DNA of 64,000 nt, taken from assembly GCA_029959665.1 (NCBI GenBank), contig JASCOI010000007.1:1-64000 (forward strand), read 5' to 3'. Position 1 is the first letter of the stretch. Each line of letters begins with the position of its first letter. The DNA is from Microbacteriaceae bacterium PS02333 (GTDB lineage: Bacteria; Actinomycetota; Actinomycetes; Actinomycetales; Microbacteriaceae). A model generated the notes under the pieces. The model had not been told where the DNA came from, made no database searches, and saw nothing but the letters and a program-made list of their open reading frames with translations. Made by a program: the position numbers and the translations under genes. Positions 1 through 64,000 of this stretch are shown piece by piece.

Positions 1-42
1 GGCCCGGATCACGTCCGCCGTGTGGCGGACGTGACCCGGGCC
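1..42 (-). terminator. Strong hairpin terminator of the 15-repeat adhesin
   Basis: Inverted repeat with 19-nt arms (1-19 and 24-42), a 4-nt loop and one mismatch. It starts 14 bp past the stop codon of the minus-strand adhesin. The arms are almost entirely G/C and there is no visible T-run, as is common in actinobacteria. The far side lies outside the window, so it may also serve a convergent neighbour. Confidence 0.75.
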
Positions 43-56
43 TCCCGTCCGGTGCG

Positions 57-3000
57 TCAGTCGGTTCCGCGGATCCGGCGGCGGACGATCAGCAGGACAC
101 CTGCCAGCAGCAGCGCGAGCGCTGCGAGCGACAGCCCGACCAGGCCGGTGGTGCCGGTGAAGGCGAGCTCGGCCGCGTGGACCTTCGCCGCGAGTCCGAC
201 CGGGTAGACCACGGTGATCGTCGCGAGGACCTGCTGGCCGTCGCTGTCGACGATGCTGTAGCCGACCTGCACGGTGCCGGTGAAGCCCTCCACCGGGGTG
301 AAGACGACCTTGCCGTCCCGGATCGTCCAGGTGCCCTTGCCGTCGACCGTGATGCTGTCGACGAGTGCGCCCTTCGGGTCGACCAGGTGGAGCGTGCCGC
401 GGTCGAACGTCGCTCCGCTGGTCGGCTCGTCGTTCGTGAGCGGGTCGATCGTCACCGGCGTGTTCGCGGTGCCGGTGGCCTTGTCGTCCGTGGCGACGGC
501 GTGGGCGAGGACCGTGATGGTCGTCGTCACGGTGGTCGTCTGCCCGCTCTCGTCCGTCACGATGGCCGTGAAGGAGTCGACCCCGGTGAAGCCGGCCGCC
601 GGGGTGTAGACCCAGGAGCCGTCCTGCTGCAGGGTGACGGTGCCGTGCGTGGGCTTCCGGTCGATCTTCGTCCAGAGGGCCACACCGTCCGAGCCGGCGA
701 GCACACCGTGCGCGGCGTCACGGCCGACCGACGTCCCGGCGATGGTGGTCGCCTTGCCGTCCTTGGCCATGATGCCCACCGTGATGGTGACCGTCGCGCT
801 GGTGCGCTGCCCCGATGCGTCCTGCACCGTGTAGGTGACGTGGTCGGTGCCGGAGAAACCGGCGGCCGGGGTGTAGACGAACGTGCCGTCGGCGGCGATC
901 GTCACGGTGCCGTGCTCGGGGGTGCCGGAGCCGACGACCGTGAGCTTCGTGCCGTGGTCGTTGCCGAGGACGCCGGGGCCCTTGACGGTGACGGTCTTGC
1001 CGGCCGGGGTGCTGGTCTTGTCGTCACCCGCGGTCGGGGTGACCGTGATCGTCACGACTCCCGTGGCGGTGTTGCCGTCGGTGTCCGTCGCCGTGTAGGT
1101 GAAGGTGTCCGTGCCCGACCAGTCCTTCGTCGGCGTGTAGGTGTAGCCACCCTTCGCGTCGAGCTCGACGTCGCCGTGCGTCGGCTTCCGGTCGAGCGTC
1201 GCCGTCAGACCGGTTCCGAGGTCGTTGCCGAGGACGCCGTTCGCCGTGGTCACAGTGAGCGCGCCGTTCGTCGTGGTCGTCCCGGAGTCCGGCGTGGCGA
1301 CCGCACCGACGATGACGATGACCGTCGAAGTCGTCGTCTGGCCGCTGCTGTCGGTGGCCGTGTACGGGAACTCGTCCGTGCCGGAGAAGCCGGGCGCCGG
1401 CGTGTAGACGAGGCCGCCGTCGGTGCCGGTGGTCACGGCACCGTGCGCCGCGTCACCGTGACCGGTGACGGTGAGGCCGGAGCCGTCGTCGTTGGCCGTC
1501 AGGATGGCGCTCGCGATCGGCAGCGGGGTGCCGGCCGGGGTCGTGACGAGGTCCTGCTTCGCGGTCGGGGACACCGTCACGGTGACCGTCGTGGGCTGCG
1601 TGCTGCCGCCCGTCGGGTCCTTCGCCGTGTAGGTGAACGTGTCCGTTCCGGAGAAGCCGTCCTTCGGCGTGTACGTCACCGTGCCGGGGCCGGTGATGAC
1701 GACGGTGCCGTTCGTGCCGTTCGTGACGGTCGCCACGGTGAGCGTCGTGCCCGAGTCGTTCTTCGTGACGGGGACGTCGACCGGGGTGGAGGCCGGGGTC
1801 GAGGCGACGTCGGCGATGCCCTTCGGCAGCACGGTGATCGTCACGGTACCGGTGGCCGTGTTGCCGTCCTGGTCGGTCACCGTGTAGTCGAACGAGTCGG
1901 GGCCGGAGTAGCCGGGCTTCGGCGTGTAGGTGTAGCCACCCTTCTCGTCGACGGTCGCGTCGCCGTGCTGGGGCTGCGTGTTGCCGGTGACCTGCAAGCC
2001 GGTGCCGTCGGAGTCCTTCAGGACGCCGTCCTCGTCCGAGACCGTGACGGGCTCGTCCGTGGTGGCCGAGCCGGTGCTCGCCGCGACGACGGGGTTGACC
2101 GTCACGGCGACGGTGCCGGTGGCCTCGTTGCCGTGGGCATCGACGACCGTGTACGTGAAGGTGTCCGTGCCGGAGAACCCGGTGTGCGGCGTGTAGGTGA
2201 CGGTGCCGTCGTCGGCGACCGACAGGTCACCGTCGGTGGCTCCCTGGGCGCCGATGACCTTCAGGCCGTCGCCGTGGTCGTTCTTCGTCAGCTCGCCCGA
2301 GGTCACGGAGACGGGCTGGCCCGCCTTCGTCGAGATCGCGTCCTTCTCGGTACCCGGGTTCACCGTGATGGTGACCGTGCCCGTGGAGGTCCGGCCGGAG
2401 CCGTCCGTCAGCGTGTACGTGAAGGTGTCGGTCCCGGAGAAGCCGTCCTTCGGCGTGTAGGTGTACGAACCGTCGGTCGCGAGGTCGAGGTCGCCGTTCG
2501 CCGGCTTCTGGTCGACCGCGGCCTGCTTGTCCGTGCCCTTGTCGTTCGCCAGCACGCCGTCGTCCTTCGAGACGGTCAGGGTCTCGCCGGCCGTCGCGGT
2601 GGCGGTGTCCGACGTGGCGGTCGGACCGACCACGATCGTGACGACGCCGGTGCTCTTCTGGCCGGAGGCGTCCGTGACCTCGTAGGTCACGGTGTCGGTG
2701 CCGGAGAAGCCGTCCTTCGGCGCGTAGGTCACGTCGCCGGTGGTCGGGTCGACCGAGACGTCGCCGTTCTTCGTGCTCGTGGCACCGGTGACCTCGAGCG
2801 TGGAGCCGACGTCGTTGTTCGTCAGGTCCGTCCCCGGGATGGTCAGCGTGTCACCGGCCTTCGTGTTCGCCGTGTCCGGGTTCGCGACCGGGGTCACGGA
2901 GACGGTCACGGTCGCCGACTGCGAGGTCTTGCCGGAGCCGTCCGTCACCGTGTAGGTGAAGGAGTCGGTGCCGGAGAAGCCGTCCTTCGGCGTGTACTGC

Positions 3001-5516
3001 ACGGTGCCGTCCGGCTGCGCGACGGCGCTGCCGTTCGCGGGCGTCGTCACGACGGTGGTGCCGAGGTCGGACCCGTGGTCGTTGTGCTGCACGTCGACCG
3101 TCACCGGGGTGTTCGCCGGCGTGGTCGCGGTGTCGTCCGCCACGGTCGGGGTGACCGTGATCCGCACGGTGGCGGTCGTCGGGTTCCCGGCCTTGTCCGT
3201 CGCCGTGTAGGTGAAGGAGTCCGAGCCCGAGAACCCGGCGTTCGGGGTGTACGAGTACGTCCCCGTCGCCTTGTCCACGGTCAGCGTGCCGTTCGTCGGC
3301 GCGGTGGTGCTCGTGATGGTGAGGCCGGTCCCGAGGTCGTTGCCGAGCAGCCCGGTCTCGCGGGTGGTCGTGGTCGCCGTGGAGCCAGCGCCGACCGTGA
3401 TGGTGTCGTCGACGGCCTTCGGCAGCACGGTCACCGTGACCGTCACGGTGTCGGACTTCCCCGTGCCGTTGCCGTCGGTGACGGTGTAGTCGAAGGAGTC
3501 CTGGCCGGAGTACCCGGTCGTGGGCGTGTACGTGTACGAGCCGTCCGGGTTCACGGTGACGTCACCGTGCGCGGGCTTCGTGTTCCCCGTGACGACCAGG
3601 TCGGAGCCGAGGTCGTTGCCGAGCAGACCGGGGGCGGTCGCGCTCGTCGAGGAGCCGGAGGTCGCGGTGATCGTCTCGGCCTTCGCCGTCGGCAGGACCG
3701 TGATGGTCACGGTGCCCGTGATGGTCGAGCCCGCGGTGTCCTTCGCCGTGTAGGTGAACGAGTCCCCGCCCGAGAAGCCCGGCTCGGGCGTGTACGAGTA
3801 GGTGCCGTCCGCGTTCAGCGTCAGGGTGCCGTTCGTCGGGTCGGTGTGCTTCGTGACCGTCAGGCCGGTGCCGCGGTCGTTGCCGAGGACGCCGGTCTGC
3901 TTCGTCGTGGTGGTCGCGGTCGAGCCGGCGTGCACGCTGAACGCGTCGTCGACGGCCTTCGGCGCGACGGTGATCGTCACGGTGCTCGTCGAGGTCCGGC
4001 CACCGCCGTCCGTCGCGGTGTAGGTGAACTGGTCCGTGCCGGAGAAGCTGTCGTTCGGGACGTACGAGAAGCTCCCGTCCTTCGCGGTCATCGTGAGCGT
4101 GCCGTTCGCGGGGTCGGTGTGGCTCGTGACCGAGAGGCCGTCGCCGGTGTCGTTCGCGAGGACACCGGGGGCCGCGACGTCGAGCTTCGTGTCGACCGGG
4201 GTGGAGTACGTGTCCGCCGCCGTCGCGACGTGGACGCGCTGCAGCACGTTGGCGAAGGTGACGACCACGTCGGTGCCGTCCGAGGAGGCGGCGGCCGGGA
4301 AGGTGAAGGTCGCCGTGTTGCCCGTGCCCTTCGCGAACTCGGCGCCGCTGTTGACGTTCACCGCCCGCCACGTGGTGGCGTAGTTCGCGAGGTTCGTGGT
4401 GCCCGCAGCGGTCTGGGTGACGGTGTAGTCCTTGCCCGGCGTGGTGAGCACGGCGCCGGCCTGCTGGTCCTGCACGCCGTTCTTCGAACCGCTGGTGGTC
4501 GCGGTCGTGCCGCTGTTGGTCGAGGAGATGCCGCCGCCGGTGACGGCGAGGCCGAACTGGTCGCCGGAGTTCCACCGGTCGTCGACGCTCGAGGCGCCGG
4601 TCACCGTGTCGGCGTAGTTGCAGGTCGCGAGGTCGCTCGCCCGGAAGGTGGCGTTGACGGCGAAGTTCCTGACCGGCTGCCCCGTCGTCGGGTCGAGCTG
4701 GTAGAGCGTCGTCGACTGGACCGACGTGTCCGCCGGCGACGACGAGATGTACAGGTAGCCGTCGGAGGAGAACGCGATGCCGGGGCTGTTCGTGCCGCTC
4801 GGCAGCGTCGCGATCGCGGTCGTCGTGAGCGCCGTGGTCCCGGAGGCCGTCGGCAGCGTGGGGGTGTTCACGCGGTAGACGGTGTCGGCCGCGACGACGA
4901 AGAGCAGACCGCGCGAGCTGAACGCGAAGTCGCCGTTGCCCGCCTTGAGGCCGTTGATCTGACCGACCTGACCGAGGTACTGCTTGGTGTTCGGGTTGTA
5001 CGCACCGAGCCAGCCGGTGTTGTCGCCGTAGTAGTAGATGCCGGTCGTCGGGTCCACCGCGCCGCGGATGACGGTGCGGGTCTTGTCCGTCGTGACGGTC
5101 GTCGAGGTCTCGGCGACGCCGTCCTTCGCCGGGACGTACTCCTTCAGCGTCGCACTGTTGCCGTTCGACGTCGCGTACATCTTCAGACCCTCGCGGGAGA
5201 TGCCGAGGCCGTTGTTCGCACCTGCGCCGAGGTTCGTGACGTCGGCCGTCGTGCCTGCGGTCGACGTCCCGTCCGCCGCGGGCTTGGTCACGTCGATCGC
5301 GATGACCTTGCCGGTCGAGTCCGTTGCGTAGACCGTGTTCTGGTCGCAGATGAACGCACCGTTCGCGGTCGCCGTGACGGCCGATGCGGGAGCGGCGGTG
5401 ACGACCGCGGTGGTCGCGGTGATGCCGGCGCCTGCGAGGAGCGTGGCGCCCATCATGGCGACGAGTCGGAGCCCCTGGCGGGCTCGGGGCACACGGGTGT
5501 CCAGGGAATGGCGCAT
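57..5516 (-). CDS. Cell-wall-anchored adhesin with 15 cadherin/VCBS-like repeats
   Basis: A 1819-residue secreted surface protein, probably an adhesin. The start chosen is the ATG at 5516 (MRHSLDTRV), which gives a basic N-region, a hydrophobic core and an Ala-x-Ala cleavage site near residue 45. The frame stays open upstream but has no signal-like sequence there. Residues ~45-340 look like a beta-propeller-type head (repeated GISREG, FSSDGYLYIS patterns). From ~430 on there are 15 tandem units of ~90 residues, each with a YTPxxGFSGTDxFTYTxTD core, as in Big_9/cadherin-like bacterial repeats. The C-terminus has a sortase signal LAFTG, a hydrophobic segment and a basic tail (RRRIRG). It is monocistronic, divergent from the VanZ gene and closed by the hairpin at 1-42. 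The ligand is unknown. Confidence 0.9.
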   Translation of the reverse strand: MRHSLDTRVPRARQGLRLVAMMGATLLAGAGITATTAVVTAAPASAVTATANGAFICDQNTVYATDSTGKVIAIDVTKPAADGTSTAGTTADVTNLGAGANNGLGISREGLKMYATSNGNSATLKEYVPAKDGVAETSTTVTTDKTRTVIRGAVDPTTGIYYYGDNTGWLGAYNPNTKQYLGQVGQINGLKAGNGDFAFSSRGLLFVVAADTVYRVNTPTLPTASGTTALTTTAIATLPSGTNSPGIAFSSDGYLYISSSPADTSVQSTTLYQLDPTTGQPVRNFAVNATFRASDLATCNYADTVTGASSVDDRWNSGDQFGLAVTGGGISSTNSGTTATTSGSKNGVQDQQAGAVLTTPGKDYTVTQTAAGTTNLANYATTWRAVNVNSGAEFAKGTGNTATFTFPAAASSDGTDVVVTFANVLQRVHVATAADTYSTPVDTKLDVAAPGVLANDTGDGLSVTSHTDPANGTLTMTAKDGSFSYVPNDSFSGTDQFTYTATDGGGRTSTSTVTITVAPKAVDDAFSVHAGSTATTTTKQTGVLGNDRGTGLTVTKHTDPTNGTLTLNADGTYSYTPEPGFSGGDSFTYTAKDTAGSTITGTVTITVLPTAKAETITATSGSSTSATAPGLLGNDLGSDLVVTGNTKPAHGDVTVNPDGSYTYTPTTGYSGQDSFDYTVTDGNGTGKSDTVTVTVTVLPKAVDDTITVGAGSTATTTTRETGLLGNDLGTGLTITSTTAPTNGTLTVDKATGTYSYTPNAGFSGSDSFTYTATDKAGNPTTATVRITVTPTVADDTATTPANTPVTVDVQHNDHGSDLGTTVVTTPANGSAVAQPDGTVQYTPKDGFSGTDSFTYTVTDGSGKTSQSATVTVSVTPVANPDTANTKAGDTLTIPGTDLTNNDVGSTLEVTGATSTKNGDVSVDPTTGDVTYAPKDGFSGTDTVTYEVTDASGQKSTGVVTIVVGPTATSDTATATAGETLTVSKDDGVLANDKGTDKQAAVDQKPANGDLDLATDGSYTYTPKDGFSGTDTFTYTLTDGSGRTSTGTVTITVNPGTEKDAISTKAGQPVSVTSGELTKNDHGDGLKVIGAQGATDGDLSVADDGTVTYTPHTGFSGTDTFTYTVVDAHGNEATGTVAVTVNPVVAASTGSATTDEPVTVSDEDGVLKDSDGTGLQVTGNTQPQHGDATVDEKGGYTYTPKPGYSGPDSFDYTVTDQDGNTATGTVTITVLPKGIADVASTPASTPVDVPVTKNDSGTTLTVATVTNGTNGTVVITGPGTVTYTPKDGFSGTDTFTYTAKDPTGGSTQPTTVTVTVSPTAKQDLVTTPAGTPLPIASAILTANDDGSGLTVTGHGDAAHGAVTTGTDGGLVYTPAPGFSGTDEFPYTATDSSGQTTTSTVIVIVGAVATPDSGTTTTNGALTVTTANGVLGNDLGTGLTATLDRKPTHGDVELDAKGGYTYTPTKDWSGTDTFTYTATDTDGNTATGVVTITVTPTAGDDKTSTPAGKTVTVKGPGVLGNDHGTKLTVVGSGTPEHGTVTIAADGTFVYTPAAGFSGTDHVTYTVQDASGQRTSATVTITVGIMAKDGKATTIAGTSVGRDAAHGVLAGSDGVALWTKIDRKPTHGTVTLQQDGSWVYTPAAGFTGVDSFTAIVTDESGQTTTVTTTITVLAHAVATDDKATGTANTPVTIDPLTNDEPTSGATFDRGTLHLVDPKGALVDSITVDGKGTWTIRDGKVVFTPVEGFTGTVQVGYSIVDSDGQQVLATITVVYPVGLAAKVHAAELAFTGTTGLVGLSLAALALLLAGVLLIVRRRIRGTD
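180..4215 (-). repeat. 15 in-frame tandem repeats of ~270 bp inside the adhesin gene
   Basis: By reading the translation I count 15 units carrying the (F/Y/W)(S/T)G core followed by a xTVTITV strand. They are similar but not identical in protein sequence. The last two units, next to the sorting signal, are the most divergent. The boundaries given are approximate. Confidence 0.8.
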
Positions 5517-5638
5517 CGGTCTCTTTCGGGTCGGGACGTGCTCGGCGACGGGACGCGCACCGGGCTCCGGTTGCGAGCTCGGGCGTCCTCCGCCGTCTCC
5601 GATACTGGCAGTTCGCCGCATGCCGATGGGGACATCGC

Positions 5639-5658
5639 GGTCCCCAATAGGGGGGACC
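5639..5658. promoter_or_regulatory. Palindrome GGTCCCC-N6-GGGGACC between divergent adhesin and VanZ genes
   Basis: Perfect 7-nt arms (5639-5645, 5652-5658) lie in the 198-bp region that separates the two start codons. A dyad here is placed to act as an operator for either gene. It is G/C-box-rich like the motif upstream of other surface genes in the window, but it is not the same sequence. The rest of 5517-5714 holds no gene that I can see. Confidence 0.4.
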
Positions 5659-5714
5659 CTCCCCGAACTGGTGTCACGCAGCGGACACGGTCCGGCACGG
5701 TAACGTCGGCCGAC

Positions 5715-6581
5715 ATGACCTCGGCATTCCGCACGGCGTCGGCGCGGACCTCGTTCGCCCGTGCGGTGCTGGCCGTCGGTACCGCGGTGCTGATCGCCTT
5801 GGCGTCCCTGCCGTGGTTCGCGACCGCGGCGGTGGAGGTGTTCCGCGCGGTGGTGGCGGTGCTCCGGGGAGCCGGGCACGGCCTCCTGTCCGTCGAGGAC
5901 GGCTTCGTCACGGCGATGGCCGTGACGGCGGTGACCATCCCGCTCCCCGCGCTCGTCGCCGTCGGCGTACCGACTACCGATCGGCGCGCGACCGGGTGGG
6001 CCGCACTCGGCACCGTGCTGATCGTCACCGTCGTCGCGGTCCGGACGCCGACGCCGGGGTCGACGTGGGTGTCACTCGTGCTCGCGTCGGCGGTCGGGCT
6101 GCTGCTCGGCTGGCTGGCGCTCTCGGCCGTGCGCGGACGGGCCGTTCCAGCGACCGTGCGGAGTCGGCGGACCGCGACGTGGCTGATCGTGCTCTACGGG
6201 GTCGGGGTGCTGCTCGTCGGGTTCACAGGCTCACCGGTCGACGCCGGAGCGCACCCGTGGATCATGCGGGCGCTCGGGGACGTCCACGACCTCGGCGTGC
6301 CGGACTGGTTCGGGTACGGGGCGCTCGAGTTCACCGCGAACGTCGTCTTCTTCGTGCCGCTCGGGCTGCTCGTGGTGCTGCTCGTCGGCGGTCGGCGGTG
6401 GTGGGTCGGCGGCGTCGCGGGACTCGTCGTCAGCGCGTGCATCGAGACCGGGCAGGCGTTGTTCCTGCCGGCGCGGTTCGCGTCACTGGACGACGTGCTG
6501 TCGAACACGAGTGGGGCGGTGATCGGGGCGCTGGTGGGGGTCGTGGTGCTCGGGTGGGGTGCGCGGCGTCGCGCTCGCTGA
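5715..6581 (+). CDS. VanZ-like family membrane protein
   Basis: A 288-residue protein with about seven hydrophobic segments. The C-terminal half carries the VanZ-family pattern: a GALEFTANVVFFVPLG segment, then an acidic ETGQ and a DDVLSNTSGAVIG helix. VanZ-like proteins sit in the membrane; VanZ itself gives low-level teicoplanin resistance, but most family members have no known role. The start is the ATG at 5715, because the open frame upstream runs antisense through the adhesin. No operon partner is seen. The membership call is good; the function is open. Confidence 0.82.
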   Translation: MTSAFRTASARTSFARAVLAVGTAVLIALASLPWFATAAVEVFRAVVAVLRGAGHGLLSVEDGFVTAMAVTAVTIPLPALVAVGVPTTDRRATGWAALGTVLIVTVVAVRTPTPGSTWVSLVLASAVGLLLGWLALSAVRGRAVPATVRSRRTATWLIVLYGVGVLLVGFTGSPVDAGAHPWIMRALGDVHDLGVPDWFGYGALEFTANVVFFVPLGLLVVLLVGGRRWWVGGVAGLVVSACIETGQALFLPARFASLDDVLSNTSGAVIGALVGVVVLGWGARRRAR

Positions 6582-6640
6582 GGGTGCCGCACTGGGTGGT
6601 GGTGCCGGCCGCGCTGGGCGGTGGTGGTGCCGGCCGACTC

Positions 6641-6746
6641 CGAACGACGGACTCGTTGTCGTACGACAGCGAGTCTCTCGCTGGCACACGCGTGCAACTG
6701 TTGCAGGCGCGTTCGAACGACAGAACCGCTGTCGTACGACATCGAA
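6641..6746. repeat. Two-copy palindromic intergenic repeat
   Basis: Two 33-bp direct copies (6641-6673 and 6714-6746) lie 73 bp apart and differ at about six positions. Each contains the perfect dodecamer palindrome TGTCGTACGACA (6657-6668, 6730-6741). In the first copy the dyad extends to 24 bp (6651-6674). Between them is a bulged hairpin with arms 6688-6697 and 6701-6712. The element fills the gap between convergent VanZ and acyltransferase genes (6582-6818), which otherwise has no gene. It could be a REP-like element or a bidirectional terminator. Confidence 0.65.
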
Positions 6747-6818
6747 TTTGTCGCGTGCCCGGCCGATGCCATGACGCCACAGCGGGCATCAACCACCCGC
6801 CCGCGCCCGCAGAGCGGC

Positions 6819-8012
6819 TCAGCGCGAGGGGACGATGCGCGCCACCCACCGTGCCAGCTTGTGGCTCGGAAGCTCGACCACCCAGAAGAACGCCGTCGCG
6901 ATTGCGAGCGACACCGGGATGCCGACGAGGAAATCGATCGCCCGACTACCACCGAGGTAGTCGATCATCGCGATGATCGGGTCGTGCACGAGGTAGAGGC
7001 TGAACGACACGGTCCCGAGCAGCAGGACCACTCTGGCCTCCAAGGCGTGACGCAATCGTCGATCGAAGGTGACGACGAAGACCAGTCCGGCCGCACCGAC
7101 GAGTTGCACCGTGTCGGTCATGTCGAGGAGGTGCTTGTTGCCAGTCGTGAGGAGCGCGAACCAGTAAGCGCAGAGACCGAGAAGACTGACCGTGAGGACG
7201 AGGGTCCAGACCAGGTTCGGTCGCCTGCTGCGGGCGATCTGTTCGGCCAGAGTCCGGAGGTCGTCGAGATGAGCCGCCATGAGGACCCCGACTGCGAACA
7301 TCGACATGAAGAGGAGCAGGTTCCCGATCGGTGGGTGGGAACTGCGCAGGTAGGCGCCGACGGTCGTTGCGGCGAGGGATGCGGCGAGCTTCCAGCCCCA
7401 ACCGATCCGGAACCGGACGATCACCAGGATGTACAGCGGAAGCAGCAGGGAGAAGAGCACCTCCCACACGATCGACCAAAGCGGTCCGTTGTAGAAGTTC
7501 GAGTCGTGGAGGAAGATCGACCGCTCGATGAGCTGTCTGATGTCGATGGTCGTGCCACGTTCGCTGGTCCATGCTGCGCCCGCGGCAGGATCGATCGACC
7601 GGGTCAACAGGAACAAGCTCAATGCCCACGCGATCGCGACCCACACGGGCAGGTAGAGCCGAATGAGCCGTGCTGGGTAGTAGGCGATCCAGCGGAACCT
7701 CGCCGACCGGAGGACGGGGAGCGTCAGCACGAGGCCGCTCAACACGAAGAATACGAACACGGCCTCTCCTCCGGCCCACACGAGGTGGAGCGGCGTGTGC
7801 ACCATCAGCCATGCGAGCGGATGGCCCGAAGGGACTGCTGCGGGCTCCGAGTAGGTGGACGTGTAGATCGGGAAGCGGAGCATGCAGTGATGGATCACGA
7901 CGACCAGTGCGGCGATGCCTCGCAGCCCGAGCAACGAAGTGATACGTCCCGTGGTCGAGGGCATGCTCACGTCGGACAGCACGCCGTCTGGTGGCGAAGT
8001 GGTGTTGGTCAT
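6819..8012 (-). CDS. Acyltransferase 3 family integral membrane protein
   Basis: A 397-residue protein with about ten hydrophobic segments, typical of membrane acyltransferases (PF01757) that O-acylate surface glycans. Near the N-terminus are the family's LRGIAA motif with the following IHH histidines, and the FFVLSG segment. The start chosen is the ATG at 8012 (MTNTTSPP); a shorter start at MPSTTGR is possible. It is the last gene of the minus-strand block that carries the exopolysaccharide cluster. Acylation of that polymer is therefore a reasonable guess, but a hairpin separates it from the gene upstream. Confidence 0.85.
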   Translation of the reverse strand: MTNTTSPPDGVLSDVSMPSTTGRITSLLGLRGIAALVVVIHHCMLRFPIYTSTYSEPAAVPSGHPLAWLMVHTPLHLVWAGGEAVFVFFVLSGLVLTLPVLRSARFRWIAYYPARLIRLYLPVWVAIAWALSLFLLTRSIDPAAGAAWTSERGTTIDIRQLIERSIFLHDSNFYNGPLWSIVWEVLFSLLLPLYILVIVRFRIGWGWKLAASLAATTVGAYLRSSHPPIGNLLLFMSMFAVGVLMAAHLDDLRTLAEQIARSRRPNLVWTLVLTVSLLGLCAYWFALLTTGNKHLLDMTDTVQLVGAAGLVFVVTFDRRLRHALEARVVLLLGTVSFSLYLVHDPIIAMIDYLGGSRAIDFLVGIPVSLAIATAFFWVVELPSHKLARWVARIVPSR

Positions 8013-8059
8013 CGCCGCTCGTTTCGGTTGGGCAGGGCAGGCCACATGCGATCGTGATG

Positions 8060-8105
8060 ACACCACAAGACCCCCGGAGCGGACGCTCCGAGGGCCTTGT
8101 GGTGT
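8060..8105 (-). terminator. Hairpin after the small LAFTG protein
   Basis: Outer arms ACACCACAAG (8060-8069) and CTTGTGGTGT (8096-8105) pair perfectly. An inner GGAGC/GCTCC stem extends the structure. It lies just after the stop at 8116 and before the acyltransferase start, so it probably ends transcription of the small surface-protein gene. Confidence 0.75.
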
Positions 8106-8115
8106 CGAGCAGAGA

Positions 8116-8661
8116 TCAGGCAGCCGTGCGCTGACGACGCACCGAGGTGCGCACCGCGAGGAGGCCACCGCCGAGGACGACAGCGCCACCGGCGACCCAG
8201 AGGGCCAGCGCGGAGATGGTGCCACCGGTGAAGGCGAGCGTGCCGTTGCCCGAGGCAGCGGTCGCAGCAGCGCCGTCGGCCGGGACGACCGTGAGCGCCG
8301 TGGTCGCGACGTTGCCGGAGGTGGCGCCGGTCGCGGTGAGCGAGTAGGTGCCCGAGGCGCCGGCCGGGAGCGTCACGCGGACGTTCGCCGCGCCGGTCGA
8401 AGAGGCCACGTAGGTCTTCGAGACGGTCGTGGTCGGCAGCGCGCCGAGCGTGGCAGCGCCAGCACCCGTGACGGAGACCGTGACGGTCTCGTCGGCGATG
8501 AAGGAGCCAGCTGCGAAGCCGACGGTCGCGGTGCCACCGGCGACGGCGGAACCGGAGACCGAGACGTTGGAGGCCGGGACGTAACCCGCAGCGTTGGCGG
8601 CGGCCGGCGTGGCGATCAGTGCCGCGGATGCGAGCACGATGGCAGCGATGATCTTCTTCAT
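8116..8661 (-). CDS. Small LAFTG-anchored cell-wall protein
   Basis: A 181-residue protein with a clear signal peptide (MKKIIAAIVLASAALIATP, cleavage after ANA near residue 24). It has a Thr/Ser/Ala/Gly-rich body with one Ig-like beta-sandwich pattern (VTVSVTGAG ... YSLTATGATSG). The sorting signal LAFTGG is followed by a hydrophobic helix and the basic tail RTSVRRQR. The LAxTG form fits the class E-type sortases of high-GC Gram-positives. It is covalently wall-linked by prediction; its role is unknown. It is separated from the DUF4012 gene by 82 bp, so it may have its own promoter. Confidence 0.85.
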   Translation of the reverse strand: MKKIIAAIVLASAALIATPAAANAAGYVPASNVSVSGSAVAGGTATVGFAAGSFIADETVTVSVTGAGAATLGALPTTTVSKTYVASSTGAANVRVTLPAGASGTYSLTATGATSGNVATTALTVVPADGAAATAASGNGTLAFTGGTISALALWVAGGAVVLGGGLLAVRTSVRRQRTAA

Positions 8662-8718
8662 GAGGCTCCCCTGAGAACGGTGGCTTCGCGAGGACGATGC
8701 GGGTCTGCCCGAAACTCC

Positions 8719-8747
8719 ATGCAGTCGCTATGGCGAAGTTGTCTCAA
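8719..8747 (-). promoter_or_regulatory. Possible promoter of the small LAFTG gene
   Basis: On the minus strand a -35-like TTGAGA (8747-8742) and a -10-like CTGCAT (8724-8719) are spaced by exactly 17 bp, 58 bp before the start codon. The -35 overlaps the stop of the upstream DUF4012 gene. The -10 is a weak match, so this is tentative. Confidence 0.3.
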
Positions 8748-10558
8748 CCTACCGGGTCTTCACAGCCAATTGCCACGTGTTTCGTATCGTTCACGTTAAT
8801 TCCTGGTGTGCTCGTGACGTCGACAGGGGTGCGCGCCGCATCGACCGGCCCGAGGAAGGCTACTTTCAGGGTGGTGCTTTCCCCAGGTGAGAGCATGGTT
8901 TGGAACTGTGCGACCGGGTACTTGCCGTCCTCCGCGGTCTGTGGGGACGCGACCTTTCCGTCCTGCGAGGCCTGGAGGTAGACACCCGAAGTGGGGGCGT
9001 ACACGGCGACGTTTGTCCGGATCGCGCCGGGGGTGACGCCGTACTCTCCGCCTCCGGTCACGTACTCGGGCAGGCTCGTCGCCGCATCGGCGGGCGCGGT
9101 GTTCTTCAGCGTGACCTCGACGACCCACGTCGGACGGCCGTCCTTCCGGCACACCTGGCTGCCCAGTCCAACCGTCTTGTCGAGGTAGTAGTCCATCTTC
9201 GCGCCGGTCGCGTCGTTGAGGTACACCCCGAAACGCTGCGTCTCCTTATCGCTCGTCGGCAGGTCTCCCGACACCGCCGTACCGGCGAGCTGCTCCTGCT
9301 CATCGGCGTTCGCACTCCAGAGGCGCACCCGTCCCTCGTCCACACCGGTCCCCAGCGCAGCGATGAACGCCTTCGGGTCGAAACCGCCCTCGGACACCTT
9401 CGAGAACACGGCACTCGCCGCCGATGCGAAGAACGCGTCCTGCACCGTCGGGTCGGGGTACTTCGCGTACGCGTCGCTCAGCAGCAGCTGCACCGCGTTG
9501 TCCGACGTCAGGGTGTCCCCCGTCGCGAGCCGCACCGGGCCCGTCGCCTTCAGGATGTAGCCGAGCGTCACCGGGTCGACCGACAGGACTCCGTCCACCG
9601 CTTCCCCGTACTTCTGCTTCCACATCTCGCGCGCGAGTTGCGCCGACGTCTCGAAACGGGGCGTCAGGGTGACGTCCTGGATGTACTCCCCCGTGATCCC
9701 GCCGTACAGCCCCTGCGTGTCCGTCGCGAGCGGCAGCACCGGCTGGTCCGCGATCGCGAAGTCCGACGTCGACGCCTGCCGCCCGAGCGAGATCGCGCCG
9801 TCGTCGACCGTCAGCTCGGCGACGGCGCCGGGGATCCCACCGCCGGCACGCAGCTCCGCGTTGTTCTGGAACAGCACCAGGTAGTGCTTGGCGCCACCGG
9901 TGCCGAGCATGCTCGGCGCCAGGTTGACCGCGCGGTTCGCGGTGTCGGCCTGCGTCGAAACGATCGACAAGGAGGCTCGGAGCTGGTCGACCGCGTCGGT
10001 CACCGCCGACAGGGTGCCGCTCGTGTCGATGCGGTCGGCGTCGCGCGTCGCCGCGGCGAGCGTCGTGGTCGCCTTCGCCACTGCGGGCTGTGCCTTCACG
10101 AGGGGTGCGAGGTCGACCTTGCCGTTCGCCGGCTTGAAGGCGTCGACGTCGACATCTCCGACGATGCCTGCGACCGGCCGGACTGCGTCCGTCGCGACCT
10201 CGTCGACGATCACCGAGACCTGCCGCACGGCGCTGAGGTTCGTGCCGACGAACGGCACGATCTCCGCTGCCCGCCACACCGGATCGCCCGTGAGGGACCG
10301 CGCGTGCGCAGCGCTCTGCTCGAGTTCCGTTGCTGTCCGCTCTGCGCCGGCGGTGTCACCACTGCTCAGCTCGGTCTTCAACGAGTCGACCTTCGCGACG
10401 GATGTCTCGAGGGCGTTCTTCGCCATGACCCCACGCACACCGACCCACGCCACAGCGAGCAGCAGCAAGAGGATCAGGGCGAGGACGCTCCACAGGACGT
10501 AGCGAGGTCGGGACCTCCGAGGCCGGGTGGCGCGTCGGGACTCGGGCAGGTCCGACAT
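8744..10558 (-). CDS. DUF4012 domain-containing membrane protein
   Basis: A 604-residue protein. It has a basic Arg-rich N-terminus (RRATRPRRSRPR), one membrane helix at residues ~22-45 and a long extracytoplasmic region. It begins with a helical heptad-like stretch (KNALETSVAKVDSLKTEL) and then the alpha/beta DUF4012 core, which includes FQNNAELRAGGGIPG, a typical family motif. DUF4012 proteins are common beside actinobacterial and clostridial polysaccharide clusters, and some relatives resemble LytR-CpsA-Psr proteins. A role in attaching or exporting the polymer is an inference. The gene follows the flippase by 9 bp and probably ends the operon. Confidence 0.85.
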   Translation of the reverse strand: MSDLPESRRATRPRRSRPRYVLWSVLALILLLLLAVAWVGVRGVMAKNALETSVAKVDSLKTELSSGDTAGAERTATELEQSAAHARSLTGDPVWRAAEIVPFVGTNLSAVRQVSVIVDEVATDAVRPVAGIVGDVDVDAFKPANGKVDLAPLVKAQPAVAKATTTLAAATRDADRIDTSGTLSAVTDAVDQLRASLSIVSTQADTANRAVNLAPSMLGTGGAKHYLVLFQNNAELRAGGGIPGAVAELTVDDGAISLGRQASTSDFAIADQPVLPLATDTQGLYGGITGEYIQDVTLTPRFETSAQLAREMWKQKYGEAVDGVLSVDPVTLGYILKATGPVRLATGDTLTSDNAVQLLLSDAYAKYPDPTVQDAFFASAASAVFSKVSEGGFDPKAFIAALGTGVDEGRVRLWSANADEQEQLAGTAVSGDLPTSDKETQRFGVYLNDATGAKMDYYLDKTVGLGSQVCRKDGRPTWVVEVTLKNTAPADAATSLPEYVTGGGEYGVTPGAIRTNVAVYAPTSGVYLQASQDGKVASPQTAEDGKYPVAQFQTMLSPGESTTLKVAFLGPVDAARTPVDVTSTPGINVNDTKHVAIGCEDPVG

Positions 10559-10567
10559 GGAGTCAGC

Positions 10568-11821
10568 TTAGGAGGACGACGTCGGCGTGGTGGCGACAGA
10601 CACAGGGCCACGCGATTTCCGGACGAGCAAGACGCACTGCGGGATGAACGCGATGAGCTCACCGACCGCTACCGCCACCGCAGCGCCGACGGCCCCGAAC
10701 GCAAGGACCCCGACGACGACGAGCGGCACGGTCGCGATGCCGCCGACCAGGGTGTAGCGAGCTAACTGGCGGCCCGCTCCCAATGCAAGCAGACACACCA
10801 GTCCCACAACCTGTGCGCCGACCAGGAGCACGAGTACGACAGCGAACGCCGCGACGAGTACCCAGGGCAACCGGATTCTCCCGTGGCTGAGGAGGTCGGC
10901 TGCCCACGGCGCGACGACGAGGAAGGCCGCCGAGCCGACGAAGACGAGCGCGGTGCCGACAACCGCCGCCCGACGCACGCGGCTCCGCACTCGTTCAGGA
11001 CCGCCTCCTGGGACCCACCCCTGCAGGAACTGGACGAAGGGGGATGCCGCCGTGGTGCCGAAGCGCAGGAGCTTGTCAGCGAGGGCATAGCCGGGCAGCG
11101 CGGCCGGAACGAGACTCGCGACGAGGATCGCGGGAAGCGCAGCATTTGCGGCGGACACGAGAGCGAGTACCAGTCCGTTGGACTGGCCCCGGAGCACGAT
11201 GAGCGACCTTCGAACACGGACACCGGCGACCACGTCACGGATGCCAGTGATCGTGATGGTGGACAGTGCGACCCCGACCAGGATGCCGACCAGCTGGAGT
11301 GCGGGATACCAGAAGAGGGGTACGCCGATCGCGACTGCCGCGACGCCAGCTGCACCCCCGATCACGCGAGGCGCAGTGTCCAACGCGACGAACTTGCCAG
11401 GCTGCGCCGTCCCGGTGAAGAACCAGCCGGCGAGCAAGCCGGTGCATGCGTATGCGGCGCAGTTGAGCGCCGATTCCCACGGTGCGGACGGTACGACCAG
11501 CGCGGTGACGAGTACCGCGAGGACCGTGATCGGCACGGTGAGCAGGAGCCGTGCCCGGTACGACTCGATGTAGATCTGCGGACGCTCGGCAGGGGCCGCC
11601 CGAGCGACGTCCGTCGGTCCCGTGGTCCCCCACCCGAAACCGATGAGCACGGAGGCACCGGTTCCGATGGACTGTCCCGCTGCCAGACCTGCCCACGCCG
11701 ACGGTCCGGCCACGGCGATGACGATCGGGATGCTGATGAGCGTGACGAGGGCCGAGACCGCGACCGATGCTGCGTAGGTCCCGACGACCCGGACGTGTCG
11801 GGAGCGGCCCGAGGCCATCAT
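10568..11821 (-). CDS. Wzx-like oligosaccharide flippase
   Basis: A 417-residue polytopic protein with about 12 hydrophobic segments, short loops and the overall pattern of the MATE/Wzx (polysaccharide biosynthesis) superfamily. It probably flips undecaprenyl-linked repeat units across the membrane. The start overlaps the stop of the upstream glycosyltransferase as ATGA. A second ATG follows at once, so the first residue could be either Met. Family sequence conservation is low; the call rests on topology plus the cluster context. Confidence 0.8.
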   Translation of the reverse strand: MMASGRSRHVRVVGTYAASVAVSALVTLISIPIVIAVAGPSAWAGLAAGQSIGTGASVLIGFGWGTTGPTDVARAAPAERPQIYIESYRARLLLTVPITVLAVLVTALVVPSAPWESALNCAAYACTGLLAGWFFTGTAQPGKFVALDTAPRVIGGAAGVAAVAIGVPLFWYPALQLVGILVGVALSTITITGIRDVVAGVRVRRSLIVLRGQSNGLVLALVSAANAALPAILVASLVPAALPGYALADKLLRFGTTAASPFVQFLQGWVPGGGPERVRSRVRRAAVVGTALVFVGSAAFLVVAPWAADLLSHGRIRLPWVLVAAFAVVLVLLVGAQVVGLVCLLALGAGRQLARYTLVGGIATVPLVVVGVLAFGAVGAAVAVAVGELIAFIPQCVLLVRKSRGPVSVATTPTSSS

Positions 11822-12732
11822 CGCCGATCGGACAATGTGCGCTGCAGCGACGGTGCGGCTTTCCCACGCACGCCGAGGGCACCGTGCACGATGCCGATCA
11901 CCGTCGCGAGCGCCTGCTTCGTCCTGCCGGGACCGAGCGCGAGCGACAAGGCGAGCGTCTTGCTCTCAGCCAGCGTGTCTCGGAGGAGCCACGGCAGGGC
12001 CACCTGCGCGAACCGTGGGTAGACGAGCAATCGATTCCTCGTGATGTAGTAACGCCGTAAAGGCGAGTGGTGGGAGTACGAGCGCGTCCGTCCGCCGATA
12101 CGGACGGGGCGGCCAACAACCGTGATCGGCATCGGGTCTCCGACCGGATGGAGCATCGAGGTACCTTCTGCGAGAACGACGAGTCCACCTCGTCGACGGG
12201 CACGGAGCACCCAGTCCGTCTCGACCGCATCGATCACGAGGGACTCGTCGAACAGTCCGATTTGGTCGAGCCCCTCGACCGAGAAGAGCATCCCGGACTG
12301 CGCGACTCGGAGGGCCGTCCGGTGTCCACTCACGCGGCCGTCCGCCGCGGCTCGTTTGTCGTTGTACCGATCTGCCGCCGTCGCGACCACGTCGAGTCCA
12401 CGGGCGCGCGCAGCCGTCATCGCTCGGATCGATGCGGCGACGTACTCCGCACCGAGCTCGGAGTCCTGGTCGACGGTCAGGACGTACTCGAGATCAGGCA
12501 CCTCCCTGCGCGCCCTGCGGATGCCGGCGTTCAAGGCGGCGGCGATCCCTGCATTGCCCTGGGCCTGGAGCACGACTCCGGGGATCCCGCTCAGTCGCCC
12601 CATCGGCTCGCGCGATCCGTCGTCGACGACCACAACGGCGGCCACTTGGCGCCGGAGGTCCGCGACGCGCTCGTGCAGACCCTCGCCGGGGTTGTACACG
12701 GGGATGACGGCGACGGTGGAACGAACACTCAT
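11818..12732 (-). CDS. Glycosyltransferase family 2, rhamnosyltransferase-like
   Basis: A 304-residue GT-A enzyme. It has the N-terminal VIPVYNPGEGL nucleotide-binding start, VVVVDDGS, the NAGIAAALNAGIR helix and the metal-binding DxD as TVDQDSE near residue 95. This order is typical of GT2 enzymes such as RfbF/WbbL that add rhamnose to lipid-linked polysaccharide. Donor and acceptor cannot be read from sequence. The start overlaps the stop of the preceding glycosyltransferase by 4 bp and the end overlaps the flippase by 4 bp, so translation is probably coupled. Confidence 0.85.
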   Translation of the reverse strand: MSVRSTVAVIPVYNPGEGLHERVADLRRQVAAVVVVDDGSREPMGRLSGIPGVVLQAQGNAGIAAALNAGIRRARREVPDLEYVLTVDQDSELGAEYVAASIRAMTAARARGLDVVATAADRYNDKRAAADGRVSGHRTALRVAQSGMLFSVEGLDQIGLFDESLVIDAVETDWVLRARRRGGLVVLAEGTSMLHPVGDPMPITVVGRPVRIGGRTRSYSHHSPLRRYYITRNRLLVYPRFAQVALPWLLRDTLAESKTLALSLALGPGRTKQALATVIGIVHGALGVRGKAAPSLQRTLSDRR

Positions 12733-13937
12733 CGTCGGACCCTGCCCGCGTCCAGGAGTCGCCTCCGGATCTCACCGAAGCCCGGCACGCGGGCCTTGAA
12801 CACTGCGAACTCATCGGGGAATGAGTACTTGACCGCAAGGGAGGCATCGCCGATCGTCAGTCCGATCCGCGCTCCGATCGCGCGGCGCTTCCACGCTCGG
12901 AAACGAGCGGACTCACTGCCGATGAACGGTGAAGGCAGCGTCCGCCCCGTCGGCATGCCCAGCAGGTGCTTACGGTACGTGCGACGCGTCCGCTTGGTCA
13001 GTACGCCACCGTCCGCATCCCGTGCGAATCCGTACTCCGGAGACGCTCCAAGCATCCCGCGGGCGGAGTCGACGAGCCCGGCGTACTTCCGGCTGACCTC
13101 GCGCAGCGCAGGGAAGTCGTCACCGACCTCGCGCAGGTCGACCGACAGCCGCACGCTGATCGCTTCCGGATCCGAGGGATTGAACCCGCTGAAGTGCAGG
13201 AGCCGGAGGTCGTCACCGGATTCGAGTGCGTATCCCGATCCCCCGGCTTGGAATCGGCGTTCGTGGAGGTTCCACGGTCCGACGTTGTACCCACTGTGCC
13301 GCAGCGAGTGTGCGTCGAAGAAGTTCGCTCCGACGTCGACCCACTTCTGGTCGACGAACACCCCGAGGAGTGGGTAGATGAGGCACTCACGCTCCAGGTG
13401 CGACCACCACCAGTCGAGGAACTGCACCGCAGACCGCCCGACAGCGCAGAAGCCCAGGTTGAAGATCCCCACCGTGAGGTCGTGTCCCTCGGTGATGTGG
13501 TCCACGGATCGCTCGATCGGTTCGAGGAAGTGCGGCGTGAGGACGATGCCGTGCTCCGCCACCAGGCCCTCCAACTCCGCGAGCGGCGAGACGACCATCA
13601 TGTCGGGATCGAGGTAGACGACCGTGGGCGCTTCTTCGAGGAGGGCCTTGAAGAACAGCGGCTTCACGGAGGTCGAGAACTCGACCACGTCGTAGATCGC
13701 CGCGAGCTCCAGGACCTGGCGCTCGGACAGGCCGAGCACCTCGGTGGTCACGACACGCAATCCCGGACGGCCCTGCTCGAGGTCTCGACGGTCACCGTCC
13801 ACGACCAGGATGACGAGTTCCTTGTCAGGCTCGATCTCCTGGATGCTCGCGTAGAGCGCGAGCGCTTGTGGAAGGTAGTTCTGGGCGACGACGGTGCAGT
13901 AGAGCACCTTGCCGGTCGATTCAGGCACTGAGTTCAC
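12729..13937 (-). CDS. GT-A fold glycosyltransferase (GT8-like)
   Basis: A 402-residue cytosolic enzyme. It opens with a VLYCTVVAQNYLPQALALYAS segment (nucleotide-sugar fold) and has YLDPDMMV at ~residue 95 as the DxD metal site. After it comes FNLGFCAVGRS and an aromatic WWWSHLERECL region, a pattern seen in GT8-like transferases of polysaccharide clusters. The start is the GTG at 13937, overlapping the upstream gene by 17 bp; a GTG three codons later is an alternative. The sugar specificity is unknown. Confidence 0.75.
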   Translation of the reverse strand: MNSVPESTGKVLYCTVVAQNYLPQALALYASIQEIEPDKELVILVVDGDRRDLEQGRPGLRVVTTEVLGLSERQVLELAAIYDVVEFSTSVKPLFFKALLEEAPTVVYLDPDMMVVSPLAELEGLVAEHGIVLTPHFLEPIERSVDHITEGHDLTVGIFNLGFCAVGRSAVQFLDWWWSHLERECLIYPLLGVFVDQKWVDVGANFFDAHSLRHSGYNVGPWNLHERRFQAGGSGYALESGDDLRLLHFSGFNPSDPEAISVRLSVDLREVGDDFPALREVSRKYAGLVDSARGMLGASPEYGFARDADGGVLTKRTRRTYRKHLLGMPTGRTLPSPFIGSESARFRAWKRRAIGARIGLTIGDASLAVKYSFPDEFAVFKARVPGFGEIRRRLLDAGRVRR

Positions 13938-14856
13938 TCTCTATCGATTGCTGGACGTTCGCGGCGACCTCGTCCCAGGAGATCGGAGTGGACGCTCGGT
14001 CGAAGGTCCCGCTCCAGTCGCCACCGGCAAGCTGGTCCATGCTCTCGGCCCAAGCGCTCGGAGACTCGTCGTCGACGACTCCCACCCCGCACTCGCCGAC
14101 TGTCTCCCCGACCACCGCGCAGCTCGCAGCGAAGGCAACCGGTACCCGGCCAACACGCGCTTCGAGAGCGGGGAGCCCGAACCCCTCGAGTTTCGACGGG
14201 AAAACCAGGCCCGCAGAAGTGGCGTACAGGCCGGCGAGTTCGGAATCCGTCATGCCTGTGCGGACAGACACCCGTTCCCCGAGGCCGCACTCGTCCGTCC
14301 AACTGCGCGCCTGGGTGCCGTCGCCAGTGACGACGGTGAGCCGGTAGTCCGGACGCTGGCGGAGGGCCTCCCAGAGCACTCGCGCGTTCTTGTGCGGCTT
14401 GAGGTTTCCCACGTAGAGGAACTCCTCCTGTCGTGCTCGCCGTTCGAGCACACCGAACACACTGACGTCCACGGAGTTCCCGACGTTCACGACCCGCACC
14501 GTGTCATCAGCAAGCCATGTCTCGATACGCCGCTTGGAGTACTCGGAGACGGTGTGGACGAGTCCGGTCCGACGTATCGCTGGTCTGAGCACGCCCTCGT
14601 AGTACGCAGACTTGATCCTCGATGCTTCGGCGGGCTCGTCCAGGTGGATGAGGTCGTGGACGGTGAGGATCTGCCGCCGACTCAGTGACACGTTGAAGCC
14701 CGGCGAGTACCGGGTGTTCGACACGCCCTGGAACGGCGACCATGGCGACCCTGAATCGAGCCGCGGCCATGCTGACGGAAGCCTCCGAAGTACTTCCCGG
14801 CTGAAGCGGGCTATACCGAAATGCCCTTTCCATCTGCCGTCGAGAACCGGGTTCAT
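13921..14856 (-). CDS. Glycosyltransferase family 4
   Basis: A 311-residue GT-B enzyme. It shows TVHDLIHLD in the N-terminal domain, YVGNLKPHKN at the start of the C-terminal Rossmann domain, and the EX7E donor-binding motif EGFGLPALE near residue 225. The protein is short for GT4 (usually 350-400). The N-terminus begins abruptly (MNPVLDGRWKGHFGIARFSRE), as in mannosyltransferases of this subgroup. It overlaps its neighbours by 4 bp upstream and 17 bp downstream. Confidence 0.85.
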   Translation of the reverse strand: MNPVLDGRWKGHFGIARFSREVLRRLPSAWPRLDSGSPWSPFQGVSNTRYSPGFNVSLSRRQILTVHDLIHLDEPAEASRIKSAYYEGVLRPAIRRTGLVHTVSEYSKRRIETWLADDTVRVVNVGNSVDVSVFGVLERRARQEEFLYVGNLKPHKNARVLWEALRQRPDYRLTVVTGDGTQARSWTDECGLGERVSVRTGMTDSELAGLYATSAGLVFPSKLEGFGLPALEARVGRVPVAFAASCAVVGETVGECGVGVVDDESPSAWAESMDQLAGGDWSGTFDRASTPISWDEVAANVQQSIESELSA

Positions 14857-16115
14857 CGCAAGTCCTCCGATCTGGGCTCAGCGCAGAATTCGATGATCAG
14901 TGAGATCGCAACGATGGCGTTTAGTGGGAAGACCGACTGCAGCGGCAGGTTCGTGAGACCGACGAGCATCGCGACCGAGAGTGTCGCGGATGCGAAGTGC
15001 AGAGCGCGCCCGGCGCTTCCGATCACCGAAGCGCGAGCGTTGCGCATCGACCGGACGAGCAAGGCGAGGAGGATCACGACGTAGATCAGGGTGTAGACGA
15101 CACCCTCGGTACCGATCATGTCCACGTAGCCGCTCTCCACCGTGACGGCCATCGGGTCGAACCCGGACAGCTGACCTGCGCCCAGATCGGAGAGGATCGA
15201 AAGTGCGTTGAGGTGACCCTGCACGCTTCCGGCCTTGCCCTGGACGAAGGACTCGACGACCGGGTTCGACACGAGTGAAGCAACCTGCACAGCAGCGCCG
15301 GCCGCGATCACGACGAGGAGCGCCGGGATCCATGTCGACGAGACCTTGAGTTGCAGCACCCAGACGATCACCACCGCCGCGAGGGTCGACACGACCCCGG
15401 TGACGGACTGGGTGAGGAGCAGCGAGCCGAGGAGCAGCAGGACGATCGGGATCCGGAATCGCTTGAAGCCCAGCGCGGCGATCGGGAGCACGAAGGCGAT
15501 CGCGATCGCGAATCCGTTCGGATCGTCCCAGAGGGATCCGAACCGGATCGAGATGGTTCCTGCGTAGGCGAGGGCAGGAAGTCGGCCGATCGCCAGGTAG
15601 AGGAGGACCTGTACCCCGTTCACGACGATGGCGATCACGGTGAACCACTGCAGCACGCGGACGATGGGTGCCGGTTGAATGACCGGCGCTGCAAGGAGCA
15701 CCACGACGCTGAGGGCGAAGAAGATGCCGTTCTCAACCAAGTCAGCACGCTTGAAGAGGATCGCCTGTGCGACCGGCCAGACGGCGACGCTCGCTGCGCC
15801 GAGCACGATCGCTGGCGGAACAGTGGTCCGCGCGAAGGACCGCACGGACCGAGATGTTCCGAAGTAGACGACGGCGAGACCGACCAGCACCGCGTAGAGC
15901 AAGTACTTCGCAGCTTGCAGGCTCGACGGTGTGTCGCTGTAGGACGGACTCGTCGTCGACGAGTTGATCTGCAACGGGTACCGGTACGAAAGGTAGTAGA
16001 GCACGAGCAGGAGCGCGAACGTGACGAGGCGCGTCGCGCCGCGGTCGTGCGGGTCGAGTGCCGGGTCCGCCCCGCCCCTGACCGAGGGCAGTCGGGTCCG
16101 CAAGACGTCAGCCAT
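14853..16115 (-). CDS. Wzy-like polysaccharide polymerase / O-antigen ligase family
   Basis: A 420-residue polytopic protein with about 10-11 hydrophobic segments and one larger extracytoplasmic loop (residues ~280-350, KAGSVQGHLNALSILSDLG), the topology of Wzy/WaaL proteins. FGSLWDDPNGFAIAIA is a recurring Wzy-family motif. The start is set at the ATG at 16115 (MADVLRTRL), which overlaps the preceding gene by 8 bp; the longer frame upstream would run deep into it. It probably joins repeat units outside the membrane. Confidence 0.82.
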   Translation of the reverse strand: MADVLRTRLPSVRGGADPALDPHDRGATRLVTFALLLVLYYLSYRYPLQINSSTTSPSYSDTPSSLQAAKYLLYAVLVGLAVVYFGTSRSVRSFARTTVPPAIVLGAASVAVWPVAQAILFKRADLVENGIFFALSVVVLLAAPVIQPAPIVRVLQWFTVIAIVVNGVQVLLYLAIGRLPALAYAGTISIRFGSLWDDPNGFAIAIAFVLPIAALGFKRFRIPIVLLLLGSLLLTQSVTGVVSTLAAVVIVWVLQLKVSSTWIPALLVVIAAGAAVQVASLVSNPVVESFVQGKAGSVQGHLNALSILSDLGAGQLSGFDPMAVTVESGYVDMIGTEGVVYTLIYVVILLALLVRSMRNARASVIGSAGRALHFASATLSVAMLVGLTNLPLQSVFPLNAIVAISLIIEFCAEPRSEDLR

Positions 16116-17229
16116 CGACTTCCTCCTCGACCCAGTCGCGGAGGCGATCGACGAACGGCGCGTGCCCGAACAGCCGCGCACGTTCCTCGGCAGCGCCGGT
16201 GCTGTCCTGCCGTGACAGACCGTCAAGGGCAGCCCGGATCTGGGAGTGGTCGTCGGCCTGGACGTGCGCACCCGAGATGCCGTCTTCAACGGACTCTGCC
16301 GCTCCCCCGAATGCGTTGACGATCACCCGGCCACCAGCCGCGAGAGCCTCGACGGGAACGATGCCGAAGTCCTCCACCGCGAGGAACAGCAACGCGAGCG
16401 CCCGTTGGTACAACGTGCGGATCACTGGCGTCGACGGGGCGATGAGGAAGTGGGCATCCGCTCCGAGATCCAGCGCAAGCCGACGGAGACGGGCTTCGTC
16501 TGGCCCCGAACCAGCCAGCACGACCGGGATCCCTTCCTCGGCAGCGAATTCGACGACAGCATCGAGCCGCTTGTACGGGACGAAGCGTGACACGCCGAGG
16601 ACGAACTCGGCGGGGAGGGAACCGAGCTCGAAGGCCTCGTCATCCGTGAGCTCGGTCGACCAGTCATCGACCGCTTGGATCGCTTCGACAGGTACAGGCG
16701 GGTGGATCAGTCGGCTCTCGACGCCCCAGGCACGCCGCATCCGGTCCTGCACGAACAGGCTGTTCGCTGCGAACGACGCACCCCTGTCGACGGCGCCACG
16801 GTCGTAGGCGCGGAAGAGCGGGCGCACTGCCCGCACAGCGCGACTTGCCGACCGCTGGTCGAGCGCCGGGTCCCAGATATACCGGGCGGGCGAGTGCGTG
16901 TAGACGTACTTCCTGATGCCAGGTTGACCTCGCACCCGTGCTTGGTGTGCGAATGCGTTCGAACTCACCAGCATCCAGTCGAACGACCGGGGATGCCGGA
17001 TGTCCCGCCACACCAGTGGCATCAAGGGCAGCGCTGCTGCTTTGTGTCGTCGGAACGGCGTTCGGGCGAGCCACGACTCGTCGACGGTCGTCCGGCTCGA
17101 GAAACGGTCGCCGGAGTCGTCCCAGAGTGCGAACATCTGTGCTCCGGGGAACGCGTCGAGCATCCCGTCCAGCACGACCTCGGCACCACCTCGCCGCTCG
17201 AGCCAGTCGTGCACGATGAGGCCAGTCAT
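16108..17229 (-). CDS. Glycosyltransferase family 4
   Basis: A 373-residue GT-B enzyme. It has an N-terminal LERRGGAEVVLDGML acceptor-side helix, YVYTHSPARYIWDP, and in the C-terminal domain LGVSRFVPYKRLD (start of donor domain), VLAGSGPDEARLR and the EX7E motif EDFGIVPVE. These are typical of GT4 mannosyl- or similar transferases in exopolysaccharide clusters. It comes right after the priming transferase (24-bp gap), so it could add the second sugar. That is an inference from gene order. Confidence 0.87.
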   Translation of the reverse strand: MTGLIVHDWLERRGGAEVVLDGMLDAFPGAQMFALWDDSGDRFSSRTTVDESWLARTPFRRHKAAALPLMPLVWRDIRHPRSFDWMLVSSNAFAHQARVRGQPGIRKYVYTHSPARYIWDPALDQRSASRAVRAVRPLFRAYDRGAVDRGASFAANSLFVQDRMRRAWGVESRLIHPPVPVEAIQAVDDWSTELTDDEAFELGSLPAEFVLGVSRFVPYKRLDAVVEFAAEEGIPVVLAGSGPDEARLRRLALDLGADAHFLIAPSTPVIRTLYQRALALLFLAVEDFGIVPVEALAAGGRVIVNAFGGAAESVEDGISGAHVQADDHSQIRAALDGLSRQDSTGAAEERARLFGHAPFVDRLRDWVEEEVDG

Positions 17230-17253
17230 GACCGTCCCCGATCTGTTCCGAAG

Positions 17254-18720
17254 TCAGTACGCACCGCTGCTCCGAACCACTGCACGGAGCGTCCTCCAGA
17301 GGATCACGAGGTCACCGGTCATCGACCAGTTCTCGACGTAGAACAGGTCCAGTCGAACCGAGTCCTCCCACGACAGGTCCGATCGGCCGCTCACCTGCCA
17401 CAGCCCGGTCAGACCCGGCTTGACGAGGAACCGACGGTGCACGTGCAGGTCGTAGCGTTCCACCTCCCGCTGCAGGGGCGGCCGGGGACCGACCAGGGAC
17501 ATGTTCCCGGCCAGGACGTCGAAGAGCTGGGTGAGCTCATCCAGGCTGTACCGACGCATGACCGCCCCGACGCGGGTGACACGGGGATCGTTCCTCATCT
17601 TGAAGAGGACGTTGTTCCCCTCGGCGCCGTCCAGAGCGCTGAGTTCCTGCAGGCGGTCCTCGGCGTCGACGACCATGGACCGGAACTTGACCATGGTGAA
17701 CGTGCTCCCGTTCAGCCCGACACGCTCTTGCCTGAACAGGACCGGACCCGGGGATGTCAGCCTCACCGCGAGCGCCAGCACCAGGAGCACCGGAGATAGG
17801 ACGACGATCAGCACGGTCGAGAGGACCACGTCGAAGATCCGCTTCGTGTACAGCTTGCGACCCTCGTACGTCGGCGTCTCGACGTGGATGAGGGGCAGGC
17901 CCTGCACCGGGCGCGTGTGGATACGAGGCCCGCCGATGTCGGTGAGGCTCGGAGCCACCACGAGGTGCTGCCGTCCCGGCTCGAGCGACCAGCTGAGCTC
18001 TCGGACGCGCTCGGGCGGCAGGTCGTCGGCGCTCGTGATCACGACGGTGTCTGCGCCGCTCTCGGCCAAGGCCTCGTGGATCTGGTCCAGGCCGCCGTAG
18101 CTGAGGATGTTCGTGGTGCTGAGGACCCCGACCGAGCCGCTGGTGACCGTCGCACCGACGACCTGGTACCCGGCCTCGGGCGAGCGTGCGAGCTGACCAC
18201 CGATGTGGATGACGCTCGCGGTCGATCCGACGAGCAGTACCTTGGCGGAGTAGTTGCCGGACCTCCGCTGGGCCACGAGCCACTGGCGCCAGATCCACCG
18301 GGACAGCAGCAGGACGAGGATGCCTACCGGGAACGCGATGAGGACGTAACCACGCGCGAGGTCGACGTGGAAAAGGAACGCGGCGATCGCGAGCAAGCCG
18401 AACACCCGGACGCTCGAGTCGGCGATCAGGCGGTACTCGGCGCTGCCGACCCCGATGACGCGATCGCCACGGGTGTCGTACATGGCCAGGGCTGCCATCC
18501 AGACCGCGATGACGACGACCGATATGCCCGTGTAGCTCAGGCGGAGGTCGTTCTCGTTCGCGGCGAGGGCGGAGTCGATACCGAGCCAGGCGATCTGCAC
18601 GCCGAAGACGACCCAGATCAGCACGAGCAGATCGGTGAAGATGACGCGGCGACCGTACGCCCGACTCCACTCGTGGGTCGAACGCCCGATGGCGGCGGAC
18701 TGCTCGGCTTGCGTCGTCAT
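17254..18720 (-). CDS. Undecaprenyl-phosphate sugar phosphotransferase (priming enzyme)
   Basis: A 488-residue PHPT-family enzyme that loads the first sugar phosphate onto undecaprenyl phosphate. Residues 1-150 hold four to five membrane helices and a Rossmann-like CoA-binding region follows (VLLVGSTASVIHIG). The C-terminal 200 residues are the catalytic bacterial sugar transferase domain (PF02397) with SPGPVLFRQERVG, MVKFRSM, RNDPRVTRVG, LDELTQL, SLVGPRPP and KPGLTGLWQVSGRS. The start is the ATG at 18720, 13 bp after the upstream stop; an in-frame GTG at 18753 (VVSRGEP) would overlap that gene. It is a WbaP/CpsE-type enzyme and the substrate is unknown. Confidence 0.93.
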   Translation of the reverse strand: MTTQAEQSAAIGRSTHEWSRAYGRRVIFTDLLVLIWVVFGVQIAWLGIDSALAANENDLRLSYTGISVVVIAVWMAALAMYDTRGDRVIGVGSAEYRLIADSSVRVFGLLAIAAFLFHVDLARGYVLIAFPVGILVLLLSRWIWRQWLVAQRRSGNYSAKVLLVGSTASVIHIGGQLARSPEAGYQVVGATVTSGSVGVLSTTNILSYGGLDQIHEALAESGADTVVITSADDLPPERVRELSWSLEPGRQHLVVAPSLTDIGGPRIHTRPVQGLPLIHVETPTYEGRKLYTKRIFDVVLSTVLIVVLSPVLLVLALAVRLTSPGPVLFRQERVGLNGSTFTMVKFRSMVVDAEDRLQELSALDGAEGNNVLFKMRNDPRVTRVGAVMRRYSLDELTQLFDVLAGNMSLVGPRPPLQREVERYDLHVHRRFLVKPGLTGLWQVSGRSDLSWEDSVRLDLFYVENWSMTGDLVILWRTLRAVVRSSGAY

Positions 18721-18733
18721 GGTCGACCCCGGC

Positions 18734-19687
18734 TCACCACGTGACACCACCATCACTCGACACCAGCACCGAGTCCCCGGCCCACAACCACACGTCCTGC
18801 CCGGTCCTGGCGATGGTGACCGCCCCGCTGGCGTCGGCATCCGCCGCACAGCCGAGCGCGGTGGCCTCGGTGGTGGCGGTGACCTTCGCCGCCGGCATGC
18901 TCGCGATCTGCACGCCGTCGCACGACGCGATGCCGGTGCGCGCGAGCGTGTAGGTGTTGCCGGCGTCGGCGAGGGACCGGACGCCGTCGATCGGCGCAGC
19001 GACCCACACCCCGGTGCCGGATCGCCACTGGACCTCGCCGTCGCAGGTGACGGCGGTCGTGTAGGTGCCCTGGAAGACCTCGATCGGGTCGGGGCAGGGC
19101 GCGTCGACGGTGCCGCTCTTCAGGAGGAGACCGTCGGTCCCGATGGCGGCGCCGGCCGCTCCCGCCGTACCGTCCTTCCACGTGCCACCGTCGTCCGCGC
19201 TGGTGCGGACGGTGGGGGCGCAGTCGTCACCGGTGCCGGCGACGACGGCGATGCCGGTGCTGCTGGCGCGGAGCGCCAGCACGGTTTGCACGCCGTCACC
19301 GAGACCGACGGAGGTCCACGACTTCCCGCCGTCCACGGTGTGCTGCAGCACCGCCTCGTCACCGCCACAGGTCCCACTGGAGGCTCGCCATGCCTCCAGC
19401 CCGTTGGTGGCGGACAGCAGGTGGCGGCCGGGCGTGACCATCGCCGCGGTCCCGCTGGTGGCGGTGGGCTGCGGAGCAGCCGTGCCGGTCCCTGTCGGGA
19501 TCGGGGTGCTGGAGAAGGTGGGGATGGGACCGGCGGTGCCGTTCGTCGAAGGCGCGGTGCGCGCGACGGCGAGACCGACCAGGACCACGTCGATCACCAC
19601 GAGGGCGACGACGACGATCCCGACCCAGACGAGGGTGCGACGCGAGATCGCTCGGCCGAGGCTGCTGGATCCTCGGCGCGGGCTCAC
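18734..19687 (-). CDS. Membrane-anchored BNR/sialidase-like repeat protein
   Basis: A 317-residue protein of unknown function. It has a basic N-terminus, one helix (residues ~19-42), a Ser/Thr/Pro-rich stalk (~45-85) and an extracellular beta-propeller-like domain. That domain contains Asp-box motifs, SxDxGxTW type: TVDGGKSWTS, SADDGGTWKD and SSDGGVTW at the very C-terminus. Paired cysteines are present. It starts with GTG at 19687, 13 bp after the autokinase. Asp-box propellers bind or cleave glycans, so a role in handling the polysaccharide is plausible, but no catalytic residues can be assigned. The last Asp-box sits at the C-terminus, as if a blade closes the propeller. Confidence 0.7.
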   Translation of the reverse strand: MSPRRGSSSLGRAISRRTLVWVGIVVVALVVIDVVLVGLAVARTAPSTNGTAGPIPTFSSTPIPTGTGTAAPQPTATSGTAAMVTPGRHLLSATNGLEAWRASSGTCGGDEAVLQHTVDGGKSWTSVGLGDGVQTVLALRASSTGIAVVAGTGDDCAPTVRTSADDGGTWKDGTAGAAGAAIGTDGLLLKSGTVDAPCPDPIEVFQGTYTTAVTCDGEVQWRSGTGVWVAAPIDGVRSLADAGNTYTLARTGIASCDGVQIASMPAAKVTATTEATALGCAADADASGAVTIARTGQDVWLWAGDSVLVSSDGGVTW

Positions 19688-19700
19688 GTGGAGACCGCCC

Positions 19701-21140
19701 TCACCGCTCCGCCTTCCGGAGCGCTCCGACGCGACCGCGGCGAGCCTGCTTCGGCGGCTTCGGGGCGTCTTCCTCGTCGATGCCGTACCCGTAGGCGTAG
19801 CCGTACCGGCCGTAGCCGTAGGCTCCGGGTCCCCTGGTCGGCATCATCGTCATCACGAAGCCGGCGATCGGGGCCCCGACGTTCTGGAGCGACTGGACGG
19901 CGCCGGCGAGCTGGCCCTTCATGGTCCGGCCGGACGCCACCACGACGATCGCGCCGGATGCCTTCTTCGACAGGATCGCGGCGTCCGTGACGGGGAGCAG
20001 CGGCGGGGCGTCGAAGAGGACGTAGTCGAACTGCGCCTCGAGGCGCTCGATGAGCAGGCCCATCGCCTGCGAACCGAGGAGCTCGGACGGGTTCGGCGGG
20101 ATCTCGCCGGCCGGCAGGACGACCATGTTGCCGCGGCCCCACGGGACGGCGACGTCCTCGAGTGCGGCACGGCCGATGAGGACATCGGTCAGACCGGCGC
20201 CGCCCTCGAGGTCCATGTACTGGGCGACGCGGGGACGACGCAGGTCGGCGTCGATGAGGATGACCTTGTAGCCGGCGCTGTCGAGGGCGATCGCGAGGTT
20301 CGCGACGGTGGTGCTCTTGCCCTCCGACTGGACGGACGAGGTCATCACGAACGTGCGGGCGTCGCTGCCGATGTCGACGAACTGCAGGTTCGTGCGGAGC
20401 GTGCGGAACGACTCGGCGCGGGGGCTGCGCGGGTCGACCTGCACGATGAGCGGCCGCTCCGACGCCTTGTTGTCGAAGGCGATGCCGCCGACGATCGGCT
20501 TGTCGCTGATCTTCTCGATGTCCGCCTCGGTGCGCACCCGGTTGTCGAGCGTCTCACGCAGGACGGCCAGGCCGACACCGAGCGCCAGGCCGACGAGCAG
20601 GCCGAGGACGACGTTGACGGGCACGTTCGGACTGATCGGGGTGCTCGGGACCTGGGCTTCCTTGACGCGGGTGAGCTTCACCGTGCTGGCGCCGTTCGCG
20701 TCGGTGGCCTCGATGTTCTGCACGACGTTCGTCAGGCTCTGCGAAGTCGCGTTCGCGATGTCGGCGGCCTGGACGGGGTCGGTCTCGTTGACGGTGATGG
20801 CGATGAGCGTGGTGTTCGTCGGGGCATCGGCGGTGACGAGCTTCGCGAGCTCGTCCGCGCTCATGTCGAGCTTCAGGCTCGAGATCACCGGCAGCAGGAC
20901 GATCGGTGTCGTGACGAGGTTCGAGTACGTCAGGACCCGCTGCTGCGTGAAGGTGTTGCCCTGTGCGAGGTCGCTCGCGCTGCCGCTCGTCTGCGTGGAG
21001 ACGAACACCTGGGCCGAGGCGGAGTAGACCGGCTTCTTGAGCACCGAGAAACCGGCAGCGGCGGCGACGCCGACCAGCGCCAGCACCAGGATCAGCACCC
21101 ATCCCTTGCGCAGCACCGTGATGTAGTCGCGTAGCTCCAC
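19701..21140 (-). CDS. Polysaccharide co-polymerase with tyrosine autokinase (Wzz-Wzc type BY-kinase)
   Basis: A 479-residue fused chain-length regulator and BY-kinase. The N-terminal Wzz domain has helices at ~14-34 and ~175-195 around an extracellular loop. The kinase has Walker A (SVQSEGKSTT), Walker A' (LIDADLRRPR) and Walker B (YVLFDAPPLL). The C-terminal tail is a Tyr/Gly cluster (AYGYGRYGYAYGYG, six Tyr), the usual autophosphorylation site. No Met fits the start; GTG at 21140 (VELRDYITVLRKGW) matches the family's N-terminus. It is the first gene of the exopolysaccharide operon. A matching low-molecular-weight phosphatase lies at 27035-27592. Confidence 0.92.
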   Translation of the reverse strand: MELRDYITVLRKGWVLILVLALVGVAAAAGFSVLKKPVYSASAQVFVSTQTSGSASDLAQGNTFTQQRVLTYSNLVTTPIVLLPVISSLKLDMSADELAKLVTADAPTNTTLIAITVNETDPVQAADIANATSQSLTNVVQNIEATDANGASTVKLTRVKEAQVPSTPISPNVPVNVVLGLLVGLALGVGLAVLRETLDNRVRTEADIEKISDKPIVGGIAFDNKASERPLIVQVDPRSPRAESFRTLRTNLQFVDIGSDARTFVMTSSVQSEGKSTTVANLAIALDSAGYKVILIDADLRRPRVAQYMDLEGGAGLTDVLIGRAALEDVAVPWGRGNMVVLPAGEIPPNPSELLGSQAMGLLIERLEAQFDYVLFDAPPLLPVTDAAILSKKASGAIVVVASGRTMKGQLAGAVQSLQNVGAPIAGFVMTMMPTRGPGAYGYGRYGYAYGYGIDEEDAPKPPKQARRGRVGALRKAER

Positions 21141-21300
21141 GCGCCTGCCTTTCCCCTGGAGATCGCCGGCCGTCGCGGTGTCCCGTCGCGAGTGAGCCGG
21201 GATTCTCCCAGCATTCGGCAGGGAAATACTGCCATACGCATGCGTCGCACTCGTGTCGGCTCGTGGTCGCACGGCGTTCCGTGTCCCGTACGGTGACACC

Positions 21301-22002
21301 ATGCAGCCCGAACCGGATGTCCAGGCACCCGCGCGGGACCGCACGCTGCTCGTGGTGTTCATCGCGATCGTCGTCGCCGTGGTCCTGACGCGGATCGTCG
21401 GCGCTGTCGCACGAACTGGGGGGCTGCCGAGCCCGATCGAGCAGGTGCTGGCGAGCGATCTCGCCGTGTGGGTCCCGCTCGTGGTCGGAGCGGTCCTCGC
21501 CCTGCGGGGGACGGGTGCTGTCCGCCCGCTCTTCCGGCTGGACCTCGCCGACGTGGTCGCGGCGATCGGCATCGTGGTCGTCTGCCGGGCCGTGGACGCC
21601 GGGTTGTCGCTGTCCTTCACCGGGACGACCGGACTCACTCCGGCGCCCACGCTCGGGCCATCGTCCGTCCTCTTGCTGGTCGCGGCGATCGGGACGTGCA
21701 TCGTGAGCCCGGTCGTCGAGGAGTTCGTGTTCCGCGGGGTCCTGCAGCGCCGACTCGCTGACGCGCTCACGCCGCGGACGCGGTTCCTCGCGGTGATCGT
21801 GACGGCGTTCGTGTTCGCGCTCGTGCACGTGGTGATCGGTGCCGGCGGGTCCACGCTCGGCGGCTTCGAGGTCTTCGTCACGACGTTCCTGCTGGGGCTC
21901 CTCACCGGCACGCTGGTGGCGATGACGGACCGGATCGGTGGGGCGATCCTGGCGCACGCGGTGTTCAACGCCGTGGCGGTCGTCGCCACCTGGCCGCGCT
22001 GA
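21301..22002 (+). CDS. CPBP family intramembrane protease
   Basis: A 233-residue protein with about seven hydrophobic segments. It carries the CPBP/Abi motifs: EEFVFRGVLQRRL (EExxxR, near residue 140), FALVHVVIG and the late HAVFNAVAV (HxxxN-like). CPBP proteins are membrane proteases related to CAAX-processing enzymes; some confer self-immunity to bacteriocins. The start is the ATG at 21301. The 160 bp to the divergent autokinase gene hold an ACGCATGCGT palindrome (21236-21245) and a GGCAG-N7-CTGCC dyad (21217-21233), possibly promoter elements. The substrate is unknown. Confidence 0.87.
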   Translation: MQPEPDVQAPARDRTLLVVFIAIVVAVVLTRIVGAVARTGGLPSPIEQVLASDLAVWVPLVVGAVLALRGTGAVRPLFRLDLADVVAAIGIVVVCRAVDAGLSLSFTGTTGLTPAPTLGPSSVLLLVAAIGTCIVSPVVEEFVFRGVLQRRLADALTPRTRFLAVIVTAFVFALVHVVIGAGGSTLGGFEVFVTTFLLGLLTGTLVAMTDRIGGAILAHAVFNAVAVVATWPR

Positions 22003-22135
22003 TCGCCCCGCATTCTGGGGGTGCTGCGGCCCGGTCTCGCGACCTAGCGTGGATCGCGAGGACTCCGAACACCAGGTGTGTCCCGAACCAGGACACGGCG
22101 GGCCCGGGATCAGGGCTGTGAGCGGAGGCGGACCC

Positions 22136-23443
22136 ATGCACACGACGACCCCGTTCCGGCAGCGCTGGTCGCTCAGCCCGCTCATGAAGCAGGCTCCACT
22201 CGCCCTGCTCGTCGCGATGGCGACCGTCCTCTCCCTGACGCTCCCCCAGCTCAGGGTGACCGACGAGGGCGGGCTGTTCGCAGCGATCGCGTTGACGATC
22301 GTCGCCACGCTCTGGTCCGCAGTGGTCGGCGTGCGCGGCGGCTCGACCTCGGCGCTGGTCAACATCGTGCCGGCGATCGACTTCCTCGCGCTCGGGATGC
22401 TGCGGTGGTCCACCGGTTCGTCGACGTCGGTGTTCACCGCGCTCGTCGTGCTCCCCGTGGTGTGGCTCGCCGCGCAGGAGGGCCGGCGCTTCATCCTGTA
22501 CTCCGCGCTCGGCACGGCGGTCGTGATCCTCACGCCGTTCCTCTTCGGCGGCGGCGCCGCCGACCACACCACCGAGTTCGTCCGGCTCGGCGTGGTCCTC
22601 ATCGCGTACGGGACGCTCGCGATCGTGGTCAATCAGCTCAGCCGCCTGCACGGCGCGCAGCTCCGGCGGTCACGCGACCGGGAGGCCGTGGTCCAGGCCG
22701 AGATCGAGCGGGCTGCCGAGATCCAGCGTTCACTGCTCCCCCGGTCGGTCGGGCAGGTGCCCGGTTACCGCGTGGCCGGGACGTGTCTGCCCGCCAGGAG
22801 CGTCGGCGGCGACTTCCTCGACTGGTACGAGACGGACGGCGGGCTCACGCTGACGCTCGGCGACGTGATGGGCAAGGGCGTCGGCTCCGCGCTCCTCGCG
22901 GCCGCGGTCCGCGCCGTGCTGCGCAGCGCCCGCACCGAACCGGATCCCGCTGCTGCGGTGCACCGGGCATCGCAGGGCCTCGCGGTCGATCCGGATCACG
23001 TGGAGACGACGGCCGGCTTCACGACGCTGTTCCATGCCCGGATCGACGGTGACGTGCTGCGGTGGGTCGACGCCGGCCACGGGTTGACGGTGATCGCGCG
23101 ACGGGACGGTTCGACGGAGCGACTCGCGTCGTCGTCCCTGCCGATCGGCCTGGGGCTCGACGAGGTGTGGACGGCGACGGAGACCCGTCTCGGACCGGAC
23201 GACGTGCTGGTGTGCATCAGCGACGGCGTCCTCGACCTGTTCGGCGGGGAACTCGACACGATCGACCACGTCGCTGCGATCGCACGCGAGGACACCAGCC
23301 CCGGAGCGATCGTCGAGCGGCTCATCGCGCTCGCCCGGTCGATGGACCACGACGACGACGTCACCGTGGTGGCGCTGCGACGAGATGCCGTCGAGGTGGC
23401 ACCGGAGCGGGCCGGCGCGACGGGGCAGCTCGTCAGCGCATAG
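22136..23443 (+). CDS. Membrane-anchored PP2C/SpoIIE-type serine phosphatase
   Basis: A 435-residue protein. The N-terminal ~165 residues form about six membrane helices and a coiled-coil linker follows (RDREAVVQAEIERAAEIQRSLL). The PPM/SpoIIE domain has its metal-binding acidic residues in SVGGDFLDWY, GDVMGKGVGSALL, DAGHG, CISDGVLDL and DDDVTVVAL. Such RsbU/RsbP-like enzymes dephosphorylate anti-anti-sigma factors in stress signalling. No anti-sigma partner is visible nearby. GGAGG lies 7 bp before the ATG at 22136. A CTCGCGA-N11-TCGCGAG dyad (22036-22060) lies upstream. Confidence 0.9.
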   Translation: MHTTTPFRQRWSLSPLMKQAPLALLVAMATVLSLTLPQLRVTDEGGLFAAIALTIVATLWSAVVGVRGGSTSALVNIVPAIDFLALGMLRWSTGSSTSVFTALVVLPVVWLAAQEGRRFILYSALGTAVVILTPFLFGGGAADHTTEFVRLGVVLIAYGTLAIVVNQLSRLHGAQLRRSRDREAVVQAEIERAAEIQRSLLPRSVGQVPGYRVAGTCLPARSVGGDFLDWYETDGGLTLTLGDVMGKGVGSALLAAAVRAVLRSARTEPDPAAAVHRASQGLAVDPDHVETTAGFTTLFHARIDGDVLRWVDAGHGLTVIARRDGSTERLASSSLPIGLGLDEVWTATETRLGPDDVLVCISDGVLDLFGGELDTIDHVAAIAREDTSPGAIVERLIALARSMDHDDDVTVVALRRDAVEVAPERAGATGQLVSA

Positions 23444-23466
23444 CGGTCGGCTCGAGGTCGGTGCGA

Positions 23467-23796
23467 CTACCGGGCCGCGCGGATGACGTCCGGCAGCACC
23501 CGGCTGAGGCGGTCTGCGAGCGCGACCTTGGCCTCGTCCAGCGTGCGGTAGTCGCCGACGTACTGCCCGAAGGTGTCGGACACGAAGTAGTGCGCGCCCT
23601 GCTGGTCGACGGTGCCGCCGTAGTACCCGCCGTAGTTCGCGGCCCACAGGCCGGTGTCCGGGCGCGACCAGATGATGCGCGCCTGGGTCGGGGTCGACGG
23701 CGTGACGACCTCTGCTTCGATCGCGGTGATGACCTCGATCGTCTCGGTGTCCAGCTTCGCCTCGGTGTCGGGGCGGTGGGACTCGGCGATGCTCAT
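23467..23796 (-). CDS. Unknown ~110-residue protein, paralog A of tandem pair
   Basis: A 109-residue soluble protein that I do not recognise. It has no signal peptide or membrane helix. It shares with its upstream neighbour the core ANYGGYxGG(T/S)VD, a following SDTFGxxVG, an ALADRL-like helix and LPxVIR near the end. The acidic N-terminus (DTETIEVITAIEAEVV) is also shared in pattern. AGGAAGG lies 4 bp before the ATG at 23796. It is convergent with the SpoIIE-type phosphatase and follows paralog B by 44 bp, probably in one transcript. Confidence 0.8.
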   Translation of the reverse strand: MSIAESHRPDTEAKLDTETIEVITAIEAEVVTPSTPTQARIIWSRPDTGLWAANYGGYYGGTVDQQGAHYFVSDTFGQYVGDYRTLDEAKVALADRLSRVLPDVIRAAR

Positions 23797-23840
23797 GGTT
23801 CCTTCCTCAGGACGTACAGGGGGGGTGTGGTGCTGTTCGA

Positions 23841-24173
23841 CTAGTCGACCGGGCGGATGACCGGCGGCAGCATGATGTGCAGCTGGTCGGCGAGGTGGCC
23901 CTGGGCGTCTTCGAGTGAGGTGAACTCGCCCACGACGAGGCCGAACGTGTCGGAGGCGACGTAGCGGCCGTCGCGCTTGTCGACCGAACCGCCGAAGTAG
24001 CCGCCGTAGTTGGCGATCCACTCGCCGGCGTCTTCCTGCGTCCAGGTGAGCTTGGCGCGAGCCGGCCGCGAGGCACTGACGGTCTCGGCTTCGAGGACGG
24101 CGATCGTGTCGACGGTGTCGGTGTCGAGGGTCACGTCACGCTGCGTCTTCGTGCTGCTGTCGGTCATGCTCAT
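23841..24173 (-). CDS. Unknown ~110-residue protein, paralog B of tandem pair
   Basis: A 110-residue soluble protein, clearly homologous to the next gene: WIANYGGYFGGSVD, YVASDTFGLVVGEF, HLADQL and LPPVIRPVD align without gaps to paralog A. The start is taken at ATG 24173 (MSMTDSS) because AGGAG lies 7 bp upstream; a longer frame to 24218 lacks support. The aromatic, glycine-rich core suggests a small beta domain. Function is unknown. The upstream region (24174-24410) has repeated GGGGTAC boxes. Confidence 0.8.
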   Translation of the reverse strand: MSMTDSSTKTQRDVTLDTDTVDTIAVLEAETVSASRPARAKLTWTQEDAGEWIANYGGYFGGSVDKRDGRYVASDTFGLVVGEFTSLEDAQGHLADQLHIMLPPVIRPVD

Positions 24174-24191
24174 CGCGCTGCTCCTGTCACG

Positions 24192-24356
24192 TTCCGGGGT
24201 ACATCCTGCGGTCCTCAAACCGTATGGCGTCGGCCCCTCCGCCCGCCAGCGACCCCCGTCGATTCACGGGTTCTGTTCATGCGGACCATCGTCTCTTCCC
24301 GGATTCGCGGGATGGTGCGACACATTTCCGGGGTACACGTCCCCCACCGGGGTACT
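24192..24356. promoter_or_regulatory. Three CCGGGGTAC boxes upstream of the paralog pair
   Basis: TTCCGGGGTACA occurs twice (24192-24203 and 24326-24337) and a third related box ACCGGGGTACT sits at 24346-24356. The second and third flank a GTCCCCC-ACC-GGGGT dyad (24339-24353). Repeated half-sites upstream of a start codon suggest a regulator-binding array for the paralogs. Region 24174-24410 holds no other gene that I can support. Confidence 0.45.
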
Positions 24357-24410
24357 CGCGGAGCGGACAGTCCACCGGGTCATCGGATCGGGCGTGATCC
24401 CGTCGCCGGG

Positions 24411-24836
24411 TCACGCATCATCGACGGACCGCCGGTACCGCTCGATCTCCGCGTCGATCACTCGCCGGGGGATGTACCGCTCCGCGAACACCGCGGTCGC
24501 CGCACCGGACGACAGGAGCACGATGCCGATCACCAGTCCGAGGAGCGCGCCATCCCGGTGCCAGGTGTCTGGCCACAGGGCCGGGAGCGTCAGCCCGAGT
24601 CCGATGAACGTGACGGTGTACGCGACCGTGACGAGCCACTGGGGAGCACGCCGCGGGAAGACCTGTCGCACCTGGCGCTCGGCGACCACCACGAACACAG
24701 AGCCCGCGGCGACCGATGACATGGTCGGCACCCACCGGCTCAACAGCGCCAAGACGCCGAACGTGACGATGATCCCGGCGGCGCACCAGCACAGCCAGGT
24801 CACGGTCCCGGCCCTGGCTCCGCGACCTCCGGTCAT
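24411..24836 (-). CDS. Small multi-pass membrane protein, unknown function
   Basis: A 141-residue protein with four hydrophobic segments (~10-32, 38-55, 65-85, 92-112) and a charged C-terminal tail (EIERYRRSVDD). It is not recognised as any named family. Its start codon overlaps the stop of the AraC-type regulator by 4 bp (ATGA), so the two are co-transcribed and probably translationally coupled. It may serve the same response as the regulator and the divergent MFS exporter. Confidence 0.7.
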   Translation of the reverse strand: MTGGRGARAGTVTWLCWCAAGIIVTFGVLALLSRWVPTMSSVAAGSVFVVVAERQVRQVFPRRAPQWLVTVAYTVTFIGLGLTLPALWPDTWHRDGALLGLVIGIVLLSSGAATAVFAERYIPRRVIDAEIERYRRSVDDA

Positions 24837-25624
24837 GCGCCGATCATCCCCACGTCTCGACGGTACGCCCCGGGGGTCATCCCGACCAGCGGGGAGAACT
24901 GCTCGATGCACTGGCTCGTCGTCGCCCATCCGCACGCCGCCGCGGTGTCCGTCACCGACCACCCCTGCGCGAGCAGCACCAGCGCCCGGTGCACGCGGAG
25001 CTGCAGCCGCCACTGCCGGTACCCCATGCCCGTCTCGTCGCGGAACAGTCGTGTCAGCGTCCGTTCCCCGACTCCCGTTTCGCGCGCCAACCCGCTGAGC
25101 GACCACGGGGCCGTCATGTCGCGCTCGACGATCGCCACGACGCGACGCAGCCGTCCGTCGTGCGGTTCCGGCAGGTGGAGCGGCTGCTCCGGGGCAGACG
25201 AGACCTCGTCGACGATGACCGCGCGCAGGTGGGACCGGGCCACCTCGGAGCGCGGCACCGCCGCGGTGGCGGCGAGCAGGGCCTCCCGTGCGAGCGGGGT
25301 GACCGCCAGGACCGCGGGCCCGGACGGCAGGGACGCGGCCGCGTCCGCGTCGAGGTACACGACGCGCATGTCTGTCACCCCGTGGGCGCGGTGCCGGTGT
25401 TCGGCGCCGGCCGGCACCCACGCGACGCGGTTGGGCGGGCCGATCCAGGCGCCGTCGTCGGTGATGAGCGACAGGACGCCGCTGGCGGCATGCACCAGAT
25501 GGCCGCGGGTGTGCGTGTGCGGGGTGGTCGTCTCGGCGTGGTCGAAGTGGAACGCCGCCTCGGCCCGGTCGTCGGTCAGCCGGACGTCGATCACCCGATC
25601 GGCAGGGAGGCGGTTTTTCGACAT
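24833..25624 (-). CDS. AraC-family transcriptional regulator
   Basis: A 263-residue regulator. It has an N-terminal cupin-like sensor (residues ~15-90, HFDHAETTTPHTHTRGHLVH with metal-binding-like histidines, GVLSLITDDG) and a C-terminal double helix-turn-helix (~160-260: WSLSGLARETGVGERTLTRLF and VTDTAAACGWATTSQCIEQF). The sensor plus HTH order matches AraC regulators of CynX/NimT-type exporters such as NimR of E. coli. The divergent MFS gene starts 54 bp away and is the likely target. Confidence 0.9.
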   Translation of the reverse strand: MSKNRLPADRVIDVRLTDDRAEAAFHFDHAETTTPHTHTRGHLVHAASGVLSLITDDGAWIGPPNRVAWVPAGAEHRHRAHGVTDMRVVYLDADAAASLPSGPAVLAVTPLAREALLAATAAVPRSEVARSHLRAVIVDEVSSAPEQPLHLPEPHDGRLRRVVAIVERDMTAPWSLSGLARETGVGERTLTRLFRDETGMGYRQWRLQLRVHRALVLLAQGWSVTDTAAACGWATTSQCIEQFSPLVGMTPGAYRRDVGMIGA

Positions 25625-25678
25625 CAAACGGCAGTGTACGTGTTCCGGGCAAGGGGCGGCGAGTGGTCGGATGATGGC

Positions 25679-26947
25679 ATGACCTCGACCACATCCCCAC
25701 GACGACGTGTCCTCGCAGCCTGGTACGTCGGCGCTGGGCTGCTGCTCATCGCGATCAACCTGCGCATGGGCGTCGCCTCGGTCGGGCCGGTGCTGACCGC
25801 CGTCGAGCGGTCGCTGCACCTCACCCCGTCGGCGGCGAGCCTGCTCACCACGATCCCGGTGTTCGCGTTCGGGGCGTTCGCGTTCCTGACGCCCGTGCTC
25901 ACCAGGCGCGTCGGGCTGCACCGACTGCTCGGGCTCACGATGGCCGTGCTCGCGCTCGGCATCGCACTGCGGTTCGAGCCGCAGGGGTGGGCGCTGTACG
26001 GCGGAACGGTGCTCGCGGGGGCGGCGATCGCGGTCGCGAACGTGCTCATGCCGGCCGCGATCAAGAGCGACTTCGCCCACCGGGTCGGGCTGATGATGGG
26101 GCTCTACTCGACGATGCTCTTCCTCAGTGCCGCGGTCGCGTCGGCCACGGTCGTGCCCCTCATGGCGGCGTTCGGCGGGTCGTGGCGACCGGCGTTGGCG
26201 TTCTGGGCGCTCCCCGCGGTGCTGGCGTTCCTGGTGTGGGTACCGCGTGCGCTGCAGAACCCGGGGCACGTGCGGGTCGCCGGACAGACCCGCGCGGCCG
26301 ATGCTCCGTCCGAGGCCGGCGAGCCCCGGATGACGGCACTCCTCCGCGATCCGGTGGCGATCGCCGTGACTGGGTTCATGGGACTACAGAGCCTGTCGTA
26401 CTACGCGTTCCTGACCTGGGCGCCGACCGTGCTGCAGGACGCCGGCGTCTCCGCGCACACGGCGGGGCTGATGCTGGCGTACTCGAGCCTGCCCGGGATC
26501 CTCACGGGCATCGCGGGACCGGCGATCGCCCGACGGGTCCGGCCGTCCTGGGTGCCGGTGCTCGTGGTCGTCGTGCTCTGCATGGCGGGGTTCGTCGGGC
26601 TCGCGGTCGCACCCGCCGCGGGGGCATGGGTGTGGATGACGCTGCTCGGCCTAGGGCAAGGCGGGGCGATCAGCCTGTCGCTCAGCTACATCGTGTGGCG
26701 CTCCCCCGACGCCAGGCACACGGCGCACGTGTCGACGATGGCGCAGGGCATCGGGTACCTGCTCGCCGGGCTCGGGCCGCTCGGGATCGGGCTGCTGCAC
26801 ACCGCGACGGGCGGGTGGACGGTGCCCATCGGGGTGCTGCTGGCGCTGCTCGTCGTCCAGGGGTTCGCCGGCGCCGCCGCCAGCCGCGACCGCCACGTGC
26901 TCGCCCGGTCCGCCGCGCCGGACGCCCCCACCCGAGTCTCGCGCTGA
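25679..26947 (+). CDS. MFS transporter, CynX/NimT family
   Basis: A 422-residue major facilitator with about 12 hydrophobic segments. The sequence NLRMGVASVGPVLTAVERSLHLTPSAA in helix 1-2 is typical of the CynX/NimT (CP) group, which includes the cyanate and 2-nitroimidazole exporters. The start is the ATG at 25679 just after a short G/A-rich stretch. It is divergent from the AraC regulator with 54 bp between, an arrangement that resembles nimR-nimT. Substrate unknown. Confidence 0.88.
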   Translation: MTSTTSPRRRVLAAWYVGAGLLLIAINLRMGVASVGPVLTAVERSLHLTPSAASLLTTIPVFAFGAFAFLTPVLTRRVGLHRLLGLTMAVLALGIALRFEPQGWALYGGTVLAGAAIAVANVLMPAAIKSDFAHRVGLMMGLYSTMLFLSAAVASATVVPLMAAFGGSWRPALAFWALPAVLAFLVWVPRALQNPGHVRVAGQTRAADAPSEAGEPRMTALLRDPVAIAVTGFMGLQSLSYYAFLTWAPTVLQDAGVSAHTAGLMLAYSSLPGILTGIAGPAIARRVRPSWVPVLVVVVLCMAGFVGLAVAPAAGAWVWMTLLGLGQGGAISLSLSYIVWRSPDARHTAHVSTMAQGIGYLLAGLGPLGIGLLHTATGGWTVPIGVLLALLVVQGFAGAAASRDRHVLARSAAPDAPTRVSR

Positions 26948-27009
26948 GCGACAGCTCACGGGGACTGTCGCGCGTGCAGTGTCGCTGGGCACGAAACCGC
27001 GCAGCGTCC

Positions 27010-27028
27010 GGCAGCCCGCCGGGCTGCC
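27010..27028. terminator. Hairpin between convergent MFS and phosphatase genes
   Basis: GGCAGCC/GGCTGCC arms around a 5-nt loop (27010-27028), in the 87-bp gap between convergent genes. A second small GCGC stem follows. No T-run is present, so a terminator role is inferred from position. Confidence 0.45.
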
Positions 27029-27034
27029 CCCGCG

Positions 27035-27592
27035 CTACGCGAGCGCGCGCAAGGCGTCGGCGATCGTCGTCAGCGCCCGGTCGATCTCGTCGGCGACGCG
27101 GGCGTGCGTCGACTCCGAGCGACGGTAGGGGTCGTCGACGTCGTCGTCAGCGGGGTCGACCGGCGGGGCGACGGTGCCACGGAGTCGGGCGACCCGCTCG
27201 ACGAGCGCCTCCGGGGAGTGCACGTCGGCGAGGTCGGACGGCTCGAGCCCGTCGAGCACCCGCGCGAACTGCTTGATCGTGAACGCTCGCTTCGCGGCCC
27301 GCGGCGCGAGGCGGACGACGTCCGCCCGGTGCGAGCGCTCGGCGGTCAGCACGAGGTCGGCGCCGGCGGCGATCGACTCCGTCAGGTAGCGCGAACGGTG
27401 TGCGGACGGGTCGCCGCCGAGCCGGACGGACTGCTCGGCGGCCGCGCCGTCCATGGCCATGTCGTCCTGGGCGATGGTGCCGGCCGACTCGATGACGTAC
27501 GCCGACGCCGCCGAGCCGAGCCGAGCCTCCAGGACCTGTGCGCCCAGCGGTGACCGACAGATGTTGCCACTGCAGACGAACAGGATCCGCAT
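27035..27592 (-). CDS. Low-molecular-weight protein tyrosine phosphatase
   Basis: A 185-residue enzyme. The CX5R active-site loop is at the N-terminus (CSGNICRS, Cys7, Arg13), and a late DDPYRRSE supplies the general-acid Asp-Pro motif. Family members are 150-190 residues. Such phosphatases (Wzb, PtpA type) reverse BY-kinase phosphorylation or act in arginine dephosphorylation. The exopolysaccharide autokinase at 19701-21140 is the only tyrosine kinase in the window, so a pairing is plausible. The gene follows purA by 2 bp and is probably in its transcript. Confidence 0.92.
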   Translation of the reverse strand: MRILFVCSGNICRSPLGAQVLEARLGSAASAYVIESAGTIAQDDMAMDGAAAEQSVRLGGDPSAHRSRYLTESIAAGADLVLTAERSHRADVVRLAPRAAKRAFTIKQFARVLDGLEPSDLADVHSPEALVERVARLRGTVAPPVDPADDDVDDPYRRSESTHARVADEIDRALTTIADALRALA

Positions 27593-27594
27593 CG

Positions 27595-28893
27595 TCAGGC
27601 CGCGTCCTGGCCGAGCAGGTCGTGACGGACGACGATCGCGTCACGGCCGGGGCCGACACCGATCGCCGAGATGCGTGCGCCGGACATCGCCTCGACCGCC
27701 AGGACGTACGCCTGGGCGTTCGCGGGGAGGTCCTCGAACGAACGGGCACCCGTGATGTCCTCGGTCCAGCCGGGGAAGTCCTCGTAGATCGGCTTCGCGT
27801 GGTGGAAGTCCGACTGCGAGACGGGGACCTCGTCCACGCGTTCGCCGTCGACCTCGTACGCGACGCACACGGGGATGGTCTCCAGCCCGGTCAGCACGTC
27901 GAGCTTCGTGAGCACGAAGTCCGTCACGCCGTTGATGCGCGCCGTGTACCGGGCGATCGGGGCGTCGTACCAGCCACAGCGACGCGGACGACCGGTCGTG
28001 GTGCCGAACTCGAAGCCGTTCGCGCGGAGGAACTCCCCCGACTCGTCGAACAGTTCGGTCGGGAACGGTCCGGCGCCGACGCGGGTCGTGTACGCCTTGA
28101 CGATGCCGATGACGCGCTGGATCTTCCCCGGGCCGATGCCCGAACCGGTCGCCGCGCCACCCGCGGTCGCCGACGAGGACGTGACGAACGGGTACGTGCC
28201 GTGGTCGACGTCGAGCATGGTCGCCTGACCGGCCTCGAACAGGACGGTCTCGCCCCGCTCGAGGGCACGGTGGATCTCGAGGGCCGTGTCCGCGACCATC
28301 GGGCGCAGGCGCTCGGCGAAGGACAGCAGCGACTCGACGACCTCTTCGGGGTCGATCGCGCGACGGTTGAAGACCTTCACCAGCAGGTGGTTCTTCTGGT
28401 CGAGGGCTGCTTCGACCTTCTGGCGCAGGATGTTCTCGTCGAAGATGTCCTGGATGCGGATGCCGACGCGGTTGATCTTGTCCGCGTAGCTCGGGCCGAT
28501 GCCACGACCGGTGGTGCCGATCTGCCGCTTGCCGAGGAAGCGCTCCGTCACCTTGTCGATGGTGCGGTGGTAGTGCGTGATGACGTGGGCGTTCGCCGAG
28601 ACGCGGAGCTTCGAGACGTCGACGCCGCGGGCCTTCAGCGCGTCGAGCTCCTGGAAGAGGACCTCGAGGTCGACGACGACGCCGTTGCCGATCACGGGCG
28701 TGACACCGGGGGTCAGGATGCCGGACGGCAGCAGGTGGAGCGCGTACTTCTCGCCGCCGACGACCACGGTGTGCCCGGCGTTGTTGCCGCCGTTGAACTT
28801 GACGACGTAGTCGATGCGGCTGCCGAGGAGGTCGGTCGCCTTCCCCTTGCCCTCGTCACCCCACTGGGCGCCGATGATGACTGCTGCGGGCAT
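27595..28893 (-). CDS. purA: Adenylosuccinate synthetase
   Basis: A 432-residue enzyme joining IMP and aspartate with GTP to form adenylosuccinate, the first step from IMP to AMP. It has the P-loop signature QWGDEGKGK at residue ~10, [10 protein letters not shown], the [12 protein letters not shown] motif and the [11 protein letters not shown] substrate loop near residue 300. The length is normal for PurA. The start is the ATG at 28893. This is core metabolism set between accessory genes, and it is co-directional with the phosphatase downstream. Confidence 0.98.
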
Positions 28894-29005
28894 CTGGTTC
28901 TCCTCACGTTGGCGGAGGACCTCACGCGACCGTCGGGCCGGTGGTCCACTCGACTCTATCGGACGACCCTCTTGTTGCGCGTTGTGGACAGCAATCGGAC
29001 GCTCT

Positions 29006-29046
29006 ACCCCCACAACGAGGGGTATTTGATTCCGACGTTGTACTAA
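29006..29046 (+). promoter_or_regulatory. Likely activator-dependent promoter of the secreted Ig-like protein
   Basis: A dyad ACCCCC-N6-GAGGGGT spans 29006-29023. A -10-like TACTAA is at 29041-29046. The hexamer 17 bp upstream of it is AGGGGT, the right half of the dyad, not a normal -35, which suggests an activator site overlapping the -35 position. The resulting leader would be ~200 nt and contains GC-rich hairpins, such as GCCGCAC/GTGCGGC at 29136-29156. The rest of 28894-29254 shows no gene. Confidence 0.45.
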
Positions 29047-29254
29047 ATCCGGACGACGACGTAGCTTGCTCGGAGAAGCGCCGCGTTCCCGGCGGCGCGC
29101 ACCACCCAGCCCGGCGTCCCTGCGCGCGGGTGTCTGCCGCACGGCACACGTGCGGCGCTTCCGGCGCGCCCGCGTGCCGGACCGCGATCCCGCACGAACC
29201 ACGTCACGGGACGCACCACGATCGTGCCCCTGCGGCACAGAACTGAGTTCACCG

Positions 29255-30562
29255 ATGAACAAGGCCCTCTGGAGCAAGAAGGCACTGGCCGTCCCGGCCT
29301 GCGCCGCGATCATGATCGGCGGCCTCACGCTCGCCGCCACCCCCGCCAACGCCGACCCGGCCGACCTCTCGGTCACGAGCTCCTCGGTCTCCGGCCGCAC
29401 GCTCACGGTCACCGGCCACGGCACGCCGTCGGACTACATCCAGCTGTCCGAGGACTTCCGCAACACCCGCGAGACCATCCCGGCCAGCGGCGACTGGACG
29501 ATCACCTACACGATCCCCGGCACCGACACCGCTTCGCGCACGTACACCGTCCAGCAGCTGCTGCCGAACGGTCTGAACGACGACGGCTCGACCACGGTCA
29601 CGGCTGCACCCCAGGCCGAGGCACCGGCCTTCGCGATCACCAGCCACACGGTCTCCGGCCGCGCCGTCACGGTGTCGGGTACCGGCAACCCGGACAACAC
29701 GGTGCAGATCGACCCGCAGTCCGCCCCGATCGTGCGCCACCAGATCGCGGACGACGGCACCTGGTCGTTCACGTTCGACATCCCGGGCACCGACACCGAC
29801 TCGCACGAGTACACGGTCCTGGAGGAGAACAACAACTTCCAGATCCAGGCGCAGGGCAGCTTCACCGCTGCCGCTCAGGCGACCCAGGCCGACTTCTCGG
29901 TCACCAGCCCGAAGAACGGCGACAAGGTCGGCTCCCGCACCGTGACGTTCACCGGCACCGGCCAGGAGGGTGACCAGATCAACGTCCTCGACACCGACGG
30001 CAACCGCCTGGGTGGGTTCAACAACTTCGTGCGCGTCGGCGCCGACCAGACGTGGACCCTCACGGTGCCGTTCGCCGCGGACGCCGCCCAGCAGCAGACC
30101 GTGCGCGTCACGGACGTGCGCGGCGCTTCGGGTGCGGGCGACGTCACGCTCTCCATCACCCTGCCGGCAGCACAGACGGACAGCGCGCTGACGCTGATCA
30201 CCCCGAAGGACGGCTCGACGGTCGGCTCGCGCACGGTCACCTACACCGGCACCGGCACCCCCGGTGACGCGGTGGGCGTCTCGACGGCCGACGGTGAGAC
30301 GCTCGTCGCACCGGCGACCATCGTCGGCGAGGACGGGACCTGGACGACCACCGGGACCTTCTCCGACTCGGCCGCGGTCCAGCAGGACCTGGTCGTGACC
30401 GAGGTCGACCCCAGCGACCTCAGCGTCGTCGACACGATCGACTTCTCGATCACGCTGCCCACCGTCGCGACGACGCCGGGCACGACCCCCGGCACGACTC
30501 CGGCCGGCACCGCGCCCGTCGGCACCGCGCCCGTCAGCACCCTGCCGGTCGTCGCCGGCTAG
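29255..30562 (+). CDS. Secreted Ig-like repeat protein without a visible anchor
   Basis: A 435-residue secreted protein. The signal peptide is [20 protein letters not shown] with cleavage after NADP around residue 34. The mature part has four ~90-residue Ig-like units, recognisable by repeated xxVSGRTVTVTGTG or [12 protein letters not shown] starts and DGTWTxTxxxP middles. A Thr/Pro/Gly tail follows (residues ~400-430) and the protein stops at STLPVVAG. A sortase substrate would continue with a hydrophobic helix, which is absent. The start is the ATG at 29255. The structure resembles adhesive or biofilm proteins; the role is unknown. Confidence 0.82.
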
Positions 30563-30574
30563 TCACTCCGACAC

Positions 30575-30607
30575 GACGGGGGTGCGACCATCGGTCGCGC
30601 CCCCGTC
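30575..30607 (+). terminator. Hairpin terminator of the secreted Ig-like protein
   Basis: Arms of 15 nt (30575-30589 and 30593-30607) pair with one G-T wobble around a 3-nt loop, 12 bp after the stop codon. It separates this gene from the L,D-transpeptidase. Confidence 0.85.
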
Positions 30608-30646
30608 TTCCGGTGTCCCACGACCTCCCCCGCAAGGAACCGCACC

Positions 30647-31519
30647 ATGTCCCCTCGTTCCACCGGCGCCGCCGCCGTCTCGATCACCGCGGTCGCCGCT
30701 GCCCTGCTGCTCGCCCTGACCGGGTGCACGGCGACCCACGACACCGCGACCCCGAAGCACTCGGCCTCGGCGACGACGTCCGAAGCGCCGTACAAGGCAC
30801 CGAGTGCCACCGCCGTCGCCGCGCTGCCGGAAGCGAAGTACGACGCCGTGATCGGCAGCCTGATGCCCTACTACCAGGCGGACATCCCGAAGGCGGCGGA
30901 CGAGACCTACACGATCGCAGCCGACGCTCCGCTCTACGGCGACGACCACGAGACACCCGTCGCTCGCCTGGCGGCGAAGAACTTCCTCGGCGACCCGACC
31001 GTCATCGTGCCCGTCGCGGTCTCCGGCAGCTGGGTCGAGATCATGACGCCGGCACGGCAGGCACTCCCGTCGGCGGCACCGGACGGCGCCGCGGCCCAGA
31101 GTGCGGCGTGGATCCGCAAGAGCCTGCTCGAGGAGCACGCGAAGCTGACCGACCACGTGGTCATCGCGGTCAAGGCGCAGACCGTGTCGATCGTCGGCTC
31201 GGACGGCAAGACCGTCAAGGAGTTCCCGGCCGGCGTCGGCGCCGGCGGCACGCCCACCCCCACCGGCGTGATCGGGTACGTCCAGGCGCGCTACCTGGAC
31301 CCGGCACAGGGCCAGACGGTCCACGAGATCAACCTGACGACGCTGCACTCGTCAGCGGCCGACGAGCCGTACGGCGGCAACGACGGCGGCTTGATCGGCG
31401 TGCACTACGAATCCGTCGCGCGCGGTGCGGTCTCGCACGGGTGCGTTCGCCTCGACGGCACGGCCATCGACGCGATCAACGCACTCCCCCTCGGCACGGT
31501 CGTCCAGATCACGGCCTGA
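30647..31519 (+). CDS. L,D-transpeptidase lipoprotein
   Basis: A 290-residue lipoprotein. The lipobox LTGC is at residues ~25-28, with a Ser/Thr-rich linker, a small beta domain (~75-150) and a C-terminal YkuD catalytic domain. The catalytic motif is SHGCVRL with His264 and Cys266, and a GVHYES histidine precedes it. Such enzymes form 3-3 peptidoglycan cross-links or attach proteins to the wall. AAGGA lies 6 bp before the ATG at 30647. It is monocistronic, between two strong hairpins. Confidence 0.92.
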   Translation: MSPRSTGAAAVSITAVAAALLLALTGCTATHDTATPKHSASATTSEAPYKAPSATAVAALPEAKYDAVIGSLMPYYQADIPKAADETYTIAADAPLYGDDHETPVARLAAKNFLGDPTVIVPVAVSGSWVEIMTPARQALPSAAPDGAAAQSAAWIRKSLLEEHAKLTDHVVIAVKAQTVSIVGSDGKTVKEFPAGVGAGGTPTPTGVIGYVQARYLDPAQGQTVHEINLTTLHSSAADEPYGGNDGGLIGVHYESVARGAVSHGCVRLDGTAIDAINALPLGTVVQITA

Positions 31520-31540
31520 TCGCGAACCACGGGAACGACC

Positions 31541-31574
31541 GGGAGGCACGGTGCCAGCTGGCACCGCGCCTCCC
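31541..31574 (+). terminator. Hairpin terminator of the L,D-transpeptidase
   Basis: 16-nt arms (31541-31556, 31559-31574) pair with a single mismatch and a 2-nt gap at the apex, 22 bp after the stop codon. Confidence 0.8.
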
Positions 31575-31631
31575 GTCGCTCTCATCCACGGCCGCGACCC
31601 GATCGCGTCCGCGCGTCTCTTCTGCCGGGGA

Positions 31632-31796
31632 TCAGGACCGGAAGAAGTCTGCGTAACTCGGGTTCGTCATCGGGGCGTTGTGGCCCGGCTCGGCGAGCCG
31701 TTCGTTGACCATCGCCTGGATCACGTCCGGCGGGGTCAGGCCACGACGGCGCCACTCGACTGGGTTCTGCCGGAGCTGCGACAACGTGTTCTGCAT
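31632..31796 (-). CDS. Small ORF of 54 residues, unknown function
   Basis: A minus-strand reading frame from ATG 31796 to TGA 31632 that encodes MQNTLSQLRQNPVEWRRRGL and a further 34 residues ending PSYADFFRS. It is polar and basic in the first half, with no signal peptide or membrane helix. It is not recognised. Support comes from position. It sits alone between two terminators, and just upstream is an AT-rich stretch in a very GC-rich region (31817-31841) that looks like a promoter with a TAGTT-N5-AACTA dyad. No strong ribosome site is seen. Confidence 0.55.
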   Translation of the reverse strand: MQNTLSQLRQNPVEWRRRGLTPPDVIQAMVNERLAEPGHNAPMTNPSYADFFRS

Positions 31797-31821
31797 GGTC
31801 ACCACCGTGCCACCGATTTAC

Positions 31822-31836
31822 TAGTTTGTCTAACTA
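31822..31836 (-). promoter_or_regulatory. AT-rich TAGTT-N5-AACTA dyad before the 54-residue ORF
   Basis: Perfect 5-nt arms lie about 26 bp before the start codon. It is one of very few AT-rich stretches in the window, and its flanks on the minus strand (TTAGAC, TAGTAAAT) resemble promoter elements. The dyad shape resembles MarR-type operators, but the regulator is unknown. Confidence 0.4.
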
Positions 31837-31865
31837 CATATCCGCGACACGCACCCCAGCCGATC

Positions 31866-31920
31866 GAGGGAACAGAAAACGTCGGGCTGGATGACCCGAC
31901 CCGACGTCTTCTGTTCCCTC
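31866..31920 (-). terminator. Long hairpin terminator of the subtilase gene
   Basis: 21-nt arms (31866-31886, 31900-31920) with one mismatch and a 13-nt loop, 21 bp past the protease stop codon. The stem contains A-rich and T-rich runs, unusual here, which could provide a release tract. Confidence 0.88.
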
Positions 31921-31941
31921 AGTGGGGCGCGCGGCGCACCC

Positions 31942-34900
31942 CTACTTGCGCGTCACCTTCGCGGTGGACGCCGAGGTCGCGGTGCCGTCCTGGTACCCCT
32001 TCGCCGACGCGGTCACCCGCACCTGGAAGCGGTGTCCGACGTCACCGGTGCCCAGCTTGTACTTCGCGCCGTCCGCGCCCGTGACGACCTCACCGTCACG
32101 CAGCCACTCGTAGGAGTAGCTGACGCCGCGGGCGTTCCAGGAGCCGTGCTGCGCGGTCAGCTTCTTGCCGACCTTCGGCGTGCCGGACACCGTGACCGTG
32201 CTGCCCTCGCGGAGCGCCAGCTTCGGCGCAGCGACCGTCGCCGACACCGTGTCCACCTGGTCACCGACCGCGTTGTGCAGGTGCAGCAGCAGCACGCTCG
32301 CGGACGAGGTACCAGCGGAGCGGGTCACCGGGATCGAGCCGCTGTCCGGGAAGAGGACTCCCCCGAACGACAGCGCCGGAGCGGACGGGTCGAACGTCGC
32401 GGACTTGGTGTCGTCGACCACGTACGAGCCGCTCGTCGCGAGTGCCGGTGCGTACGCCGACTCGGTGAGCACCGAGTAGTCGAACGCGCCGGTGACACCG
32501 ATCGCCTCCTGCGAGACGGTCAGCACCTTCACCGCGCTGTCGAACGTGTTGACGTCCTGACCCGGTGCCCCGCCGTTGAGCGGCTGCGAGTCGAGCGTCG
32601 CACCGGTGGCGAGGTCGATCGTCGTCGCGAACGTGGCGTCCACCGTGGCCGACTTGGCGTCGTACACCAGGTAGTCCGGCGTGCCGTCACGGTCGGCGTC
32701 GATGAGCACCTCGACGTTGGTCACGGCACCGGGGTTGGCGTCGGGACCGGTCGTCTGGACGCCGAACGCCAGCGTGCCGTCCGACGCGTTCGCGCCGTAG
32801 GCCCTGATGTCCGCCGCCTGGAGCGACTGCTTCGCCGAACCGTCCGGGAACGACTCCTGCGGGTCGGTCCCGCCGAGGACGAACGGGGCCACGAGGGCTC
32901 CGGTCACACCGCGGCCGGCCAGGGCGATCGAGGACTCGGTCGAGTCGCTCTCGAAGGACACGTCCGAACCGTGCACGGCACTCACCGGCTTCGGCGCGGC
33001 GTAGGTGCCGATCCGCAGCGGGTTGAACTTCTTGTCGGTCGGCGTGAACGTGACGAGACCGGTCGCAGCGGAGACGAACTCGCGCTGGTACCCGAGCGTC
33101 GTCGACTCCTGCGTCGGGTCGATGGTGCGCCCGACCTTCGCGGGGTCGGCGATCGTCATCGTCAGGGTGACGGTGGCGGTGCCGTGCGGCACGACCGTGA
33201 CGCGCTGCTTGTCGATCGAGAACGCGACGCCGGCCTGCGCGACGCGGGACTCGTAGGCCACGTCGTACGTGTGCGGCCGACCGTCGGTGTTCTTGATCTG
33301 CAGCGTGCGCTTCTCGGTGGTCGGCGAGGCGACCTCGACGACACCGAACGACGCTGTGACGAGCTGGTCGTTCTCGACGCTGCGCACCGTGGTGCCGGCG
33401 GTGACCGCCTGCAGCGCGTCGACACGGCCGGTCCCCTGCCGGAGCAGGGTCGCGTTCCCGTCGCCGTCCCGCACGTCGTGCGTCGCGGTGTTCATGATCG
33501 TCGCCTTGACATCCGGTGCCGACCACGTCGGGTGCGACTCGAACGTCAGCGCGGCGATGCCCGCCACGTCCGGCGTCGCCATCGAGGTGCCGCTCATCGA
33601 CATGCGTCCGTCACCGGTGCCGTTGGCCGCGGAGATCACGTTGACCCCGGGGCCGGCGACGTCCGGCTTGACGATGTCGTCGAACGACCCGTGGACACCA
33701 CGGCTGGTGAACTGCGCGAGCGTGTTCACGGCGTCGGCGTCGGTCGCGAGCTGGAAGCCCTTGAGCTCGTCGGCGAACTTCACGTGCAGGGTCCCGGCCT
33801 GGGCAGCGGACTGGAGGCTCGCAGCACTGTCCGCCGTCAGCTCGGCACCCGGGATGGTCGCGTTCCCCGCGATCCCGCTGTCGAAGGTGTTGATCGTCCC
33901 GGCGAGCAGGACGCCGACTCCGCCGGCTGCCTGCACGTTGTTGAAGCGGACACCGGAGCCGCACTCGAGCGCACCGTCCGTCCACTTCAGCCAGACGACC
34001 TTGCCCTTGACCTTCGCGGCCTCGTCCGCGCTGAAGGCAGCGCAGCCGTCGACGTTCGTGGTCGGGACGGCGACGTCGCCCTCGACCGGCAGCGCGCCCT
34101 GGTAGTTCTGCGAGTACTGCGCACGGTAGGTCTTCGCGACGTCAGCGGGAGCGGTCGCCTGGACGCCGTCGTAGAGGCTCTGGCCGGTGGCGCTCGCGGC
34201 GACCGTCAGGGCTCCTTCGGCGTTGCCCGGCGAACCACCGATGTCGGTGAAGTCGTCGGCGTTGCCCGAGGCGATCACCGGCAGCACACCGCGGGCGGTG
34301 AGCGCGTCGATCTTGGCGTTGTCGGGGTCGTCCGGTGCGCCGTAGTCGGAGCCGAGCGACAGGTTGAGGACGTTGATGTCCTTGCCCTCGGTCAGTGCCT
34401 GGCCGACCCAGTCGAGCGCGGCACCCGTCACGTCGGTCGAACCGCCGCCGTCACCGAAGACCTTGAGGGCGTAGAGCCCGGCCTCCGGTGCGGTGCCGGG
34501 GCCGATCCACATGTCCTGCACGGACTGCGTGGTCAGCTTCTTGTAGTCCCCCTCGAAGGTCTTCTTGTCGGCGTCGAGGCCGTACCCGGCGATGGTGCCG
34601 GAGACGTGGGTGCCGTGGTCGCCGCCCTTGCCGTCGATCGGGTTGTCGTCGGGCTTCGGGGTCGGGTCGTAGGCCGGGGAGGCCGGGTCCGCGTTGTACG
34701 TGGGGCCGGCGAAGTCGTAGCCGCCGAGGAACTTCTTCGCGTCGAACCAGCTGGGGTCCGGGGCGCTCGAGCTCGCGAGCGCCTGCTCGTACGCCTCCGT
34801 CGTGCCGGGGCCGCCGAAGTCCGCCTGCGTGTAGTCGAGGCCGGTGTCGAGCACGGCGACGTTCACGCCCTTGCCCGTGTGGCCGGTCTGCTGCCAGGCG

Positions 34901-35529
34901 TCGAGGGCGCGCGTGTAGACGTCGCTCGCCGCGTTCTTCGGGCTGACGCCGTCAGCGCCGGGCTTGACGACGTCGGGGTCGACGCCGCTCGGAGCCGCGT
35001 CGGCACGGTCGCTGACGGTCGGGTCGACGATCTTCTTCGGCGTGAGCGGGATGACGCTCTCGACGTCGGAGCGTTCCGCGACCTTGCGGAGCGCTGCCAC
35101 GTCGGCCACGACGGCGACACCGGGGACGGTGTACTCGGTCGTGTAGAGCTCGGTCGCGTCGGCGTCGGCGGACCGCACGGCGTCGCGGACGTCCTCGGTC
35201 GTCGACTTGATCGCCGACAGCCGCTGCTTCGCGGCGCCGGACGGGCTCTTCGACTGCGTGAGGTCACCGCCCTTCGCCTTGGCGTCCACGGCGAGCGCCC
35301 CCTCACCGGTCGTCCGCACGAAGGCGGCGATCGTCGTCTGGGGCTTCGCGCTCCGCAGCGGTGCCGACAGCTTGAGGTCGGCCGATGCGACACCGGCCGG
35401 CGCGGCAGACGCCGTACCACCGACGGCGAGACCGCCGCAGGTGAGGGCTCCGGCCGCGACGAGTGCGGTGACGACTCGGGTCATGCGTCTCGGGTTGGGG
35501 GTGTTCGGGTCCTGTGTTGCACGGTTCAC
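31942..35529 (-). CDS. Large secreted subtilisin-like (S8) protease
   Basis: A 1195-residue secreted protease. The start is GTG 35529 (VNRATQDP), because AGGAG lies 8 bp upstream; GTG 35538 would overlap that site. The signal peptide has an RR before its core, with cleavage after TASA. An I9-like propeptide follows (~60-150). The S8 catalytic residues are Asp228 (AVLDTG), His305 (DHGTHVSG) and Ser649 (SGTSMATP), with the oxyanion Asn in ASGN. A PA domain is inserted between His and Ser. Ig/Fn3-like domains fill ~700-1195, ending in an actinobacterial Ig-like module (SYEWLRDG). There is no sorting signal. It probably degrades extracellular or plant proteins (inference). Confidence 0.94.
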   Translation of the reverse strand: MNRATQDPNTPNPRRMTRVVTALVAAGALTCGGLAVGGTASAAPAGVASADLKLSAPLRSAKPQTTIAAFVRTTGEGALAVDAKAKGGDLTQSKSPSGAAKQRLSAIKSTTEDVRDAVRSADADATELYTTEYTVPGVAVVADVAALRKVAERSDVESVIPLTPKKIVDPTVSDRADAAPSGVDPDVVKPGADGVSPKNAASDVYTRALDAWQQTGHTGKGVNVAVLDTGLDYTQADFGGPGTTEAYEQALASSSAPDPSWFDAKKFLGGYDFAGPTYNADPASPAYDPTPKPDDNPIDGKGGDHGTHVSGTIAGYGLDADKKTFEGDYKKLTTQSVQDMWIGPGTAPEAGLYALKVFGDGGGSTDVTGAALDWVGQALTEGKDINVLNLSLGSDYGAPDDPDNAKIDALTARGVLPVIASGNADDFTDIGGSPGNAEGALTVAASATGQSLYDGVQATAPADVAKTYRAQYSQNYQGALPVEGDVAVPTTNVDGCAAFSADEAAKVKGKVVWLKWTDGALECGSGVRFNNVQAAGGVGVLLAGTINTFDSGIAGNATIPGAELTADSAASLQSAAQAGTLHVKFADELKGFQLATDADAVNTLAQFTSRGVHGSFDDIVKPDVAGPGVNVISAANGTGDGRMSMSGTSMATPDVAGIAALTFESHPTWSAPDVKATIMNTATHDVRDGDGNATLLRQGTGRVDALQAVTAGTTVRSVENDQLVTASFGVVEVASPTTEKRTLQIKNTDGRPHTYDVAYESRVAQAGVAFSIDKQRVTVVPHGTATVTLTMTIADPAKVGRTIDPTQESTTLGYQREFVSAATGLVTFTPTDKKFNPLRIGTYAAPKPVSAVHGSDVSFESDSTESSIALAGRGVTGALVAPFVLGGTDPQESFPDGSAKQSLQAADIRAYGANASDGTLAFGVQTTGPDANPGAVTNVEVLIDADRDGTPDYLVYDAKSATVDATFATTIDLATGATLDSQPLNGGAPGQDVNTFDSAVKVLTVSQEAIGVTGAFDYSVLTESAYAPALATSGSYVVDDTKSATFDPSAPALSFGGVLFPDSGSIPVTRSAGTSSASVLLLHLHNAVGDQVDTVSATVAAPKLALREGSTVTVSGTPKVGKKLTAQHGSWNARGVSYSYEWLRDGEVVTGADGAKYKLGTGDVGHRFQVRVTASAKGYQDGTATSASTAKVTRK

Positions 35530-35621
35530 TGGGCGCACTCCTGGCTCCGTCCGTGTTGCTTGGGAATTGCTCAGAAGCTATGTGCTGCTGCTCAGGTGCG
35601 GGAGTCGGCACTTTGGGGGAC

Positions 35622-35638
35622 GTCCCCCGTTCGGGGGT
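35622..35638. promoter_or_regulatory. Palindromic motif GTCCCCCGTTCGGGGGT upstream of the subtilase
   Basis: A 17-nt dyad that differs from the motif upstream of the giant adhesin (58609-58625) at three positions, with the 14-nt dyad GGGGGACGTCCCCC overlapping it at 35615-35628. It lies 93-109 bp before the subtilase start and 44-60 bp before the TetR start, so either gene could be the target. Confidence 0.5.
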
Positions 35639-35653
35639 ACCCCTTCCTGCAAT

Positions 35654-35673
35654 CTTGCACAGTGGTGTGCAAG
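35654..35673 (+). promoter_or_regulatory. TetR autoregulatory operator CTTGCACA-N4-TGTGCAAG
   Basis: A perfect 8-4-8 palindrome immediately before the TetR gene and overlapping a plausible -10 region (TATTAC, 35675-35680). The size and position are typical of TetR operators. The promoter would give a very short or leaderless mRNA. Confidence 0.7.
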
Positions 35674-35681
35674 TTATTACG

Positions 35682-36332
35682 ATGGGTGGCGTGACCAGTC
35701 CTGACGCCCCAGTCCGCGCTCCGCGCCGCGATGCGACCGAGAACCGGGCCGCACTGCTCGACGCCGCGAAGACCGCCCTGCAGCGGGACCCGGACGCCTC
35801 GATCGAGTCGATCGCGGCCGTCGCCGGGCTCTCCCGTCGTGCGGTCTACGGACATTTCCCTTCCCGCGACGACCTCGTCCGGGCCGTCGTCACCGCCGGG
35901 GCGTCCCGGATCGCCGCCGCGATGCCGACTTCCTCGGACCTCCGCGACCTGCCCCCTGCCGCCCGCATCGCCGCAATCGCGGTCACCCTCTGGTCCGAGG
36001 TCTCGCACGTCCGATCGATGGCCCGCATCGCGGTCAGGAGCCCGTTCGGCGAGTCCGTCGCCGAGGTGTTCGCACCGCTCCGGGCGCAGGTCCGCGATGC
36101 GTGCGCGCTCGGGATCGCCGAGGGCTCGATGCGCGACGACGTCGACGCCGCCACGCTCGGCCGGCTGGTCGAGGGGGCCTGCATCGCCGTCCTCGACGAA
36201 GCCACCCGTTCCGCCACCCCGGACGACGAGGGGCGCAGGATGGTCGTCATCTCGGCACTCGGGATGGCCGGCATCGACTGGCGCACCGCACTCCTCACCG
36301 AACCCATCAGCTCCGAAGAGGACCTCGCATGA
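35682..36332 (+). CDS. TetR/AcrR-family regulator of the YhgE/Pip operon
   Basis: A 216-residue repressor. The N-terminal helix-turn-helix is at residues ~20-70 (AALLDAAKTAL, IESIAAVAGLSRRAVYGHF), with a helical ligand domain after it. The start is the ATG at 35682; GTG 35691 (VTSPDAP) is possible and fits a leaderless transcript. It overlaps the next gene by 4 bp and is preceded by a perfect 20-bp palindrome, so it most likely represses its own three-gene operon. The ligand is unknown. Confidence 0.9.
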   Translation: MGGVTSPDAPVRAPRRDATENRAALLDAAKTALQRDPDASIESIAAVAGLSRRAVYGHFPSRDDLVRAVVTAGASRIAAAMPTSSDLRDLPPAARIAAIAVTLWSEVSHVRSMARIAVRSPFGESVAEVFAPLRAQVRDACALGIAEGSMRDDVDAATLGRLVEGACIAVLDEATRSATPDDEGRRMVVISALGMAGIDWRTALLTEPISSEEDLA

Positions 36333-37057
36333 CGACGCTCGAGATCGACCACGCCGGCATCGGTGAGGAACCGGGCGCAGCCCTCCCCGTCGTGTCCGCC
36401 GTCGCCGGACCGCACCGTCCGGGCATCGTCGCCGTCGAGACCGAGCAGGCGCCCGTGCTCGCGTCGCTCGTCGCCGGCGGCCGCATGAAGCCCGAGACGG
36501 GCCGGGTGCTCGTCGACGGACACGACGACCCCGCGGCGATCCGACGGGCGTTCGCGCTCGTGGACACCCCCGGGATCGCCGAGCCCTTCCCCGTGATGAC
36601 GCTTCGCCGGATCGTGCGCGAAGAGCTCGCCTTCGCCGAGCGTCGTCCCTCCCGCGAGCACGTCGACACCGTGCTCGACGAACTCGGCATGACCGCGTAC
36701 GCCGACACTCATGTGCAGCGCGTGCCGACCGACGTCCGCGTGCGGCTGCTCGTCGAGCTCGCACTGCTCCGCAACGGCGTCACCGGCCTCGTGATCACCT
36801 CCCCGGAGCGCCACGGCGGCTCCGTCGAGGGCTGGTTCGCCGTCGTGCGGGACGTCGCGATGCGCGGCGTCACCGTCCTGCTCGTCACCTCGAAGGCCGC
36901 GGCGGCCACCGCCGAGCGCCTCCTGGCGACCATCCCCGTACCCACAGAAGACGTGCCCGCGGAAGGCACGACCGAAACCGACGGTCCCGATGACGCGACC
37001 CGGACCGACGGAGGCGAGCCGAGCCTCCCGTCCGACCACATGGAGACCCGCTCGTGA
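36329..37057 (+). CDS. Pseudo-ABC ATPase lacking nucleotide-binding motifs
   Basis: A 242-residue protein whose layout follows an ABC ATPase: a GIVAV strand, ASLVAGGRMKPETGRVLVDG (the usual helix and GxVxxDG after Walker A), an EPFPVMTLRRIVREEL helical region, a late LLVELALLRN helix and VTVLLVTSKAA. Every catalytic motif is lost. Walker A reads VETEQAPVLASL with no Gly-Lys-Ser/Thr, the signature site reads PTDVR, and Walker B reads GLVITSPE. It has an acidic tail (~205-242). It is coupled to TetR (ATGA) and to YhgE/Pip (GTGA). It may be a structural subunit; ATP hydrolysis is unlikely. Confidence 0.7.
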   Translation: MTTLEIDHAGIGEEPGAALPVVSAVAGPHRPGIVAVETEQAPVLASLVAGGRMKPETGRVLVDGHDDPAAIRRAFALVDTPGIAEPFPVMTLRRIVREELAFAERRPSREHVDTVLDELGMTAYADTHVQRVPTDVRVRLLVELALLRNGVTGLVITSPERHGGSVEGWFAVVRDVAMRGVTVLLVTSKAAAATAERLLATIPVPTEDVPAEGTTETDGPDDATRTDGGEPSLPSDHMETRS

Positions 37058-39123
37058 CCACCACCTCGCTCATCCGCGCGGAACTCGCGCGACTCACCGC
37101 GACCCCGCTTGCACGGCTCGCGTTCATCGCGCTCATGGTCGTGCCGCTGCTCTACGGCGGCGCCTACCTGTGGGCGAACCGCGACCCCTACGCCAAGCTC
37201 GACCAGGTCCCGGCCGCGATCGTCAACCAGGACGCCGGTGCCACGCTCGACGGCGACACCGTGAACTACGGCAAGGACGTCACGAAGCGCGCCATCGACG
37301 GCGGCGACTTCAAGTGGTCGAAGACGTCCGCGGCCGACGCCCGGTCCGGCGTCCGGAACGGCACCTACGACTTCGTCGTGACGATCCCGCACGACTTCTC
37401 GGAGTCCCTGGTGTCGGCGCAGTCGAACGACCCGAAGCGTGCCGAGCTCGTGATGACGACGGCGGACACGAACTCGTACCTCGCCTCGACGATCGCGGAG
37501 CAGGCGGGCAAGACCATGCGCACGGCCGTGGCCGAGCAGGTCGGCAAGAAGGCCGCGAAGACGCTGCTCGTCGGGCTCGCCGACGTGCGCGACAGCCTCG
37601 GGGACGCGGTCGACGGCGCCGGGCAGCTCGCCTCCGGTGCGACCACGGCGAGCTCCGGTGCTGATCAGCTCGCCTCCGGGACGTCGCAACTGAAGGACGG
37701 TGCGTCACAGCTCGCATCGGGCACGGCGTCCCTGCCCGCCCAGACCACGAAGCTGAACGACGGCGCGCAGCAGGTCGCGTCGGGTGCCGGCTCATTGTCA
37801 TCGGGGCTGCAGTCCGCGAAGGACCAGACCGCCGCCCTGCCGTCGCAGACCGCGGCACTCGCCGACGGTGCCGCGAAGGTCGCCGCCGGCAACAAGACGC
37901 TGGCGGACGCCACCGACCCGGCGCTCGCGTTCCTCGACGACGTGTCCGCGCAGAAGGTCGTCGACGCGATCGCAGCACGCGCCGCCGAGCAGGGTGTGAC
38001 GATCACGCCGGAGGTGCAGGCGGTCCTGGAGGCAGGTGTCCAGCAGCAGCTCGACGACCCGAAGGTGCAGGCCGACCTCGCGACCGCGAAGACCCAGCTC
38101 CAGCAGGTCGACCAGCTGCGGGACGGCTCGCAGCAGGTGTCCGACGGCGCGTCGCAGCTCGCTGCCGCGGCACCCACCCTGAGCTCCGGGATCGCTTCCG
38201 CCGCGTCCGGTGCGTCGACGCTGTCGGGCGGGGCGTCGCAGGTCGCTTCCGGGACCTCGGCACTGGCCGCCGCTGCGCCGACGCTGTCGAACGGCGCGGC
38301 GACCCTGGCGTCCGGCACCGCGACCGCGGACGACGGCGCGCAGTCCCTGGCGACGGGGCTGCACTCGCTGCGGGACGGCGCATCGACGCTGGCGTCCCAG
38401 CTCGACGAGGGCCGGACGAAGATCCCGGCGTCGAACGCGTCCGAGCGTGAGTCGCAGGCGTCGGTCATCTCCGACCCCGTAAAGGTCGGCGACGACAACG
38501 TGGCGGCGGCGGACAACTACGGTGCCGGGCTCGCGCCATTCTTCATCTCGCTGGCGGCGTGGATCGGCATGTACGCGCTGTTCCTCATCCTCAAGCCGAT
38601 CTCCAAGCGGGCGATCACGGCGGTGCGGAAGCCGCTGCAGATCGTCCTCGGCGGATGGCTCACGCCCGTGGTGCTCGGGATCGTGCAGATGGTGGCGCTG
38701 TTCTTCATCGTGCGGTTCGCACTCGACCTGAACGTGGTGCACGCCGAGGCGACGATCGGGGTGATGGTGCTGGCGTCGGCGACGTTCGCCGCGATCCTGA
38801 TGGCGCTCAACGTGCTGCTCGGGTCCGTCGGGCAGTTCCTCGGGCTGGTGCTCATGCTCGTGCAGCTCGTCACAGCGGGCGGCACGTTCCCCTGGCAGAC
38901 GCTCCCCGGGCCGTTGGCGGCGCTCCACTTCGCGCTGCCGATGACGTACTCGGTCGACGCGCTCCGGCAGACGATGTACGGCGGGTCGATGGGTGCGGCG
39001 TGGTCGGACGCGGGGACGCTGGCGTGCTGGCTGGTCGGTGCGCTGCTCGTCACCTTCGTGGTCGCTGCCCGGCAGGGTCGCTCCCGGACGCTGCGCGACC
39101 TGCGCCCGAGCTTGATCGGGTAG
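37054..39123 (+). CDS. YhgE/Pip-type membrane protein (phage infection protein family)
   Basis: A 689-residue protein. One membrane helix lies at ~17-38 and an extracellular domain follows (~40-190). A long helical repeat region (~195-460) carries recurring (D/S)GAxxLASG heptad-like units. Five to six C-terminal helices (~485-680) resemble ABC-2 permeases (PMTYSVDALRQTMYGG). This is the YhgE/Pip layout. Members include lactococcal Pip, a phage receptor, and proteins linked to type VII secretion. It starts with GTG 37054, overlapping the pseudo-ABC gene by 4 bp. The hairpin at 39149 ends the operon. Confidence 0.9.
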   Translation: MTTTSLIRAELARLTATPLARLAFIALMVVPLLYGGAYLWANRDPYAKLDQVPAAIVNQDAGATLDGDTVNYGKDVTKRAIDGGDFKWSKTSAADARSGVRNGTYDFVVTIPHDFSESLVSAQSNDPKRAELVMTTADTNSYLASTIAEQAGKTMRTAVAEQVGKKAAKTLLVGLADVRDSLGDAVDGAGQLASGATTASSGADQLASGTSQLKDGASQLASGTASLPAQTTKLNDGAQQVASGAGSLSSGLQSAKDQTAALPSQTAALADGAAKVAAGNKTLADATDPALAFLDDVSAQKVVDAIAARAAEQGVTITPEVQAVLEAGVQQQLDDPKVQADLATAKTQLQQVDQLRDGSQQVSDGASQLAAAAPTLSSGIASAASGASTLSGGASQVASGTSALAAAAPTLSNGAATLASGTATADDGAQSLATGLHSLRDGASTLASQLDEGRTKIPASNASERESQASVISDPVKVGDDNVAAADNYGAGLAPFFISLAAWIGMYALFLILKPISKRAITAVRKPLQIVLGGWLTPVVLGIVQMVALFFIVRFALDLNVVHAEATIGVMVLASATFAAILMALNVLLGSVGQFLGLVLMLVQLVTAGGTFPWQTLPGPLAALHFALPMTYSVDALRQTMYGGSMGAAWSDAGTLACWLVGALLVTFVVAARQGRSRTLRDLRPSLIG

Positions 39124-39148
39124 GGGGGCTCGCGGGCCGGCGCCCGTT

Positions 39149-39210
39149 CGCACAATCGAAAGCACTCCGCGCCGCGCAACGCCACGGCGCGGAGTGCTTT
39201 CGGTTGTGCG
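39149..39210. terminator. Long hairpin after the YhgE/Pip operon
   Basis: 26-nt arms (39149-39174 and 39185-39210) pair with one G-T wobble and a 10-nt loop, 26 bp after the operon stop. It is the longest stem in the window. Without a T-run it probably acts by structure alone, and it isolates the LacI gene from readthrough. Confidence 0.82.
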
Positions 39211-39269
39211 GGAGCGATCCGCGCCGCAGGCCGCCCGACGCGTGGAGCGCGACAGGTCCCAGGGGGACA

Positions 39270-39282
39270 CCGATACGATCGG
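39270..39282 (+). promoter_or_regulatory. Palindrome CCGAT-ACG-ATCGG overlapping the lacI-type promoter
   Basis: A 13-nt dyad flanked by direct repeats GGGGGAC (39262-39268, 39281-39287). It contains a -10-like TACGAT (39274-39279), and a -35-like CGACAG lies at 39250-39255 with 18-bp spacing. It is well placed for autorepression by the LacI-type regulator that starts 30 bp downstream. Confidence 0.5.
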
Positions 39283-39311
39283 GGGACGCAAGCCGGAGGT
39301 CGATGCTGACT

Positions 39312-40301
39312 ATGGGAGACGCGAAACCCGCGACCATCTACGACGTCGCTGCCCGGGCGGGGGTGTCGAAGTCGCTCGTCTCGCTCGTGCTGCAGCGCTC
39401 CCCTCGGGTGAGCGACGGACGACGAGCCGCCGTGCTCAAGGCGATCCAGGAGCTCGACTACCGTCCCTCCACCGCCGCCGTGTCGCTCGCGGGTACTCGC
39501 AGCCGCACGATCGGCGTCGTGCTGGACGACTTCCGCAACCAGTGGTTCGTGGACCTGCTCACCGGCCTCCGCGAGTCGCTGCAGGACCAGGGGCACCGCC
39601 TCGTCGTGGCCGACCGGTTCCTCAACACCGGACTCGACGCCTCCCCGGTGGAGGGCTTCCTGTCCATGCGCGTCGAGGGCATCGTCATCGCCGGCGAACC
39701 GGACACCGACCTCGCGATCCCGGCATCGACCCCGCTCGTCATCGCCGGCGGCCGGGTATCGATCCCGCGCGCCGACACCGTGGCGAACGACGACCGTGCC
39801 GGCGGACGGATGGCCGCCGAACACCTCGTCGGCCTCGGGCACACCCGACTCGGGTTCGTGGGCGCCCGTTCAGCCGCGGCCTCGGAGCGCCTCGCCGGGT
39901 TCCGCGCGGGGGTCGGCGAAGCCGGTGACGTGCACGTGTCGACCCTGCCGGAGGAACTCACCGAGGACGCCGGCTTCCGTGCCGCCACCGCGCTCTTCGA
40001 CGAGCACCCCGACGTGACGGCGGTGTTCGGCGCGAACGACGTGATGGCGCTCGGCGCGATGTCGTCCCTCGCCGAGCGCGGACTCCGCGTCCCCGAGGAC
40101 GTCTCCGTCATCGGCTACGACGACACCCCGGTCGCCGCGACACGGTACGTGGGCCTGACGAGCATCGACGACCGCAGCGTCGAGATCGGCCGAGGCGCCG
40201 GCGAACGCCTGCTCGCCCGCATCGCCGACCCGTCGCTCGCCGCGACGGAACTGCTGGTGGAACCCCGCCTGGTCGCCCGCCGCACCACCGCCGAGCGCTG
40301 A
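39312..40301 (+). CDS. LacI-family transcriptional regulator, no adjacent target
   Basis: A 329-residue repressor. The HTH is at residues ~7-55 (ATIYDVAARAGVSKSLVSLVLQ, hinge DYRPSTAAVSLA). The periplasmic-binding-like sensor shows the family motifs GVVLDDFRNQWF, DDRAGGRMAAEHL, GVGEAGD, FGANDVMALGAMSSLAERGLRVPEDVSVIGYDD. ATG 39312 is chosen with GGAGG 12 bp upstream; ATG 39303 is only 3 bp from it. No sugar transporter or hydrolase sits beside it, so its regulon lies elsewhere. It is convergent with the LuxR gene. Confidence 0.92.
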   Translation: MGDAKPATIYDVAARAGVSKSLVSLVLQRSPRVSDGRRAAVLKAIQELDYRPSTAAVSLAGTRSRTIGVVLDDFRNQWFVDLLTGLRESLQDQGHRLVVADRFLNTGLDASPVEGFLSMRVEGIVIAGEPDTDLAIPASTPLVIAGGRVSIPRADTVANDDRAGGRMAAEHLVGLGHTRLGFVGARSAAASERLAGFRAGVGEAGDVHVSTLPEELTEDAGFRAATALFDEHPDVTAVFGANDVMALGAMSSLAERGLRVPEDVSVIGYDDTPVAATRYVGLTSIDDRSVEIGRGAGERLLARIADPSLAATELLVEPRLVARRTTAER

Positions 40302-40327
40302 CGCGACCCGTCCACGCACCGCGGGCG

Positions 40328-42817
40328 TCAGCGCCCGAGGAGGCCGAGGCCGTGCGCCTGCTCGACGGCCTCGCGGCGGCCGGAGACCCCGAGCTTCCGG
40401 TACACGCTCCTGACCTGGGTCTTCACGGTGTTCACCGACACGTGCAGCTCCGCGGCGACCTCCGGCAGGCTGAGCGGCTCCGCCAGCAACCCGAGCACGA
40501 CCGACTCGCGCCCCGACAGCGTCACGGCGATGTCCGGCCCCGGCATCACCGACATGAGCCCGAGCAGCGGCTCCAGGTAGGCACGCCCACGCGGGTCGTC
40601 CGAGGCCTCGACGAGCTGCAGGACGTCGTCCCGCGGCGGCGTCAGGAGCTCGCCGCGCATGCCGTGTCGTTCGAACAGGTCGAGCGCCTCGCGGAAGGAC
40701 GCAACGGCCCCGAGCACGTCCCCGGTCCGCCGGAGCGCGACGGCCCGGAAGAGGACGAGCACCGCGGACGTCCTGGCCTCGTACCCGGACCGCACCGACA
40801 CCGCGGTGACGACACGCAGCGCCCGGTCCGGCTCGTCACGGGCGAGCGCGAGCCCGACGTGCTCTGCCGCCGTCCAGGCCCGCACCGGCCCGAGCGCGTC
40901 GAGGGAGCGCTCCGCCTGCCGCAGCTGCCCCGCCGCGAGCTGCAGGCGGATCCGGGAGCGCGCGAGCAACCGTGCCGCCACCCCGGTCGCCGCGCTCCGG
41001 AGCCGGAAGCGCTGCACCTCGGCGTCGTGCACCGCGAGCTGGTCCGCCGGTGGCACCCGTCCGGAGATGGTCGTCGCGCGGGCGCGGAGGGCGAGCACGA
41101 TCGGCCAGTGCTCGAACGCCCCGAACAGCGGATCGATGCGCCGCAGCAGCCCGGTGACACGGTCCGGGTCGCCGTCCTCGAGCGCGACGACGGCGCTCGC
41201 GAGGATCCCGGTGGGCACGTCGAGCGCGTCGCCGGACTCGAGCAGTCGTCGTGCGACGTCGACCTCGCCGGCGAGCGCGTGCACGAACGCGGTGAGCCCG
41301 TCGACGGCGGCCTGCTGCAGCGGTCCGTCCGGCCCCGGCGCCGGCTCGATCCCGGCGAGCGTCGCCAGGGCACCCTCGGTGTCGCCGTCCATCAGCGCGG
41401 TCGCGGCGACCTGCTGCAGGACGTACGGGAGGCGCGGTGCCAGTTCCGTGAGCCCGTCACCGTCGAGCACGGCGAGGGCCCGGCCCACGGTCGCCGCGGC
41501 ACGGCGGGCGCCGCGGTCGTCGCCAGCGATGCGTCGTGCCTGGGCGTCGACGGCCGCGAGGAACGGCAGTTCGTGGCCGGGGAGGTCGGACATCCGCGCG
41601 GCGATCGCGGGCAGCACGGCGGCGTTCACGCGGGACGCTCGTGCGTGGTGCCGATCGGCGGCCGCCTCGGCCCGGGCGATCGCGGCGAGCACCACCGGGT
41701 GGTCGGCTGCTCGGCGCGGCTGGATCGGATCGAGGATGCGGGCGATGGCCGGTGCGCCCGGTCCGGTGATGCGGGTCCAGTTCCGGACGAGGACGTCGGA
41801 GAGGACGTCGAGGTCGCCGAGCTGCACGGCGGCGTCGATCGCCGGGACGGTCGCCTCGTGGTCGACCGACCACGCCACCGCCTGCTCGGCGCGGGCCCTG
41901 ACCCCCTCCGGGTCACGACGGGCGGCGGAACGACGGAGTGCGACGGCGACCGCGGGGTGCCACGTGAACGCGTCGGTGTCGTCGGCGACGCCCGTTCCAG
42001 CGACGCCCGGCCCGGCGACGCCGAGTCCGGCGACGGCAGCGGCTCGGTACGGCGCGACGAGGTCCGTCACACCGGTCAGGTGCCGGACGAGGTCGGCCGG
42101 GGCGTGCGCGGCGGTCGCGGCACGTTCGGCGAAGTCACGGAGCCCCGCGTCGTCGAGCGTCGCCTCGACCCATTCCGCCGCGGCTCGGTCGGTCGCTCGG
42201 CGGAACCGGGCGGACACGTCGACGGGAGGACGGTCCTCGGCGGCGAGGAGCCCGCTCGCGGCGGCCAGCACCCCGGCGTTGCCCGCGGCGGACTCCGTCG
42301 CCCGTGCGACGACCGCGGGCGCCACGACCACGCCGACCGCGCGGCCGACCAGGGTGGCGGTCTCCGCGGCGTCGAGGGCGAGGTCGCCCGGCCCGATCCG
42401 CACCGCCTCGGGGATCCCGTCGGGGCCCGGGATCCTGCCCGCGAGCACCAGCGCACCGTGCGCAGCGAACCCGGCCACGGCGACGGAGCCGGCCGTGGTG
42501 AGCAGGTGGGCGTCGTCGACGAGGAGGGCGTGCCTCCCGTCCGGATCACCGGCGGCGGCGACCGCCACCGCGGACGTGACCGCGTCGTCGCCCGCGCTCG
42601 CCGAGACGACCACCACCGTGCGTCGTGTCCGGTCCGCCCAGTCGTCGACGAGCGTCGTGACGCCCGCTCGTGGCGTCCCCTCGACGACGACCGGGCACCC
42701 GTCGTCGAGCGCCCGCTCGATGCGGTCGACCAGTCGCGGCCGGTGCACGACGAGCGCGCCGACACGACGGACCACCGGTCCGGTCGTGCCGACCTGCGTG
42801 CGCGGGAGCGGGGTCAC
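40328..42817 (-). CDS. Large LuxR-type regulator with degenerate P-loop
   Basis: An 829-residue LAL/MalT-like regulator. The C-terminal ~60 residues are a LuxR/GerE HTH (LSGRESVVLGLLAEPLSLPEVA, HVSVNTVKTQVRSVYRKLGVSGR). The middle is helical repeat-like (TPR-type). The N-terminal ATPase-like region has VVEGTPRAGVTTLVDDWADR, where the Walker A lysine is replaced by Val, but HALLVDDAHLL keeps a Walker B. The start is GTG 42817, 4 bp after the lipoprotein stop; the frame upstream is antisense-like and basic. Gene order suggests co-transcription with the giant adhesin and lipoprotein, so it may regulate them. Confidence 0.85.
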   Translation of the reverse strand: MTPLPRTQVGTTGPVVRRVGALVVHRPRLVDRIERALDDGCPVVVEGTPRAGVTTLVDDWADRTRRTVVVVSASAGDDAVTSAVAVAAAGDPDGRHALLVDDAHLLTTAGSVAVAGFAAHGALVLAGRIPGPDGIPEAVRIGPGDLALDAAETATLVGRAVGVVVAPAVVARATESAAGNAGVLAAASGLLAAEDRPPVDVSARFRRATDRAAAEWVEATLDDAGLRDFAERAATAAHAPADLVRHLTGVTDLVAPYRAAAVAGLGVAGPGVAGTGVADDTDAFTWHPAVAVALRRSAARRDPEGVRARAEQAVAWSVDHEATVPAIDAAVQLGDLDVLSDVLVRNWTRITGPGAPAIARILDPIQPRRAADHPVVLAAIARAEAAADRHHARASRVNAAVLPAIAARMSDLPGHELPFLAAVDAQARRIAGDDRGARRAAATVGRALAVLDGDGLTELAPRLPYVLQQVAATALMDGDTEGALATLAGIEPAPGPDGPLQQAAVDGLTAFVHALAGEVDVARRLLESGDALDVPTGILASAVVALEDGDPDRVTGLLRRIDPLFGAFEHWPIVLALRARATTISGRVPPADQLAVHDAEVQRFRLRSAATGVAARLLARSRIRLQLAAGQLRQAERSLDALGPVRAWTAAEHVGLALARDEPDRALRVVTAVSVRSGYEARTSAVLVLFRAVALRRTGDVLGAVASFREALDLFERHGMRGELLTPPRDDVLQLVEASDDPRGRAYLEPLLGLMSVMPGPDIAVTLSGRESVVLGLLAEPLSLPEVAAELHVSVNTVKTQVRSVYRKLGVSGRREAVEQAHGLGLLGR

Positions 42818-42821
42818 TGCG

Positions 42822-43286
42822 TCAAGCGGCGAACCGCTCCACGCGGAGGACGCACGACAGGCCGCTCTCCGACGTGTCGATGGTGGTGTCCCAGTCCTTC
42901 GAGGCCTTGGCGTCCACGCCGTCCACGTCGACCTCCTTGACCGCACGGGTGTCCGACGCACCCTTCAGGAGCGAGACGTAGATGCGGTAGCTCTGCGCGC
43001 TGTCCTCGGGGTTCTCGGCCGTCCCCTTCACGGACCACGACGACCCGTCGCGCTTGCACGAGGTGACCTGGACGTCCTTGACCGCGCCGACGTAGTCGCC
43101 CTCGCCGCCTGCCGGGGTCTGCACCTCGGTGATCGCCGGCTTCTCGGTGGCGGACGCCGACGCGGACGCCGAGGCCTTGCCGTCCGGGGCGTCACCGGAG
43201 CACCCGGCGAGGCCGAGCCCCAGTGCGGCGACCCCGGCGAGGGCGAGCAGTCGGACGGAGACGGAGCGCGTGGGGCGCAGGGTCAT
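42822..43286 (-). CDS. Small lipoprotein with a FxLyD-like domain
   Basis: A 154-residue lipoprotein. The lipobox LAGC is at residues ~24-27, with a Ser/Ala linker and one compact beta domain (~60-150) with SWSVKGTAENPEDSAQSYRI and conserved Cys residues at both ends (TSCKRD, LSCVLR). The fold pattern resembles FxLyD/DUF4352-type extracellular beta-sandwiches; this assignment is by shape only. ATG 43286 overlaps the giant adhesin stop by 4 bp, so translation is coupled. It could sit on the membrane beneath the anchored adhesin. Confidence 0.75.
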   Translation of the reverse strand: MTLRPTRSVSVRLLALAGVAALGLGLAGCSGDAPDGKASASASASATEKPAITEVQTPAGGEGDYVGAVKDVQVTSCKRDGSSWSVKGTAENPEDSAQSYRIYVSLLKGASDTRAVKEVDVDGVDAKASKDWDTTIDTSESGLSCVLRVERFAA

Positions 43287-46200
43287 CGGTGTTCCTTCCT
43301 GGAGCGGCGGCGGTTCCCGACGACCGCCAGTGCGAGGCCGAGCAGCACCATCAGGGCGGCTGCGGCCAGCGCCGGGGCGGGGTCCGCCCCGGTGAACGCG
43401 AGGGCAGGGACCCCCGCAGCGGGACGGGTGGTGATCCGGACGCTGTCGGGCGCGGACACGACCGGGGCGTCGCCGGGCACGGCCCCCGGTGGCGGCGTCC
43501 CGATCGCCGTCGCGCTGTTGACTACCGTACCCGCGGCGCCGTCGGACTGACCGACCGTGTACGTGGCGGTCGCGGTGACACGCTCCCCCGGCTCGAGCAC
43601 ACCGGGCGTCCCGGGCCACTGGCCGTAGACGACGGTGCCGAGCCCGGGAAGCCGGTCGTCGACGTGCACGTCGTGCAGCGTGACGGTCCCGGTGTTCACG
43701 AGCGTGAAGCCGTACTGCAGCTGCTGGCCCACGGTGCCATCGGTGCCCTCGGCGTACTGCACGGTCTTCGTGATCGTCAGGTCGCCGACCGCCCCGGCGT
43801 CCCCGACCGGCACGGTCGCACCGGACGGGGCACTCACGACGACGGTGCCGGTCGGGCCCGTGCCGGACGCGGTCGCGGTGTTCACGACCGTGCCGGCGTC
43901 GACGTCGTCCTGGGCGACCGTGTACCTCGCGGTACCGGTGGCGGTCTGGCCGATGTCGAGTCGTCCAGGGGTTCCCGGCCACGTCCACGTGACGCCGGAG
44001 AGCCCGGCCATCGGGTCGTCGAGTCGGACGCCCGTCAGGGTCGCGTTGCCGTCGTTCGTGACGCGGAACGTGTAGTCCACGGTGTCGCCGACCGCGCCGG
44101 AGTCGCCGTCCGACAGCGTGCCGGTCTTCACGAGCGTCAGGTGCGGCGCCGTCGGCAGGCTGATCCCGGCATTCGAGGAGTCGTTCACCGGCACGCCGTC
44201 CGGGGCGTACCCGGTGGCCGTCGCGGGCGAGGTCACGAGACCCGCGTCCACGTCGGCCTGCGTCAGCACGTACGTGGCGTCCGCCGTGACGGACTGCCCG
44301 GGCGTCAGCACGCCGCTGGTGCCCGGCCACTGGTAGGTGATCGCGGAGACGCCGGCCTGGGCGTCGCGGACCGAGACGCCGTAGAGGGTCTGGTCCCCGC
44401 CGTTCGTCACGACGTAGTGGAAGCGCACGGTGTCCCCCGCGACGCCGGTGGCACCGGGTGCGAGCTGTGCGGTCTTCACGATCGTGATGCCCGGCGTGGC
44501 GCTCGGCGTCGGCACGGTGGCGGATCCGCCCGCCGATGCCGAGGTCCCGTCCGGCGCGGTGCCCGTGGCGCGCGCGGTGTTCACGACCCCGCCCGCGTCG
44601 ACGTCGGCCTGCGTGAGGACCGAGGTCCCGGAGACCCGGACGGTCTGCCCGGGCGCGAGGACACCCGCGCCGCCCGGCCAGGTCGTGCCCGTCGTGGTGA
44701 ACCCGGCGAGGTCGTCCGTGACCGTGACGTCGGTGAGGGTCACCGCGCCGGAGTTCCGCACGTCGATCGTCCACCGGACGGTGCTGCCGGCGGAGCCGTT
44801 GCCCGCGAGGGTCCCCGACTTCACCACGGACAGCCCCGGGGTCCCGGAGATCGTCGTGGCGCCGTCGTCGGACGCCCGCACGGTGGCCCCGGCGGCACTC
44901 GTGCCCGAGGTCGTCGCCGTGGACGCGATCCGCCCGCGGTCGACGTCCGCCTGCGTCAGCGTGTAGGTCGCGGTCCCCGTGGCGGACTGCCCGGGCCGGA
45001 GGACCCCCGGTGCGCCCGGCCACTGCACGCTGACCGCGCCGAGCCCCTGCTGCCCGTCGGCGACCGTGACACCGGAGAGCGTCGCCGAGCCGCTGTTCGT
45101 GACGGTGAACGTGTACGTCACCCGGTCGCCTGCTCGCCCCGCGGCCCCGTCGGCGAGCTGCTGGGTCTTGTCGATGGTGATCCCGGCGGCGGCAGCGGCG
45201 AGTCCGACGGTCGCCGAACCGGAGGCCGTCACCGGCGCACCCGTCGGCGGGTTCGCCGTGGCGGTCGCGGTGTTCACCACGCTGCCGGCGTCGACGTCGT
45301 CCTGGGTCACCGTGTACGCGGCGGTCGCCGTGGCGGCGGCCCCCGGTGCGAGCGTGCCGTCGAACGAGTCGGCGAAGCGCAGCGCGCCGAGCCCCGGCAG
45401 CGGGTCCGTCGCCGCGACGTCGTGGAGCGTCGTGGTCCCGGAGTTCCGCAGGGTGACGGTGTAGTCGACGGTGTCGCCGACCGATCCGGTGGCGCCGTCG
45501 CGGAGCACGCCGGACTTCGTCACGTCGAGCGACGGCGATCCCGGCAGCACCACGGTCGCGTCGGCGGTCGCGTCGACGGACGGGCCGGTCGGCGGGGTGC
45601 CGGTGGCGGTCGCCGTGCTGCCGAGGGATCCGCGGTCGACGTCCTGCTGGGTGAGCGCGACCGTCGCGGTCGCCGTGACGGTCTGCCCCGGAGCGAGGAC
45701 CCCGGCGGCACCCGGCCACTCGTACGAGACCGTGCCGACGCCGTCTTGCGCGTCGGTGACCGCGACGCCGTCCAGCGTCGAGGTGCCGGTGTTCGTCACG
45801 CGGTAGGTGAACGTCACGACGTCACCGGCCCGCGGGGCGGTGTCGCCGTCCGGAAGTGCCGCGGTCTTCGTGATGCCGATGCGGGCATCGGCGGGACCGG
45901 TCGCCACGGTCGCGGAGGCGTCGGCCGTCGCGGTCTGGCCGTCGGGCGCCGTCGCCGTGACGGTCGCCGGGTTGGCGACGCTGCCGCGGTCGAAGTCCGC
46001 CTGGGTGATGGTCGAGGTGGCGGTGGCGGTGGCGACCTGCCCCGGTGCGAGCACCCCGTCGGCCCCCGGCCACGGCCCGAAGGCCACTTCGCCGAGCTGC
46101 GCGCGGAGCGCTGCCTGGTCGAGCGTCACGGTGCCGGTGTTCGTCACGGTGAACGTCCACTGCACGGTGTCGCCCACGGCACCGGTCGCGCCCGGCGCCA

Positions 46201-49200
46201 GGGCGCCCTGCTCGGACAGCGCGATCGCGGGTTCCGGCGCGATGGTCACGGCGGCCGAGTCGGTCGCGGTGACGGTCCCGCCGCCGGGTCCGGTGCCGGT
46301 CGCGGTCACACGGGAGGCCTGGCTCCCGGCATCGACGTCGGCCTGCGTGAGCGCGGTGGACGCCACAGCCCGTGCGGACTCCCCGGGTGCCAGCACCCCG
46401 GCGCGTCCCGGCCAGTCGACCGTGATGGTCGAGACCCCGGCACGGTCGTCGGCGAGGGTGACGCCGGAGAGCGTGGCGGTCCCGGTGTTCGTCACGACGT
46501 AGCCGAACTCGACGGTGTCGCCGGTGGCCCCGGTTGAGCCGTCCGCGAGGCGCGCGGTCTTCGTGACGTCGATGCGCTGCTCGGCGGAGCGGAGCACGAC
46601 GGTGGCGCTGTCGTCCTGCGCGCCGGGATCCGTCACGCCGTCGGGTGTGGCTGCCGTCGCCGTCGCGCGGTTGACCACGCTGCCCGCGTCGACGTCGGTC
46701 TGCGTGACGCTCGAGCGTGCCGTGGCGGTGACGGACTGTCCGGGCAGCAGGGTGCCGGCGGTGCCGTTCGGCCACGCGGACACCGTCGGGTCGGAGACAC
46801 CCGGAAGGGTGTCCGCGACGTCGACGTCGGTCAGCGTGACCGTGCCGGTGTTCGTGACGCGGTAGGTCCAGTCGATCCGGTCGCCGAGGACTCCCCGGGC
46901 GCCGTCGGCGAGCGCACCGCGCTTGTCGATCGTCCACGCACCGGTGCGGACCGTGTCGACCCCACCCGTCGCGGTGTCGCGCACGACGTCCCCGGCCGGG
47001 GTCGTCGCGGTCGCGGTCGCCGTGCTCTCGATCGAGCCGCGGTCGACGTCCGCCTGGGTCAGCACGTACGTCGCCGTGGCGGTGACGGACTGCCCTGGTG
47101 CGAGCTGTCCGGCGCGTTCCGGCCACGAGCCGAAGGTCACGGTGCCGAGCCGGGCCTGGTCGTCGTCGAGCGTGACGCCGTCGAGGGTCCGGTTGCCGGT
47201 GTTCGCGATCGTGAAGCGGAACGTGACGGTGTCGCCGGCCACACCCGTGCCGCTCGTCACCCGCTCGTCCTTGACCAGCGCGATGCCGTCGGTCGGGTCC
47301 GCGGTGCGCAGGGTGGTGCTGTCCGTGCCCGTGACGGGTGCCCCGGTCGGCGGGTTGCCGGTCGCGGTGGCGGCGTTCACGATGCTGCCCGCGTCGACGT
47401 CGGCCTGGGTGACCGTGTACTCCGCCGTCGCCGTCACGGTCTGCGACGGCGCGAGGGTGCCGGCGGTCCCCGGCCAGTCCGCGTCGATCGCGGACAGCCC
47501 GGCGAGGCGGTCCGACAGCGTCACACCGGAGAGCGTGACGGTGCCGGTGTTCGTCGCCGTGAGCGTGTAGCGGACGGTGTCGCCGACGCGGCCGAGGCCA
47601 CCGTCGGTGTACGCGGCGGACTTCGAGAACGCCAGCGCGGCGTCGGGGACGATCACGACGGTCGCGGCGTCCGTGGCGCGGGCACGGTCACCGGTCGGCG
47701 GGTTGCCGGTCGCGGTGACGGTGCTCGTCAGGGAGCCGCGGTCCACCTCGGCCTGCGTCAGCACGTGCGAGGCGGTCGCCGTCACGGTCTGTCCCGGGGC
47801 GAGGCGTCCGGCGGTACCCGGCCAGGTGCCGTAGGCGATCGTGGAGACGTCGTCCTGGTCGTCCGCCGCGGTCACCCCGGTGAGGGTGACGTTGCCGGAG
47901 TTCGTGATCGTGTACCGGTACTCGACCCGGTCACCGGCGGCGCCGGTGGCACCGTCCGCGAGGGTCGCCGACTTCACGACGCCGATCCGCGGGCCGGACG
48001 CGGCGGTCTGGACCGTCGCGGTGTCGGAGTCGTCCACGACGGAGCCGTCCGGCGCGGTGCCGGAGACGGTCGCGGAGTTCGTGACGGACCCGGCGTCGAC
48101 GTCGGACTGTGCGATCGTCGACGCCGCGGTCGCCGTGACGGTCTGCCCCGGTGCCAGGACACCGGTCGCGCCGGGCCAGGTGCCGACGGTCGGGTCGGAG
48201 ATCCCGGCGAGGTCGTCCGCGACGGAGACGCCCGTCAGCGTGACGTTGCCCGTGTTGGCGATGGTGAACGTCCAGCGGATGCCCTCGCCGGCGGCGCCGG
48301 TGGCGCCCGGCGCGAGCTGCCCCGCCTTGGTGACCCGGAGCCCCGGAGCCGCCTGCAGGTCGACGCCGGCGGTGTCGGTGGCGCGCACCGAGCCTCCCGT
48401 CGGGGCGGACCCGGTGGCGGTGGCGGCACTCGCGACGCGACCGGCGTCGATGTCCGACTGGGTGAGGGCGTAGGTCGTCGTCGCGGTGACGGACTCACCG
48501 GGGGCGAGGCGACCGGCCGCACCGGGCCAGGTGCCGTAGGCGACGGCGCCGACACCCTGCTGCTCGTCGGCGACCCGGACGCCGGTGAGCGTCTGGTTGC
48601 CGGTGTTCGTGATCGTGTAGCCGAGGCGCACGGTGTCGCCGACCGCCGGCGTCCCGGTGCCGGTGCGCTCCTCGGTCTTGGTGAGCGCGATCGCCGGAGC
48701 GCCGTCGGACGTGCGGATCGTGGCGCTGTCGGACGCGGTGACGTCGTCGCCGCGAGCCGGTGTCGCGGTGACCGTCGCACGGTTCACGACGGACCCGGCG
48801 TCGACGTCGGACTGGGTCACGGTGTACGTCGCCTTCGCGGTCAGCGTCTGCTCGGGGGCGAGCGTGCCGTCGCCGTTCGGACCGGCGGCGACCGTGACCG
48901 GGCCGAGGCCGGCGAGCTCGTCGGCGACGCGGCTCGCGGTCAGCGTGACCTGTCCGGTGTTCGTGATCGTGAACGTGTATCCCACGACGTCACCGACCCG
49001 GCCCGTGCCGCCACCGAGGTACTCGGCCCGCTTCTGGACCGAGACGTCCGCCGGGGCCGTCAGCGCGACGCTGCCACGGGCGGTGTCGGAGACGGTGGTG
49101 CCACGAGGGGCGGTTCCCGTCGTCTCGGCGGTGCTGGCGAGGGAACCGCGGTCGACGTCCGCCTGGGTCAGGGTGACCGTCGCGGTCGCAGTGACGGACT

Positions 49201-52200
49201 GCCCGGGTGCGAGGGTCCCGACCGCGGCCGGCCAGCTGCCGAACGCGATGTCGGACAGCCCGGGCTGTGCGTCGGTCAGCGTGACGCCGGACAGCGTCGC
49301 GGTGCCGGTGTTCGTGACCGTGAAGCCGAGCCGCACGGTGTCGCCCGCGACGCCGGCTGCCCCGTCGGCGAGTCGCTCGGTCTTGTCGATCCGGATCCCC
49401 GGCGCCGCTGCGGCGAGCGGCACGGTGGCTGCGTCGCTCGCGGTGACGGTGTCGCCTGCGGGCGTGGTGCCGGACGCGGTGGCGTCGTTCGCGACGCTCC
49501 CCGCGTCGACGTCGGCCTGGGTGACCCGGTACGTCGCGGTGCCGGTGACGACCTGTCCCGGTGCGAGTCGGCCGGTCGTGGACGGCCAGTCGGTGATCGT
49601 CACGGCGGACAGCCCGTTCAGGACGTCGTCGATGCCGACGCCCGTGAGCGTGACGTTGCCGGTGTTCACGACGCGGAAGCCGTACCGGACGGTGTCGCCG
49701 ACGGCACCGGTCGCCCCGGCGAGGGTCGCGGTCTTGTCGACGGTGAGCGACCCGCGCGGTGCGACGGTCGCGCTGCCGTCGTCGGAGTCGGACACGGCGG
49801 CACCTCGCGGCGGGGTGCCGGTCGTGATCGCGGTGCTCGAGACTGAGCCGCGGTCGACGTCGGCCTGCGTGAGCCGGTACGTGGCGTGGGCGACGACGGA
49901 CTGCCCGGGGGTGAGTCGGCCGGTCGTGGACGGCCAGGCGTCGAAGCGGACGCCGGAGACGCCCTGCTGCGAGTCGCTGACCCCGACGCCGGTGAGGGTC
50001 ACGTCGCCGGTGTTCGTGACCGTGAAGGTCATGTCGACGGTGTCGCCGGCCACCCCGGTGGCGCCGTCGGTCAGTCGTTCGTCCTTGACGATGCGGATGC
50101 CGGGTGCGCCGCTCGTGGTGACGACGGTCCGGGTGCCGCTGCCGGACACGCTGGTGCCTGCGGGCGTCGACGCGGTCGTCGTGGCCGTGTTCGCGATCGA
50201 CCCGGCGTCGACGTCGTCCTGCGTGACCGTGCGGTCCGCGGTGACGACGACGGCCTGCCCGGGTGCGAGCGTGCCGGCGGTGGCGTTCGGCCACGTGGTG
50301 GTCGGGGTGCCGAGCCCGGCGATCGGGTCGGCGACCGCGACGTCGGTGAGCGTGGTCTGGCCGGTGTTCGTCGCGGTCACGGTGTACCGGACGACGTCGC
50401 CGACCTGCACGGCGCGGATGTCGCCGCCGCCGAGCGTCGCGGCGGTCTTCCTGGTGGCGACCGAGCTCGTCGGGTCGAGCACGACCCGACCGTCGGACGT
50501 GGCGCTCACCGGCGCGCCGGTGCGGCGGTCGGTGGCGGTCGTCGTCGCGGCGCTCGAGAGCGACACGTGGCCGTCGGTGTCGGCTGCCGCGCGGTCGACG
50601 TCGGCCTGGGTGAGCCGGTAGGTCGCCGTCGCCCTGACGGACTGCCCCGGCGCGAGCGTGCCGGTGGTCCCGGACGGCCACGCGCCGAACGCGACACCGG
50701 ACAGGCCCTGCTGCTCGTCGGTCAGGCCGACCCCGGTCAGGGTCGTCTTTCCGGTGTTGGTGACGGTGTACCCGAACCGGACGACATCCCCGGCGACGCC
50801 GACGGACCCGTCGGTCAGCGCCTCGGTCTTGTCGAGCGTGATCGTCGGCGCCGGTGCGTCGGTCGCGGTGGTCGACGCTGCGGTCTTCGTGATCGCGGCA
50901 CCGGTCGGCGGGCTGGCGACCGCGTTCGCGGTGTTCACCACGCTGCCGGCGTCGACGTCCGCCTGGCTCACCGTGTACGCGGCGGTCGCCGTCGCCTGCT
51001 GCCCCGGGAGGACCGTCCCGGGCTTCGACGGGTCCGGCCAGGTGTACGACAGGACGCCGACGCCCTGCAGCTGGTCGGTCATCTGGAGCAGGTCGAGGGT
51101 CGTGTTGCCGGTGTTCGCGGCGGTCAGCGTGAAGCGGAGCTCGTCACCCGCGCCGGCACCGCTGCCCGTCGGGACACCCGTCTTGCTGAACGAGAACGTG
51201 TTCACCTGCGTGATCGGAACCGTGCGGTAGCTCGTCGCCGTGACCGCTGCGCCGCTCGCGGGCGTGCCCGTGGTGGTCGCGGGGCTCGAGACGTAGCCGG
51301 CGTCGATGTCCGCCTGGGTCAGGGTGTGCACGGCGGTCGCGGTGACGGTCTGGCCGGGGGTCAGGCGTCCGGCGGTACCCGAGGGCCAGGTCCCGACCGT
51401 GATGCCGTCGCTGTTCGCGCCGGTGTCGCGGATCGCCACGCCGGTCAGCGTGAAGTCACCGGTGTTCGTCACGGTGTACCCGAGGTCCACCGGGTCGCCG
51501 GGCTTCGGCGTACCCGCGCCCGGGACCGTCGCGGTCTTGACGATGCCGATCGCCGCCGTGTTGTCGGCGTCGGTCGCGATCGTGACGGTGGCATCGCCGG
51601 ACGTGCTGGTGCCCGTCGGCGTGGTGCCGCTGATGGTCGCGGCGTTCGTGATCGAGCCGGCGTCGACGTCGGCCTGGGTGACGGTGTACCGGGCGACGGC
51701 GCGGACGCGCTCCCCCGGTGCGAGCGACCCGGCGGAGCCGCCCGACCACTCGACGTTCGTCAGGGTCGGCGTGCCGGTGACCGGGGTCGCCGAGGCGAGG
51801 CCGACGAGCTGGTCGCGGAGCGCGATGCCGTCGAGCGTGACCGAGCCGGTGTTCGTCGCGAGGAACGAGAAGACGACGGTGTCGCCGACCTTCCCGCTCT
51901 GCACGGCCCCGTTCGACCCGACGTCGTAGCGCGCGGTCTTCGTCAGGGACACCGCCGGGGTCGGGGTGATCGTGACCCCGGCACTCGCGGTCGCGGTGAC
52001 CCGGGTGCCCGCGGGGGTCGTGCCGAACGCCGTCGCGACGGAGCTGATCCCGCCGGCGTCGACGTCGGACTGGCTCAGCGTGTAGCTGGCCGTGGCGGTG
52101 GCGCTCCGGCCGGGAGCGAGCGTGATCGTGGTGTCGCCGTCGGCGAAGACGATGCTCGAGATGCCACGCTGGGCGTCCTGCACGCCGACGATGGTCAGCG

Positions 52201-55200
52201 TGACGTTGCCCGAGTTCGTGATGCGGTAGCGCATGTCGACCTGGTCGCCGGCGACGGCTGCGCGGGTGGTCGAGCCGTTTGCGGCGAAGGTCTCGGCCTT
52301 CGTGACGGTCAGACCGGGGGCGGCGTCGTTCGTCGTCACGGTGGCCGACGCCGTCGCGGTGACGGTCGCGGGGTCGACGCCCGTGGGGGCGGTCCCGGTG
52401 ACGGACGACGAGTCGACGAGGGATCCGGCGTCGACGTCGTCCTGCGTGATGGTGGAGGTGGTGGTCGCGGTGACGGACTGTCCGGGGGCGAGCGTGTTCG
52501 GCGCGTTCGGCCAGGCGTAGGTCACGGTGCCGCCGAGCGCGTGCACGATCTCCGGCACGGACAGGGTCACGGTGCCGGTGTTCGTCGCGCGGTACGTCCA
52601 TGTCACGACGGACCCCACGCCGCCGGTGCCGCTCGTGACGGTGCCGCTCTCGGTGAGGGCGACCGCGGGCGAGCGGTTCGTCGCGACCGAGCCGGTGTCG
52701 GTGTCCCGCACGGTCGTCCCGCCCGGCGAGACGCCCGTCGTCGTCGCGGTGCTCGAGATCGTTCCCGCATCGACGTCCGCCTGGGTCAGGGCGTAGGTCG
52801 CCGTGACGGTGACCGACTGCCCGGGGGCGAGCCGTCCGGCGGTGCCGGAGGGCCATGCGCCGTAGGTGAACGCGGAGATCCCGGACTGCGCGTCGGTGAG
52901 GGTGACGTTCGACAGGGTCTGGTTGCCGGAGTTCGTGATCGTGTAACCGAGCCGCACGGTGTCACCCGCGACACCGGTGGCGGTCGTGCCGAGCCGCTCG
53001 GTCTTCGCGAGGTTGATCGCGGGCGCACCACCGGCCGGCGTCACGGTCGTGGAACCGGTGCCGCGCACGGCGGAGCCGCCCGGCGTCGTGCCCGTCGTGG
53101 TCGCGGTGTTGACGATGCTGCCGGCGTCGATGTCCGCCTGGGTGATCGTGTACGTCGCGGTGCCACGGACGGTCTGCCCCGGCGCGAGCGTGCCGGAGGT
53201 ACCGGAGGGCCACGTGCCGTACGAGATCGCCGACAGCCCGGACAGCGGGTCGGTGACGCCGACGCCGGTCAGGGTCGTGGTGCCGGTGTTCGACACGTCG
53301 AAGCGGTACGTCACGGTGTCACCGGCCCGGCCGGTCCCGCCGACGACGGCGCTCTTCGCGACCGCGATGCCGGGCGCCGCGGTGATCGCCGCCGATGCCG
53401 ATGCCGGAGTCGTCACGGCGGTGCCGGAGGGCGTCGTCGCCGAGGCCGTCGCCCGGTTCGCGACGGTGCCCGCGTCGACGTCGGCCTGCGTCAGCGTGTA
53501 CGACGCGGTCGCGGTGGCCGACTGACCAGGAGCGAGGCGACCCGAGGTCCCCGGCCACGTGTAGGTCATCGCGCCGAGCCCGGCGTGCGGGTCGGTGATC
53601 GCGACGTTCGTGAGCGTCTGGTTGCCCGAGTTCGTCACCCGGAACGTGTAGACGAGGGTGTCGCCGGCCTTGCCTGTGTACCCGGTGCCCGTCGCCACGC
53701 TCTTCGTGAAGCCGAGCGCCGGTGAACCCGCGAGCGGGATCGTTCCGGAGCCCTGCGCCGTCGCCGTCGTCGTGCCCGACGGGCCGGACCCGGTCGCGGT
53801 CGCGGTGTTCGTCACCGAGCCGGCGTCGATGTCCGCCTGGGTCACGGTGCCGGACGCCGTCGCGGTCGCGGACTGCCCCGGTGCGAGGGTCCCGGCGGTC
53901 CCCGGCCAGGTGTAGGTCAACGAGGAGAGCCCGGCGAGCGAGTCCGTCGCGGCGACGGACGTCAGCGTCGTGTTGCCGGTGTTCGTGATGCGGAGCGTCC
54001 AGTCGGCGCGGTCGCCGGCGGTCCCCGTCGAGCCCGCTGCGAGCGAGCCGGTCTTCGTGACGGTGATCGACGCCGTGCGGTCGATCGACACGCTGGCCGC
54101 GGTGGCCTGGGACACGACGGTGTTCGACGGGGTCGTGCCGCCGATCGTCGCGGTGTTCCGGACGGTGCCCGCGTCGACCTGCGCCTGCGTCAGCGTCGAG
54201 GTGGCGGTCGCGGTGACGGTCTGCCCCGGTGCGAGTCGCCCGGTGGCCCCCGGCCAGGAGTACGTGATGGCGGAGAGCCCCGCGAGCTGGTCGGTGATGG
54301 TGACACCGGTGAGGGTCACGTTGCCGGTGTTCCGCGCGGTGAAGGTCCAGCGCACGGTCGACCCGGCCGCAGCACCCGACGGCGCCGTGCCCGTCTTCGT
54401 GAAGGACAGCGCGCCGGACGCCGGTACGACGAGGGTCGAGGGGGACGACGCGGTGACGGCCGTGCCCGCGGGCGAACGACCCGACGACTGCGCGGTGTTC
54501 ACGACGCTGCCCGCGTCGACGTCCGCCTGGGTCAGCGTGTACGTCGCGGTCGCGGTGACGGTCTGCCCCGGTGCGAGGGTCCCCGCGGTGCCGGACGGCC
54601 ACGTGCCGTACGCGATCGTGGAGACGCCGGCGAGCGCGTCGGACACGGTCACGCCGGTCAGCGTCTGGTTGCCGGTGTTCCGCGCCGTGAACGTGTAGTC
54701 CACGGTGTCACCGGCCTTGCCCGTCGCACCGGCGGCGAGCGCCCCGGTCTTCGCGACGGCGATCCCGGGAGCCGCCGGCACCGTGGTGCGCGCTGATGCG
54801 GAGTTGGTCGCGGTGCTGCCGTCGGGAGCGGTCCCGGTCGCGGTGGCCGTGTTCGTGACGACCCCGGCGTCGACGTCCTTCTGGGTCAGCTTGTACGTCG
54901 CCGTCGCGGTGGCGGACTGACCAGGGGTCAGGCGGCCGGAGGAGCCCGGCCACGAGTACGTCAGCGAGGACAGGCCGGCCAGCGGGTCGCTCACGGTGAC
55001 CCCGGTGAGGGTCTGGTTGCCCGAGTTCCGGACGGTGAACGTGTAGTTCACGGTGTCCCCGACCGCACCCGTCGAGCCCGAGGCGAGCGCCCCGGACTTC
55101 GCGATGGCGATGCCGGGTGCACGGGTCACGGAGACCGCGGCGGAGCCCGTCGACGACGCCGGCTGGCCGGTGCCGTCGGCGCGGGTGTTCCCGGAGGCCG

Positions 55201-58200
55201 TCGCAGTGTTCACGACGCTGCCGGCGTCGACGTCCGCCTGGGTGAGCTTGTACGTGGCCGTCGCGGTCACCGTCTGGTTCGGGGCGAGCTGGCCGCTTGT
55301 CCCCGGCCACGTGTACGTCAGCGCCGAGATGCCGGAGAGCCCGTCCGCGATCGCGACCCCGTACAGCGTGGTGTTGCCGGTGTTCGTCGCACTGAACTGC
55401 CAGTTCACGGTGTCGCCGACCCCGCCTGTCGCCCCGGAGGCGAGCGAACCGGTCTTCGTGACGGCGATCTTCTGCGCCGCGGCCACGTTGACCGTCTTCG
55501 TGGTCTGGCCGCTCGTCACGGCCGTGCCCGACGGGTTCGTGCCGTTCGCGGTCGCGGTGTTCGTGATCGACCCGGCGTCCACCTGCGCCTGCGTCAGCGT
55601 CGACGTGGCGGTCGCGGTGACGGACTGCCCCGGTGCGAGCTTGCCGGTGGTCCCGGACGCCCAGGTGCCGTAGGAGATCGCGGACAGCCCGGACAGCGGG
55701 TCGGCGATCGCGACACCGGTGAGGGTGCGGTTGCCGCCGTTGGTCACCCGGAACGTCCAGTTCACGGTGTCCCCGGCACGTCCGGTCGCGCCGGACGCCA
55801 GGCTCCCGTCCTTGACGATGGTCAGACTGGAGGCATCGGTCACCCGGACCGTCGCCGTCGCGTCGGTCGCGGTGACGGTCCCACCGGAGGCGGCCGTCGC
55901 GGACGCACCGGCGGTGTTCACGACGCTGCCGGCGTCGACGTCGGTCTGCGTGAGCGCGTACGTCGCGGTCCCGGTCACGGACTGCCCGGGGGCGAGCGTG
56001 CCGCTCGTGCCGGACGGCCAGGTGCCGAACGTGATCGCGGACACTCCCGCGAGCCGGTCGGTGATGCTCGCGGACGTGACGGTCTGGTTGCCCGAGTTGG
56101 TCAGCGTGAACGACCAGGTCACGCCGTCGCCGGCCTTGCCGGTCGAGCCGGCGGCGATCGCACCGGTCTTGGCGAGCGTCAGCACGTTCGCGGCGGGGAT
56201 CGCGACGGTCGCCGTCGCGGTCGGTGCGGTGACGGCGCTCCCGGTGGCGCTGCGTCCGGAGGCGGTGGCCGTGTTCGTCAACGAACCGGCATCGACCTGC
56301 GCCTGGGTCAGCGTCGAGGTCGCGGTGGCCGTGACGGACTGACCCGGCCCGAGCCTCCCGGCCGTGCCCTGCGGCCACGTGCCGTACGCGACGGACGAGA
56401 CGCCGGCGAGCTGGTCGGTGATCGTCGCACCGGTGATCGTCTGGGCACCGGAGTTCGTCAGTCGGAACGACCAGTTCACGGTGTCGCCGGCCTTGCCGGT
56501 CGCACCGGATGCCAGCGCACCGGACTTCGTCAGGGTGAGCGCGTTCGCGGCGCCGAGCGGCTGCGTGCGCGACGCGGTCGCGGTGGGCTTGGGGCCGCCG
56601 TCCGGGTCGGTGCCCGTGACCGTGGCGGTGTTCGTGACGGTGCCGGCGTCGACGTCGTTCTGCGTGAGCGTGTACGTGCCGGTGGCCGTGACGGACTGCC
56701 CGGCGGCGAGCGTCCCCGCAGTCCCGGACGGCCAGGAGCCGTAGGTCAGCGCGGAGAGCCCGGCGAGCGGGTCCGTGATCGCGACGCCGGACAGCGGGCC
56801 GGTACCGGTGTTCGTCGCGGTGAAGGTGTAGTTCACGGTGTCGCCGGCCTTGCCGGTCGCACCGTTCGCCAGGGCGGACGTCTTCGTCAAGCCGAGGGCG
56901 GAGAGGTACGTGTTCGTGGAGGCGGTGTCGGTCACGGACACCGTGGTGTCGCTCGCGACCTGGCCGGTCGCGGTCACCGAGCTGGTGGTCGACGCGGCCG
57001 TGGGCGGCGGACCGGTGCACTGGACCGTGGCCGTCGCGCCCGATGCCAACGGTCCGGCGATGGTGGACGACGGCGTGCACGTCTCGGTGTCGGGGAACGT
57101 CAGGCGGATGTTCGACAGGGCGACCGACCCGTTGTTCGTCACCGTGATCGTGTAGGCCGTGTTCTCCGAGGCGATGCGGTACTGGTCGTTGGTCGAGCCG
57201 TCGAGGGTCTTCGACACGCTCAGCGCCGCCGTCGGCACCGACAGCACGGCGTTCTGCAGGAGGTAGGAGTCACCGCTCGTCCCGACCGTCAGGGTCATCG
57301 ACGTGTCGCCCTTGTTGACGCCGGAGAGCGTCTGGGTGTGCACGTCGACGCTCTGGTTCGTGAACGCGCTGGTGTCGCTCGTCTGCGTGTACCTCGCCGA
57401 GCCGTCGGCCTGCCCGACCCCGATGTTGCCGCTCGCGCCCTTGGTGTTCAGGACCTCGGTCGCGGTGCCGCCCTGCGGGGTGTACCGCATGTAGTCGCCG
57501 GTGATGCCGCGGTCGCCCTCGTAGAGCGTGTACCCGAACTTCACGCCGGACTGCAGCGCCGAGAAGCCCGTGAAGTTCACGGTCAGGGGGCTGTCAGACG
57601 CGGCCTCGCGCACGTGGCCCTGGTAGTAGATGACCTTGTGCGGGGCGCTCGCGGCGTTGCCGGGGATGTACTTGCCGTAGTCGTACACGACCGTCAGGGA
57701 CCAGCCCGCGTAGCAGCCGGCGCCGACGGCGGCCCAGATGTTCCCGGCGCTGACGTTCAGCGCGGAGCCCGTCGTCGCGTTCGCGAAGGCGCTCGTCACG
57801 TCGGCGCTCGCCGAGTAGTACAGTGCGCTCGCCTGGCTCGTCGGGTCCTCGAGGAGGGCGTCGGGCGCCACCGTCCGGATCGCACCCGTGCCGACCTTGA
57901 GCTGCACGCCCTGCGTCCGGTACCCGTTCGCCGCGTCCGGTCGCGTGGCGTACCACTGCGACCCGTTCGCGGAGTTCCCCGAGCAGGTCACGTTGCCGGA
58001 GCCGGTGAACACGCCCGTGTTCGCGCTCCAGTCGAGGTACGCCTTCGTCACGGTGGCACCGGACGGGATCGTCACGCTGCCGGTCGACGAGTTCGTGGTG
58101 AACCCGGACACCGTGTTCGAGTTCACCATCTTGAAGTAGTCGTTGTACGACGTCGTGACGCCCGTGCCCGGGTTGTTCGCGTGCAGGTCGGTGCAGCTGC

Positions 58201-58474
58201 CGCTCGTGGTCGTCGCGGTGAGCGCGGTGCCCGAGCACGCCAGGACGCCATTGCCCGTCATGGTGAAGTCGCCGTTGACGGTCGCCTGGTAGTTCGGGGA
58301 CTGGTCGGCCCCGCTCCCCCACTGCACCACGGCCGCCTGCGCCACCCCGGTCGTGCCCAGGGCGACGCCGGTGGTCGGGATGAGCACGGCGAGGGCCAAC
58401 GCGATCCCGCGGAACCACCGGGGACGCGCGACGGATTCCGACCGATGCCGAGGGGAACGGGGCGCGAGCAGCAC
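43283..58474 (-). CDS. Giant LAFTG-anchored surface protein with 38 DUF11/DUF7507-like repeats
   Basis: A 5063-residue surface protein, the largest gene here. GTG 58474 (VLLAPRSP) is the start, with GGAAGG 8 bp upstream. A signal peptide ends near AQAA (~50). Residues ~50-430 form a unique head domain (YNDYFKMVNSNTVSGF, DWSANTGVFTGSG). One divergent unit follows. Then 38 canonical units of ~118 residues carry TKTGxLAxGATGxAGDTVxxTFTVTNTG, LTGVxVxDPLAGL, WPxGTAGxLAPGQSVTATATYxLTQADVDAGSVxNTA. The C-terminus has LAFTGADP, a helix and RRRSRKEHR. At ~4.5 nm per Ig-like unit (a family estimate) the stalk could reach ~170 nm. It probably acts in long-range adhesion. It is coupled to the lipoprotein downstream. 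Confidence 0.93.
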   Translation of the reverse strand: MLLAPRSPRHRSESVARPRWFRGIALALAVLIPTTGVALGTTGVAQAAVVQWGSGADQSPNYQATVNGDFTMTGNGVLACSGTALTATTTSGSCTDLHANNPGTGVTTSYNDYFKMVNSNTVSGFTTNSSTGSVTIPSGATVTKAYLDWSANTGVFTGSGNVTCSGNSANGSQWYATRPDAANGYRTQGVQLKVGTGAIRTVAPDALLEDPTSQASALYYSASADVTSAFANATTGSALNVSAGNIWAAVGAGCYAGWSLTVVYDYGKYIPGNAASAPHKVIYYQGHVREAASDSPLTVNFTGFSALQSGVKFGYTLYEGDRGITGDYMRYTPQGGTATEVLNTKGASGNIGVGQADGSARYTQTSDTSAFTNQSVDVHTQTLSGVNKGDTSMTLTVGTSGDSYLLQNAVLSVPTAALSVSKTLDGSTNDQYRIASENTAYTITVTNNGSVALSNIRLTFPDTETCTPSSTIAGPLASGATATVQCTGPPPTAASTTSSVTATGQVASDTTVSVTDTASTNTYLSALGLTKTSALANGATGKAGDTVNYTFTATNTGTGPLSGVAITDPLAGLSALTYGSWPSGTAGTLAAGQSVTATGTYTLTQNDVDAGTVTNTATVTGTDPDGGPKPTATASRTQPLGAANALTLTKSGALASGATGKAGDTVNWSFRLTNSGAQTITGATITDQLAGVSSVAYGTWPQGTAGRLGPGQSVTATATSTLTQAQVDAGSLTNTATASGRSATGSAVTAPTATATVAIPAANVLTLAKTGAIAAGSTGKAGDGVTWSFTLTNSGNQTVTSASITDRLAGVSAITFGTWPSGTSGTLAPGQSVTGTATYALTQTDVDAGSVVNTAGASATAASGGTVTATDATATVRVTDASSLTIVKDGSLASGATGRAGDTVNWTFRVTNGGNRTLTGVAIADPLSGLSAISYGTWASGTTGKLAPGQSVTATATSTLTQAQVDAGSITNTATANGTNPSGTAVTSGQTTKTVNVAAAQKIAVTKTGSLASGATGGVGDTVNWQFSATNTGNTTLYGVAIADGLSGISALTYTWPGTSGQLAPNQTVTATATYKLTQADVDAGSVVNTATASGNTRADGTGQPASSTGSAAVSVTRAPGIAIAKSGALASGSTGAVGDTVNYTFTVRNSGNQTLTGVTVSDPLAGLSSLTYSWPGSSGRLTPGQSATATATYKLTQKDVDAGVVTNTATATGTAPDGSTATNSASARTTVPAAPGIAVAKTGALAAGATGKAGDTVDYTFTARNTGNQTLTGVTVSDALAGVSTIAYGTWPSGTAGTLAPGQTVTATATYTLTQADVDAGSVVNTAQSSGRSPAGTAVTASSPSTLVVPASGALSFTKTGTAPSGAAAGSTVRWTFTARNTGNVTLTGVTITDQLAGLSAITYSWPGATGRLAPGQTVTATATSTLTQAQVDAGTVRNTATIGGTTPSNTVVSQATAASVSIDRTASITVTKTGSLAAGSTGTAGDRADWTLRITNTGNTTLTSVAATDSLAGLSSLTYTWPGTAGTLAPGQSATATASGTVTQADIDAGSVTNTATATGSGPSGTTTATAQGSGTIPLAGSPALGFTKSVATGTGYTGKAGDTLVYTFRVTNSGNQTLTNVAITDPHAGLGAMTYTWPGTSGRLAPGQSATATASYTLTQADVDAGTVANRATASATTPSGTAVTTPASASAAITAAPGIAVAKSAVVGGTGRAGDTVTYRFDVSNTGTTTLTGVGVTDPLSGLSAISYGTWPSGTSGTLAPGQTVRGTATYTITQADIDAGSIVNTATTTGTTPGGSAVRGTGSTTVTPAGGAPAINLAKTERLGTTATGVAGDTVRLGYTITNSGNQTLSNVTLTDAQSGISAFTYGAWPSGTAGRLAPGQSVTVTATYALTQADVDAGTISSTATTTGVSPGGTTVRDTDTGSVATNRSPAVALTESGTVTSGTGGVGSVVTWTYRATNTGTVTLSVPEIVHALGGTVTYAWPNAPNTLAPGQSVTATTTSTITQDDVDAGSLVDSSSVTGTAPTGVDPATVTATASATVTTNDAAPGLTVTKAETFAANGSTTRAAVAGDQVDMRYRITNSGNVTLTIVGVQDAQRGISSIVFADGDTTITLAPGRSATATASYTLSQSDVDAGGISSVATAFGTTPAGTRVTATASAGVTITPTPAVSLTKTARYDVGSNGAVQSGKVGDTVVFSFLATNTGSVTLDGIALRDQLVGLASATPVTGTPTLTNVEWSGGSAGSLAPGERVRAVARYTVTQADVDAGSITNAATISGTTPTGTSTSGDATVTIATDADNTAAIGIVKTATVPGAGTPKPGDPVDLGYTVTNTGDFTLTGVAIRDTGANSDGITVGTWPSGTAGRLTPGQTVTATAVHTLTQADIDAGYVSSPATTTGTPASGAAVTATSYRTVPITQVNTFSFSKTGVPTGSGAGAGDELRFTLTAANTGNTTLDLLQMTDQLQGVGVLSYTWPDPSKPGTVLPGQQATATAAYTVSQADVDAGSVVNTANAVASPPTGAAITKTAASTTATDAPAPTITLDKTEALTDGSVGVAGDVVRFGYTVTNTGKTTLTGVGLTDEQQGLSGVAFGAWPSGTTGTLAPGQSVRATATYRLTQADVDRAAADTDGHVSLSSAATTTATDRRTGAPVSATSDGRVVLDPTSSVATRKTAATLGGGDIRAVQVGDVVRYTVTATNTGQTTLTDVAVADPIAGLGTPTTTWPNATAGTLAPGQAVVVTADRTVTQDDVDAGSIANTATTTASTPAGTSVSGSGTRTVVTTSGAPGIRIVKDERLTDGATGVAGDTVDMTFTVTNTGDVTLTGVGVSDSQQGVSGVRFDAWPSTTGRLTPGQSVVAHATYRLTQADVDRGSVSSTAITTGTPPRGAAVSDSDDGSATVAPRGSLTVDKTATLAGATGAVGDTVRYGFRVVNTGNVTLTGVGIDDVLNGLSAVTITDWPSTTGRLAPGQVVTGTATYRVTQADVDAGSVANDATASGTTPAGDTVTASDAATVPLAAAAPGIRIDKTERLADGAAGVAGDTVRLGFTVTNTGTATLSGVTLTDAQPGLSDIAFGSWPAAVGTLAPGQSVTATATVTLTQADVDRGSLASTAETTGTAPRGTTVSDTARGSVALTAPADVSVQKRAEYLGGGTGRVGDVVGYTFTITNTGQVTLTASRVADELAGLGPVTVAAGPNGDGTLAPEQTLTAKATYTVTQSDVDAGSVVNRATVTATPARGDDVTASDSATIRTSDGAPAIALTKTEERTGTGTPAVGDTVRLGYTITNTGNQTLTGVRVADEQQGVGAVAYGTWPGAAGRLAPGESVTATTTYALTQSDIDAGRVASAATATGSAPTGGSVRATDTAGVDLQAAPGLRVTKAGQLAPGATGAAGEGIRWTFTIANTGNVTLTGVSVADDLAGISDPTVGTWPGATGVLAPGQTVTATAASTIAQSDVDAGSVTNSATVSGTAPDGSVVDDSDTATVQTAASGPRIGVVKSATLADGATGAAGDRVEYRYTITNSGNVTLTGVTAADDQDDVSTIAYGTWPGTAGRLAPGQTVTATASHVLTQAEVDRGSLTSTVTATGNPPTGDRARATDAATVVIVPDAALAFSKSAAYTDGGLGRVGDTVRYTLTATNTGTVTLSGVTLSDRLAGLSAIDADWPGTAGTLAPSQTVTATAEYTVTQADVDAGSIVNAATATGNPPTGAPVTGTDSTTLRTADPTDGIALVKDERVTSGTGVAGDTVTFRFTIANTGNRTLDGVTLDDDQARLGTVTFGSWPERAGQLAPGQSVTATATYVLTQADVDRGSIESTATATATTPAGDVVRDTATGGVDTVRTGAWTIDKRGALADGARGVLGDRIDWTYRVTNTGTVTLTDVDVADTLPGVSDPTVSAWPNGTAGTLLPGQSVTATARSSVTQTDVDAGSVVNRATATAATPDGVTDPGAQDDSATVVLRSAEQRIDVTKTARLADGSTGATGDTVEFGYVVTNTGTATLSGVTLADDRAGVSTITVDWPGRAGVLAPGESARAVASTALTQADVDAGSQASRVTATGTGPGGGTVTATDSAAVTIAPEPAIALSEQGALAPGATGAVGDTVQWTFTVTNTGTVTLDQAALRAQLGEVAFGPWPGADGVLAPGQVATATATSTITQADFDRGSVANPATVTATAPDGQTATADASATVATGPADARIGITKTAALPDGDTAPRAGDVVTFTYRVTNTGTSTLDGVAVTDAQDGVGTVSYEWPGAAGVLAPGQTVTATATVALTQQDVDRGSLGSTATATGTPPTGPSVDATADATVVLPGSPSLDVTKSGVLRDGATGSVGDTVDYTVTLRNSGTTTLHDVAATDPLPGLGALRFADSFDGTLAPGAAATATAAYTVTQDDVDAGSVVNTATATANPPTGAPVTASGSATVGLAAAAAGITIDKTQQLADGAAGRAGDRVTYTFTVTNSGSATLSGVTVADGQQGLGAVSVQWPGAPGVLRPGQSATGTATYTLTQADVDRGRIASTATTSGTSAAGATVRASDDGATTISGTPGLSVVKSGTLAGNGSAGSTVRWTIDVRNSGAVTLTDVTVTDDLAGFTTTGTTWPGGAGVLAPGQTVRVSGTSVLTQADVDAGGVVNTARATGTAPDGTSASAGGSATVPTPSATPGITIVKTAQLAPGATGVAGDTVRFHYVVTNGGDQTLYGVSVRDAQAGVSAITYQWPGTSGVLTPGQSVTADATYVLTQADVDAGLVTSPATATGYAPDGVPVNDSSNAGISLPTAPHLTLVKTGTLSDGDSGAVGDTVDYTFRVTNDGNATLTGVRLDDPMAGLSGVTWTWPGTPGRLDIGQTATGTARYTVAQDDVDAGTVVNTATASGTGPTGTVVVSAPSGATVPVGDAGAVGDLTITKTVQYAEGTDGTVGQQLQYGFTLVNTGTVTLHDVHVDDRLPGLGTVVYGQWPGTPGVLEPGERVTATATYTVGQSDGAAGTVVNSATAIGTPPPGAVPGDAPVVSAPDSVRITTRPAAGVPALAFTGADPAPALAAAALMVLLGLALAVVGNRRRSRKEHR
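43450..56920 (-). repeat. 38 tandem ~355-bp coding repeats with late A/B alternation
   Basis: Counted from the translation by the xTQxDVDxG landmark. Units 2-12 are nearly all one type (DPLAGL core, VDAGSVxNT end). From about unit 13 to 38, odd and even units tend to alternate. Odd units carry DxQxG(V/L) and mostly end VDRGSxxST or similar. Even units keep D(x)LxGL and VDAGSVxN. This implies growth of the array by duplication of two-unit blocks. Boundaries are approximate. Confidence 0.8.
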
Positions 58475-58608
58475 GTGTGTGGCCTTCCGGACACGACGAG
58501 GAGACCCCCTCGTGTGGTCGGGTCCACGCGTGCAGGTCAGTTTGATCAGGGATTCCTGACCGCCTCAATGGTCAGTACTTTCGATCTTGGGGTGCGAAAA
58601 CGTCGAGG

Positions 58609-58658
58609 ACCCCTCGTTCGGGGGTTTTTCACCCTGCCGTTCACCCTGTTCGGGGGAC
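58609..58658. promoter_or_regulatory. Palindromic motif ACCCCTCGTTCGGGGGT and partial copy upstream of the giant adhesin
   Basis: A full 17-nt copy (58609-58625) and a shortened copy ACCCTGTTCGGGGGAC (58643-58658) lie 135-184 bp before the GTG start. On the minus strand the AGGGGT half is followed 19 bp later by a -10-like CAAGAT. Region 58475-58710 holds no gene that I can support. Confidence 0.5.
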
Positions 58659-58710
58659 AGGTGTCGCCCATCGCGTCCCGGTGGTGGCGGACGTGCCACT
58701 CGGGCCGGGT

Positions 58711-59349
58711 TCAGCGCGGGGGCGTGGCGTGCCGGACGATCCACGCGTGCATGACGATGGCGGCGGCCGCGGACGCGTTGATGCTCCGGGTGGAGCCGTA
58801 CTGCGCGATCTCGAGGTGCCCGTCCGCGCCCGCGACGGCCTCGTCGGTGAGCCCCGGCCCCTCCTGCCCGAACAGGAACACGCAGCGCTCCGGGACCTCT
58901 GCGGTCTCGAGCATCTCGGCACCAGGGGTGTTGTCGATCGCGATGACCGGGCGTCCCTCGTCACGCATCGCGTGCAGGAAGGACTCCACGTCGGGGTGGT
59001 TCCGCACGTGCTGGTACCGGTCGGTGACCATCGCCCCGCGACGGTTCCAGCGCCGGCGCCCGATGATGTGCACCGTGCCCGCGAGGAACGCGTTCGCGGA
59101 CCGGACGATCGACCCGATGTTCAGGTCGTGCTGCCAGTTCTCGATCGCGACGTCGAACCCGTGTCGACGGGTGTCGAGATCAGCGACGATCGCCTCCATC
59201 GACCAGTACCGGTAGGCGTCGACGACGTTGCGCGTGTCCCCGTGCTCGAGCAGCTCCGGGTCGAGCCGGGGATCGTCGGGCCACGGCCGCGGGTACGGCC
59301 CGACCCCGTGCGTCGTGCGCTCATGGGTCGGCGCGGGCTCGTCGGTCAC
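58711..59349 (-). CDS. TrmH-family RNA 2'-O-methyltransferase
   Basis: A 212-residue SPOUT enzyme that methylates the ribose of tRNA or rRNA with SAM. The three motifs are present: NIGSIVRSANAF (motif 1, ~70-82), LFGQEGPGLTDEA (motif 2) and GSTRSINASAAAAIVMHAW (motif 3, the knot near the C-terminus). The start is GTG 59349 (VTDEPAPT), with GGAG very close (2 bp); no better start is visible. The length is short, without the extra L30e-like domain of SpoU/RlmB. The target nucleotide is unknown. Confidence 0.9.
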   Translation of the reverse strand: MTDEPAPTHERTTHGVGPYPRPWPDDPRLDPELLEHGDTRNVVDAYRYWSMEAIVADLDTRRHGFDVAIENWQHDLNIGSIVRSANAFLAGTVHIIGRRRWNRRGAMVTDRYQHVRNHPDVESFLHAMRDEGRPVIAIDNTPGAEMLETAEVPERCVFLFGQEGPGLTDEAVAGADGHLEIAQYGSTRSINASAAAAIVMHAWIVRHATPPR

Positions 59350-59374
59350 GGCTCCAGGGTACGGGCGAGCCGGC

Positions 59375-60811
59375 TCAGGACGTCTCGAGGCGGGAGCGGA
59401 TCCGCGCAACGGCAGCACCGAGCGACGCGACGGCCACCGCTCCGAACAACACGCCGCTGAGTCCGAGGTGGAGCAGGTCGAGCCGTGATCCTGCCCACAC
59501 GACGAGCGTCTCGCACACGATGGCCAGGACGGAGGTCACCGCCACGGACGCAGGGACCTCCGCGTTCGCCGGGGCGACGCATCCGGCGGCGTAGGCCACA
59601 CCCGCCGCGGCGACGAGGGCGAGGGAGTGCTGCACGACGACCGACGGCTCGGGGACGGTCCCGATCACACCGAACCCCGTGCATGTGAGGAGCACTGCCC
59701 ACACCATCCCCGCCGCGACCTGTGGGAGCACGATGCGGACTGCGGGCGTCCGGTGCTGCCGGTAGACCCACGACAAGGTCGCCACCCGACCCCACGACAG
59801 TTCGAGCGGCGCTGCCGCGAGCATCGCGCACGTCATGAGCGCCGCGGAGAGCGGCATCACACCGTTGCGGGCGGCCACACTCACGAGGACGACCGTGACC
59901 ACCGAGACCGCGAGCGACACCTGGCCGATGGGCTGCCGGACGACCATCGCGATCTCACGCGTGAGCCAAGCACCGCCTCGGGGCAGACATCGGCGCAACG
60001 TGACGAGGCGGTGGGGATGCCCGAGTGGCTCCAACCGCTGCGCGCAGCGGACGGCGAGCAGGGTGACGAGCAGGACGGCGGTGGAGAGCACCGCGGCGGA
60101 CAGGGCGACGACCGAACCATCGACACCCTGGTGCACCGTGACGATCTCCGACCAGGTCGCCGCCGCCGGAGTCCTCCCCGCTCGCGCAGCGGCTGTGGAG
60201 TCGGAGACCACCATCCCGACGACCGTCACCGCGCCGAGGACCGCGATGAGCTGGACGACGGTCGAACTGAGCCGAACCGCGGTGCCGACGAGGCGGAGGC
60301 CCTCCGCGAGGATCGCGATCCCGAGCGCCGACGCGACGTTCGTTGCGAGCAGCGTGCACGCGGTGAACGGACCGCCGTCGACGATCGACCCGAGGTACAC
60401 CGACGGACCGATGGTCAACACCCCGGACGCCGTCGTGATGAGCACCACGAAGGGGATGGACTCGCCCAGTCGGGCAGGGACACGACGTGCTGAGAGCACC
60501 TGGGCCGAGACCCGCACCGCGGAGTTGCCGGGCGCCAGGATCAGCACCAGGACCGCGATCCCTCCGGCGCTCGCCACCTGCGCTGCCGCGAGGGCGTCGA
60601 CCAGCTGCGCGGCGTCGATGTGCGACGCCTCGACGGCGTCGGCCGGGAGGAACCGCGCGAGGAAGTCGTACGCCACGACGTTGTAGAGCACGACGGCGGT
60701 TCCGACGACTGCCCCGATGACCGTCGCGACCGCTCGACCGCCGACCGCTTGTTCGATGTGCCGGACGAGAACCAGACCGGTCGTGCGGGCGATCGCGAAG
60801 GTGGGTGTCAC
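59375..60811 (-). CDS. ABC transporter permease of a peptide operon
   Basis: A 478-residue polytopic protein with about 12 hydrophobic segments and a short central charged loop (RCAQRLEPLGHPHRLVTLRRCLP). It has no recognised signature by eye, but it begins with GTG overlapping the stop of the ABC ATPase (GTGA), so it is the natural membrane partner. The large size and even helix spacing resemble permeases of peptide or bacteriocin exporters in actinobacteria. It is the last gene of the five-gene operon that starts at 62645. Confidence 0.75.
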   Translation of the reverse strand: MTPTFAIARTTGLVLVRHIEQAVGGRAVATVIGAVVGTAVVLYNVVAYDFLARFLPADAVEASHIDAAQLVDALAAAQVASAGGIAVLVLILAPGNSAVRVSAQVLSARRVPARLGESIPFVVLITTASGVLTIGPSVYLGSIVDGGPFTACTLLATNVASALGIAILAEGLRLVGTAVRLSSTVVQLIAVLGAVTVVGMVVSDSTAAARAGRTPAAATWSEIVTVHQGVDGSVVALSAAVLSTAVLLVTLLAVRCAQRLEPLGHPHRLVTLRRCLPRGGAWLTREIAMVVRQPIGQVSLAVSVVTVVLVSVAARNGVMPLSAALMTCAMLAAAPLELSWGRVATLSWVYRQHRTPAVRIVLPQVAAGMVWAVLLTCTGFGVIGTVPEPSVVVQHSLALVAAAGVAYAAGCVAPANAEVPASVAVTSVLAIVCETLVVWAGSRLDLLHLGLSGVLFGAVAVASLGAAVARIRSRLETS

Positions 60812-61572
60812 CGACGCGACCGTTCAGCGCGCGCCAGCGCACCGACGAACAGCGCACTGGAGCGCGCGACGGATTCGCCGATCCCGGTCGTCGCGAGGAA
60901 GACGTCCTCGATCGAGCGTCCTTCCTCCGCGAGCTCGCGCACACCGTCGTCGACGATGAGGCGCCCCTCCTGGAGGACCAGGAAGCGCGTGGCGGTCGTC
61001 TGTGCAGACGGCAGGTCGTGCGTCGAGAGCAGGACGGCGCCTCCGTGCTCGGCGAAGTCGTGGATCAGCGCGCGCAGCAACGCTCCGGACTCGGGGTCGA
61101 GACCGCGGAGCGGCTCGTCGAGGATGAGGATGCTCGGACCACGGAGCAGGGCCGCGAGGAGCTGGAGCTTCCGCTTCATCCCGTGGCTGAACGTGGACAG
61201 CAGTCGACCAGCCGCGTCGTCGAGCCGCAGGCACTCGAGCAGCCGCTGCCGATGTCGGTCCCCGACCCGAGATCCGTGCAACGCCTCGGCGAAGTCGAGG
61301 TACTCGTGGCCGGTCAGGAGTTCGGGGAGCGGGAGGTCGTCCGGGCAGAACCCGATGCCGGTGTAGCCGCCCGCTCTGATCCGGACCCCGTCTGCGAGGA
61401 CCTCGCCCGAGGTCGGCTTCGTGAGACCGGTGATGACGTGGATGAGCGTGCTCTTCCCGGCTCCGTTCGGACCGACGAGCGCGACGACCTCGCCCGGCTC
61501 GATGGCGAAGGAGACATCGGCCAGCACCGCACTGGTCCCGTAGGACTTGGACACGGCTCGGACTTCAAGCAT
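60808..61572 (-). CDS. ABC transporter ATP-binding protein
   Basis: A 254-residue ATPase with all motifs intact: Walker A GPNGAGKST (~35-43), Q-loop region GIGFCPDDL (Q replaced by D/P type), the signature as FSHGMKRKLQLL, Walker B LILDEPLRGLD and the H-loop STHD. The SHGMK signature is typical of the ABC-2 drug/peptide exporter group. It overlaps the M50 protease gene by 8 bp and the permease by 4 bp. It probably drives export of, or immunity to, the 84-residue peptide. Confidence 0.92.
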   Translation of the reverse strand: MLEVRAVSKSYGTSAVLADVSFAIEPGEVVALVGPNGAGKSTLIHVITGLTKPTSGEVLADGVRIRAGGYTGIGFCPDDLPLPELLTGHEYLDFAEALHGSRVGDRHRQRLLECLRLDDAAGRLLSTFSHGMKRKLQLLAALLRGPSILILDEPLRGLDPESGALLRALIHDFAEHGGAVLLSTHDLPSAQTTATRFLVLQEGRLIVDDGVRELAEEGRSIEDVFLATTGIGESVARSSALFVGALARAERSRR

Positions 61573-62077
61573 CAGGGTCTCCTTGGATCGCGCGACGGAC
61601 CTGGCTGCCGTCTGCGGCATGACGAGTCAGGCTGAGGAGGTGGACGGAGAACAGCGCGACGACGGGGTACGCGAGGATGAGAGGGATCGGGAGCACGAGG
61701 ACGAGGAGCCCTGAGGCCATCGCCGCGAAGGGGCCGGCGATCGCCACGGCGCCGTCGGCGTGGGTGCCGAGACTCCACCGGACGACGCTCCCGGACGCCC
61801 ACGCCCCGCGTCCCGCGACGATCGCCCGGGCGGGATCGGCGAAGAACACGTGCGCAACCGCGTGGCCGAGTTCGTGGATGAAGGACGACAGCACGAACAG
61901 CGCGAGCGCGACGATCATCGGTCCGAGGACTGCGGGGCCGAAGGCGAGGACTCCGACGGCGCAGATCGCGGCGCCGGGCACGACGACGACGCACAGGACG
62001 ACGAGCGTCACTCGCCACGACGCTCGGCCGGCGGCGATGATCGCCGCCGGCCAAGCTCCGCGCCTGCGACGCGTCAC
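61565..62077 (-). CDS. M50-family intramembrane metalloprotease
   Basis: A 170-residue protein with about four to five membrane helices. The zinc motif HELGH is in the second or third (SFIHELGHAVAHVFF, ~65), and a late SLTRHAADGSQV supplies the DG-type third ligand of site-2 proteases. The length suits compact M50B enzymes. The start is GTG 62077 (VTRRRRGAW), overlapping the next upstream gene by 4 bp. By position it could cleave the 84-residue membrane peptide, as YydH is thought to do in the yyd epipeptide operon of Bacillus. No radical-SAM gene is present. Confidence 0.85.
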   Translation of the reverse strand: MTRRRRGAWPAAIIAAGRASWRVTLVVLCVVVVPGAAICAVGVLAFGPAVLGPMIVALALFVLSSFIHELGHAVAHVFFADPARAIVAGRGAWASGSVVRWSLGTHADGAVAIAGPFAAMASGLLVLVLPIPLILAYPVVALFSVHLLSLTRHAADGSQVRRAIQGDPDA

Positions 62078-62382
62078 CCTCGGGATGCGACCGCTCGGGT
62101 ACCCGCCGCCGATCGACGCGAGATGAGCCAGGCGAGCACGGCACCGACGAGCGTGAGACCGACCGGGACGATCAAGAGGCCGGGACCGCCGACCGCGGTC
62201 GCAGACCCCTCGACGGTCGAAGCACGGACGATGGGCCCGATGTCCACGGCACCGTCCCCACTGAGCACGGACGCGAACGCCCACAGCCACAGCCCGCCGT
62301 CGATGACGATTCCCGAGAGCAGCCCCAGCAGCCCTCCGAGGAACGTGCCGAACAGTGTGCGCTGCGTGGTCATGAGAGCCAT
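62074..62382 (-). CDS. Small two-helix membrane protein, possible immunity factor
   Basis: A 102-residue protein with two hydrophobic segments (~10-40 and ~72-92). They are split by a polar loop (SGDGAVDIGPIVRASTVEGS), and the tail is basic. It is not recognised. The start may be ATG 62382 or 62373 (MALM). It lies 8 bp after the peptide gene and overlaps the M50 gene by 4 bp. Small membrane proteins in this place in bacteriocin operons are often immunity proteins, but it could also be a second peptide substrate. Confidence 0.65.
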   Translation of the reverse strand: MALMTTQRTLFGTFLGGLLGLLSGIVIDGGLWLWAFASVLSGDGAVDIGPIVRASTVEGSATAVGGPGLLIVPVGLTLVGAVLAWLISRRSAAGTRAVASRG

Positions 62383-62390
62383 TCCGCCGC

Positions 62391-62645
62391 TCACTTCAGC
62401 TTGTGGCAGGTGACCTTCACGGTCCAGTCGGACAGGCTCACGACGGAGTCGAGGACCCCACCGTTCGCCGCGCAGAGGGCGACGGCGCCGATCACGATCG
62501 TCGCGCCGAGCGCGAGCAGGACGACGATCGCCACGACGAGGGTAATCGGGATCACGCCGTTCGATCGGACAGCGGGGTGAGCGGAACGCCATGCGTTGAT
62601 CAGTGAGACCTGAGCTGCGTATGCGGACGGCGACAATGCGGTCAT
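62391..62645 (-). CDS. Small hydrophobic peptide with two cysteines, candidate bacteriocin/signal precursor
   Basis: An 84-residue peptide. Residues 1-30 are polar with an amphipathic helix (AYAAQVSLINAWRS), residues 31-58 are one strongly hydrophobic helix, and residues 59-84 are a tail ending TVKVTCHKLK. Cys58 and Cys80 could pair. It has the strongest ribosome site in the window (GAAGGGGG, 7 bp before ATG) and a near-consensus promoter. It leads an operon with a small membrane protein, an M50 protease and an ABC transporter. I know no family for it. A secreted antimicrobial or signalling peptide is the favoured reading; a membrane regulator is an alternative. Confidence 0.7.
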   Translation of the reverse strand: MTALSPSAYAAQVSLINAWRSAHPAVRSNGVIPITLVVAIVVLLALGATIVIGAVALCAANGGVLDSVVSLSDWTVKVTCHKLK

Positions 62646-62676
62646 TCGAAGACCCCCTTCTTGGTCGATGTGTGAA

Positions 62677-62705
62677 ATCCTGGCGTTCTACACACAACGT
62701 GTCAA
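62677..62705 (-). promoter_or_regulatory. Near-consensus promoter of the peptide operon
   Basis: On the minus strand a perfect -35 TTGACA (62705-62700), a 17-bp spacer and a -10-like CAGGAT (62682-62677) lie about 30 bp before the start codon. An inverted pair TGTGTG/CACACA (62669-62674, 62691-62696) brackets the -10 and could be an operator. No other gene in the window has such a strong promoter. Confidence 0.75.
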
Positions 62706-62711
62706 GGAGTT

Positions 62712-62727
62712 TCGATCGATCGATCGA
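62712..62727. promoter_or_regulatory. 16-bp perfect palindrome TCGATCGATCGATCGA upstream of the peptide promoter
   Basis: Repeated TCGA units form a full dyad 7 bp upstream of the -35 box and 5 bp after the TetR stop codon. It is a candidate binding site for the adjacent TetR regulator, though simple-repeat origin is possible. Confidence 0.4.
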
Positions 62728-62731
62728 GGGA

Positions 62732-63409
62732 TCAGCGGACGCGCGACTCGATCCCCGCGAGCAGGATGTCCAACCCGAGCGAGAACCGGTCGTCGTACGA
62801 GTGCGACCCGAGGATCTCCCCGACGAGCGCGTGCCGCTCCGGGCGCCCGGCCTCGACGTCCCCGCGACCGACCTGCACCCCGGCATGGCCCACGACGAAG
62901 TCGTACACGACGAAGAACGCGTACATCGCCTCGGTGTCGGACAGCCCGGCGACGCGGAGCGCGCCGACGACCTTCGCGACGACCGCGTCCGACTCGCTCG
63001 ACACCAGCGGCGCCCGGCTGCTGTGCGACTCGAGCACGAGCGGGTGGGTGCGCAAGAGGTCTCGGAAGGTGGTGGCGAACACGCGGACGATCTCCCGCCA
63101 GTCCGTCGGCCACACGAACGTCGCGGTGAACTCGTCCACCGTCCGGCGCACGAGCTCGGCGTGCAGGTCGTCGAGCCCGCCGATCGTCCGGTGCACCGTC
63201 ATCGGCGCGACCCCGAGCCGCGCGCCGAGGGCACGGAACGACAGCCGCTCGAGACCGTCCTCGTTCGCGATCGCCGTCGCCGCGTCGATGACCTGCTCGC
63301 GGCTGAGCACGTTCGGCCGCCCCCGACGTCGTCGCGGAGCCGCCGGCACGACGGCGTCACCGGCCGTCGGTCGTGGGGTGGCGGACGGGCTTCCGGGTTC
63401 GACGAGCAC
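62732..63409 (-). CDS. TetR-family regulator upstream of the peptide operon
   Basis: A 225-residue regulator. A Pro/Ala/Arg-rich N-terminal extension (~35 residues) comes first, then the HTH (~36-85: SREQVIDAATAIANEDGLERL, ALGARLGVAPMTVHRTI) and a TetR_C-like ligand domain. The start is GTG 63409 (VLVEPGSP), with AGGAG 7 bp upstream. The gene is co-directional with the peptide operon, with 86 bp between, and probably controls it through the dyads there (inference). Confidence 0.88.
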   Translation of the reverse strand: MLVEPGSPSATPRPTAGDAVVPAAPRRRRGRPNVLSREQVIDAATAIANEDGLERLSFRALGARLGVAPMTVHRTIGGLDDLHAELVRRTVDEFTATFVWPTDWREIVRVFATTFRDLLRTHPLVLESHSSRAPLVSSESDAVVAKVVGALRVAGLSDTEAMYAFFVVYDFVVGHAGVQVGRGDVEAGRPERHALVGEILGSHSYDDRFSLGLDILLAGIESRVR

Positions 63410-63477
63410 GGCTGGTTCTCCTGGTTCGGGACGGGTCCCGCAGTTTCGGTACGGGCCTCGAAAAAGCGTACGGCAAA

Positions 63478-63494
63478 GCCGAACGGCATTCGGC
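63478..63494. promoter_or_regulatory. Dyad GCCGAA-N5-TTCGGC between TetR and HAD genes
   Basis: Perfect 6-nt arms in the 186-bp divergent region, 69 bp before the TetR start. It may be the TetR autoregulatory operator. The rest of 63410-63595 shows no gene. Confidence 0.35.
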
Positions 63495-63595
63495 GTCTCG
63501 ACCATCTCGGGTCCGCGAGCGGCGCGCAAGAGCCGATCCGAGCCTCCCGGCTCTTTCGGAGAGCGCCGCGACCGGCGCGCACTAGGGTGAGGAAC

Positions 63596-64000
63596 ATGGC
63601 AACCCGCGACGAGGTCGAGTGCTGGCTGACGGACATGGACGGCGTCCTCGTCCACGAGAACCAGGCGCTCCCCGGTGCCCCGGAACTCATCCAGCAGTGG
63701 CTCGACGAGGGCACGGAGTTCCTCGTCCTCACGAACAACTCGATCTTCACGCCCCGCGACCTCAGCGCCCGCCTTCGGTGGTCCGGCATCGACGTGCCGG
63801 AGGACCGCATCTGGACGAGTGCCCTCGCGACGGCGGACTTCTGCAAGTCGCAGATGCCCGGCGGCTCCGCGTTCGTCATCGGCGAGGCCGGCATGACCAC
63901 GGCCCTGCACGAGGCCGGCTTCATCATGACCGAGACCGCCCCTGACTACGTCGTCGTCGGCGAGACCCGCAACTACTCGTTCGAGGCGATCACGAAGGCC
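63596..64000 (+). CDS. HAD-superfamily IIA hydrolase (NagD-like), partial at window edge
   Basis: The first 135 codons only; the frame is open at the window end. The HAD motif I is LTDMDGVL (Asp13, Asp15) and motif II is VLTNNS, with the NagD-like segment LPGAPELIQQWLDEG between. GGSAFVIGEAGMTTALHEAGF and DYVVVGETRNYSF follow, as in class IIA phosphatases acting on sugar or nucleotide phosphates. AGGA lies 4 bp before ATG 63596. The catalytic C-terminal motifs are beyond the window. Confidence 0.9.
   Translation, partial: MATRDEVECWLTDMDGVLVHENQALPGAPELIQQWLDEGTEFLVLTNNSIFTPRDLSARLRWSGIDVPEDRIWTSALATADFCKSQMPGGSAFVIGEAGMTTALHEAGFIMTETAPDYVVVGETRNYSFEAITKA

What the first reader, a model, noticed from the sequence alone, without database searches (positions are those of the whole stretch)
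59375..62645. Compact operon of a two-cysteine hydrophobic peptide, M50 protease and ABC exporter
Seen: five overlapping or nearly abutting genes led by an 84-residue peptide with one membrane helix and Cys58/Cys80, then a two-helix protein, an HELGH protease, an ABC ATPase and a large permease. Known: the Bacillus yydFGHIJ epipeptide operon combines a peptide, a radical-SAM enzyme, an M50 protease and an ABC pair. Here no radical-SAM or lanthipeptide enzyme is visible. Inferred: a new peptide antimicrobial or signal made by intramembrane cleavage without obvious modification.
Basis: partly seen in the sequence, partly recalled or inferred. Interest (0 to 1): 0.85.

Follow-up and report, generated by a model that had tools for sequence, protein, structure and literature searches.

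The report
Helix-anchored bacteriocin cassette in Curtobacterium
Five adjacent genes look like a complete factory for a small antibacterial peptide that keeps a membrane-spanning helix; it fits TMcin, a peptide class first described in 2025, in a divergent version.

Summary
In detail: five tightly packed minus-strand genes (62645 to 59375) encode an 84-aa two-cysteine helix peptide, a two-helix protein, an HELGH site-2-type protease, an ABC ATPase and a 12-helix permease. The unit is real: the same five genes recur in three more Curtobacterium genomes and two other Microbacteriaceae genera (type I); a reordered, diverged set (type II) occurs in six Curtobacterium genomes. The closest known system is not the YydF epipeptide but TMcin (Nat Commun 2025; bioRxiv 2026): pore-forming bacteriocins made from a membrane-inserted precursor by these same parts (TmcA, E, P, B, C). 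Gene content, paired cysteines, predicted helix plus hairpin, site-2-protease fold and the gene order of a Roseburia cluster agree. Sequence similarity to Bacillota clusters is clear only for the ATPase and weak for the protease. Type I lacks the helix-flanking tryptophans and no DsbA gene lies in the cassette, so I file it as a new variant of a known kind. New here: two gene orders in one genus, insertion into a defined site, and two genomes that kept only the two-helix (TmcE-like) gene at that site, which hints at an immunity role. No activity was tested.

The parts
62391..62645 (-). TmcA-like precursor peptide, 84 aa; helix about 31-60, Cys58 and Cys80, predicted beta hairpin 63-82; mature part perhaps from residue 34 (inferred)
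62074..62373 (-). TmcE-like two-helix protein, 99 aa
61565..62077 (-). TmcP-like site-2-type protease, 170 aa, GTG start; HELGH (H68, E69, H72) and distal D156-G157 invariant in seven relatives
60808..61572 (-). TmcB-like ABC ATPase, 254 aa
59375..60811 (-). TmcC-like permease, 478 aa, GTG start, 12 hydrophobic segments
62646..62731 (-). Intergenic region with promoter-like TTGACA-N17-CAGGAT and ribosome-binding site before the peptide gene; read by eye, the -10 is weak and the consensus scan found no promoter

Best explanation
The operon is a TMcin-type bacteriocin gene cluster. The peptide is made with a short cytoplasmic leader and inserts as a single helix, N-terminus in (inferred). The two-helix protein accompanies it, the site-2-type protease cuts off the leader at the cytoplasmic end of the helix, perhaps near residue 33/34 (inferred by setting Cys58 equal to TMcin Cys25). 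Cys58 and Cys80 form a disulfide that pins a two-stranded loop to the helix; with no oxidase gene in the cassette, a host enzyme or air would have to do this. The ABC pair pulls the helix-containing peptide of about 51 residues out of the membrane and releases it. By analogy with TMcin it inserts into neighbouring Gram-positive cells and assembles into a beta-barrel pore. Shown here: gene set, conservation, motifs, predicted folds. Inferred from published TMcin work: cleavage, disulfide, export, killing.
For: Same five components as the TMcin core operon. Exactly two cysteines in 11 of 11 intact relatives; they align with the cysteines of two Bacillota TMcin-like peptides. Peptide model: helix then two strands, as described for TMcin. 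Protease: catalytic H68 and D156 (TmcP: H68, D158), top Foldseek hit 3b4r, profile match to 3b4r at E 9.4e-7. A Roseburia cluster has the order peptide, two-helix protein, metalloprotease, and its protease aligns over HExxH and the distal DG. The window ATPase's first-ranked plasmid hit lies in a Peribacillus cluster with a W-helix-W-C...C-K peptide. Variable leader and conserved core. Co-occurrence of the five genes in every intact copy examined.
Against: Profile comparisons with the Bacillota clusters gave nothing usable for permease and two-helix protein and only weak values for the peptides. The window protease does not match PF11667, the Pfam family of TmcP. Type I peptides lack the tryptophans that flank the TMcin helix. 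Peptide model confidence is only moderate (pLDDT 68), and VIA-align does not separate site-2 proteases from unrelated helical proteins. No activity data.
Confidence: 0.82

Rival explanations
1. A peptide signal (pheromone): the protease releases a peptide that is exported and sensed by neighbours, without killing.
For: Site-2 proteases make peptide pheromones elsewhere (family knowledge, not from a call); the peptide core is strongly conserved.
Against: No receptor or regulator travels with the cassette: the upstream TetR gene sits beside trmH in 26 of 30 loci examined, none of these with protease, ATPase or permease. The predicted product is a whole membrane helix plus hairpin, not a short soluble peptide.
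Confidence: 0.07
2. An internal regulatory system: the protease cuts a membrane-bound regulator in response to stress, and the ABC pair is a stress exporter.
For: Many site-2 proteases act in regulated intramembrane proteolysis (family knowledge).
Against: The peptide has no DNA-binding or sigma-binding domain (no family match). The genes are accessory: type I in 4 and type II in 6 of 66 genus genomes.
Confidence: 0.05
3. An unrelated bacteriocin system that has converged on the TMcin layout.
For: Weak or absent profile similarity to Bacillota peptides, two-helix protein and permease.
Against: Shared gene order peptide, two-helix protein, protease with Roseburia, aligned cysteines, an ATPase related at 38% identity and E 6e-43 to that of a Peribacillus cluster, aligned protease motifs.
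Confidence: 0.06

Closest known systems
TMcin biosynthetic gene clusters (tmcA, B, C, P, E; model TMcin-G1905; PMC12328743, PMC13252029)
   Same: Helix-containing precursor with two conserved cysteines, site-2-clan protease with HExxH and distal Asp, ABC ATPase plus 12-helix permease, two-helix protein; same order of peptide, two-helix protein and protease as in a Roseburia TMcin-like cluster.
   Different: No DsbA-like tmcD and no helix-turn-helix regulator in the cassette; type I lacks the helix-flanking tryptophans; 21 or 23 residues between the cysteines instead of 24; protease outside PF11667; inferred leader 33-42 instead of 45 residues.
Bacillus subtilis YydF/EpeX epipeptide operon
   Same: Peptide, M50-type protease and ABC pair in one operon.
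   Different: YydF is modified by a radical-SAM epimerase and has a 17-residue product; no such enzyme among the five window proteins, and the window peptide carries a membrane helix and two cysteines.
Circular bacteriocin clusters with an M50 gene (group 6 in PMC8659200, group 10 in PMC8534725)
   Same: Hydrophobic peptide, M50 gene and transporter genes together.
   Different: A SpoIIM (DUF95) gene is typical there; none of the five window proteins matches it in Pfam.

Membership tests
TMcin | Core operon of TmcA, TmcB, TmcC, TmcP and TmcE | tested here: met
   All five kinds of protein are adjacent in the window and in the relatives examined; definition.
TMcin | Two universally conserved cysteines in the precursor | tested here: met
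   Exactly two cysteines in 11 of 11 intact relatives; aligned with two Bacillota peptides.
TMcin | Disulfide bond between them | not testable with these tools
   Needs chemistry; no oxidase gene in the cassette.
TMcin | One transmembrane helix followed by a two-stranded beta loop | tested here: met
   AlphaFold2: helix 31-60, strands 63-72 and 75-82, but pLDDT only 65-68 over the strands. Alternation of polar and non-polar residues before the second Cys exceeded 97.5% or more of permutations in each of 11 related peptides (chosen after the fact).
TMcin | TmcP is a site-2-clan protease with HExxH and distal Asp | tested here: met
   H68, E69, H72, D156 invariant in seven relatives; 3b4r top Foldseek hit and profile match. 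VIA-align Z 5.8-6.6 is not decisive.
TMcin | TmcP falls in Pfam PF11667 (reported for the staphylococcal protein; not shown to be defining) | tested here: inconclusive
   Window protease: no match; type II protease E 0.33. The Roseburia protease also stays under the cut-off (22.9 of 27.1 bits, E 1.2e-4).
TMcin | Two highly (not universally) conserved tryptophans flanking the helix | tested here: not met
   Type I has none beside the helix; type II has WW only on the C-terminal side. Both Bacillota peptides have them.
TMcin | Detectable TmcA sequence homology | tested here: inconclusive
   hhalign probability 11-15% against the Peribacillus peptide.
TMcin | Secreted, pore-forming antibacterial product | not testable with these tools
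   No wet-lab data.
Epipeptide (YydF) | Radical-SAM epimerase modifying the peptide | tested here: not met
   No such match among the five proteins.
Circular bacteriocin | SpoIIM (DUF95) membrane protein gene | tested here: not met
   No such match among the five proteins.

The most novel reading that the evidence does not exclude
The two-helix TmcE-like protein is the self-immunity factor as well as the escort, and strains that lost the peptide keep it as protection against TMcin-producing neighbours. Two Curtobacterium genomes (G062, G058) carry an open tmcE-like gene at the cassette site but no protease match in the genome and no ABC pair at the site. By its own statement the TMcin preprint did not investigate self-immunity, so these orphans would be natural test cases.
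Probability: 0.35. Interest if true: 0.62.

Novelty: new variant of a known kind. Interest (0 to 1): 0.5.

Why it matters
TMcins are a recent bacteriocin class; the two papers seen study one member, from Staphylococcus. A divergent, compact five-gene version in Curtobacterium and two further Microbacteriaceae genera gives a minimal unit without DsbA or regulator, two gene orders, and natural loss variants that make the open question of self-immunity testable. Heat-stable bacteriocins of Curtobacterium flaccumfaciens ('flaccumfacin', Gross and Vidaver 1979, as cited in PMC11206981, passages seen) are reported; whether such cassettes explain them is an open, checkable idea with no evidence here. 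Standard tools miss the cluster: four of the five proteins have no Pfam or NCBIfam match above cut-off.

Tried and rejected
Searches that led nowhere: protease query in genome contigs (no locus). Peptide in plasmids and phages, protease and permease in plasmids, peptide profiles in viral contigs: no match. Peptide profile in 396 genomes of the order: only the window's own. Peptide profile in 396 genomes of the phylum: one other match, G976 at E 9e-4, whose 3.1-kb surroundings show no cassette gene (read by eye). Type II peptide in 299 genomes of the family: only G009. These searches score a limited number of candidates per genome, so diverged peptides can be missed. PDB search with the peptide model: two chance-level hits; with its profile: one, E 0.51. 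PADLOC matched only the ATPase. PHROGs gave weak unknown-function matches, the best E 0.006 to the two-helix protein.

Ideas rejected: YydF-type epipeptide (no radical-SAM gene); circular bacteriocin (no SpoIIM gene); the TetR gene as part of the unit (it sits beside trmH without the cassette). I first read the two-helix protein as plain immunity; the preprint shows that TmcE is needed for cleavage, so escort is now the main role and immunity an added possibility.

Matches not examined and counted neither way: seven genomes with only weak peptide matches (E 0.012-0.098), ten weak matches (E 6.5e-4 to 8.4e-3), four genomes with only weak protease matches and a second one in G009, weak two-helix matches (E 0.001-0.007) in G016, G001, G045, G023, G033 and a second place in G000, six protease matches in other families (E 3e-8 to 2e-7).

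Papers: PMC13252029: outline, whole-text parts 1-2 of 5, section 22, figure legends and tables, passages. PMC12328743: outline, sections 7 and 9, passages. PMC7026026, PMC8659200, PMC8534725, PMC10885120 and PMC11206981: passages only. Supplements could not be read. What I say about print rests on the searches.
Full report
OBSERVATION. The last three junctions overlap; peptide stop and next start are 17 bases apart. Upstream lies a TetR gene on the same strand, downstream a TrmH-type RNA methyltransferase (named from its sequence by eye).

IT IS A UNIT. In 66 genomes of the genus the peptide has strong matches in four (G000, G051, G008, G032) and a truncated one in G062; seven more genomes have only weak matches, not examined. 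A single-sequence protease search found the same four plus a weak match in G055. G051, G008 and G032 carry all five genes in the same order. In 398 genomes of the family a peptide profile gave 15 matches at E 0.01 or better: three in the genus (G000, G032, and truncated G062), two in other genera (G371, G213), ten weak ones not examined. G371 and G213 also have the complete cassette. A protease profile then found a diverged type II cassette in six genus genomes: G055, G009, G026, G027, and second copies in G051 and G008. Its order is peptide, ATPase, two-helix protein, permease, protease. Its five intact peptides end in CQNKGMYPA[ML]DMPS[FW][SN]AGGTWKxYC[RK]K. In G008 the type II protease frame is split; in G027 the type II peptide gene lacks its helix part. 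So 8 of 66 genus genomes hold at least one cassette (G027's with a broken peptide gene), G051 and G008 hold both types, and G062 and G058 hold remnants.

TYPE I AGAINST TYPE II. The permeases are related (hhalign probability 94%); the ATPases are 43% identical (window against G055). The proteases align with HExxH and the distal DG invariant. Two-helix proteins (45%) and peptides (20%) give only weak profile support, so their equivalence rests on position and architecture.

SELECTION. Window against G051 and G008, dN/dS is 0.13-0.18 for the peptide, 0.19-0.22 for the ATPase and 0.36-0.53 for the other three (own Nei-Gojobori script). For G051-G008 the ATPase is lower than the peptide (0.21 against 0.29), and against the more distant G032 the peptide is at 0.50-0.59, no longer distinct. 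Changes concentrate in the leader: residues 1-27 pN 0.27 against core 0.042 for window-G051; the leader pN is higher than the core pN in all 20 pairs of the two types. A variable leader and conserved core fit a processed product. All 11 intact peptides fit C-x3-G-x(17-19)-C-[HKR]-[KR] (the motif was drawn from these same peptides).

MOBILITY AND LOSS. TrmH is in 66 of 66 genus genomes; of the 30 loci fetched (1.5 kb on each side), 26 show the TetR gene beside it, none of these 26 with protease, ATPase or permease. The window cassette is therefore an insertion between TetR and TrmH. G051 has its cassette between the same HAD-type gene and trmH, yet cassette dS (0.78-0.95) exceeds trmH dS (0.42). 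G032 has TetR next to trmH and carries its cassette elsewhere. Window cassette genes have lower third-position G+C (0.82-0.88) than both neighbours (0.93-0.94), although 26 other ORFs picked in the window average 0.87, so this is weak; the four type II genes measured in G009 are far lower than their neighbours (0.48-0.79 against 0.94-0.96). In G062 the peptide core and the three downstream genes are gone from the site, but the two-helix gene is open and 85% identical. In G058 only a two-helix gene of 34-37% identity stands there. Neither genome has a protease match at E 0.01; their ABC genes were not searched genome-wide. Profiles of the two-helix protein find no further strong orphan: six strong type I places (four in cassettes, two orphans) and six type II places, all in cassettes. 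Against an immunity reading: in G062 the gene's dN/dS towards the window is 0.59 on a small dS of 0.14, within the 0.36-0.63 of intact cassettes, while the neighbours are at 0.11-0.19, so simple decay is possible.

WHAT IT IS. None of the five proteins except the ATPase passes a Pfam or NCBIfam cut-off. The protease model (pLDDT 85) has the mjS2P structure 3b4r as top Foldseek hit (probability 1.00, E 0.037); its profile finds 3b4r at E 9.4e-7 and SpoIVFB at 0.0056. VIA-align gives Z 5.8-6.6 to three site-2 proteases, no better than unrelated helical designs, so the structural match is supportive, not decisive. The peptide model (pLDDT 68) is a helix 31-60 followed by strands 63-72 and 75-82; the PDB search gave only chance-level hits.

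COMPARISON WITH PRINT. A search for site-2 protease with bacteriocin listed the TMcin preprint. TMcin precursors are membrane-inserted peptides with one helix and two conserved cysteines; TmcP, a site-2-clan protease whose model matches 3b4r, removes the leader; TmcBC exports; two-helix TmcE is needed for cleavage; DsbA-like TmcD forms the disulfide; the product makes beta-barrel pores. The window has the same five core genes. The 2025 paper reports the family in Bacillota and Actinomycetota with three gene arrangements and does not name Curtobacterium or Microbacteriaceae in its main text; its tree and supplements could not be read, so I cannot say that these loci are unlisted there.

DIRECT TEST AGAINST BACILLOTA CLUSTERS. 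The window ATPase's first-ranked hit among the 5000 plasmid records kept (38% identity, E 6e-43) lies in a Peribacillus muralis cluster with a 70-aa W-helix-W-C...C-K peptide and a 489-aa permease; no protease or two-helix gene was seen among its annotated genes and plus-strand ORFs. That peptide led to a Roseburia plasmid with the order peptide, two-helix protein, metalloprotease, thioredoxin/CcdA-like protein (named from sequence by eye), with helix-turn-helix genes upstream. The two cysteines align with the window's in an alignment of 9 peptides. The Roseburia protease aligns with the window family over HExxH and the distal DG (probability 50%). The Peribacillus permease, the Roseburia two-helix protein and the Peribacillus peptide gave no usable similarity. 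Calling these two clusters TMcin-like rests on the published description, not on a comparison with the Staphylococcus reference sequence.

VERDICT. The working model is a TMcin-type pore-forming bacteriocin cluster, a divergent Microbacteriaceae variant. Cleavage, disulfide, export and killing are inferred. The most useful new element is the pair of orphan two-helix genes, which makes an immunity role for TmcE testable.

Noticed in passing
window 43283-58474, minus strand: A 5063-aa ORF (GTG start) of many similar repeats with an N-terminal signal-like stretch and a C-terminal LAFTGADP...membrane...RRRSRKEHR end, like a giant cell-wall-anchored surface protein.
   Followed up: no
L049 (G062) 900-1560 and L057 (G058) 950-1560: The TetR-TrmH gap keeps an open two-helix (tmcE-like) gene without the rest of the cassette, in two genomes.
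   Followed up: partly
L050 (G048) 2100-2700 and L052 (G029) 640-1560: The same TetR-TrmH gap holds other, unrelated membrane-protein ORFs, so the site may be an insertion hot spot.
   Followed up: no
L095 (G027) 8544-8669; L097 (G008) 5247-5755: In type II cassettes, one peptide gene has an internal in-frame deletion of the helix part and one protease gene is split between two frames.
   Followed up: partly
L099 3538-3981 and L009 10483-11217: A thioredoxin-like gene with a CARC motif lies about 1 kb from the type II cassette in G009 and G055; a possible disulfide source, or just a neighbour of the insertion site.
   Followed up: no
L129 5938-8609 (Roseburia plasmid) and L127 5695-8185 (Peribacillus plasmid): Two TMcin-like clusters on plasmids of Bacillota, annotated mostly as hypothetical proteins.
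   Followed up: partly
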